DNA of 36,642 bases from NCBI GenBank assembly GCA_018882585.1, contig VFFB01000013.1:1-36642 (forward strand), in the 5' to 3' direction. This document shows, piece after piece, positions 1-36,642 of this stretch. Under the pieces are notes generated by a model. It saw only the letters and a list, made by a program, of their open reading frames with translations, searched no databases and had not been told where the DNA came from. The position numbers and the translations under genes were made by a program. Within the stretch, counting starts at the first letter, position 1. Each line of letters opens with the position of its first letter. Origin of the DNA: Candidatus Kapaibacterium sp. Its GTDB lineage: Bacteria > Bacteroidota > Ignavibacteria > Kapaibacteriales > Kapaibacteriaceae.

Positions 1-291
1 TTCTTCGACGATCTCGCGCACCGTCTTACCGGCGTCGAACTCAGGCTCCTGCGGCAGATAGCCAAAGGTGACGTCCTTGTTCTTCGTGATCTGTCCAAGG
101 TAGTCTTCGTCGAGTCCAGCGATGATGCGAAGCAGCGTGGACTTCCCTGCCCCATTCAAACCCAGCACGCCGATCTTGGCGCCGTAGAAGAATGACAGGT
201 AGATGTCTCGCAGTACTTGTCGGTTAGGCTTGTGCACCTTACCGACACCGACCATGGAGAAGATGATCTTGTTGGGTTCCGTTACCGGCAT
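1..291 (-). CDS. ettA: Energy-dependent translational throttle protein EttA, N-terminal part (cut by window edge)
   Basis: Only the first 97 codons are present; the gene runs off the left edge. EttA is an ABC-F ATPase that binds the ribosomal E site and gates entry into elongation according to the ATP/ADP ratio. The visible part starts MPVTEPNKIIFSM, carries GAKIGVLGLNGAGKSTLL (Walker A of the first ATPase domain, about residues 37-54) and then RIIAGLD and FGYLPQEP, which is the EttA arrangement rather than that of Uup or YheS. The start at 291 is supported by an AAGG ribosome-binding site about 8 bases upstream. It is divergent from the membrane protein at 383. The Walker B motifs, the arm insertion and the second ATPase domain lie outside the window and cannot be checked. 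Confidence 0.9.
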   Translation of the reverse strand, partial: MPVTEPNKIIFSMVGVGKVHKPNRQVLRDIYLSFFYGAKIGVLGLNGAGKSTLLRIIAGLDEDYLGQITKNKDVTFGYLPQEPEFDAGKTVREIVEE

Positions 292-346
292 TATGACCTT
301 CAGGGGGATGGTGTGAATGGCGAAAATACGGGAAATGGCGGCGCCG

Positions 347-354
347 TACCTTTG
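347..354 (+). promoter_or_regulatory. Bacteroidota-type -7 promoter element TACCTTTG
   Basis: TACCTTTG matches the TAnnTTTG element of Bacteroidota housekeeping promoters exactly. It lies 28 bases before the chosen ATG at 383, leaving room for a transcription start and the AGGAGGG ribosome-binding site at 369-375. I see no clear TTG-type -33 element, so the call rests on this element and its position. Confidence 0.5.
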
Positions 355-382
355 CGGACAGCGTTTGCAGGAGGGTATGACG

Positions 383-988
383 ATGACGACGTGGAAGAAC
401 GTGTGGACCGACCGGGAATTGTTGGTCCGTGGTGCCGTGAGTCTGCTCGGTCTGATCGCGGCTGTTTATGCCTATGGACCGTTTTTGGCCCGCGTCGAAC
501 TCCGGCGTGGTGTGGCCTTTGTAGACCCCGTCCACATTCTGTTTGCCCCTATTGACCTGACCTGGATCACGTTTACCATGGTGTATGGGGCAGGGCTGGC
601 CGCTGCCGCGTTACTGCTTCGTCGACCTGCATCGCTCATGTGGGCCATGCAGGCCTATACCCTGCATGTGGTGTTCCGCATGATGATGATGTGGGCACTG
701 CCGCTGGATCCTCCGGCAACGATGATCCCGCTGACGGATCCTGTTGCGTCAGCCTTTACGGGAGCCGGCGCTCCGCTTACGCGAGATCTGTTCTACAGCG
801 GCCACGTCGGCACTCTTGTTGTGCTCAGCATGGTGCTGCCGCAGCAGTGGGCCAGACGGGTCTTGGCCGCGATGAGCGTTGCACTTGGTGTTGTGCTGAT
901 CGCACAGCATGTCCATTACACGGTCGACGTACTCGTGGCCCCCTTCGTTGCGGCAGCTGCAGCACGTCTTACGCGAACCTCAGCGTGA
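383..988 (+). CDS. PAP2-like integral membrane protein of the sphingomyelin synthase type
   Basis: 201 residues with about six hydrophobic membrane segments. The signature is RDLFYSGHVG (His141) followed by HVHYTVDV (His178, Asp182). This is the sphingomyelin synthase / PAP2_C layout, in which SGH is followed by HYTxDV and the His-His-Asp triad transfers a phospho-head group between lipids. The His-to-Asp spacing of four matches eukaryotic sphingomyelin synthases. An earlier ATG at 317 would place the promoter element and the ribosome-binding site inside the gene. ATG 383 sits 7 bases after AGGAGGG and is preferred; ATG 377 is too close. Its stop overlaps the stop of the convergent formimidoylglutamase by 9 bases. 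It could instead be a general lipid phosphatase or phosphotransferase; the substrate is not visible from sequence. Confidence 0.75.
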   Translation: MTTWKNVWTDRELLVRGAVSLLGLIAAVYAYGPFLARVELRRGVAFVDPVHILFAPIDLTWITFTMVYGAGLAAAALLLRRPASLMWAMQAYTLHVVFRMMMMWALPLDPPATMIPLTDPVASAFTGAGAPLTRDLFYSGHVGTLVVLSMVLPQQWARRVLAAMSVALGVVLIAQHVHYTVDVLVAPFVAAAAARLTRTSA

Positions 989-1927
989 TCGCAATCGGTC
1001 GGCGATGCCGGCCAGCACTTCCATGATCATCGTGGCCGCAAGTTTGGCCGTCCGATTGTCGACATCATAGGCTGGGTTGAGCTCTACCACGTCCATGGCT
1101 GTGAGCGTGGCGTTACGTCCAATCTGTCGCAGACAGTATCCAAGTTCGTGCGGAGCAAATCCATCGGCTGCCGGGGCGCTTACGCCGGGGGCATAGGCCG
1201 AGGCAAAGGCATCCATGTCAAGCGACACGTACGACGTCCCGGTCGATGTCAGCACGGCCATGGCCCGATCCCACGCGGCCGCGATGCCGCGGCGGCGCAC
1301 ATCGTCGAGCATCAGAACGGTCGCACCGTGGCCCGACAGGAAGTCAAGGTGTGCTTTCGCAACGGCATGATGCTGAAGCCCGAACTCTACGAAGGCAGCC
1401 GGTGCCAGCGCTGATGTTGTTGCCGTGAGCATCTGATAGAAGGGCGAACCTGAGTGCGCTCGAGAGCCGTCGATCAACGGTCGCACATCGGCGTGAGCGT
1501 CGATGTTCGCCACACCGTAAAGCTCGCCGCGCCTGTCGAGTGCTCGAATCGTCGGCCAGGCCGTGTCGTGTCCACCACCAAGCATGATGGGCAGTCGACC
1601 ATTCGCCAGGTGACGATAGACAACGTCTTCCTGCTCGTCGTGGATCTGCTCGAGGGTCTTTCCTTCGGTGTGCACGTCGCCGGCATCAACGATGGCAAGG
1701 CGTCCGTCGCGCACCACATCTATCACGGCCGACGTTGCCAGCTTGAAGAGTTGTTCGCGGATCGCCGCAGGAGCGGCGGCCGCGCCAGGACGTCCGCCGT
1801 TGCGTTCGACGCCGATATGTTGTGGCACACCGACGATGACAACGGTCAGCGCGTCTGCCGGCACCGCTTGCAGCGGCACCAGCAGATCGCCAACGCGAGG
1901 GTCATGTTCGGGATCCCGAGAGTACAT
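980..1927 (-). CDS. hutG: Formimidoylglutamase / arginase-family ureohydrolase
   Basis: 315 residues of the binuclear-manganese ureohydrolase fold. Metal ligands are visible in GGGHD (His120), NIDAHAD (Asp143, His145, Asp147) and SLDMDAF (Asp237, Asp239). The wording NIDAHADVRP followed by HSGSPF is closer to HutG, which hydrolyses formimidoylglutamate to glutamate and formamide in histidine breakdown, than to agmatinase or arginase. A longer reading from 1978 is possible, but the ATG at 1927 shares one base with the stop of the upstream T9SS gene (TGATG), implying translational re-initiation, and gives the usual family length. No hutH, hutU or hutI gene is in the window, so the pathway role is inferred from the sequence alone. 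Confidence 0.75.
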   Translation of the reverse strand: MYSRDPEHDPRVGDLLVPLQAVPADALTVVIVGVPQHIGVERNGGRPGAAAAPAAIREQLFKLATSAVIDVVRDGRLAIVDAGDVHTEGKTLEQIHDEQEDVVYRHLANGRLPIMLGGGHDTAWPTIRALDRRGELYGVANIDAHADVRPLIDGSRAHSGSPFYQMLTATTSALAPAAFVEFGLQHHAVAKAHLDFLSGHGATVLMLDDVRRRGIAAAWDRAMAVLTSTGTSYVSLDMDAFASAYAPGVSAPAADGFAPHELGYCLRQIGRNATLTAMDVVELNPAYDVDNRTAKLAATMIMEVLAGIADRLRSR

Positions 1928-4900
1928 CAGCGCGCAACAACGAAGGGTACCGACGTGATACCCGTCGGTGTTTCGCATACCAGCGTGTACGTTCCGGCAC
2001 CCATGCCCTCGGGCATGGTGTACCGAAGCGCCGTCGATGCAGGTACGCCGTCGAAGACGACGGCCCTTGTTCGGCCCAGGATGTCGACCACCGAAAGCCG
2101 GATCGACGATGGCACATCGGTGAGTTCGATCACGGCCTCGCCCATGTCAGTAATGGGATTAGGCACCACCGAAATAGCTGCCACTTCTTCGGGCATCATA
2201 TCGTTCACCGATGACGACGTTGTCGCTTCGCCTACCAGTCGGATCGTCTTGGTTGGTGTCCGCATGTCATTGCTCTCGATCCGCAGCGTGCCCGTACGAC
2301 GTCCGGCATCGGCCGACGAGAATTCGACCTCCATCTCGAGCGTATCACCGACTTGGAGCGTAAGACCGCCCGATGTATCGCGCGAGAACTTCGTGATCGT
2401 GAAGTAACTCTTGAGTGACGATGCCATGATCTTCGTGATCTTCAGAGCCTTGGCATTCGCAGCTGTAACACGCACGGTACGCGTTGCCTTGCCTGCGGGC
2501 GCTACCTTGCCAAAGTCCAACGTGTCGGCCGACGTAGCGATCGTTGGCTTGGGCGCCACGCTGAACTGATGCCACACGCGGTTTCCGAAGTCAGGGTCGA
2601 AGTTTATCAGCGGAAGGTTGCCGGAGCGCAGCGCCAGGCTACCCGATCCAAGCTGACTGCGTAGGAACCAGAAGTCAAGACCGTAGCCAAGACGGTTCTC
2701 GAAGATGAACTCGTAGCAGCCGTCATCCAGCTTGTAGGTAAGCTCATACAGTTTATTGCTTTCAAGGTTCGAACCCGAAGCAACCGTCGTTCCGTCGATC
2801 TTCTTGAGCGACCAGCTGTACTGCTCATTCGCAAAGTTGTTCGTCTTGAGCGCAATGGTCAGATCATTGTAGTACGCGGGTGCCGGTTCGTACGTTGTGG
2901 TCAGAGCGTCATTCGCGGCATATTCATCGGCACCACCATTCGGAGCTGTCACCGTGACGCGGAACGTCGTCTTTTCTTCGCTACCGCCCCATGCGGGTAT
3001 CGGCAATGCGATGGTGTCTTTCGCAAGGAAGGGCAATGACCCTTTCCAGTCGAAGGTAGAGGGAGCAGCCCCATCAACACCGTATTCGATCTTCAACCCG
3101 GTCAGGGTCTTCTCGCCACGGTTCTGGATCACGATGACGGGATTGCCGCAGATCGGATTCTGTCGGCTGTACAGCTCCCATGTATTCGGACTGATGATCT
3201 GGTCGACGGCGGCGTCGAGCTTATGGTTGACGTTGCCATAGCCGATCAACTGTGCCGAAACGACCCAGTCGCCCCAGTTCTCGGCAGTCGTGTCGGGCTT
3301 GATGCCGTAGTCGATCGTGTTGACCTTGCCGGGCGTGATCCACTGCGTGATCTCGTGATCGTACTGATCGACCGGGGCACCCGGACACCATGCGGTACGG
3401 TCGATCAGCCAGGTTCCACCTTGCGGATAGACCGGATTATCGCCACATTCCTTCCACAACAGCCACTCGCTGCGTTTCACGCCATTCACGGAAATGTTGT
3501 GGAAGCGCTGACAGAACTCTGCGCACTGCGTGGGGTTGTCAAAGCCGTGTCCGCTCGACCACGTCTTCACCCGGAAGTTTGTGGCGTCGGCAACAATTGG
3601 CACATCGACCGGCGCAAGAGCCTTATCCTGAAGGATACTATTGAATGACGCACCATAGACGCCCCAGAGTTGGTCGATCTGCTTGACGTCACGGATGGGC
3701 GTGCCTTTGATGAAGACGAAGGTCAGGTCAATGAGCTCCTGCTGGTTGCCGGCGCTGATCGTAACGTTATCACGAAGGATTGGCGCGTAGTCGGTGACAT
3801 CGTAGATCCACTTGAAGCCATTGGGACCGAGGTCCAGCCCGATGCCGTATGGTGTGATGTAGCGACCGATCTCCCATGTCACGATAGGGCTGTAGTAGGT
3901 GCGGCTCTTCTTCCGTAACGTCTCGACCGCAGGTACGCTGATCGAATCCTGGATCACACCGAATTCATCGGTGATAACGTACGTGCCGGCAAGTTGGACC
4001 AGAATGGTGTCCGTTGGCACGCTGGGATGATCTGCAGCATCAGGACGATAAATGCGGGACTCGACAGGACGATCATACAGGATCACACTCGTCATCTTAG
4101 CTTCGATCTCGAATTCAATGTCACGGCGCGTCGATGTCGTCGTCACGTCGCCGGTCTCGAATCCCATGACCGGACGTGATCCATTGCTGGCCGTCATATA
4201 GCCGAGTTCGGCATCGTGCAGTCGGGTGCGGGTAGGACGACCCACCATTTGTCCATGGTATCCCGACGACGACATGTCGCGTGCCACGGCGGGGTCATTG
4301 TCATTCTCGGCCGTAAAGTAGGCGATCAGATTGTCGTAAAGCGGATGCGAAGGAGTGATCGAACGATGCATGTAGGACTTGATGTCGTTCGAATCAAGCG
4401 CCTTGTTCCACACCTGGAACTCGTCGAGCAGGCCCTCGTACGAAGCAGAGCCGCCCGAGCCGATCAGGAACTTGCGAATGCCTTTCATCGAGCGTGTCTT
4501 GCCATTCCCTTCGTGGAAGAGTTTACCATTGCAGTACACTCGCATGATGCCAGAAGCCGACTTCGTAAAGGCCCAATGGTTCCACTGTCCTTCAAATGAC
4601 TCAACAGGCGCGGCCTTTTCGATCCGGTCGACCGCACCGTCTGCCGGATTGTATCCGCAATCCCAGTATACCGTGCCATTATCCCACGGAAGGTGAATGT
4701 TCACCACGCGACGGCCTGCCGAGTCGTATGCTTCCATCGTGTTATGTGCAAGGGGCATCTTCTTTGCATCGCCCCATGACCAGAAGGCAATGGTGATCTC
4801 GTTCGAGAGCTCGGTACCGATCGTCGAGTCAACAACGATCACATCACCATTCGTAAACGAGTAAGCGTACCGCGAGGCATCCGTCGTCAGACCATTACCG

Positions 4901-5706
4901 GCTGACGCTTCAATGGCAACCGGCTGCAGCGCCGATGTACCAAGGCATGCGATATCGACCACGATATCCGACGTACCATCCCACGTAAAGGGAGTGGTAA
5001 GGGGCAGCGGTTGCAGACTGTCGCCGAACGTCACTGACCGCCGGATCACGGTCGTGAAGCCGGCGTTGTCAAGCATACGCGGCAGCACGGCGTTGGCCTC
5101 CAGCTTCATCGCCACGGTGAACATGGTAGCTGTTACGCCGGCGCGACCGCGAAGGCGAATGCCTTTGATGGCACCAGCCGACAGCCCTGCGGCAGAGAGT
5201 TCCGAGGCCTTCCAGATGTAGCGGGCACGGCTACCCTGAGGATCCAGGATTGCCGTGTTGTTCTGGCCGCCGCTACCCACCGTCACCCAATCGCCGGTTG
5301 CTCCGGCAGCACGGGTAGCTGTGAACGTGCGGAATCGACGTCGTAGCGGGACGGGCGTCGTGCGATATGGCAGCGAGTCGGGCGTGGATCGACGAACGAC
5401 GTAGTTCACCTGCGACAGTTGCGTCGAGTCATACTCGCCCGTCGAATCGGTCACGAAGGTATACGTAAGATAGTCCCACTCGCCACAGTCGAAGCGGTCC
5501 TGCGTTGTGCGCGGGTCGCACTTCAGTGTGTACTCCATCAGCACCTTCTCGTAGCGCTGCTTGGGCGGAAACTGCCACGTGCCGGAGCGCTTCGTGATAT
5601 CATCGAAGGTCAGCGTCTTGACGCGAATGGTGTCACCGGCAATGGCGGCAACCGTACAAGCGATTGCGACAGCCAGGGTGATCGAGAGACGGAAGCCGAG
5701 GTGCAT
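1927..5706 (-). CDS. Giant secreted PNGase F-like protein with LamG domain and T9SS sorting domain
   Basis: 1259 residues. A signal peptide occupies about residues 1-24. Residues 25-120 include the CDPRTTQDRFDCGEWDYL stretch typical of PNGase F N-terminal-like domains in Bacteroidota. Residues about 298-450 form a LamG/concanavalin fold (FEGQWNHWAF, GLLDEFQVWNKAL). Residues about 575-800 resemble the PNGase F catalytic region (GHGFDNPTQCAEFCQRFH, NPVYPQGGTWLIDRTAWCPG). A CARDB-like stretch follows, then an ASH-like domain about 1056-1162 (DTLDFGKVAP), then a type A T9SS C-terminal domain from about 1172 (VVPNPITD, DILGR). The family suggests removal of N-glycans or binding of glycoprotein at the surface; activity is unproven. 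GGAG lies 7 bases before the ATG. It has its own promoter-like element and is coupled to hutG downstream. Confidence 0.85.
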   Translation of the reverse strand: MHLGFRLSITLAVAIACTVAAIAGDTIRVKTLTFDDITKRSGTWQFPPKQRYEKVLMEYTLKCDPRTTQDRFDCGEWDYLTYTFVTDSTGEYDSTQLSQVNYVVRRSTPDSLPYRTTPVPLRRRFRTFTATRAAGATGDWVTVGSGGQNNTAILDPQGSRARYIWKASELSAAGLSAGAIKGIRLRGRAGVTATMFTVAMKLEANAVLPRMLDNAGFTTVIRRSVTFGDSLQPLPLTTPFTWDGTSDIVVDIACLGTSALQPVAIEASAGNGLTTDASRYAYSFTNGDVIVVDSTIGTELSNEITIAFWSWGDAKKMPLAHNTMEAYDSAGRRVVNIHLPWDNGTVYWDCGYNPADGAVDRIEKAAPVESFEGQWNHWAFTKSASGIMRVYCNGKLFHEGNGKTRSMKGIRKFLIGSGGSASYEGLLDEFQVWNKALDSNDIKSYMHRSITPSHPLYDNLIAYFTAENDNDPAVARDMSSSGYHGQMVGRPTRTRLHDAELGYMTASNGSRPVMGFETGDVTTTSTRRDIEFEIEAKMTSVILYDRPVESRIYRPDAADHPSVPTDTILVQLAGTYVITDEFGVIQDSISVPAVETLRKKSRTYYSPIVTWEIGRYITPYGIGLDLGPNGFKWIYDVTDYAPILRDNVTISAGNQQELIDLTFVFIKGTPIRDVKQIDQLWGVYGASFNSILQDKALAPVDVPIVADATNFRVKTWSSGHGFDNPTQCAEFCQRFHNISVNGVKRSEWLLWKECGDNPVYPQGGTWLIDRTAWCPGAPVDQYDHEITQWITPGKVNTIDYGIKPDTTAENWGDWVVSAQLIGYGNVNHKLDAAVDQIISPNTWELYSRQNPICGNPVIVIQNRGEKTLTGLKIEYGVDGAAPSTFDWKGSLPFLAKDTIALPIPAWGGSEEKTTFRVTVTAPNGGADEYAANDALTTTYEPAPAYYNDLTIALKTNNFANEQYSWSLKKIDGTTVASGSNLESNKLYELTYKLDDGCYEFIFENRLGYGLDFWFLRSQLGSGSLALRSGNLPLINFDPDFGNRVWHQFSVAPKPTIATSADTLDFGKVAPAGKATRTVRVTAANAKALKITKIMASSLKSYFTITKFSRDTSGGLTLQVGDTLEMEVEFSSADAGRRTGTLRIESNDMRTPTKTIRLVGEATTSSSVNDMMPEEVAAISVVPNPITDMGEAVIELTDVPSSIRLSVVDILGRTRAVVFDGVPASTALRYTMPEGMGAGTYTLVCETPTGITSVPFVVAR

Positions 5707-5727
5707 GCGTTATCTCCAAGTGAAGGG

Positions 5728-5748
5728 CTGAAAATACGCATGCAAGCC
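5728..5748 (-). promoter_or_regulatory. Promoter-like element before the PNGase F-like gene
   Basis: On the minus strand this reads GCTTGCATGCGTATTTTCAG. Its first 13 bases (GCTTGCATGCGTA) are identical to bases just upstream of the TonB receptor gene at 13757, where they run directly into TAGTTTTG. The T-rich part here (TATTTTCA) is a poorer match to TAnnTTTG. The position, about 25-40 bases before the ATG at 5706, fits a promoter. Confidence 0.45.
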
Positions 5749-5751
5749 GAT

Positions 5752-6516
5752 TCAGTGTCGCGCTACACCACCGTCAACATTGATGGTCTGCCCCGTAATG
5801 ATGCCCGATGCCGGCAGGGCCAGAAAGGCGACCACGTTGGCAATATCTTCGGGCTCGTCGGCACGGTGAACTGCCTGCGCCGGCAGGATACTCTCAAGGA
5901 TGGACTGTGAAACGGCATCACCTGCCGGACGTTGCGTGGCCGTAAGGCCAACAGAGATGGTGTTGATCGTGATGCCGTGCTTGCCGACTTCCGAGGCCAG
6001 CGATCGCGTGAGGCCGATCACGCCCATCTTTGCCGTTACATAATGCGTCAGGTAAGGCGTTCCGAGCCATACCGTGTCCGACGAGAACGAGATGATGCGT
6101 CCGAATCCGGCCTTCTTCATGTGCGGCAGCACGGCACGGATCGTAAAGTAGAGCGAGTCAAGTGTGAGCCGCATCGTGCACGTCCACTCGTCATACGTTA
6201 GCAGGTCGAACGGCAGTTCGCTGTAATGACCAACGTTATGTACCAGAATGTCGATTCGACCAAAGCGGCTCATTGTGGCTGCGACCATTGCTGCAACGGA
6301 ATCCGGATTGGTCACATCGACCTGCACGACCAGGACCTCGGCCCCGATGGCGCGCACGGCATCGGCCGTTGCCGACGCATCGGCAACATCGGCAATGACG
6401 ATGCTGGCACCCTCTTCGGCAAGACGCTCGCAGAACGCCCTGCCGTTGCCGATGGCTGCACCAGTGACGATGGCGACGCGGCCGTGAAGGCCGCGTTCAA
6501 ACTCATGAAGCTGCAT
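5752..6516 (-). CDS. Short-chain dehydrogenase/reductase (FabG-like)
   Basis: 254 residues of the classical SDR fold. The NAD(P)-binding TGAAIGNG is at residues 18-25, HNVG replaces the usual NNAG near residue 94, and the catalytic Ser146, Tyr159 and Lys163 are present (SSDTVW, YVTAK). GITINTI and TGQTINVDGG near the C-terminus are FabG-like. The fourth member of the classical tetrad, the Asn in the WxxxxxxN helix, appears to be Thr118. The gene begins 3 bases after the stop of the serine palmitoyltransferase-like gene, so they are almost certainly co-transcribed. That neighbour makes 3-ketosphinganine reduction a reasonable idea, but an ordinary 3-oxoacyl-ACP or sugar reductase is equally compatible with the sequence. 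Confidence 0.85.
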   Translation of the reverse strand: MQLHEFERGLHGRVAIVTGAAIGNGRAFCERLAEEGASIVIADVADASATADAVRAIGAEVLVVQVDVTNPDSVAAMVAATMSRFGRIDILVHNVGHYSELPFDLLTYDEWTCTMRLTLDSLYFTIRAVLPHMKKAGFGRIISFSSDTVWLGTPYLTHYVTAKMGVIGLTRSLASEVGKHGITINTISVGLTATQRPAGDAVSQSILESILPAQAVHRADEPEDIANVVAFLALPASGIITGQTINVDGGVARH

Positions 6517-6519
6517 GCA

Positions 6520-7716
6520 TCAACCTTCGATGATACCCAGCTCGCGTCCCACCTGCTGAAACACATTCAGAACGCCATCAAGGTGTTCGGCTTCGTGCGT
6601 GGACATGTAGCTGGTACGAAGCATGGACAACGTTGGCGGTACACCCGGCGGGATGAAGGCGTTGACAAACACGCCGGCATCGTACAGCTTGCGCCAGAAC
6701 ACAAGTGTCTTCTCGACGTCGCCCAGCACGACCGGCACGATGCCTGTGCGGGAGTCGATCACATGGAATCCCAGGGCGCTCAGACCGTCGCGCATCCTGT
6801 CGGCGTTGGCTATGAGTTTGTCGATGCGCCACGGCTCCTTCTCGACGATGTCGAGGGCTGTCAGCGCCGCCGCCACCGAGGCCGGCGTAGGCGAGGCACT
6901 GAAGATCAGGGCCGGCGAATGGTGCTTCAGATAGTTGATCACGCGCTCTGGTCCTGCCACGAAGCCACCGAGCGAAGCGAAGGTCTTCGAAAACGTGCCC
7001 ATCGTCAGGTCGGCCTTGTGTGTCAGCCCGAAGTGGCTTGCCGTGCCCCTTCCACCAACACCGACGACTCCCGTACCGTGGGCATCGTCGACAAGGATGC
7101 GGGCGCCATACTTCTCGGCGACGGTGACCATGTCGGGGAGATTGACGAGCTCGCCGGACACGCTGAAGACGCCGTCGGTAACGATGAATTTGCCTGCGTC
7201 TTCGGGTAGTTTGGACATGACCCTGTCCAAGTCTTCCATGTCGTTATGCTTGTACCGTACGAACTCGGCAAATCCGCCCTTTGCCAGCATGCATCCGTTG
7301 ATGATGCAGGCGTGGTTCTCTTTGTCGGAGATGACGTAGTCGCCCTTGCCTACAAGACCGCTGATGACGCCAAGAGCCGTCTGATAGCCTGTCGAGAACA
7401 GGAGCACGTCCTCGTAGCCAAGATAGGCGGCCAAGCGTTTCTCGAGTTCGACGTGCAAGTTGATCGTACCTGTCAGATAGCGCGATCCCGAGCACCCCGT
7501 ACCATAACGCGAGATGGCATCAACGGCAGCCTGCTTCACACGAGGATCTGCCGTCAGACCAAGATAGTTGTTCGACCCTGCCATGATGACCTTTCGGCCC
7601 TCGAGCATGACAACGGGTCCTTCGTTTTCTTCAACGGGCCGGAAGTACGGATACAGGCCCGCGGCCTTGATCTCGTCTGCACGGGTGAATTCGTAGCACT
7701 TCTGAAACAGATCCAT
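6520..7716 (-). CDS. spt: Serine palmitoyltransferase-like alpha-oxoamine synthase (PLP enzyme)
   Basis: 398 residues. Alpha-oxoamine synthases condense an amino acid with an acyl-CoA with loss of CO2. Visible features are GSNNYLGLT (49-55), [10 protein letters not shown] (72-81), the PLP-stacking His135 in KENHAC, VDDAHG (Asp210, His213) and the Schiff-base lysine in TFSKT (Lys244). The N-terminal [10 protein letters not shown] and [15 protein letters not shown], and the length of 398, match Bacteroidota serine palmitoyltransferases more closely than glycine acetyltransferase (Kbl) or BioF, which are the alternatives. A TTG at 7740 would extend it by eight residues, but AAGGAA lies 8 bases before ATG 7716. 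It lies 20 bases after yajQ and 3 bases before the SDR, in one operon. Confidence 0.72.
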
Positions 7717-7736
7717 GGAGTGGTTCCTTATGATGT

Positions 7737-8234
7737 TCAACGCATGTTTTCGAACTGAACGGGAAAGCCGAGCGATGCGCTTCGCAAGGCACCCATTACG
7801 GCTTGGAGGTCGTCCTTGCTCTTTCCGGTGACCCGGACTTTTTCGTCCTGGATCTGAGCCGTGACCTTGAACTTGCCATCTTTGATAAGTGTGGTGATCT
7901 TCTTGGCATCTTCCTTGGAGAGTCCGCTACGCAGATTGATGATCTGACGCACCCGGCGACCGCTCATCAGCTCGACCTTCTGTTCGTCGAGCGCTTCGAC
8001 CGAGATGCCGCGCTTGATCATCTTTTGGACGATAATGTCGCGAATGGCAGTCACGAAGTGCTCACCATCGGCACGGATGGTGATCGTGCGCTTGGGACGA
8101 TCAAACTCGATCTCCTGGTTCGATCCCCGGAGGTCATAGCGATGCTCAGCTTCCTTGACAGCTTGATTTACGGCATTATCCGCCTCTTGCAGATCAACTT
8201 CGCTGACAATGTCAAATGAGTATGTCGATGCCAT
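7737..8234 (-). CDS. yajQ: YajQ family nucleotide-binding protein (DUF520)
   Basis: 165 residues, the full family length. It opens [16 protein letters not shown], has [14 protein letters not shown] and [13 protein letters not shown], and ends FPVQFENMR, all hallmark YajQ stretches. Members fold as two ferredoxin-like domains, bind nucleotides, and in Xanthomonas bind cyclic di-GMP; the role here is not known. AAGGAG lies 5 bases before the ATG. It is the first gene of a minus-strand operon continuing into the serine palmitoyltransferase-like gene and the SDR, an association that is positional only. Confidence 0.95.
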
Positions 8235-8321
8235 AGTGCTCCTTGCTGCGAAGATAACGCCCAGCTCGTCATTCTTTGGTTGGGCGCACGATGTACGGTC
8301 TGATGTACCGATTTAATTGCG

Positions 8322-8329
8322 TAGTTCGC
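8322..8329 (+). promoter_or_regulatory. Promoter-like element TAGTTCGC before the SulP gene
   Basis: TAGTTCGC, preceded by TGCG, resembles the GCGTAGTTTTGC element of the TonB receptor gene. It lies about 34 bases before the ATG at 8363 and argues against the earlier in-frame starts, which would put it inside the coding region. Confidence 0.4.
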
Positions 8330-8362
8330 ATTCTAATCGGTCTTTCATCTCGTCAGCGCTCA

Positions 8363-9964
8363 ATGTCTCTTCGTTTTAGTCTTCCTGACACAAGATCATT
8401 GCCTCGGGATTTCTCCGCGGCACTGGTCGTCTTTCTCGTTGCCCTTCCGCTTTGTCTTGGTATCGCTCTTGCCTCGGGAGCACCACTCTTTGCGGGCATC
8501 GTAGCAGGTGTTATTGGAGGCCTTGGTCTTGCCTGGTTTTCAGGGTCTGAGCTTAGCGTCAGCGGTCCTGCCGCCGGACTTGCCGTGGTTGTCCTGTCTT
8601 CTATCAACCAGCTTGGCTCGTTCGAGGTGTTTCTGTCAGCAGTGGTTCTTGCCGGAGTCCTGCAGATGGGCATCAGTCTTCTCCGTGCGGGTACACTTGG
8701 CAACTACATTCCAACGAGCGTTATCAAGGGAATGCTTGCTGCCATCGGCATCACGATCATCCTGAAACAGATACCGCATGCTGTCGGCTTTGACCGAGGA
8801 TTTACAGACGAGGAGCAGGCCTTTGCCGGAAGGCAGTGGATGGACATCTTCATCGACCCTGTCAATGCATTCTCGGTGCTGCACCCCGGTGCCATTACCG
8901 TAAGTGTGGTTTCGTTGATCATCATTCTTGCATGGGATAGTGAGCCCGTGAAACGCATGCGCTGGACCGGCTACACCCCGGCAGCGCTCATTGCCGTTAT
9001 CATCGCTGCTCTGCTGAATGAGGTATTCCAACTGGCGATGCCGGCCTTCAGGTTGTCGGCAGAACGTGGCCACCTTGTGGAACTACCCGTAGCCGCAGAT
9101 ATCGCCAGTTTCTTCGGCTATGTTACAACGCCCGATTTTTCGGCCATGTGGTCGCCCGCCGTTTGGTCTGTTGCGCTCACGATCGCCGCGATCGCTTCGA
9201 TCGAGACGTTGTTGTCAATCGAAGCTGTCGACAAAATGGATCCGATGAAACGCATTTCGGATGCAAACAGAGAACTCTTCGCACAAGGTATCGGCAACGC
9301 CCTGAGCGGTTTGTTTGGCGGGCTTCCAGTGACATCCGTTATCGTGCGGAGCTCTGCTAATGTCTTTGCCGGTGGGCGTACAAGGTGGTCGGCTATCCTG
9401 CATAGTATGTTGTTACTACTGGCCGTTCTGTTCATTCCAACGCTGCTCAATCGCATACCATTGGCTGTACTTGCATCAGTGCTTCTTGCCGTAGGTTACA
9501 AGTTGTCCTCTGTGAAACTCATTCGGGCAATGTTGCGAGAAGGCATTTCGCAGTTCGTTCCGTTTATCGTTACCACGGTCATGGTGGTTGCAACCGACAT
9601 CCTGCTGGGTGTTGCCATCGGCATCCTGGCAAGCATATTCTTCGTTATGCGAGCCAATGATCATGCCGCATTCACGGTAGTCAACGATGGCAAGAACCAT
9701 CTGATCAGATTCAACAAGGATGTGTCATTCATCAACAAGTCCCGTCTGAAGGACATTCTGCGATCGATACCTGATGATGCCTTCCTGATAGTTGATGGTG
9801 CCAAGGCCCTGTGTATCGATCATGATGTGTACGAAATGATCGCCGAATTCGAGCAGGCAGCCTCGTTCAGAAACATCCACATCGAATACCACAATTACCA
9901 CGGCAAAGAGCGTCCATGGCGCAAACGGAGATCACATGGAATCGTATCAACGACTGCTACTTAA
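8363..9964 (+). CDS. SulP family anion transporter with STAS domain (probable bicarbonate/sulfate carrier)
   Basis: 533 residues. About the first 430 contain 10-14 hydrophobic helices, with SulP signatures [18 protein letters not shown] near the N-terminus, SVSGPAAGL, and [18 protein letters not shown] in the second half. The last 90 or so residues form a cytoplasmic STAS domain ([32 protein letters not shown]). The 3' end overlaps the beta-carbonic anhydrase gene by 29 bases, a pairing common for SulP bicarbonate carriers, so bicarbonate is the most likely substrate; sulfate remains possible. ATG 8363 was chosen because SulP homology begins just after it and a promoter-like element lies upstream. 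There is no strong ribosome-binding site. Confidence 0.88.
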
Positions 9965-10577
9965 CAACAAGGCTTGGGTAAATGACAAGCTGAATCTTCG
10001 CGAAGATTTCTTCTCGAGGATGACACTCAGTCAGGAGCCAGAGTTCTTGTGGATTGGCTGCAGTGATTCGCGTGTTCCGGCTGAGGAAGTGACCGGTGTC
10101 GAACCCGGTGAGATCTTCGTCCACCGGAACATTGCCAATCTGGTGATCCATACCGACTTCAACATACTGTCGGTACTGCAGTACGCCGTTGAAGTGCTCA
10201 AGGTCAAACACATCATCGTGTGTGGACATTATGGCTGCGGAGGCGTCCGTACCGCCATGTCTCGAAGGCACCTCGGCTTGATCAACAAGTGGCTGCGGCA
10301 CATCAAAGACGTGTATCGATTGCATGCAGGCGAACTTGAAAGCATTCACGACGAAAACGTCCGCTTCGATCGCCTGGTCGAATTGAATGTCATGGAGCAG
10401 GTACATCACCTCGCCGAGATCTCATTCGTGCAGCAAGCTTGGCGTAAGGGAGATAGACCGACAATCCATGGCTGGATCTACGACATCCACACAGGCTACC
10501 TGAAAGACCTCGTGAAGATCACGCCGGGTGAATTGCCCCACCACATCTACACCTACGAATTTCCCGACGACGAGTAA
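9936..10577 (+). CDS. Beta-class carbonic anhydrase
   Basis: 213 residues. Beta-carbonic anhydrases are zinc enzymes interconverting CO2 and bicarbonate. The zinc and catalytic residues are all present: CSDSR gives Cys42, Asp44 and Arg46, and CGHYGCGG gives His98 and Cys101. The length and the ending HHIYTYEF are those of Can-type enzymes. GGAG lies 6 bases before the ATG, inside the last codons of the SulP gene. The overlap implies co-translation and a joint role in bicarbonate uptake or retention. Confidence 0.95.
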
Positions 10578-10597
10578 CCTCAATCACTGCCATCCAA

Positions 10598-11263
10598 ATG
10601 CTGTCAGCAAGATTCTTCCGATTCTTCGCCGAGCTTGAGCGCAACAACACCCGCGAGTGGTTTCATGACCATGCGACTGAGTTCAAGGAGCACGTTCAGG
10701 CGCCCTTCCTGGCACTGATAGAGCAACTGCTGTCACACATGCAGTCCCGCGATTCGCTCATCGCAATGTCTGCTAAGGACGCCTTGTTCCGGATCCATCG
10801 TGACGTGCGATTCGCGAAGAATAAGGCACCATACAAGACGGCAATGGGGGCAGCGATCGGGCGTGGCGGGCGCAAGGACATGGCAGAACCAGGGTTGTAC
10901 ATCGAGGCACATGCTCGCGGCGGACATATTGCCGGCGGCATCTATATGCCTTCGCGAGAGCAACTCGCCGATATCCGAAGCTGGATCGCCGATCATCACG
11001 ACGAACTTGATCGCGCCGTCAACGATCCCGCCTTCGTGCAAGCCTTTGGTACGCTCCGCGGCGAGCGCAGCAAGGTCATGCCCGCAGAGTTCCGCGACGT
11101 TGTGGCGTCGGCCCCGCTGATCGTTCATAAACAGCTGTATTACTGGGGCGACATCACGAAGCAGGATCTTTTGGCCGCAGACGCTGCAGAGCGCATCATG
11201 GCCAAGCACGATGCCGCTGCTCACGTCAACGACGTGCTACGCCGCGCTCTGCACGGCCAATAG
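10598..11263 (+). CDS. DUF2461 / TIGR02453 family protein
   Basis: 221 residues. FFRFFAELERNNTREWFHDH at the start, RIHRDVRFAKNKAPYKT near residue 68, GGIYMPSREQL, and the ending region HKQLYYWGDIT are the conserved blocks of this family. Its function is unknown. It starts 20 bases after the carbonic anhydrase stop and is probably the third gene of that operon, although the ribosome-binding site is weak. It is convergent with the TonB receptor gene, with only 40 bases between their stops. Confidence 0.9.
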   Translation: MLSARFFRFFAELERNNTREWFHDHATEFKEHVQAPFLALIEQLLSHMQSRDSLIAMSAKDALFRIHRDVRFAKNKAPYKTAMGAAIGRGGRKDMAEPGLYIEAHARGGHIAGGIYMPSREQLADIRSWIADHHDELDRAVNDPAFVQAFGTLRGERSKVMPAEFRDVVASAPLIVHKQLYYWGDITKQDLLAADAAERIMAKHDAAAHVNDVLRRALHGQ

Positions 11264-11303
11264 CCGACAGTCCACACCGTGGGCCCATCTGCCGTTGTCG
11301 TGA

Positions 11304-13757
11304 TCAGAATGTGTAGGTGGCTGTCATCGTAGCTTGTCGGCGTAAGATTGTGCCGCCAAAGATCTCGTAATGCGCATTGTCAAGCGCGTTGAACACATTG
11401 GCACTCACGCGCAAAGAGGGCATTACGTAGTATCCCACGCTCATGTTCACCACCCAGTACGTCGGTACCGAACCTTCGAAGGCTCCGGCCAGCCAGGTGA
11501 AGGCGTCGACCCAACGGGCGTTGACGCTTACGTCGAGCGCGTTAGGCAGGACATAATCAAGCCCGATGTTTGCACGATGTCGCGATGTATTTGCCACGAT
11601 CTTCTGTGCAGGTACATCGTTCGACGCAACCTTGTAGTCCAGGTAGGCATAATTGGCGTTCAGCGTCAGGTCGTTCGTGAGGGCATACGTCAACGCCAAT
11701 TCTGCACCGTACTCATCAACGGCAGCGACGTTCGCCGGCGAAATGGCAAGTGCGGCCTTACCCTCGTACGCGACAAGTCGATCGAAGTCGGCCTTGCCGA
11801 TCTGTGCAAGCAGGACGCTGTCTCCTACGGCATTCCACTCGCTGTTGCCACTGTTCGTTCGCCAGGGCGTGTAAACCTCGGGCGTGATGCCACCAAGCGG
11901 AGCCGAGATCAGGTCAGAGCGGCGGTTGTAGTACAGATCAGCACTTACGAACAGGTTCTTCGTCACCGAACCGCGATAGCCAAGTTCGATCGACAGCGCC
12001 TTCTCGGGCTCGAGCTCCGGATTGCCGACGTTCCAGCGAGAGGTCTGGCCAAGGTTCAGGTTTGATGCCGCCTGGTCGCCAAAGCGCGCCTTCAGCACCG
12101 AGTCGACCGCCAGGCCAACAGCCGTAAGGTCACGCGGGGCTCCGGCCGGCGAACGACGGAAGAGCTCCGTGTAGCTCGGACGCAGGAACGACCTGTTAAG
12201 CGTTAGACGCAGCGACTGACCGGCCGCCGGTTCGAACACCAGGGCAAGCTTTGGCGAGAACTGCAGCGGGAACAGTCGTGATTGGTCTACACGTGCCGCG
12301 CCCACAAGCGTTAGCTTGTCGGCAGCCTTCCACTCGAGCTGTCCGTAGGCTCCGCCGAAGATCGCCGTCACACGTGTGGGCGAGATCAGCGTCATGTCGG
12401 CCAAGAACTTCCCGGCCGAATCCGTCGGTGAACTCACGTCATGATACTCGTACTGCGCACCAACGATGTACCGCAGGGCACCGTCCATCAGCGTGTTATT
12501 GTACTGCGCATCAACTCCCAGTACGTCCGAGAGTTCAAGCGAGCGTGCATTCGCATTGTAGACCAGCTGCTGCATCGCTTCGGGCGTGTTCCGACGCTGC
12601 CACAGCGCTTGCACATTGATGTTCGACGAATTGTATGCGGCCCGTACAAAGGGCTTTTCGACACGCTGCACCAACAGGCGACCGGTTTGATTCACGTACA
12701 TTTCGTTGCCGCTGATCGACATTCCACCTTCGACGGTCATGCGCTCGTCGTCGGTAATATCGTAGTCCAGACGAGCTGTTCCCACATACTCGAACGGATG
12801 CTTCGCTGCGTCGCTGAGCGCCTTTTTGTCGAGCGCGCCGGCACGACGCAGTGCGGTATCAAGTGATGGATACTCGGCCGTCGTGGTACGGGGCACCAGA
12901 CCATAATTGTATTGCGTCGATGCGCCGATGTTGATCTTGTATGCGAGTTTATCATAGGCCCCGGCATGCCGGATCGATGCACGATACGTCTCCCACTCAC
13001 CGCCCGTGATCGACACACGCGTGCCAAGCACTTCACGCGGAGCGTATGTGCGCATGTTGATCACGCCATTGTAGGCGTTCTGTCCGTACAGGGCCGATCC
13101 CGGCCCCCTTACAACTTCGATGCCTGCGATGTCACCCAAAACGGACGAGATTGAATTCCACTCGTTAAGGTTGATCAGGGGCGTCGACGGATCACGGCCG
13201 TCGATAAGTACCAGCGTGCGACGCGTGATGGAGTTGTTGAATCCACGGGTGTTGATGTTGAAGTCGTTGGCACCGCTCTGCACGACATCCACACCGGGCA
13301 AATGCTCCATGGTCTTGCCGATGGAACCATGAGCGTTGCCGCGCTCAATATCGAGCGGCGTGACCACACTCACGGCAGCCGGAGCATCCGTGAGTTTCTG
13401 TTTACGGCGGGCCGCGCCGTACACAACAACATCGCCAGTATTCTTCGAGGTTGATCGAAGGGCCACGGAAACGGATCCAAAGACATCGTCGGCAACGATG
13501 ACCGTGCGTTGCTCCGTAAGCCAACCGGGACCGCTGAAACGCACGATCAGGTTACCGTACGGTAGACCCTTCATCGTGAACTCACCTTTCGAATCGGTGT
13601 AGGCCATCGTATTCGTGCCTTGCACAACGACGCGAATGCCGGCCAGCGGCGTGGCCGTGGCAGAATCCGTTACGATGCCTGCAAGGTTTCCGTTGCTAGC
13701 CGCGAGGGCGCAGGCCGATGCAAGCAGCCACGTCAGAATGTAGCGGGTAATGCGCAT
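11304..13757 (-). CDS. TonB-dependent outer-membrane receptor with carboxypeptidase-regulatory-like domain
   Basis: 817 residues. Signal peptide about 1-20, CarboxypepD_reg-like beta-sandwich about 24-100 (GIVTDSATATPLAGIRV, SKGEFTMKGLPYG), plug domain about 122-240 (VVTPLDIERG, MEHLPGVDV, IEVVRGPGSALYGQNAYNG), then a 22-strand beta-barrel ending in TATYTF with the terminal Phe typical of outer-membrane proteins. The family takes up substrates such as siderophores, oligosaccharides or cobalamin using TonB energy. The substrate cannot be read here: there is no SusD partner or regulator beside it. It is monocistronic, with its own promoter element about 38 bases upstream. Confidence 0.93.
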   Translation of the reverse strand: MRITRYILTWLLASACALAASNGNLAGIVTDSATATPLAGIRVVVQGTNTMAYTDSKGEFTMKGLPYGNLIVRFSGPGWLTEQRTVIVADDVFGSVSVALRSTSKNTGDVVVYGAARRKQKLTDAPAAVSVVTPLDIERGNAHGSIGKTMEHLPGVDVVQSGANDFNINTRGFNNSITRRTLVLIDGRDPSTPLINLNEWNSISSVLGDIAGIEVVRGPGSALYGQNAYNGVINMRTYAPREVLGTRVSITGGEWETYRASIRHAGAYDKLAYKINIGASTQYNYGLVPRTTTAEYPSLDTALRRAGALDKKALSDAAKHPFEYVGTARLDYDITDDERMTVEGGMSISGNEMYVNQTGRLLVQRVEKPFVRAAYNSSNINVQALWQRRNTPEAMQQLVYNANARSLELSDVLGVDAQYNNTLMDGALRYIVGAQYEYHDVSSPTDSAGKFLADMTLISPTRVTAIFGGAYGQLEWKAADKLTLVGAARVDQSRLFPLQFSPKLALVFEPAAGQSLRLTLNRSFLRPSYTELFRRSPAGAPRDLTAVGLAVDSVLKARFGDQAASNLNLGQTSRWNVGNPELEPEKALSIELGYRGSVTKNLFVSADLYYNRRSDLISAPLGGITPEVYTPWRTNSGNSEWNAVGDSVLLAQIGKADFDRLVAYEGKAALAISPANVAAVDEYGAELALTYALTNDLTLNANYAYLDYKVASNDVPAQKIVANTSRHRANIGLDYVLPNALDVSVNARWVDAFTWLAGAFEGSVPTYWVVNMSVGYYVMPSLRVSANVFNALDNAHYEIFGGTILRRQATMTATYTF

Positions 13758-13794
13758 ATGGTAACGTTTGTGTGATTATTGACCAACTGGTCGG

Positions 13795-13802
13795 CAAAAC
13801 TA
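13795..13802 (-). promoter_or_regulatory. Promoter -7 element TAGTTTTG of the TonB receptor gene
   Basis: On the minus strand TAGTTTTG is an exact TAnnTTTG match, embedded in GCTTGCATGCGTAGTTTTGC. The upstream half is shared with the PNGase F-like gene. The distance to the ATG, about 38 bases, is suitable for a short leader. Confidence 0.6.
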
Positions 13803-13828
13803 CGCATGCAAGCAAGGATATCAACCTT

Positions 13829-13873
13829 AAAAACGACAACAGCCGCAGGAAATCGAGGATATCCTGCGGCTGT
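13829..13873 (-). terminator. Rho-independent terminator of the metalloprotease gene
   Basis: A 12-bp perfect stem, ACAGCCGCAGGA (13839-13850) with TCCTGCGGCTGT (13862-13873), and an 11-base loop. On the minus strand it is followed by TTTTT (13829-13833). It lies 21 bases after the stop of the metalloprotease and directly before the promoter of the TonB gene, so it separates the two transcription units. Confidence 0.85.
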
Positions 13874-13893
13874 CGTTGCAAAACGTTCTTTGT

Positions 13894-16800
13894 CTACCGA
13901 AGCATCACAGGCCACATTCGGTTACCTGACGCCGACGTCACGACGACAAATGCAGCGCCGCGACGTTCCGTCGAAACACGGGTCACGTCGCCGGTGGGCA
14001 CAATCTGCTCGGTACGTCCAAGGACGTCAACAATGCGGATGAGTGTTGCCGAGGGATCGCGGACAATGATCTGTGAGGTGCGGGCCTCATACCAAACGTG
14101 TGGCGATGAGATGTCGTCCTGCACACTCACCGGCGTCTCGGCGTTCAATGCGATCGACGTTGGTGTAGGACATCCGTCGATATCAAACTCCAGAACACCC
14201 GTCTGTTTGCCTTCGGTGGTGGCAATAGCAGCGATGAACAGTACCGTGATCGTACTCTTCTGCAAGGGCTTGAACTTGGCACCTACGGCAAGATCCGTCT
14301 GGAATGGCCCTGTGATCTTGACGCGCGACACGTTGAGCTGTGACACACCCGTCACGTCGGGAATCAGCGTCACCGTCCGTGCGATCGTCTCATTCGACTG
14401 TCCAAGTCCGAAATCGATCGATTCAGGCGCTCCAAGCTCATAGGGGGCAATGGTAGCGCGGATGGGTATAGACATTGTTCCTTCGCAGCCAGGAGACGTG
14501 TACGACGCGATGATTGTATCGACCAGCTCTCCTTCAGGGAAGACCCCACGAATCACGATGGAGATGTCTTGTATCATCTCCGCCTTGAGCGTCAGCGGAA
14601 GGTTCGATGTCACGGTCAGGCCCGTAGTGCGCTGCATTGCGAGTGATCGCAGCACGACGTCCTTCTTCGTGTTATTGCGGATGGAGACCGTTTGAATTCG
14701 CTCAGTAGTGGCTTCACAGGCACTCATCGCTGCAAGATCAATACCCGTCGCCGATGCAGGCCGCACAGAACTGCGCACGCCGCCAAGTGGCAGGATGTAT
14801 GTTCGCTTGCAGTATTGGTCGTTGAACCTGATGGTATCGCGAACCTCGCCAATGAATGGCACAACAGTCTTCACGGTAACGGACGTTGTGGCGCCCGGTG
14901 GGATAACGACGGGCAACGTCATCGCCGGTATAACCCTTGTGGCTGTCACCGATACGATGCGCACGGTATCCGTCGAAGTATTCCGAAGCTCGACTGTATG
15001 CGATATCTCATTCTGACAGGCTTCCATCGACGGAACTGTTACGCGGTTAGGTTGGAGGGCCAGATCCAGACTTCGCACAATCAGTGGTGTCGATGCCGTA
15101 TCCGAACATCCACGAGCATCGGTGACGATGCAGAACAACGTACCCGTTGTCATTGCGTTGATCTTCAATGTCGTATCGAAGGCGTTCAGACGGGTCTTTC
15201 CAAGGAGCCACGTCGTGCTGTACGGAGCTGCACCATCCTTGATCGAAGCCGTGATTTCGATCTCTTCACCGGCGCAAAGCTTGGAAAGCTCGGGAAGCGT
15301 CACAACAGGCGGCACGTTCACGGTCACGTTCATCGTATCGTATCCCACGCAGCCATTCAGGTCCGTAGCCTTTAGGACCAGACGCAGAGAGCTATCGGGT
15401 CTGATCTCTATGGTCGACGCATCGAGCGTGGGGTCGACCTCGCCGTTCACCGACCACTGGAGTGTGTACGTCGGCGCCCCGCGTGTGATCTGTGCAGCGA
15501 TCGGCAAGTAGTCTCCACGACAGATCGTTGCATCAGACGGCAGGAAGACGCGCGGACGTTCGTACACGCCCACATTGATCGTGATGCGAGCTGTATCGCC
15601 GCATTCATGAACGGCCGTACATGTGTACGGCGTCGTCGTTGTTGGCGAGGCGACGGTGCGCTTCGTTGTTGTTGCCGAGAGGTTAGCGGTGGGCGACCAT
15701 GTATATGTGATCGTTCCTGTGCCGCACGACGTGATCGAGGGATCCAAGACCACGGATTCCCCTTCGCAGATCATCACCGTTGGTGGATTCGAGAGCACCA
15801 TCTGAGCGTTCACCGTTACCTTGACAGTATCGCGGCGAACCATTCCCATGGCATCCGTTACCGTGCATACATAGCTGGTTGTGCGCGCTGGCGTCACGGT
15901 AGGCTGTGCCGACGTCGGATTCGTCAGGTACGTCGTAGGCGACCACGAATAGGTGAACGGTCCTGTACCGCCTTGCGTTGTCACGCGCAGGGTCGACGTC
16001 GTGTTCGGGCACACTGTTGTGTCGTTTCCGGCGTTCACAGCCAGATCGCTGATCAGTGGGACGCAGGCAGCGGCAGCAGCAAGTTCACTCCGCATCAGCG
16101 TCTGCACCCGCGCGTGAAACTGCAAGTTGGTACCCTGAGCTGTCAGGTGACAGTAGCTCATGATCGTGCCTTTCACCGCCTTGGTGCCTGTAAAGCAACC
16201 GCCTTCGGCGGTGTAGCAGGAGTCGATCGGCGGAGCCCACGAACAGGAATGCGTATGCGGCGAACCGACGTTATGGCCAAGCTCATGCGAGGTAACATCC
16301 GTATCCCATACGTAGCCCGCCGCAGGATAGACGATGTTGTTGTTCAGGCCATCAACCGCATATCCCCAGTCGTAGTTGCACAATACCTCAAGGTAAGCGA
16401 TGCCTCCGATACCGTTGACGCCCGAGAACATGTGCGCGATGGAGCGGTTCACACCTACAAGGTTCGTGCGGCCCCAGTCGCGGAATTGCGTCAGGAGGTT
16501 CGTGGAGTTTGTACCCGGCCACGGATCGTTCACCGTCCACAGATTCCACCGTTTGATGAACAGATTTCCGGCAACGTCACGCTCATAGATGTCGCTGCAG
16601 GCTGCGATCACATCCTCGGCATAATCCGTGGCCGTTACGGCATTGTTGCCGTGATCTTGAAAGTACGTGAAGTCACCTTCGATCGCCATCTCGATGCGGC
16701 GCAGCGTGCCGGCCTGGGTCTGTTCGCCGCCCTTGCCCTTGCGTTCGTCGATCGGCGTCTTCCGCGAATCGTCCGTACCGCAGTCCCACGGTTGCGGATG

Positions 16801-17310
16801 CTTCGCGAAGCGTTCGTCGAACACGATCATCGTGACCTTGCCAAAGGGCATAGCCGTGGGCGAGATCAGAAAGCGGCGATCCTGTACGGCTGTCCGGATA
16901 TCGATGTATCCAACCGCGTAGTGCGGGTGGCAGGCAAGCATCACGTGTGAGCCGGCAACGCCCTTGATGGAGCCGCGCAGGAGGATGCTTTCGGGCTTGA
17001 CGATCGGCACCTGTCCCTGTTCCGTCATGGCCGTCAGCACGGCATCGGGCGCAAAGACGCGAAAGCGTTCCACTTGGAGCGTTACCCTGCCAAGGTCAGG
17101 CACATCAAGTGGCACTTCGATGGTCGTACGGTCGGGGATGCGAAGGCCAAGAGAATAGGCCGACGCAGAGACCGTGAAATACGTGGCCGGATGCGACACG
17201 CTCAACGTGTCAGGCCTGACTGCAGACGCAAGGATGTCGTGGCGTTCAGCCGCGATCATGGCATGTGTGGCCAGAAACAGACAGAGAAGAACTTGTACCA
17301 TACGAACCAT
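13894..17310 (-). CDS. Secreted reprolysin-like zinc metalloprotease with Ig-like repeats and T9SS sorting domain
   Basis: 1138 residues. Signal peptide about 1-20 and a propeptide-like region to about 200. The catalytic domain holds the extended zinc motif HELGHNVGSPH (His342, Glu343, His346, His352), a metzincin of the M12B/reprolysin-like kind. From about residue 415 there are PKD/Ig-like segments (PFTYSWSPTTYLTNPTSAQP, TITYTWSPTANLSATTT) followed by choice-of-anchor-like beta repeats. The last 70 residues have the T9SS sorting layout (VDVLGR). It is probably exported across the outer membrane to digest protein. The ATG at 17310 has CGGAG 6 bases upstream; Met4 is a possible alternative. 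It is monocistronic, with a terminator downstream. Confidence 0.9.
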   Translation of the reverse strand: MVRMVQVLLCLFLATHAMIAAERHDILASAVRPDTLSVSHPATYFTVSASAYSLGLRIPDRTTIEVPLDVPDLGRVTLQVERFRVFAPDAVLTAMTEQGQVPIVKPESILLRGSIKGVAGSHVMLACHPHYAVGYIDIRTAVQDRRFLISPTAMPFGKVTMIVFDERFAKHPQPWDCGTDDSRKTPIDERKGKGGEQTQAGTLRRIEMAIEGDFTYFQDHGNNAVTATDYAEDVIAACSDIYERDVAGNLFIKRWNLWTVNDPWPGTNSTNLLTQFRDWGRTNLVGVNRSIAHMFSGVNGIGGIAYLEVLCNYDWGYAVDGLNNNIVYPAAGYVWDTDVTSHELGHNVGSPHTHSCSWAPPIDSCYTAEGGCFTGTKAVKGTIMSYCHLTAQGTNLQFHARVQTLMRSELAAAAACVPLISDLAVNAGNDTTVCPNTTSTLRVTTQGGTGPFTYSWSPTTYLTNPTSAQPTVTPARTTSYVCTVTDAMGMVRRDTVKVTVNAQMVLSNPPTVMICEGESVVLDPSITSCGTGTITYTWSPTANLSATTTKRTVASPTTTTPYTCTAVHECGDTARITINVGVYERPRVFLPSDATICRGDYLPIAAQITRGAPTYTLQWSVNGEVDPTLDASTIEIRPDSSLRLVLKATDLNGCVGYDTMNVTVNVPPVVTLPELSKLCAGEEIEITASIKDGAAPYSTTWLLGKTRLNAFDTTLKINAMTTGTLFCIVTDARGCSDTASTPLIVRSLDLALQPNRVTVPSMEACQNEISHTVELRNTSTDTVRIVSVTATRVIPAMTLPVVIPPGATTSVTVKTVVPFIGEVRDTIRFNDQYCKRTYILPLGGVRSSVRPASATGIDLAAMSACEATTERIQTVSIRNNTKKDVVLRSLAMQRTTGLTVTSNLPLTLKAEMIQDISIVIRGVFPEGELVDTIIASYTSPGCEGTMSIPIRATIAPYELGAPESIDFGLGQSNETIARTVTLIPDVTGVSQLNVSRVKITGPFQTDLAVGAKFKPLQKSTITVLFIAAIATTEGKQTGVLEFDIDGCPTPTSIALNAETPVSVQDDISSPHVWYEARTSQIIVRDPSATLIRIVDVLGRTEQIVPTGDVTRVSTERRGAAFVVVTSASGNRMWPVMLR

Positions 17311-17333
17311 GTCGAACTCCGATTACTTTCTGG

Positions 17334-17341
17334 TAAAAATA
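17334..17341 (-). promoter_or_regulatory. Promoter-like element TATTTTTA before the metalloprotease gene
   Basis: Minus-strand TATTTTTA differs from TAnnTTTG at one position and lies 24-31 bases before the ATG at 17310. Confidence 0.4.
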
Positions 17342-17385
17342 CAGAGAATCGGGTGGCGGCGTGCCTCGAAAGCCGATCACGGATG

Positions 17386-17967
17386 CTAGTGCACTGGCTC
17401 GAACTGTCCGTCAGAACGTAGCCGCAACATCGAGTCGTCGAACTGCTCGGTCGACTGGAACGTATCCGTTTCGCAGTCGAATCGATGCTCGAGCTCGGCA
17501 ATGCGCAGTGTTCCGTCGGCTTCCACCATGCAACCTCGAACGTATGTCGAGGCGCAATCGACTTTCAGGATGCCGATACATGTATTGCTGATAGGAGTGC
17601 CGTTCGCCGTGACAACAGCATATATGCTGTGATCGACACCGGCCGCCGCACCCTGCACAAAGTAGGTCGTAAGTGCCCGTGCATCGTCGAGCGCACACGT
17701 ACGAATTCGCGAGACCTTGAGATCCGTTTCTGCCCCGATGGAGTCCGTCAGTTGCAGTGCGTTGAGCATGGTGTCTGCCTCTGCCCCTTTCAGCAACTTC
17801 ATCCCCTTCCACGTGTCGGCCGGATCTTTCAGAATAGGTTCTGTGATTCGCAGACACTCATTACACGCCAGGTTGCAGGGGGCAAGGTTGATCGCCTGCG
17901 GCTGTGCCTGCATCAGGACTGTTGCCAGGATGATGGCGGCTGCGATAGTGCAGAAGCTGCGCATCAT
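17386..17967 (-). CDS. Small secreted cysteine-rich hypothetical protein
   Basis: 193 residues, family not recognised. It begins with a signal peptide of about 21 residues (IAAAIILATVLMQAQ). The mature part has about eight cysteines (CNLACNEC near the start, then CALDD, CIGIL, VDC, GCM, FDC), suggesting disulfides in the periplasm or outside the cell. Its ATG overlaps the stop of the preceding gene (ATGATG), so it is translated from the same mRNA as the protein at 17964 and the methyltransferase. There is no T9SS tail or lipobox. Confidence 0.75.
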   Translation of the reverse strand: MMRSFCTIAAAIILATVLMQAQPQAINLAPCNLACNECLRITEPILKDPADTWKGMKLLKGAEADTMLNALQLTDSIGAETDLKVSRIRTCALDDARALTTYFVQGAAAGVDHSIYAVVTANGTPISNTCIGILKVDCASTYVRGCMVEADGTLRIAELEHRFDCETDTFQSTEQFDDSMLRLRSDGQFEPVH

Positions 17968-18464
17968 TTGGGCTGGCGGCGATCGAACGTGAGCTTGAAC
18001 GTATTCAACAGGCCATACTTCTTGCCGGCCCGGCCACTAACGTGCCATGCCTCGGAACCGCAGCGCTGAAGGTGCTCTTCGTCATACATGCGGAAATGCA
18101 CCTGTCGGTCGTACCACTTGCGCAGCTCGAGCATCGATACGTCCAGTTGACGCTGTGCCTCCAACTCCGACTGGAACTGCATGGTGATGACGATCTTGTA
18201 AAGTCCGTCTTCGGCCTTCGTATAGAACAGGGCACGCGCTTTCGGGGAGACCTTTGCCGTGACCATCGTATCGCCATCCACTACATCGTACGACATGTCC
18301 TTGGCGCCACCATACAACATGCTGTCCAAGATGGCGCGCGCCGATGTTCCGTAGGGTGCATACGGCGTTTGACAGCTTTGCAAGATCCACGGGAGCGGAA
18401 ACCGTTGTGCCGACGCGGACATACCGGCAAACAGAATGACAAGGAAGATGATGACCGTTCGCAT
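17964..18464 (-). CDS. Small secreted hypothetical protein
   Basis: 166 residues, family not recognised. A signal peptide covers about residues 1-20 (MRTVIIFLVILFAGMSASAQ), which fixes the start at 18464; an upstream extension to 18512 would put 16 polar residues ahead of it. The mature part is mixed alpha/beta with a charged helix around SELEAQRQLDVSMLELRKWYD and two cysteines. It starts 5 bases after the methyltransferase stop and overlaps the next secreted protein by 4 bases, so all three form one operon. Confidence 0.75.
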   Translation of the reverse strand: MRTVIIFLVILFAGMSASAQRFPLPWILQSCQTPYAPYGTSARAILDSMLYGGAKDMSYDVVDGDTMVTAKVSPKARALFYTKAEDGLYKIVITMQFQSELEAQRQLDVSMLELRKWYDRQVHFRMYDEEHLQRCGSEAWHVSGRAGKKYGLLNTFKLTFDRRQPK

Positions 18465-18469
18465 GAAGT

Positions 18470-19090
18470 TCAATTCGTGGGTGATGTTGCTGCTGGTTTT
18501 TTGGCTACGCACTGCACGACGGCGCTGATGCCATGGTGCAGACGGCCCTCGTGGATATCACGTGTGACCTCGCGACACAACTCAAGATCAAGGCCCTGCA
18601 GTTCCCTACGTAGCGCATCTGCGGTGACCATCATATCGGGTGTCGGCGGCCCCCCGGTTCGCAAAGGTATCTGATCGGGAGTATATGCCTCCAGAATGAA
18701 GACGCCTCCGGGTTTGAGGGCATCCACCACACGACGGTGAAGATCTTCTCTGATGTCCTGGGGTAGGTGACAGAAGATCGACACGATGGCGTCCCATGAT
18801 GCATGGCCAAGATCGGCCTGGGCAAGGTCGGCTGCAACGGTCGTGATGCTCACTCCGCGCTGTGCCGCCAGTGCCTCTGCCTTTTGCAGACCAACGGTTG
18901 AGCGATCCATGGACACAACGTGCATGCCCTGCTCGGCCAGAAAGACGCCATTGCGACCCTCGCCGTCGGCAACACAAAGCACCCTGCCCGCCTGCGGCAG
19001 AGACGTCACATATTGTCGCAACAGGTCGTTCGGCTCGGTACCGTATACGTACTCGTCCGTCGCATACCGTTCGTCCCACGGGTCGATCAT
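18470..19090 (-). CDS. Class I SAM-dependent methyltransferase (TehB-like)
   Basis: 206 residues. It opens WDERYATDEYVYGTEPND, a common start in this subfamily. The SAM-binding glycine motif is present in modified form (VLCVADGEGRNGVFLA), with the acidic residue after strand 2 in VVSMDRS and motif IV in WDAIVSIFCHLP. Such proteins methylate small molecules, including tellurite or thiols; the substrate is not evident. ATG 19090 was chosen over 19114 because GAAAGGAA precedes it and the promoter-like TAATTTG would otherwise fall inside the reading frame. It leads a three-gene operon with two secreted proteins of unknown role. Confidence 0.88.
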   Translation of the reverse strand: MIDPWDERYATDEYVYGTEPNDLLRQYVTSLPQAGRVLCVADGEGRNGVFLAEQGMHVVSMDRSTVGLQKAEALAAQRGVSITTVAADLAQADLGHASWDAIVSIFCHLPQDIREDLHRRVVDALKPGGVFILEAYTPDQIPLRTGGPPTPDMMVTADALRRELQGLDLELCREVTRDIHEGRLHHGISAVVQCVAKKPAATSPTN

Positions 19091-19111
19091 TGGTCGGTTC
19101 CTTTCCGACCG

Positions 19112-19118
19112 CAAATTA
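19112..19118 (-). promoter_or_regulatory. Promoter-like element TAATTTG before the methyltransferase
   Basis: Minus-strand TAATTTGC is the TAnnTTTG element with one base fewer in the spacer. It lies 22 bases before the ATG at 19090 and after the stop of the ACP gene at 19148. Confidence 0.4.
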
Positions 19119-19147
19119 CTCTATCCCCTGTAGTTCGCCCAGGGTGC

Positions 19148-19402
19148 TTATGATGAGGTGGCTTTCACGGAGCGCACGTAGTCCGTCAGCCCTCGCACGC
19201 TAACTGCCTTGGGATATGCATCCTCGATAACGTCAATGCCCGTTGCCGCATGGAAGGACTGCATCAGACGCAGAAAATCAAACGAGTCCAAACCCAGGAC
19301 AAGGCGGTAGTCCGCCTCGGCATCGACATGACTGATGTCGGCCTCGGGTGCGATCATGCGTAGCGCCGACGCCAGCGCCGCTCGTACATCGGCTTCCGTC
19401 AT
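19148..19402 (-). CDS. Acyl carrier protein encoded at the end of a 2-oxoacid dehydrogenase operon
   Basis: 84 residues, acidic and helical, with the phosphopantetheine attachment motif LGLDSFDFLRLM (Ser40). ACPs carry acyl chains as thioesters. Its ATG overlaps the E2 stop by 4 bases (ATGA), so it is co-translated with the dehydrogenase genes and is not beside fabF, fabD or other fatty-acid genes. That context suggests a specialised ACP receiving the acyl group made by, or activated beside, the complex. The motif reads DSF rather than the DSL of housekeeping AcpP, consistent with a dedicated role. Confidence 0.88.
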   Translation of the reverse strand: MTEADVRAALASALRMIAPEADISHVDAEADYRLVLGLDSFDFLRLMQSFHAATGIDVIEDAYPKAVSVRGLTDYVRSVKATSS

Positions 19403-20385
19403 AACGTCTCCGGGTGTTGCAGATAGGTGGCAACGTTACTCAGGAATGTACTTCCGGTAAGTCCGTCCGTGGCTCTGTGATCACCGGCCATGGTGATTGT
19501 GACGACGGGGCGGACCTCGACGCTGCCATTTACGGCCAGGGGCTGTCGGCGAACGCCGCCAACGCCGATCACGGCCACTTGCGGAGGATAGATCACACCA
19601 TAGACATGGTCGACGCCTCCTTCGCCCAAACTCGTCAGCGTGATGGTCGCATTGCCGACGTCCGAGCTTCGCAGTCGAAGCTCTCTTGCCCGCGGAATGA
19701 TGTCGTTGAGGTCGGCCATGATGCTATCAAGCGACTTGGTATCGGCGTCCTTGATCGTTGGTACAATGATGCCAACCTGACGGAGGGACACGACGACGCC
19801 AACATGTACATGTTCAAGGTGATGCAGCCCTTTATCCCAGGTTGCATTCAGATCCGGCACGTCACGCAGTGCCTTTGCTATCGCCTTGATGTACAATACG
19901 GTCGGCAGCAGTCGTAGCTCGATAGGCACGGCCGAGTTGTGGGCGTGGAGCCATGCCATGGCCGGCTGCATGTCGATCGTGGTCGACAGATAGTAGTGCG
20001 GGATCTCGCGATTCGACGTGGTGACGGCGGCTGCCACGGCGGCGCGAATGGAATCAGCCGTAGCAGCCGGGAATTTTTCGGCCGATGGCTTCGGACGTGC
20101 GTCGGCCGACGACTTGGCCACTGACAGCTTGCCGTTGGCGGACACGTCAATGTCGGGATCAATGAGTGCCAGCACCGTGCCTACGGGAACGCGCTGTCCG
20201 GGATCGACCCGGATATCAGTGATCGTTCCTGTATCGAACACTTCGATCTCGATATCGCCCTTCTGCGTTTCAACCTCGGCGATGATATCCCCCCGTTGCA
20301 CGTGTTCACCGACGTGTTTCTTCCATTCGACCAGCACGGCATCTTCCATGTCGGCACCTAGGCTCGGCATCGTGAATTCGATCAT
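19399..20385 (-). CDS. 2-oxoacid dehydrogenase E2 acyltransferase lacking a subunit-binding domain
   Basis: 328 residues, short for an E2. The lipoyl domain is at about 1-78, with the lipoyl lysine Lys42 in [12 protein letters not shown] linker of about 30 residues rich in Ala, Ser, Lys and Pro leads straight into the catalytic domain (about 108-328), which keeps the active-site GDHRATDG (His303, Asp307) and the typical [17 protein letters not shown] find no peripheral subunit-binding domain, which normally sits between the two and anchors E1 or E3. It would transfer the acyl group from lipoate to CoA, or possibly to ACP. It overlaps both neighbours by 4 bases. Confidence 0.88.
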
Positions 20386-21365
20386 GACATTACCTTTCGC
20401 ACTGCTTCGATGATACCCTCGACCTGCGGCACAGCGGCGTCTTCGAGGTGCTTTGGATATGGTATGGGTACTTCGACGCCGGCAACTCGCAGGACGGGCG
20501 AGGCAAGGTCACGAAAGGCATGTTCCATGATCCGAGCCGAGACCTCTGCGCCAACGCCCAGGGTTCGCCATGCGTCCTCCACCACAACGGCACGATGCGT
20601 TCGCAACACCGACGCCAGAATGCTTTGTTCGTCGAGCGGACGCAACACCCGAAGGTCAAGCACCTCGGCATCGATTCCGGATTCGGCAAGGCGTTCGGCA
20701 GCTGCAAGACACTTCGGCACGCCGGTGCCGTAGGTGATCAGCGTTACGTCGGAACCATGGCGACGAACACAGGCGGTGCGAATGTCAACACTGCCGACGT
20801 TGCCGTCGAGAATACCTTCGGAGTTCAGCAAGGACGTATACTCAAGGATGACGACCGGGTCGTCGGAGCGCATCGCAGCCGGCAACATCCATCGTGCGTC
20901 TTCGAGAGTACCGACCGACAGGACAGTCAGCCCGGCAATGTGTGCGAACAGCGGTTCCCAACTATGGGAATGCTGGGCGGCCAGCTGACGTCCGATGCCG
21001 CATCCCATACGGATCACAATGGGGACGCCAACCTGTCCGCCCGACATGTGTCGTAACGTCGCTGCATTATTCACGATCTGATCCATGGCCAGCAGACTGA
21101 AGTTGATCGTCATGATCTCGACGATCGGCCTCATGCCGGCCATTGCCGCACCGATTCCGGCACCAACAAAACCCGACTCGGATAACGGTGTGTCCATGAT
21201 CCTCTCGGGACCGAATTCGTCGAGCAGGCCTTTACTGACGGCAAAGGCACCGCCATACCGTCCAACGTCTTCTCCCATCAGGAAGGCTCTGTCATCGGCA
21301 TAGAGCACCTCGCGCAGCGCCTGCCGCAGCGCCTTGCGATAGCTAATTGTTGGTTCTTGTTGCAT
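20382..21365 (-). CDS. 2-oxoacid dehydrogenase E1 beta subunit
   Basis: 327 residues of the transketolase-like pyrimidine-binding and C-terminal fold. Conserved stretches are [14 protein letters not shown] at the start, [55 protein letters not shown], and near the end [16 protein letters not shown]. It pairs with E1 alpha to decarboxylate a 2-oxoacid on thiamine diphosphate. An ATG at 21383 would overlap E1 alpha by 14 bases. I prefer the ATG at 21365, just after the E1 alpha stop, because family similarity begins there, but neither has a strong ribosome-binding site. The sequence does not separate pyruvate, acetoin or branched-chain substrates. Confidence 0.92.
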
Positions 21366-21369
21366 TCCG

Positions 21370-22347
21370 TTACTCTGTTGCATAGATGTGTCGCTCTAGG
21401 TCTTCGACTGGTTCCAGATCGCCCTGTGATGCCATGGTAACGGCTTCTGTGATCTCGTTTGCAACGGTTGTTTCGATCTGTGCCACAGCATCTTCCGTAA
21501 GCAGACCACAGCCTGTTGCCCACGTCGTGAACACATCGATCGGATCCCGCCGCTTCCATTGCACCACTTCGTCCTTGCTACGATAGAGTTCGGCATCGAA
21601 CATCGAGTGTGCCCTGAATCGGTACGTGTTGCACACCAACAGCATGGGTTTTCGCGCCGTCCGCACAACGGCCTCGGCATGACGCATTGCGTCGATCACG
21701 GCCAACAGGTCCATGCCGTCTACGTGCACCGATTCGATGCCGTAGGCTCGCCCCTTCTGGGCAATGTCCTTTTCGGCATGACTGTACTGCAATGCCGTAC
21801 CCATTGCGTATTGGTTGTTTTCGCAGACGAACAGGACAGGCACAGACCACAATGCTGCAAGATTCAGCGACTCGGCAAAGGTCCCTTCGGCGGCAGCGCC
21901 GTCTCCGAAAAAGCAGCAGACAATGCGATGCTCATCGCGTTTACGAATTGCAAGTGCCATGCCGACAGCCATCGGCAAATGCGAAGCCACGATAGCCGTG
22001 CCCCCATAGAAGTTTGTCGCAACGTCGAACAGGTGCATCGAACCGCCTCGCCCCCTACAACACCCATCTGCCATGCCAAACATTTCGGCCATGATGACGG
22101 AGGGGGCAATGCCACGCGCCAGGGCATGACCATGCTCGCGATAGGAACTCAGGATGATGTCGTCGTGACGCAGTGCCTGCATCACGCCTGCGGCGATGGC
22201 TTCTTCGCCTGAGTAGAGGTGCAGGAAACCTCTGATGTTGCCACGGCTGTACTGCTCGGCCGAGGCATCCTCGAAGCGACGTATGCGCAGCATCTGGTGC
22301 AACAGACCTTTGGCCGTTGCCGCGTCCATGATAAAACGGTCAACCAT
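21370..22347 (-). CDS. 2-oxoacid dehydrogenase E1 alpha subunit (thiamine diphosphate-binding)
   Basis: 325 residues. The thiamine diphosphate motif is complete: GDGAAAEG at 148-155 and NNQYA at 177-181. RSYR-like [23 protein letters not shown] and [11 protein letters not shown] are typical of the pyruvate/acetoin E1 alpha group, and [10 protein letters not shown] contains the phosphorylation-loop-like segment. An AGG ribosome-binding site lies 5 bases before the ATG, within 6 bases of the acsA stop. With E1 beta it forms the first enzyme of the complex. GGSMHLF and the length favour pyruvate or acetoin over branched-chain substrates, but this is inference. Confidence 0.92.
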
Positions 22348-22353
22348 GTTCGC

Positions 22354-24051
22354 CTATCCCTGCTCAATGGTGGACGTGTCACCTTCGGGCAGACCCAGGG
22401 CCCGGGCCTTCAGCAAGCGCCGCATGATCTTACCGCTACGCGTCTTTGGAATGGTGTCGACGACAATGATTTCCTTTGGAGCTATTGCCGCTCCAAGACG
22501 TCGGCGTGCGTCGCCAAGGATATCTTGGCGGACTGCGTCGCAGTCGTACACCCCTTGTGCCAGCACCACGTACGCGCGAACCATCTCGCCGGCCACGGGG
22601 TCCGGCAGACCGATAACGGCCGCCTCTGCGACAGACTTGTGTTCGACCAGCACCTGTTCAACTTCGTACGGGCCTACCATGTGTCCGGACGTCTTGATGA
22701 TGTCGTCGCCACGGCCAACGTACCAGTAGTATCCATCGGTATCACGCCGTGCGATGTCACCAGTGATGTACCATTCTCCGCGGAACATGCGTTTATATCT
22801 GTCCTGCTCGCCGATGTACGTCACACACAGCGAAGGCACATCCCGGCGAAGCACCAGCTGTCCTTTCGTATCAGGTGTGTCCACGATGCGCAGATCCGTT
22901 GCCGTCACTTCGGCGATGGCTGCCGTTATACCTGTCACCGGCAGCCCCATCGAGCCTGGTTTGACGTTCATGGATGGCGTGTTGGCGATCATGATGCCAC
23001 CCGTTTCGGTCTGCCACCAGTTGTCAAGAATGGGCATTCCCAGAACGTCCATGGCCCAACGCACAGCGTCGGCCGGAAGCGGTTCGCCCACACAGTGGAT
23101 CGATCGAAGCGATCGCAGATCAAATATCTCGCGAGGATTGATCTTGAGTCGCATAAGACGCCGCACGGCGGTTGGTGCTGTATACCACACGGTTACGCGA
23201 TGCTCTTCGAGAAGGCCATACCATCTCGAAGCATCGAACTCCGCTTCGTCGACCACCATGGTGATGCCACAGACAAGCGGTGCGATGATGCCATAGGATG
23301 TTCCGGTGACCCATCCGGGATCGGCCGTACACCAGAACACGTCTCCATCGCGAAGCTCCAGCACACTGCGTGCCGTGGCCAGGTGGGCCAGCACGGCCTG
23401 GTGCACATGGACAGCGCCTTTGGGCATGCCCGTCGTGCCGCTTGTGAAATGCAGCGAAGCCGGCGTCATCACAGGTGTACGCGGGATCACGTGGTCTGTG
23501 TCGGCCGTCTTCATCAGTAATGGCAGCGACAATACATTGGGCGCCATGTGCGACGGAGCATCGGTCAGCAGCACCGTCTGGAGTGACGGCAGCGCAGACA
23601 TCATATGCCAGACCTTACGCTCGAACATCTCGGTGGTGGTAACAAGTACCTGCACATTGCCACGAAGCATGCGTTGGCGGATCGGCTCCGGGCCAAAGGC
23701 AGCAAAGAGCGGACAGAACATGGCCGTTCGCATCCACGTGCCGAGTGCCGCAATGTATAACTCGGGAATACGGCCTAGCAGGACGGCAACCGTATGTCCG
23801 TCTCGAATACCAAGATTTCGCAGTACGCAGGCGAAGCGTGACACCTCGGCGTCAAGCTTCTCGTACGTATAATCCGCAAACGATCTGTCGGGACGGATGC
23901 ATCTGATCGCGACCTGATCACGTTTCGCGCTCTGAGCGTGTCTTCGTACGGCTTCATGCGCGATATTGATACCTCCGCCAGGCTGTCCGTCCAGTTCGAG
24001 ACGGGCATCCTCCCATGTGTAATGACGACGGTCGACGACTACGGTTGACAC
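22354..24051 (-). CDS. acsA: AMP-forming acetyl-CoA synthetase (AcsA type)
   Basis: 565 residues, close to the 572 of Bacillus AcsA. Adenylation motifs in order are TSGTTGMPKGA (203-213), WCTADPGWVTGTSYGI, WWQTETGG, the hinge region GDIARRDTDGYYWYVGRGDD, SGHMVGPYEVE, and the catalytic Lys541 in PKTRSGKIMRR. The tail LPEGDTSTIEQ also matches AcsA. It makes acetyl-CoA, or a short acyl-CoA, from the acid and ATP through an acyl-adenylate. The start is GTG, supported by GAGGGG 6 bases upstream. It is the first gene of the operon with E1 alpha, E1 beta, E2 and ACP. Lys541 is the residue usually acetylated in regulation of this family. Confidence 0.9.
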   Translation of the reverse strand: MSTVVVDRRHYTWEDARLELDGQPGGGINIAHEAVRRHAQSAKRDQVAIRCIRPDRSFADYTYEKLDAEVSRFACVLRNLGIRDGHTVAVLLGRIPELYIAALGTWMRTAMFCPLFAAFGPEPIRQRMLRGNVQVLVTTTEMFERKVWHMMSALPSLQTVLLTDAPSHMAPNVLSLPLLMKTADTDHVIPRTPVMTPASLHFTSGTTGMPKGAVHVHQAVLAHLATARSVLELRDGDVFWCTADPGWVTGTSYGIIAPLVCGITMVVDEAEFDASRWYGLLEEHRVTVWYTAPTAVRRLMRLKINPREIFDLRSLRSIHCVGEPLPADAVRWAMDVLGMPILDNWWQTETGGIMIANTPSMNVKPGSMGLPVTGITAAIAEVTATDLRIVDTPDTKGQLVLRRDVPSLCVTYIGEQDRYKRMFRGEWYITGDIARRDTDGYYWYVGRGDDIIKTSGHMVGPYEVEQVLVEHKSVAEAAVIGLPDPVAGEMVRAYVVLAQGVYDCDAVRQDILGDARRRLGAAIAPKEIIVVDTIPKTRSGKIMRRLLKARALGLPEGDTSTIEQG

Positions 24052-24255
24052 TGGTTACCCCTCTGGTTTGGCATTGCCCCTTGATAAGATGCGGTCGATC
24101 TGGGGCGGACGGACAACTTGCCACATGAAGGATCGTGATGCCAGTCGTAGAAACAACGATGTAACTCTTCGTCAACGATGTTGTCGTTCGATCCAGACCA
24201 ATCACGACTCTGCCACGATCTCGCGTTGAGCCGCATGCCATCATTGACCCACGTT

Positions 24256-26124
24256 ATGGGTGTCCGACAGAGACCTACCACGTTGCTGCTTACTGCGTTT
24301 GCCCTGCTATGCGTGAGGGCGTCTGCTCAGAGCATCTCGATCGACCGGATCGACCCGCCACACTGGTGGGTGGGCTGGGATGAAGCACAGTCGCAGCTGC
24401 TCGATGTGGAGCTCTTGGTGGAAGGCGCCGGGCTTGACGGTGCTTCGATCTCGATACGGGCCGAGGGCGTGAGCGTGGTGTCTGATAAACCCGCCAGCGA
24501 TCCTCGCTATCGGTACCTTCGTCTTATGATTGCAGACACCGCACGGGCACAGAGCGTCGTGATCACGGCAACGAAAGGCAAACAAAGCACCTCCTACGGA
24601 TTCGAGCTGCATGAACGCCAGCACGGTCAGCAGCGTACAATGGGCCTTACGCCCGACGACGTGGTGTATCGCATCATGCCGGATCGCTTCGCGAATGGCG
24701 ATGTATCGAACGACGTAATCGCGACGATGCTTGAAACGTCGGTCGATCGGTCGGAACCACACGGACGACACGGCGGCGACCTATCCGGCATCCTGCAGAA
24801 CATCGATCATATCGACAGTCTTGGAGCGACAGCCGTACTGCTATCGCCCGTGCTCGAAAGTAACATGCCCGTGTCCAGCTATCACGGCAATGCTATCACG
24901 GACCACTACCGTGTTGATCCTCGTCTTGGTTCTGTGAAGGAGTACCGGGCTCTTGCCCGCGCTTTGCACGATCGTAACAAGCGACTGGTCATGGATGTGG
25001 TGTTCAACCACATGGGTAGTCGCCATCGGCTATTCATGCGTCCGCCCGACTCCGCATGGTTCAACCTGTGGCCGGCATACACGCAGACAAATGGACGAGT
25101 AAGTACAATTGGCGACCCCAATGCCATGTGGGGAGATCGCGAACGCATGCTCCGTGGCTGGTTCGATGCATCTTTGCCCGATGTGAATCAGGATCACGGT
25201 CATGCCGCCATCTATCTGTTCCAGCACATCATCTGGTGGATCGAAGAGGTTGGCATTGATGCGCTGCATATCGGCGCGTATCCGTACTGCGATGTCTTCG
25301 TGATGCGTGACCTTTGCCGGGCCCTGCGCACCATGTATCCCAATCTTGGTATCGTGGGCGAAGTGAAGACCGACGATGCCGTGACACAGGCAACGTTCGC
25401 GGACCGCCGCGGTGATGGGACGGAGCGAACGTGGCTTCCGTCGCTCACGGATTATCAGCTGTACTCCGCATGGCATGAAGCGTTGACGGAGCCCTCGTCA
25501 TTAAGCTCGGGTGTCGGACGCTTGTACACCACGCTAAGCGCCGACAGGCTGTATGATAAACCCGGCAACCTTCTCATTTTTCTGGATAATCCGGATGTTG
25601 GGCGGTTCTTCGGGATGGTGAAAGGAGACATGCGGATGTATACGCAAGGCATTACGATGCTGCTGACGATGCGAGGCATTCCATGTCTGTATTACGGTAC
25701 CGAGTTTCTGTTCAGCCAGACCGAAGACCATGGAGCGATCAGTCAGGATGTGAGTGGCGGCTGGGAGCGTGACAAGCATAACATGTTTACGGTCAAGGGC
25801 CGTCCCGGCAGTGTTGCCAAGGCAATGTCGCTCATTCAACGATTGACATCATTTCGCGCCACGACGTCGGCGCTCACGTCGGGCGCATTCAAGCATCTTG
25901 CACCCGAGCAGGGCGTCTATGCCTATGCCCGGTACGATCAGACGTCGACCGTACTTGTGGTGATCAACGTCGACAAGGCATCACGAACGTTCGACTGGCG
26001 CCGCTTCGGCGACATCATTCCCGCCTCGGCCTCCGCTGTTGACGTCTTCACCGGTAAACCTTTCGATCTTTCGAAGGCAGCAACCATCGAACCGAACGGA
26101 ACGCTGCTGATCCACCTGCGTTGA
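24256..26124 (+). CDS. Secreted GH13 alpha-amylase-family protein with inactivated catalytic site
   Basis: 622 residues from ATG 24256, where a signal peptide (TTLLLTAFALLCVRASAQ) begins; ATGs at 24178 and 24235 are also in frame. An N-terminal beta domain (about 27-125) precedes a neopullulanase/SusA-like GH13 barrel: DVVYRIMPDRFANGD, LLSPVLESNM, region I DVVFNHMGSRH, region III IVGEVK (Glu369). Region II, normally GFRID with Arg and the Asp nucleophile, reads ALHIG: His338 replaces Arg and Gly340 replaces Asp. Region IV reads FLDNPD instead of FLDNHD (Pro446; Asp447 kept). Hydrolysis by the family mechanism is therefore unlikely; glucan binding or a scaffold role is possible. It is divergent from acsA across about 200 bases with no clear promoter element, and convergent with a ROK kinase. 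Confidence 0.88.
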   Translation: MGVRQRPTTLLLTAFALLCVRASAQSISIDRIDPPHWWVGWDEAQSQLLDVELLVEGAGLDGASISIRAEGVSVVSDKPASDPRYRYLRLMIADTARAQSVVITATKGKQSTSYGFELHERQHGQQRTMGLTPDDVVYRIMPDRFANGDVSNDVIATMLETSVDRSEPHGRHGGDLSGILQNIDHIDSLGATAVLLSPVLESNMPVSSYHGNAITDHYRVDPRLGSVKEYRALARALHDRNKRLVMDVVFNHMGSRHRLFMRPPDSAWFNLWPAYTQTNGRVSTIGDPNAMWGDRERMLRGWFDASLPDVNQDHGHAAIYLFQHIIWWIEEVGIDALHIGAYPYCDVFVMRDLCRALRTMYPNLGIVGEVKTDDAVTQATFADRRGDGTERTWLPSLTDYQLYSAWHEALTEPSSLSSGVGRLYTTLSADRLYDKPGNLLIFLDNPDVGRFFGMVKGDMRMYTQGITMLLTMRGIPCLYYGTEFLFSQTEDHGAISQDVSGGWERDKHNMFTVKGRPGSVAKAMSLIQRLTSFRATTSALTSGAFKHLAPEQGVYAYARYDQTSTVLVVINVDKASRTFDWRRFGDIIPASASAVDVFTGKPFDLSKAATIEPNGTLLIHLR

Positions 26125-26145
26125 TCGTTGTGTGCACCTTGATTG

Positions 26146-26168
26146 TGAAGGCCGCGTTCAGGCCTTCA
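26146..26168. terminator. Hairpin between convergent genes, possible bidirectional terminator
   Basis: TGAAGGCC (26146-26153), a 7-base loop, and GGCCTTCA (26161-26168) form an 8-bp perfect stem between the stops of the GH13 gene and the ROK gene, overlapping the last codons of the latter. There is no clear T-tract on either strand, so termination strength is doubtful. Confidence 0.45.
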
Positions 26169-27033
26169 TTGTAAGCATGCCCGCGCCAACAAGGCCTGCA
26201 TCATTCATGAAATGTGCCGGAAGTATTTGGCCGCTGGCGGCGATCGTAGGAATGGCGCGCTTGGCAAGTGTGCGTCGGGCCGTGTCGAGAATGATGTTCG
26301 ACCGCGAGATGCCGCCACCGATGATGGCCGTGCGAAGGCCGAGGACGGCCATCATCCCGCAAAGGCCGATTCCGAGCAGTGTGCCTGTCTCGACCATGAC
26401 GCGCAGCGCCCGCGCTTCGCCACGCGCAGCGCGCGCGTCGATGTCTGCAACGTCCACATCATCGCCCCCTCCGTACCTATTCAGGATGCCGACGCGGCCA
26501 ATGAGGTTTTCAAGCGTGTAGGATGGCTCGGCATCCAACATGGACGATCGCATGTAGATGTGCCCCACCTCGCCGGCATCACCATGAGGCCCGGTATGGA
26601 GTTGGTTGTTGAAGATGATGCCACCGCCGACACCTGTTCCAAGCGTCACGTAGAGAAAGTCTCGCAGATCCTTGCCCGCGCCGGCACGGGCCTCGGCGAT
26701 GGCACCGGCATTGGCATCGTTTTCGACAACGACATCAACGCCTGTGGCCTCGGCCACAAGTTGCTGTAACGGCACGCGCACCCATCCCGGAAGATTCGGC
26801 GGCGACTGTACGTGTTTCGTCTGTGGGTCGACCACTCCGGGCACACCGATACCGATGGGTTTCCCGGGTGCTTTCTGCGACAGTTCCCTTGCGATGCGGA
26901 TGATGCGACCGACCATCGCATCACGGCCCTCTTCGGCATGCGTCGGTGTCTGATACTGCTCAAGAATGGTACCGTCGGCCTCGACGATGCCATACTTGAT
27001 GAATGTTCCGCCAACGTCAATGCCAAGCAGCAT
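26158..27033 (-). CDS. ROK family sugar kinase (probable glucokinase)
   Basis: 291 residues. It opens with the ATP phosphate-binding LLGIDVGGTFIKYGIV and has GIGVPGVVD, ENDANAGAIAEARAGAG (the catalytic Asp within ENDAN), VTLGTGVGGGII, and the sugar-binding GEVGHIYM. ROK kinases phosphorylate glucose or related hexoses. The zinc-binding CxCGxxGCxE that normally follows GxxGH is absent; SSMLDAEPSYTLENLIG stands there instead. A GTG at 27042 would add three residues; the ATG at 27033, with GGTG 7 bases upstream, is preferred. It may act on sugar released in connection with the neighbouring GH13 protein, but that protein looks inactive. Confidence 0.9.
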   Translation of the reverse strand: MLLGIDVGGTFIKYGIVEADGTILEQYQTPTHAEEGRDAMVGRIIRIARELSQKAPGKPIGIGVPGVVDPQTKHVQSPPNLPGWVRVPLQQLVAEATGVDVVVENDANAGAIAEARAGAGKDLRDFLYVTLGTGVGGGIIFNNQLHTGPHGDAGEVGHIYMRSSMLDAEPSYTLENLIGRVGILNRYGGGDDVDVADIDARAARGEARALRVMVETGTLLGIGLCGMMAVLGLRTAIIGGGISRSNIILDTARRTLAKRAIPTIAASGQILPAHFMNDAGLVGAGMLTMKA

Positions 27034-27101
27034 GCATTTCACCGATTGGTGTCAGTTGCGTTGTGACAAGGAGTCTGCTAATGGAAGCGGCCGGACATCA
27101 A

Positions 27102-27118
27102 ATGGTGTTGACCACCAT
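27102..27118 (-). terminator. Weak hairpin after the serine hydrolase pair
   Basis: ATGGTG (27102-27107), loop TTGAC, CACCAT (27113-27118) immediately after the TAA at 27120-27122. The stem is only 6 bp and there is no strong T-tract. Confidence 0.3.
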
Positions 27119-27119
27119 C

Positions 27120-28406
27120 TTATCGAATGACGGGCAGGACGAAACTGACGCCACCGATCCTTACCACGTATGTCCCGGCAGGCACCTCTGACAGATCCAA
27201 CCGCATACCCGGTTCATTCTGCAATGACTGTACCGGAATGCCACTCAAGTTAACCACCTCGACCGTACCCATGTAGCCATCTACGACCACGTGGTCAGAT
27301 GCAGGTAGGGGGCGAAGCGACACCCCAGAGGGGTCGTCGCCTGCGGAAACGGGCTCTTCGCGAAGGATCCTGATGATGGTATCAGCCACCGCTGCGGCGT
27401 TGGCCTGAGCGGTATTCGTCAGCACACTGATGGACGCACGCAGCGAGGGCACCCTGACCATCACCGAGGCGTAACCGCGGATCTCGCCGGAGTGGCCGAT
27501 GATGGAAGCACCACCCAGGACCTTGCGACTGATGCCCAGACCGTAATCCTGTGGACCGGTGAATGCCAGCATCTCCTGCATCGCATCCTGTCCAAGCAGT
27601 TTGCCGCTGAACAATCCGTTGTAGAGCACCGTCATATCCGACGGTGTCGAAAACACGGCTCCTGCTGCCCAGGCACCGCTGAAGGCTGCGTTGATGGACA
27701 TTCCCGATGCATCAGTCGGTCCAAGCCACCGATGGGCCACGTCGCCACGAAGCGAGTCTTCGACGCCCAGAAACGTCTGCTCCAACCCCAGGGGCTCGTA
27801 GATGTAGTTGCGGAACAGCGATCCCAGAGTCTTGCCCGTGACCTTGGTTGCGATGAGGCCCGCCAGAAAGTAATTCGTGTTGCAGTACTGCCAGCCGTTA
27901 CCGGGCGCGAACATCGGCTCGGGGATCATCGGCAGGATGTCGGCTTCGGTGAAGATCCTCGACGTATTGTTGCCCACGCTTTGTCGGTACGTCGTTGTTG
28001 CCGAGTAGTCGCCCAGGCCGCTCGTATGGTTCAGCAGCTGACGTATCGTGATTGATCCGTCAATGTTCGTTCGGTCGGCAAACCATGTGGCGATGGTCGA
28101 GTCAAGGTCCAAGATTCCCTCTTCCTGCAGCCGCAGCAGCACCAGTGACGTAAGCGTCTTTGTGTTGCTGCCGATGCCAAACAACATCGAAGGATCGATC
28201 GGTGTACCAGGATGAGAAATGCCGGCAACGCCTTGCCAATGATCGTTATCCCATCGGACCGACACCGACACACCCTTGATAGTGTCTCGCTCGCAGACAT
28301 GGCTGACAGCCTGCTGCAACCGCTCGCGCATGGCATCTGTTGTGGCTGCCGTTGCAAGCGTTGTGGCAACGAACCAGAGCGTGATGATGTAGCGAATCGA
28401 CTTCAT
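27120..28406 (-). CDS. Secreted class C beta-lactamase-like serine hydrolase with T9SS-like tail
   Basis: 428 residues. Signal peptide about 1-20. The serine hydrolase motifs are SNTK (Ser80, Lys83), YCN (Tyr174, Asn176) and the third motif GHSGEIRG. LLNHTSGLGDY and ATWFADRTNIDG are typical of the DD-peptidase/esterase-like class C group rather than true beta-lactamases. The last 60 or so residues (GYMGTVEVVNLSGIPVQSL, SEVPAGTYVVRIGG) look like a T9SS sorting domain. It overlaps the preceding hydrolase by 4 bases (ATGA), so the two are co-translated. The substrate (peptide, ester or peptidoglycan) is not readable. Confidence 0.88.
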   Translation of the reverse strand: MKSIRYIITLWFVATTLATAATTDAMRERLQQAVSHVCERDTIKGVSVSVRWDNDHWQGVAGISHPGTPIDPSMLFGIGSNTKTLTSLVLLRLQEEGILDLDSTIATWFADRTNIDGSITIRQLLNHTSGLGDYSATTTYRQSVGNNTSRIFTEADILPMIPEPMFAPGNGWQYCNTNYFLAGLIATKVTGKTLGSLFRNYIYEPLGLEQTFLGVEDSLRGDVAHRWLGPTDASGMSINAAFSGAWAAGAVFSTPSDMTVLYNGLFSGKLLGQDAMQEMLAFTGPQDYGLGISRKVLGGASIIGHSGEIRGYASVMVRVPSLRASISVLTNTAQANAAAVADTIIRILREEPVSAGDDPSGVSLRPLPASDHVVVDGYMGTVEVVNLSGIPVQSLQNEPGMRLDLSEVPAGTYVVRIGGVSFVLPVIR

Positions 28407-29692
28407 CGCAGATTACTCCAACGTCGCACGACAGTTTGTCCATCAAGCTGCACCTGCAGGAGGTAGACTCCGCGCGCCAGCGCGGGAAGTTCTACGGCCG
28501 AGGCATTGCCCCCTTCAAACACGACCTGTTCGCCGGTGACGGAGGTGATAACGCACGTGCCGATGGATCCGCTGTTGGCGTGTACTGTGTGACCGTGGAT
28601 TGCAAGGCCACCTTCGTCAGCATCAATGTGCGACGTTGGCATGGCCGCACGCAGCAGTCTCCACAGATCATTGGCCTGCGTCGTTGCTACGTCTGCGCCC
28701 TGCAGCAGAGAATCGGGGTTGTCGCCTGTGCGAACCATGACAATGTTCATTGACGGGCTGACTGAGATCATCTGGTTGTTCTTCCCCAAGGCATTGAATG
28801 CATCCGCGGGTGCGTCGGGCAGAGCCGGACCCTTGAAATCGATCTGCAGTCCGGGGAGCTTGTAGGTAGGCTGACCGTTCAGCCACCAAAGGTATCCATA
28901 GGACGGGTTGAGGGGCTGTGACGGCCGTGTGAGTGCGTTGACATAGGACGTATCCGTCAGGATCGGTGTGCCGTCCCAGATGAATCGACGCTGGGCCAGC
29001 AGGCCGAAGCGGGCCATGGACCGGGGGGTGCTCCACATCACGTTGTTGTATCCCGAGGCGATAAATCTTCCCGTCATTCCTGTTTTATCGAGCAACGACC
29101 GATTGAGCACGGCCTGAAATGTCTGGCCTGATGCCGCCTCGATCACGCCGTCCAGCAGCGTGTACGGGGCGTTGTGGTAGGCCCAGCGCGTGCCTGGTTC
29201 TGCCTTGTATTGCAGACAGGTTTTATCGGTACAGTACGGATCGGCCACGCGGTCGTCAAGGCCCGATGTCATGGTCAGTTGATTCCAGATCGTGATGCGC
29301 GCCTCCTGCTCGGGCGTCAGCGACGTCCATCCACTGCCGAGATACTTCGACGTCGCATCATTGACGGACAGCTTGCCCTCCTGCTGTAGCACACCCACGA
29401 GCGTTGCCGTGACCGTCTTGCCCGCACTTGCCCAGTACCACGGACTTGTGGCCGTCCGCCCATCGGCATACCACTCAATGGCAATACGACCTCCGACCAG
29501 GACGATAAGTGAGTTCGACAGGGTACGTTCGGCATATGCAATCAGCGAATCAACACGAGCGGCATTCCACCCAAGATCCTGCAAAGAGACGCGCTGCCAG
29601 GTTGTATCGCCGATCGGAGGATAGTAGTCATCCTGCGCCGTAACCGACGACAAGACGCTGAGCATGAACGCCGAGATAAGAAGGTAGCGCAT
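28403..29692 (-). CDS. Secreted class C beta-lactamase-like serine hydrolase with T9SS sorting domain
   Basis: 429 residues. Signal peptide about 1-20 (LLISAFMLSVLSSVTAQ), which sets the start at ATG 29692; a TTG at 29707 would add five residues. The catalytic motif is SAGK (Ser89, Lys92), the second motif is YHN (Tyr172, Asn174), and LTMTSGLDDR follows the family. It resembles the 6-aminohexanoate-dimer hydrolase/esterase branch. The final 75 residues (GTCVITSVTGEQVVFEGG, LPALARGVYLLQVQLDG) form a T9SS sorting domain. It is the first gene of a two-gene operon with the downstream hydrolase. The two differ in motif wording (SAGK and SNTK), so this is an old duplication or a convergent pairing. 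Confidence 0.9.
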   Translation of the reverse strand: MRYLLISAFMLSVLSSVTAQDDYYPPIGDTTWQRVSLQDLGWNAARVDSLIAYAERTLSNSLIVLVGGRIAIEWYADGRTATSPWYWASAGKTVTATLVGVLQQEGKLSVNDATSKYLGSGWTSLTPEQEARITIWNQLTMTSGLDDRVADPYCTDKTCLQYKAEPGTRWAYHNAPYTLLDGVIEAASGQTFQAVLNRSLLDKTGMTGRFIASGYNNVMWSTPRSMARFGLLAQRRFIWDGTPILTDTSYVNALTRPSQPLNPSYGYLWWLNGQPTYKLPGLQIDFKGPALPDAPADAFNALGKNNQMISVSPSMNIVMVRTGDNPDSLLQGADVATTQANDLWRLLRAAMPTSHIDADEGGLAIHGHTVHANSGSIGTCVITSVTGEQVVFEGGNASAVELPALARGVYLLQVQLDGQTVVRRWSNLR

Positions 29693-29835
29693 AAGGCTGA
29701 TAACCAAAAGAAAGGTGCAAGGAAGCCGCGTTCGACGGACTCACGACGTCTGGCCGAAAAACGCTGCCCTTGACGCTGATGTATTGGGTATGGTTTAGTA
29801 CAGATGCCAAGGTTGCGCACGAAAATAGCCGCCCA

Positions 29836-31824
29836 ATGCCCGTAGATTCGCAAGGCAACACAATCGAGGCACTATTGATCATTTCGCGTACAGTATTGTT
29901 TCTGCTTACCGCATTCATCGGCGCTGCAGCCCAGGCATCTGCGCAGCAGAGCCTTTCAGTGCGTGGGTTGGTCGATCAATGCTACGCCGTACGGTTCGTT
30001 GATCAAGCTTGGCCATATGATTCATTGGCCACGGACAGACCGCTTCCCGACTCGGTTGGAAAGGCCACACTGTTTGCCATGCAGGGTGCCTGGATTCCTG
30101 AGCTGGGCGACACTTCCAGCATTGATATCGATCCTGACATCGGACGCCTGATCGATGTTGATTTCACAAGCCTGTCGGATAGTCTCTATCTGATCCGGTC
30201 AGACAGCGATGTTGACGTTGACACCGCTCTCATCTACCAGCTGGTCGTTCCGATCGCAGCAGATACCATCGTGGTTGACTCCGTCACGACTGCCCGACCA
30301 TGGGACGGTGCTTCGGGTGGGGTTCTATCACTGTGGGCAAGAGATCTTCTCATCGTCAATGATACGATACGTGTCAGGGGGCTTGGTTTTCGCGGAGGTG
30401 CGCGATCCGCCAACGGCGGAGAATGCAACATGACCGAAGCGTGCGGTCCACTAACGTCGGTATTCTCGGCCGGCAAAGGCGAGTCCGTGTACTTGGCCTC
30501 GGCAGACTGCGCAGCCGGATATCTGCCGCTTGTTACGGGTGGCGGCGGTGGTAATTCGCACAACAGTGGCGGCGGCGGCGGCGGTAACGGTGGTGGCGGC
30601 GGCCGTGGTGGCGATCAGTTTGTATGCAGTGGTGAACCCGGAGCACACGGATTGCCCGGTCGTCCGATTCTTGCCGGTTCAACCGGTCGGGTCTTTTTCG
30701 GCGGCGGCGGTGGTGGTGGACATCAAAACAACAATGCGGCATCGGGTGGTGGCCCTGGCGGAGGTGTGATACTACTCCGAGCACCCATCATGTTGGCGGA
30801 CAGTGCTGTGCTTGATGCTGCAGGAAGCGATGTTACTGCCCGTGCCGGAAATGATGGTGGGGGCGGCGGCGGTGCCGGTGGCACCGTAGTCATGGATGTG
30901 TGCCGTTTGATATCGCCCGTCGATGTCATGGTACGCGGAGGCCGAGGAGGCAACTGCGACGACTCTCACGGTCCCGGTGGTGGTGGTGGCGGCGGCACCG
31001 TTCTGCTACATCCGGGAATCGCCCAATCGGCAAGCGCGCTGTGCCGCGTTGACGCAGAAGGCGGCAACGTAGGACTTGTACACAGCGGTAGCACCTCGAG
31101 AGGTGCTATGAAAGGAACGGACGGAGTAACCCTTGTCAGCTGTACCGTTGTACCTCTTCATTCCGTGATCATCGATTCGGCGGCAGCTATCGGCGACACA
31201 CTTCGCATTCGCCTTTCAGCGCGAGACACTCTATCGATGTGTGATATACTCGTATCCCACGACATATCGATCAGCGGCGGCGCAGTGTCGCCCATCGTTG
31301 ACAGCTCGACAGCCGATGTTCTCGTGGCAGACCGTCGCATTCGGTGGAACGAGCGCCAGCTTACAGTTCAACTGCTTTCGCGGCAGTCCACGGAGATTAA
31401 GCTGCTGGGTGTCGTGAGTCGAGATACAACGTCGTTGATCGGCGTTCGCTCATCGCTCGCCGGAGTGGATGAACGTTGTCCAGGGGACGAATCCAGCCAG
31501 CGCATCAATGTCAGTGCCTGCGCGCGCGCGCTGCGCCCAATCACACGTGGTCTTCCATTCGAGGTGAGCATCACCGATGTTGCTACGACATTGGTACGGT
31601 ATCGCATTCAGGCCTATACCACAGCAGAGGTTCGCATTCGCGCCATCAATATGCATGGTCAGGTTGTCGCTGAAACCACCGTCGAAAACCTGCCAATGCT
31701 TGGCCCCGGGGAGTTTATCGCAGAAGGAACGCTCGACATGTCCTTGGCTGCTCAGGGGATGTACTTCCTCGTCGCCGCGTCGGGGCTAGGATCCCGCGCA
31801 GTGCCATTCATGTGGACCCCCTGA
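29836..31824 (+). CDS. Glycine-rich secreted protein with T9SS-like sorting domain
   Basis: 662 residues, no enzymatic family recognised. From ATG 29836 there is a long signal peptide ending near AQASAQ; an upstream in-frame start at 29770 has no support. Residues about 233-391 are dominated by glycine runs such as GGGGGNSHNSGGGGGGNG and GPGGGGGGGTVLL interspersed with short beta motifs (GGVILLRAP, GGTVVMDV), as in secreted glycine-rich beta-helix-like surface proteins. The final 75 residues (VRIRAINMHGQVVAE, AAQGMYFLVAAS) fit a T9SS sorting domain. It contains several cysteines. It is divergent from the serine hydrolase pair; the 143-base gap between them holds only weak T-rich promoter candidates. 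Confidence 0.82.
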   Translation: MPVDSQGNTIEALLIISRTVLFLLTAFIGAAAQASAQQSLSVRGLVDQCYAVRFVDQAWPYDSLATDRPLPDSVGKATLFAMQGAWIPELGDTSSIDIDPDIGRLIDVDFTSLSDSLYLIRSDSDVDVDTALIYQLVVPIAADTIVVDSVTTARPWDGASGGVLSLWARDLLIVNDTIRVRGLGFRGGARSANGGECNMTEACGPLTSVFSAGKGESVYLASADCAAGYLPLVTGGGGGNSHNSGGGGGGNGGGGGRGGDQFVCSGEPGAHGLPGRPILAGSTGRVFFGGGGGGGHQNNNAASGGGPGGGVILLRAPIMLADSAVLDAAGSDVTARAGNDGGGGGGAGGTVVMDVCRLISPVDVMVRGGRGGNCDDSHGPGGGGGGGTVLLHPGIAQSASALCRVDAEGGNVGLVHSGSTSRGAMKGTDGVTLVSCTVVPLHSVIIDSAAAIGDTLRIRLSARDTLSMCDILVSHDISISGGAVSPIVDSSTADVLVADRRIRWNERQLTVQLLSRQSTEIKLLGVVSRDTTSLIGVRSSLAGVDERCPGDESSQRINVSACARALRPITRGLPFEVSITDVATTLVRYRIQAYTTAEVRIRAINMHGQVVAETTVENLPMLGPGEFIAEGTLDMSLAAQGMYFLVAASGLGSRAVPFMWTP

Positions 31825-32059
31825 TCAACGCAGTAGTAACATTCGACTTGCATTCAGATCATTCACATGCCTTGGAATGAGCTTGCTTTAAGCAAAACGT
31901 CTAAAACGGTGTTATAACAATTTCAAAAAAGGTTTATCTGCGATATCCAATGCTTATGATCTGTAACTCTCCGTTACTCTTGTAGTTTGGCTTGTTGTTC
32001 ACATACCGTTTGTTCGCACACACCACTTTTTTCACAACAGTTTTCCGATGGGGTACAGC
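31825..32059. other. AT-rich intergenic region with short palindromes
   Basis: This 235-base gap is visibly richer in A and T than its flanks. It holds TTGCTTTAAGCAA (31883-31895, 6-bp arms), TGTTATAACA (31910-31919, a 10-bp perfect palindrome), an A6 run near 31925 and the promoter-like TAGTTTG at 31983-31989. No reading frame here looks coding. Confidence 0.5.
31983..31989 (+). promoter_or_regulatory. Promoter-like element TAGTTTG before the small secreted protein
   Basis: TAGTTTG is the TAnnTTTG element with one base fewer in the spacer, as also seen before the methyltransferase gene. It lies about 70 bases before the start at 32060, leaving a longer leader than elsewhere in the window. 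Confidence 0.4.
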
Positions 32060-32572
32060 ATGAGCACGTTTTTCCGTCTTTCGGTTGTCGCCGTAGCAGT
32101 AGTTATGGCCAGCACGATGAGTGCAGTAGCAGGCAACGGGTTTACGACCACAGGCCCGTCAGTTTCCATTCAGGTGAGCCCGATTGCAAAGTTTGGCGAC
32201 ACTCCGAAGCACAACCAGAAGTGGTTCGAAGAAGACTACGAGAATCCATACAAGAACCCCTGCCGCGACACTGGTAGTGACTGCATAAACACTGGCGACC
32301 AGTACTACATTGAGTCAGTTTCTGCCTCAGCTCAACCCGTTCAGGGCGGATACATCATCACGGCTTCGATGATTCCACTGAACACCGAACTTGCCTCGGG
32401 CGTTAAGGTCGGTACATTCCCGCCGACTGCCGGCACTGTTCTCCTTAGGGGCCAGTACGAAGTTCGGATCAGCAGTTCGCCGGTTAGTTCTTTGCGCAAT
32501 GTTGTTGTAGATTTCGGCGGATGTGTTGTCGACCAGAATTTGAACGTTACCAAGTTTATCCCGATCCAATGA
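32060..32572 (+). CDS. Small secreted hypothetical protein, co-translated with a thioredoxin-fold protein
   Basis: 170 residues, family not recognised. The signal peptide is about MSTFFRLSVVAVAVVMASTMSAVAG. The mature protein begins polar and charged (KHNQKWFEEDYENPYKNP), has a close cysteine pair CRDTGSDC and a later FGGC, then becomes beta-rich (YIITASMIPL, GTVLLRGQYEVRIS). ATG 32060 was preferred to 32048 because GGGG lies 7 bases before it and the signal peptide is then of normal form. Its stop overlaps the start of the next gene (ATGA), so the product may be a partner or substrate of the thioredoxin-fold protein. Confidence 0.72.
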   Translation: MSTFFRLSVVAVAVVMASTMSAVAGNGFTTTGPSVSIQVSPIAKFGDTPKHNQKWFEEDYENPYKNPCRDTGSDCINTGDQYYIESVSASAQPVQGGYIITASMIPLNTELASGVKVGTFPPTAGTVLLRGQYEVRISSSPVSSLRNVVVDFGGCVVDQNLNVTKFIPIQ

Positions 32573-34119
32573 CGCAGTACATGTACAGGATCTTCGCAAG
32601 AAGTCTTGTCGCAATTTTCGCCTTCCTTGTAACGGTGTCGCTCACAGCCCAGTCCTCGAGATTGGATGTGGGCGATACTGTTATTATTAAACCCAAGTAT
32701 CACTCTAGCGGTGTAATCCTTGGATTTACCGGAACCGTTTACTGCGCGTCGTGTCCCACGGCCCTTCTTGGCATTGATGCCTTGGCTCAGAACCTCGACG
32801 TTCCCATGGAGGTCTATTTCGCCGAGGGGATGGAATCATCAACGTCTGTCAGCCTGACACAGCAGTTCAAGGTTGCGAAAGTGTTTGATGACGAGACGCA
32901 AGCTGTTACCAAGATGTATCGAATTGATCCTGTTCCTGCAGTTATTGTTGTTTCGCCCTCTGGAGTTGTTCGATATGTCGGTTATCCGGGCACAAGCAAG
33001 TACAGCATTGCCGAAGCGAAGCGGGCAATCGACTCGATTCGCAATGATGGTGTGTACTATGAGTTTCGTGGTCCTGTGCAGCAACGTGCTCGAATAGTAT
33101 CAACCGTCAGCATGCCTACGGAGGTAATGGGCAAAGACTCTCGAATGGCGATGACTGCATACGACGATGTGGCGAATGAGATTTTTGTTTGGGACGTCGC
33201 GACATCAACGACCTCTTTCGTCCTTGACTCCGGGGGACGAATATTGCATCGCTTTGACATGTCTCGGGCAGTCCCTTCAAAGGGCAGTGGCGCGCCAGAC
33301 TTTATGCAATGGGACAACAAGCGTAAACGCATTCTACTCCGGGGGTTTGACAATGCCTCGCGAGCTATCGCCGTCTACTGGTACAACCTGCACACACAAA
33401 CATCTGATACGCTCAAGCTAAGCGATGGTATCCCGGATCGAAGACGTGCTCTTGCAACGCGAGTGCATCCCGAAACAAACGCCTATATCGTCGGGCTGGA
33501 TCTTCGTGATTTGACGGAAGACGATCCGCATCCAAGAGCATCCGTGTTTGTAAGGTTTCCTGATCGCGACACATTTATGGGGAAATGGGGCGATCATTTT
33601 CAACGCGACTCGTTCCGACTTGAATCATTGTTGACCGTTATCGGACTTGGGGCAACGGGATGGTATACCTCACAGCAGTTTACGGATACCATCGTTCATT
33701 ACTCCTGTTCATCAGGAACTTCAACGGCCTATCACGTAAAGCTCCCTCCACCATACTTTGTTCATCATGGTCCTGGGATGAACCGGTTGTTGCAGGATCC
33801 TGATCTGTTACGTTCCCGAAAGACTCTCTTCTCTCGACTATATCAGATTTTAGAGAGCCCGGGCACAAACACCTTTTATGCTTTTTTCTACACGCCCGCC
33901 GGCGAGTTCGCCGGAGTCAATCAGCCGCCGTATTCCGACCGCAGCCTAATCGCAGTGCACTACGACATGGAAAAGCGACAGATACTGTCGGCTTTTGAAC
34001 TGCCACAGGCAGCGTATCCCAAGGGTATCCGGAACGGACGCATCATGTGCGCGCAAATCGATATGTCAAAGCTCAGGATCGCGTGGTTTGCTCCTCCCGC
34101 TACGTCTGCACCGAACTAG
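32569..34119 (+). CDS. Exported thioredoxin-fold protein with CASC motif and long beta-rich C-terminal region
   Basis: 516 residues. The signal peptide is about 1-28 (LVAIFAFLVTVSLTAQ). Residues about 33-165 look like a thioredoxin/TlpA-type fold: VGDTVIIK, GFTGTVYCASCPTALL with the redox pair Cys59 and Cys62, YRIDPVPAVIVVSPSGVVRYVG with the cis-proline loop and the final strand. The remaining 350 residues are beta-rich, possibly a propeller (IFVWDVATSTTSFVLDSGG, ILLRGFDNASR, LIAVHYDMEKRQIL). It begins at the ATG that overlaps the stop of the preceding gene. The gene at 34520 is a clear paralogue across its full length. Such fusions could sense or reduce disulfides on surface proteins; function is unknown. 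Confidence 0.78.
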   Translation: MTQYMYRIFARSLVAIFAFLVTVSLTAQSSRLDVGDTVIIKPKYHSSGVILGFTGTVYCASCPTALLGIDALAQNLDVPMEVYFAEGMESSTSVSLTQQFKVAKVFDDETQAVTKMYRIDPVPAVIVVSPSGVVRYVGYPGTSKYSIAEAKRAIDSIRNDGVYYEFRGPVQQRARIVSTVSMPTEVMGKDSRMAMTAYDDVANEIFVWDVATSTTSFVLDSGGRILHRFDMSRAVPSKGSGAPDFMQWDNKRKRILLRGFDNASRAIAVYWYNLHTQTSDTLKLSDGIPDRRRALATRVHPETNAYIVGLDLRDLTEDDPHPRASVFVRFPDRDTFMGKWGDHFQRDSFRLESLLTVIGLGATGWYTSQQFTDTIVHYSCSSGTSTAYHVKLPPPYFVHHGPGMNRLLQDPDLLRSRKTLFSRLYQILESPGTNTFYAFFYTPAGEFAGVNQPPYSDRSLIAVHYDMEKRQILSAFELPQAAYPKGIRNGRIMCAQIDMSKLRIAWFAPPATSAPN

Positions 34120-34519
34120 AGACGCCCGTCAATGCTGGCTGTAGAATGACTCACATCCTGCATTGGTTACGATACACATCGGTCTTCGATGCTCGGTTCG
34201 AGCGCGTGTCAGGCAGTGTTGGCGGAACCCGCCTACACAGTCTGAATCTCTCTGATTTGCTGGCTTCGCTTCGACCACGAAAGTGCAATGAGGCTTATTG
34301 CTGCGGGCTTGCCGCATGTCGCGATTGATGTACGCGTTGCTGCAACGGTCCACGCTACGCCGTGACAATGGTTTGGTCGAAACGGACATACAGCCTTACT
34401 TCTAGACGTTCATAACCATCACAAGGACAGTACGTTTTTCTACCCAATAGGCTAACTCTGCACGAATGTTTATGTTTGTGAGAATAGAAGTCACTTAAAG
34501 GCTTCCAGGTAGTCATGTC
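34120..34519. other. Noncoding stretch between the two thioredoxin-fold paralogues
   Basis: 400 bases with no supported gene. Short frames on both strands lack ribosome-binding sites and resemble no family I know. It contains GGCGGAACCCGCC (a small hairpin near 34224), and towards the end becomes AT-rich with the exact TATGTTTG element at 34471-34478. It may be the remnant of a duplication junction, but nothing proves this. Confidence 0.45.
34471..34478 (+). promoter_or_regulatory. Promoter -7 element TATGTTTG
   Basis: An exact TAnnTTTG match in AT-rich sequence, 41 bases before the TTG at 34520 and 36 bases before the ATG at 34515. It indicates that the second paralogue is transcribed independently of the first. 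Confidence 0.55.
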
Positions 34520-36076
34520 TTGGTTCACCGCACGTCACCTCATACTGTGCAACCACACCACACGTCTCGTCTCGTCGTCTACACCGCCCTTCTCCTGATG
34601 CTCTGCATCGTTGAGGCAAGAGCGCAGCATGACCAGCCACGCATCAAGGTTGGTGATACCGTACTTATCAAATCGCGGCACCGTACCCACGGTGTGGTGA
34701 TCGCATTTCCCGGAACATCGACTTGTGATGCGTATCTAAACGCTATTGCATCGATTGAACGCACGATTGCGAACCTCCCCATTGACATGGTTGTTTATGC
34801 TACGTTGAATTTCGACCATGTTCACACGGGGCTAGTCAACGACTATCATTTCAAGTCTCCTGTCTATGACGATGGTTTTTCGATATCGAGCAGTGTCTAC
34901 CATGTCGAGGCCTATCCAACCGTTCTCGTTGTTGCGCCTTCAGGTGTTGTTCGCTACGTGTCTAGTCTTGTAGGAGGCTCCGGATACGATTCGCGGGACC
35001 TGTTGAAGGCTGTCAACCTTTCGATCGCAGAAGGATCGCACGAAGTGTTTCGGGGCGAGGAGCGCCAGCGTGGTCGTATGATAGCCGCCCTTGGTTTGCA
35101 CGCTGAAGTATCGAGCCCATCATTCACTAACGCTACTGTTCTGTACGATGCTGCCGCCAAAGCGGTATTCATCTGGAACGTTCCTGTTTCATCGACATCG
35201 TTCATGATCGACAGTGCCGGCAACGTGACGGGTCGATACGACATGGAGCCTCTCGTTCAAATCGCAAGTGCACAGAGCATACAGTTGATTCATTGGGACC
35301 GTGATCAGGAACGCATTCTCGTTTCGATTCCTGACGCAGTAGACAAGAGCAGACACCTTCGATGGTTCAACATGCGGTCTGGACAAGTCACTCGCGAAGA
35401 AGCGCTCGACGCGATACCGCCACGAAGGAAGGCCCAGCACATCGTCTACCATGCACCGTCTGCCACGTTCATTCAAATGCTTAGGCCTAATGCCGCAACG
35501 ATACATGATGACAATCCTCTGGCCGCTGCATACTGCACGAACGGAACAACGGCTTCTTACCTCTCAGATACATTGCAGGAGCAGTTCACCTCCTTGGACA
35601 TAAGCGCTTTAAGGAATGTCTCATTTGCGTCATGCCGTCAGGGTTGGATTTCCTACGGCATGCACGACAGTTTGTTCTTGTTGCATGACCTGCACAGCGC
35701 TGGTACTTCGCAACACCCTGTTGCACTGCCGATGGCCTACAGCAACGGCAATTCTGCATCTTCCATCGCAACCGATGAGCGCGGGGGTGCATGTGAAGGG
35801 ATCATGAAGGTTCTGCCGGACTCCGAAGACGATCGCGTTTTCATTCAATACCGCATTCCGACAGCTGCCCTGGACAACACGGCCAATACCGGATGTTCAT
35901 CAATCATGATCCACTACGACACGAAATCTCGAAGAGTCCATTCAGCATTCGAGATACCTCGTGAAGCGGAGCCATTCGCAGCTGCCAACGGGGCCGTCCT
36001 ATGTAAGCGCTTCGACTTGGTGCCTGCGCGGGTAGTCTGGTACACGGCGCCAGAGACAGAACTATACCGCAACTAA
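34520..36076 (+). CDS. Exported thioredoxin-fold paralogue that has lost the CXXC motif
   Basis: 518 residues. A signal peptide ends near EARAQ (about residue 36). The fold matches the gene at 32569 block by block: VGDTVLIK, GVVIAFPGTSTCDAYLNAI, YHVEAYPTVLVVAPSGVVRYV, VFIWNVPVSSTSFMIDSAG, IMIHYDTKSRRVHSAFEIP. Where the first copy has CASC, this one has CDAY (Cys69), so the resolving cysteine is gone and disulfide exchange is unlikely. The start is uncertain: no in-frame ATG precedes the hydrophobic core, so TTG 34520 or GTG 34547 must be used. An ATG at 34515 with AGGT upstream is in another frame and stops at 34596-34598, where the stop overlaps an in-frame ATG (TGATG). Confidence 0.75.
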   Translation: MVHRTSPHTVQPHHTSRLVVYTALLLMLCIVEARAQHDQPRIKVGDTVLIKSRHRTHGVVIAFPGTSTCDAYLNAIASIERTIANLPIDMVVYATLNFDHVHTGLVNDYHFKSPVYDDGFSISSSVYHVEAYPTVLVVAPSGVVRYVSSLVGGSGYDSRDLLKAVNLSIAEGSHEVFRGEERQRGRMIAALGLHAEVSSPSFTNATVLYDAAAKAVFIWNVPVSSTSFMIDSAGNVTGRYDMEPLVQIASAQSIQLIHWDRDQERILVSIPDAVDKSRHLRWFNMRSGQVTREEALDAIPPRRKAQHIVYHAPSATFIQMLRPNAATIHDDNPLAAAYCTNGTTASYLSDTLQEQFTSLDISALRNVSFASCRQGWISYGMHDSLFLLHDLHSAGTSQHPVALPMAYSNGNSASSIATDERGGACEGIMKVLPDSEDDRVFIQYRIPTAALDNTANTGCSSIMIHYDTKSRRVHSAFEIPREAEPFAAANGAVLCKRFDLVPARVVWYTAPETELYRN

Positions 36077-36136
36077 CGATGTTGACTGAGCTGCCTGCAT
36101 AGAGATCAGGCATACGCTCACTCTGCAAGGTTTCAC

Positions 36137-36194
36137 CTGACATGTCAGTAATTGGGCTCTCGTCCCCCAAATGTGGGCGTGATCAAATTGATCA
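36137..36194. repeat. Two short palindromes before the IS66 transposase end
   Basis: CTGACATGTCAG (36137-36148) is a perfect 12-bp palindrome. TGATCAAATTGATCA (36180-36194) is an inverted repeat with 7-bp arms around one base. They lie in the gap between the second paralogue and the transposase, and could be protein-binding sites or parts of the insertion-sequence end. I could not define a terminal inverted repeat. Confidence 0.4.
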
Positions 36195-36247
36195 GATGAA
36201 AGTACAGCAGTTGTTTGGTATCCACCCGAGCAACTACATGTTGCTTG

Positions 36248-36642
36248 TTAGGGCTGCGTGCAGAGGTCGATCCTATGCGGCAGCAGGGTGTGGTAGCGAG
36301 CTGGCGCTGTGGAGTTGATGCGTAGCAGGACCGTGCGGAGCCAGTCGTAGGGGTTGACGCCGTTAGCGTGGCGCGTGGCGAAGAACGCGCGGTACATGGC
36401 GATGTTCTCGGCAGCGGCGTGCGATCCGGCGAAGAGCCAGTTCTTGCGGCCGAGTGCAACGGGACGGATGGCATTCTCCATCAGGTTGTTGTCGATCTCC
36501 AGATGTCCGTTATGGAGGTATGCCATGAGCTCGTCCCACAGGCGCACGCAATACTGCATGGCCTTGCCGATGGGTGAACGCGGCACGGTGTTCTTAATCT
36601 CGGCCACCAGCCAGGCGCTGATGGTATTGAGCACCGGCAGCG
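36248..36642 (-). CDS. tnpC: IS66 family transposase, C-terminal part (cut by window edge)
   Basis: 131 codons to the TAA at 36248; the gene continues past the right edge. The stretch NNLMENAIRPVALGRKNWLF with the following AGS is the IS66 signature and contains the last acidic residue of the DDE site. NGVNPYDWLRTVLLRI and LLPHRIDL finish it as in intact family members. The other two catalytic aspartates and the accessory genes tnpA and tnpB are outside the window. The copy may be intact, since the visible part has no frameshift. A small hairpin, AGCAAC (36229-36234) with GTTGCT (36240-36245), follows the stop. Confidence 0.93.
   Translation of the reverse strand, partial: LPVLNTISAWLVAEIKNTVPRSPIGKAMQYCVRLWDELMAYLHNGHLEIDNNLMENAIRPVALGRKNWLFAGSHAAAENIAMYRAFFATRHANGVNPYDWLRTVLLRINSTAPARYHTLLPHRIDLCTQP

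Follow-up and report, generated by a model that had tools for sequence, protein, structure and literature searches.

We found that a secreted SusA-like protein of 622 aa, encoded at 24256-26124 (+) of the window (the whole 36,642-nucleotide stretch of DNA that was analysed), had lost the catalytic centre of its GH13 barrel. With moderate confidence, we regard it as a catalytically dead periplasmic pseudoenzyme which was left after loss of the starch pathway and whose fold is still constrained. Translation of the 622 codons met neither an internal stop nor a frameshift, in agreement with the preliminary description of an open frame of normal length. A signal peptide without a lipobox Cys, MGVRQRPTTLLLTAFALLCVRASAQ, was read from the sequence without a predictor at about residues 1-25 (24256-24330, +). 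It was followed by a Cyc-maltodext_N domain (PF09087, 53.4 bits; residues 31-122, 24346-24621, +), the GH13 barrel (Alpha-amylase, PF00128, 119.7 bits; residues 140-489, 24673-25722, +), and a Cyc-maltodext_C domain (PF10438, 68.8 bits; residues 546-619, 25891-26112, +), each of which exceeded its Pfam cut-off. The top solved relatives were SusA (9fyz, E 1.7e-122) and the Flavobacterium-type cyclomaltodextrinase (1h3g, 3edf), both aligning nearly end to end, so that the alignment with SusA proposed earlier as a check gave a near full-length match. A structure model based on 15 distant sequences was of low quality (mean pLDDT 54.6, pTM 0.61) and supports none of the claims made here; promoter and terminator scans gave no result.

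The architecture of an N domain, a GH13 barrel, and a C domain is that of subfamily GH13_46 (PMC9781549). SusA of Bacteroides thetaiotaomicron and the cyclomaltodextrinase of Flavobacterium sp. No. 92 resembled the protein in domain order, signal peptide, and homology from end to end. Signatures of the subfamily (PMC9781549) were recovered as LPDVN at residues 307-311, the shared WW pair at 326-327, and the aromatic end of region II, YPY, at 342-344; LPDVN, in region V, was close to the MPDLN signature and departed from it by M to L and L to V. On these features we assign the 622-aa protein to GH13_46 by descent, in the SusA/cyclomaltodextrinase group. Unlike GH13_46 enzymes, however, it lacked the nucleophile, the Arg of region II, the His of region IV, and the Tyr of the YHGY motif, carried Leu in place of the region V Met, and was encoded in a genome from which the starch partner genes were missing. 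A selection criterion in PMC9781549 is an intact Asp-Glu-Asp triad, and with Gly340, Glu369, and Asp447 at these positions the protein falls outside GH13_46 as defined by enzymes.

The catalytic positions were compared with 99 homologues drawn from the same family, order, and phylum; these were the better matches in a sample of the phylum, and further degenerate members may exist elsewhere. Region II read GIDALHIGAYPY, in which ALHIGAYPY stood against ALRVDTYTY or ALRIDTYPY in intact family members. The Arg, the catalytic nucleophile Asp, and the Thr of this region, each present in 99/99 homologues, were replaced by His338 (CAT, R338H, 25267-25269, +), Gly340 (GGC, D340G, 25273-25275, +), and Ala341 (T341A, 25276-25278, +). 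Region IV read FLDNPD against FLDNHD or FVDNHD in intact family members; Pro446 (CCG) occupied the position of an invariant His, followed by the transition-state stabiliser Asp447, which was kept (H446P and Asp447, 25591-25596, +; H and D in 99/99). Region I (DVVFNH) was intact, and region III (VGEVKT) retained the acid/base residue Glu369 (25360-25362, +; E in 99/99); Asp247, Asn251, His252, and His210 were also kept. The preliminary description was accurate in placing His, Gly, and Pro at these three positions and in reporting that region I and Glu369 remained. It had overlooked the retained Asp447 and five further changes, namely W195L in conserved region VI (24838-24840, +; W in 99/99), Y212N in the YHGY motif (24889-24891, +; Y in 99/99), T341A, R496S (25741-25743, +; R in 99/99), and W371K, at a position that was W in 85/99 homologues. 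Orthologues with the same changes, for which it suggested a search, did not turn up among the 99 homologues, all of which kept the Arg, Asp, and His. A clade of pseudoenzymes sharing the changes was likewise considered and dismissed, none being found in the 99 homologues; the incomplete sequences L015 and L016 kept the catalytic residues that they covered.

Residue 212 aligned with the tyrosine of the YHGY motif, which forms the platform of the -1 subsite in alpha-amylases; the position was near-invariant even against remote GH13 proteins. Arg338, His446, and Tyr212, all lost, are residues expected to line the -1 subsite. A catalytic Asp shifted to a nearby position was sought and rejected, since the residue after Gly340 was Ala and Asp346 matched an Asp found at the same site in many intact homologues. 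In SusA, changing the nucleophile alone (D331N) gave a protein called catalytically inert which still bound one acarbose (PMC11633381). Since the nucleophile, the Arg, and the His were all gone here, and the D331N protein was inert, the standard GH13 double-displacement mechanism would, from what is known of the family, be unavailable to this protein. The reading as a pseudoenzyme put forward in the preliminary description thus held at the level of sequence, with these three residues absent and the scaffold conserved.

We further compared the extent of loss with that in other members. Positions identical in 99/99 homologues numbered 44, of which the SusA-like protein kept 37 and lost 7. It made 7 lone departures from the other 99 sequences, whereas any other sequence made at most 2 and 94/100 made none; because of this difference the loss pattern, as judged from the alignment, is far beyond ordinary divergence. 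Profile scores were computed leave-one-out for the conserved regions and for the remaining positions. Outside the conserved regions the protein scored 0.84, against 1.06, 1.19, 0.65, and 0.61 for the intact family members L003, L004, L005, and L006, and within them its score was the lowest of 100 (residual z -4.3 after allowing for the scaffold score). A simple count of fixed-position losses inside versus outside the conserved regions gave marginal enrichment (p 0.056; p 0.20 with a looser set). In the maximum-likelihood tree the protein fell within the family clade (95/88) on an end branch of 1.11, and its root-to-tip length, summed from branches, was 1.36 versus 1.15, 1.32, 2.28, and 2.33 for intact relatives. 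Its divergence was not above that of its intact sisters. Divergence by codon position agreed with the tree lengths, with third positions saturated. The family search found only intact relatives, 40-48% identical. Unconstrained drift was simulated starting from the present sequence: 7/44 positions changed with the frame still open in about 3% of runs without indels, and in at most 0.2% when indels made up 5-10% of events.

The starch genes of the family were then surveyed. A PF00128 protein was present in 6/23 genomes. Five of these (G007, G010, G015, G020, and G021) had an intact SusA-like gene and a second alpha-amylase of about 950 aa, together with GH31 and a SusD-like protein over the cut-off; a T9SS sorting domain was carried by the second amylase in G010 and G021, the two that were examined. 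Another genome, G014, had SusD and GH31 and no GH13. The SusD, amylase, and GH31 genes lay close together on one contig in G010, G015, G020, and G021, and the intact SusA-like gene lay outside the starch locus in most relatives, G021 being the exception. The locus of G015 (L104, about 227-9868, +) was a compact Sus-like operon on one strand, encoding SusD, a DUF4397 protein, the alpha-amylase, GH31, and a ROK kinase; the DUF4397 protein had a weak match to a T9SS tail. SusD, T9SS, and the genes carried by the relatives point to Bacteroidota as the lineage. The window's genome, a 200-contig assembly rated 100% complete, contained no second PF00128 or GH13 protein, no second, active copy of the SusA-like gene, and no GH31 (PF01055) genome-wide. 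Its only SusD candidate was one PF14322 match of 22.2 bits, below the cut-off, so that the Sus-type set of SusD-like protein, secreted alpha-amylase, and alpha-glucosidase was not found. A scan of the genome contigs gave only remote GH13 matches, and no convincing amylase, GH31, or SusD remnants were detected elsewhere in the window. GT35 phosphorylase and GH57 remained, as in most of the family, and internal glycogen metabolism is therefore probably separate. One GH57 gene of this genome (L099, contig C50 of G000, about 10028-11248, -) contained a single in-frame TAG (...LQENGQL*LSVTPFHHP...), making this either the second alpha-glucan gene to be damaged or an error of sequencing; the frames of the other GH57 (L100) and of the GT35 phosphorylase (L101) were open.

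Tail to tail with the SusA-like gene, across a gap of 33 bases, lay a ROK-family sugar kinase (26158-27042, -; PF00480, 178 bits). It was closest to the ROK kinase in the starch locus of G015, with 72-73% identity, versus 39-54% to those of other family members, a pattern suggestive of either horizontal transfer or a common history of the locus. Beyond it in the window were two adjacent proteins of the serine beta-lactamase type (PF00144), each with an apparent signal peptide (27120-28406 and 28403-29707, -), a 684-aa glycine-rich protein with GGGGG runs and without a Pfam match (29770-31824, +), two paralogues that share 27% identity over 505 aa, also without a Pfam match (32521-34119 and 34520-36076, +), and a partial IS66 transposase (PF03050) near the contig end (36248-36634, -).

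From these observations we propose that the ancestor was a normal periplasmic SusA-like neopullulanase or cyclomaltodextrinase, acting as the partner of a Sus-type system with SusD, a T9SS alpha-amylase, and GH31. The rest of that system is missing in this lineage, and the SusA-like protein has lost its nucleophile with the associated Arg, the His, and the expected -1 platform Tyr; the protein and the ROK kinase may be the remainder of a once complete starch system. This history was reconstructed from gene presence, gene absence, and one neighbour. Horizontal acquisition, either of the kinase or of the locus, is a compatible alternative. Hydrolysis of alpha-glucans by the GH13 mechanism would no longer be possible. 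The protein is probably still folded and exported, and selection may keep its scaffold for a non-catalytic role, the simplest of which would be binding of a ligand in the remaining cleft or on the N-terminal domain. That the protein is exported, folded, and non-catalytic is the most likely state. A binding role is plausible, and the scaffold of D331N SusA can bind without turnover (PMC11633381). Ordinary tight binding of starch in the active site is doubtful, because several expected -1 contacts are lost, and the sensor role that was raised beside glucan binding is conceivable at most. With the partner pathway missing from the genome, it is not obvious why the protein would be kept. The further proposal that a periplasmic starch hydrolase of GH13_46 took on a new ligand as a non-catalytic protein for binding or scaffolding, and that this state was conserved genus-wide after pathway loss, is tentative and, in our estimate, rather unlikely.

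A serious rival, to which we give appreciable though not leading weight, is that the protein is a non-functional relict: selection was fully relaxed after loss of the starch system, and a young pseudogene is still open by chance. It is serious because the starch partner genes are missing, which the preliminary description could not have known, and this genome without other GH13 or GH31 had SusD only as a sub-threshold match. The multiple independent catalytic losses and the in-frame stop in the GH57 gene of the same assembly, another alpha-glucan gene, point the same way. Against decay, the 622 codons ran without stop or frameshift, scaffold positions were kept, and the overall rate was not raised; so many losses in an open frame were unlikely under simulated drift, though possible in the runs without indels. 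Because the scaffold was kept, divergence was like that of intact relatives, and drift was unlikely to give this outcome, a constrained pseudoenzyme is favoured over a decaying relict, although unproven.

We consider it improbable that the protein is still an enzyme of altered mechanism, the cavity at Gly340 accommodating an exogenous nucleophile or another kind of substrate. The acid/base Glu369 and the stabiliser Asp447 are retained, and mutants of retaining glycosidases with the nucleophile changed to Gly can work as glycosynthases. Activity has moreover been reported for BmaN1, which belongs to a group of bacterial GH13 proteins whose catalytic residues are substituted (PMC5347038). But BmaN1 has an Asp beside the substituted position where the neighbour here is Ala341, Arg338, His446, and Tyr212 were lost as well, and D331N SusA was inert. 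Sequencing or assembly error has a still smaller probability: the evidence came from one genome in a 200-contig assembly, but seven separate substitutions, all in frame and each at a fixed position, were spread across about 900 bases without a frameshift, and GC content by codon position resembled that of neighbouring genes.

The kind of protein is already known, both as non-enzymatic GH13 relatives and as bacterial GH13 proteins with variant triads. The heavy chains 4F2hc and rBAT are cited as non-enzymatic members of the GH13 family (PMC9781549); these are animal transporter subunits, whereas the protein described here is bacterial and secreted, with the N and C domains of GH13_46. The aberrant-triad alpha-amylases BmaN1 and its GH13_45-related group are likewise bacterial secreted GH13 proteins with substituted catalytic residues, beside which a smaller subgroup has the entire catalytic triad substituted (PMC5347038). 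In the BmaN1 group, Lys and His replace Asp residues, a conserved Asp stands beside the Lys, activity has been reported, and the changes recur (PMC5347038). In contrast, the present case concerned one lineage in a different subfamily and had no neighbouring Asp; the BmaN1-type pattern of Lys/His plus an adjacent conserved Asp was absent, the pairs here being Gly340-Ala341 and Pro446-Asp447. No description of a catalytically dead member within GH13_46 was found in the open-licence papers searched.

Automatic annotation would give this protein as alpha-amylase or neopullulanase and thereby attribute starch degradation to the organism. No other PF00128 protein was found in the genome, and this one should not be counted as an enzyme. 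If selection on the scaffold is confirmed, it would represent a bacterial GH13 pseudoenzyme for which the ancestral state is clear from intact members of the family and for which loss of the Sus-type partners is a plausible genomic trigger, and would be a good case for how a carbohydrate enzyme becomes something else.
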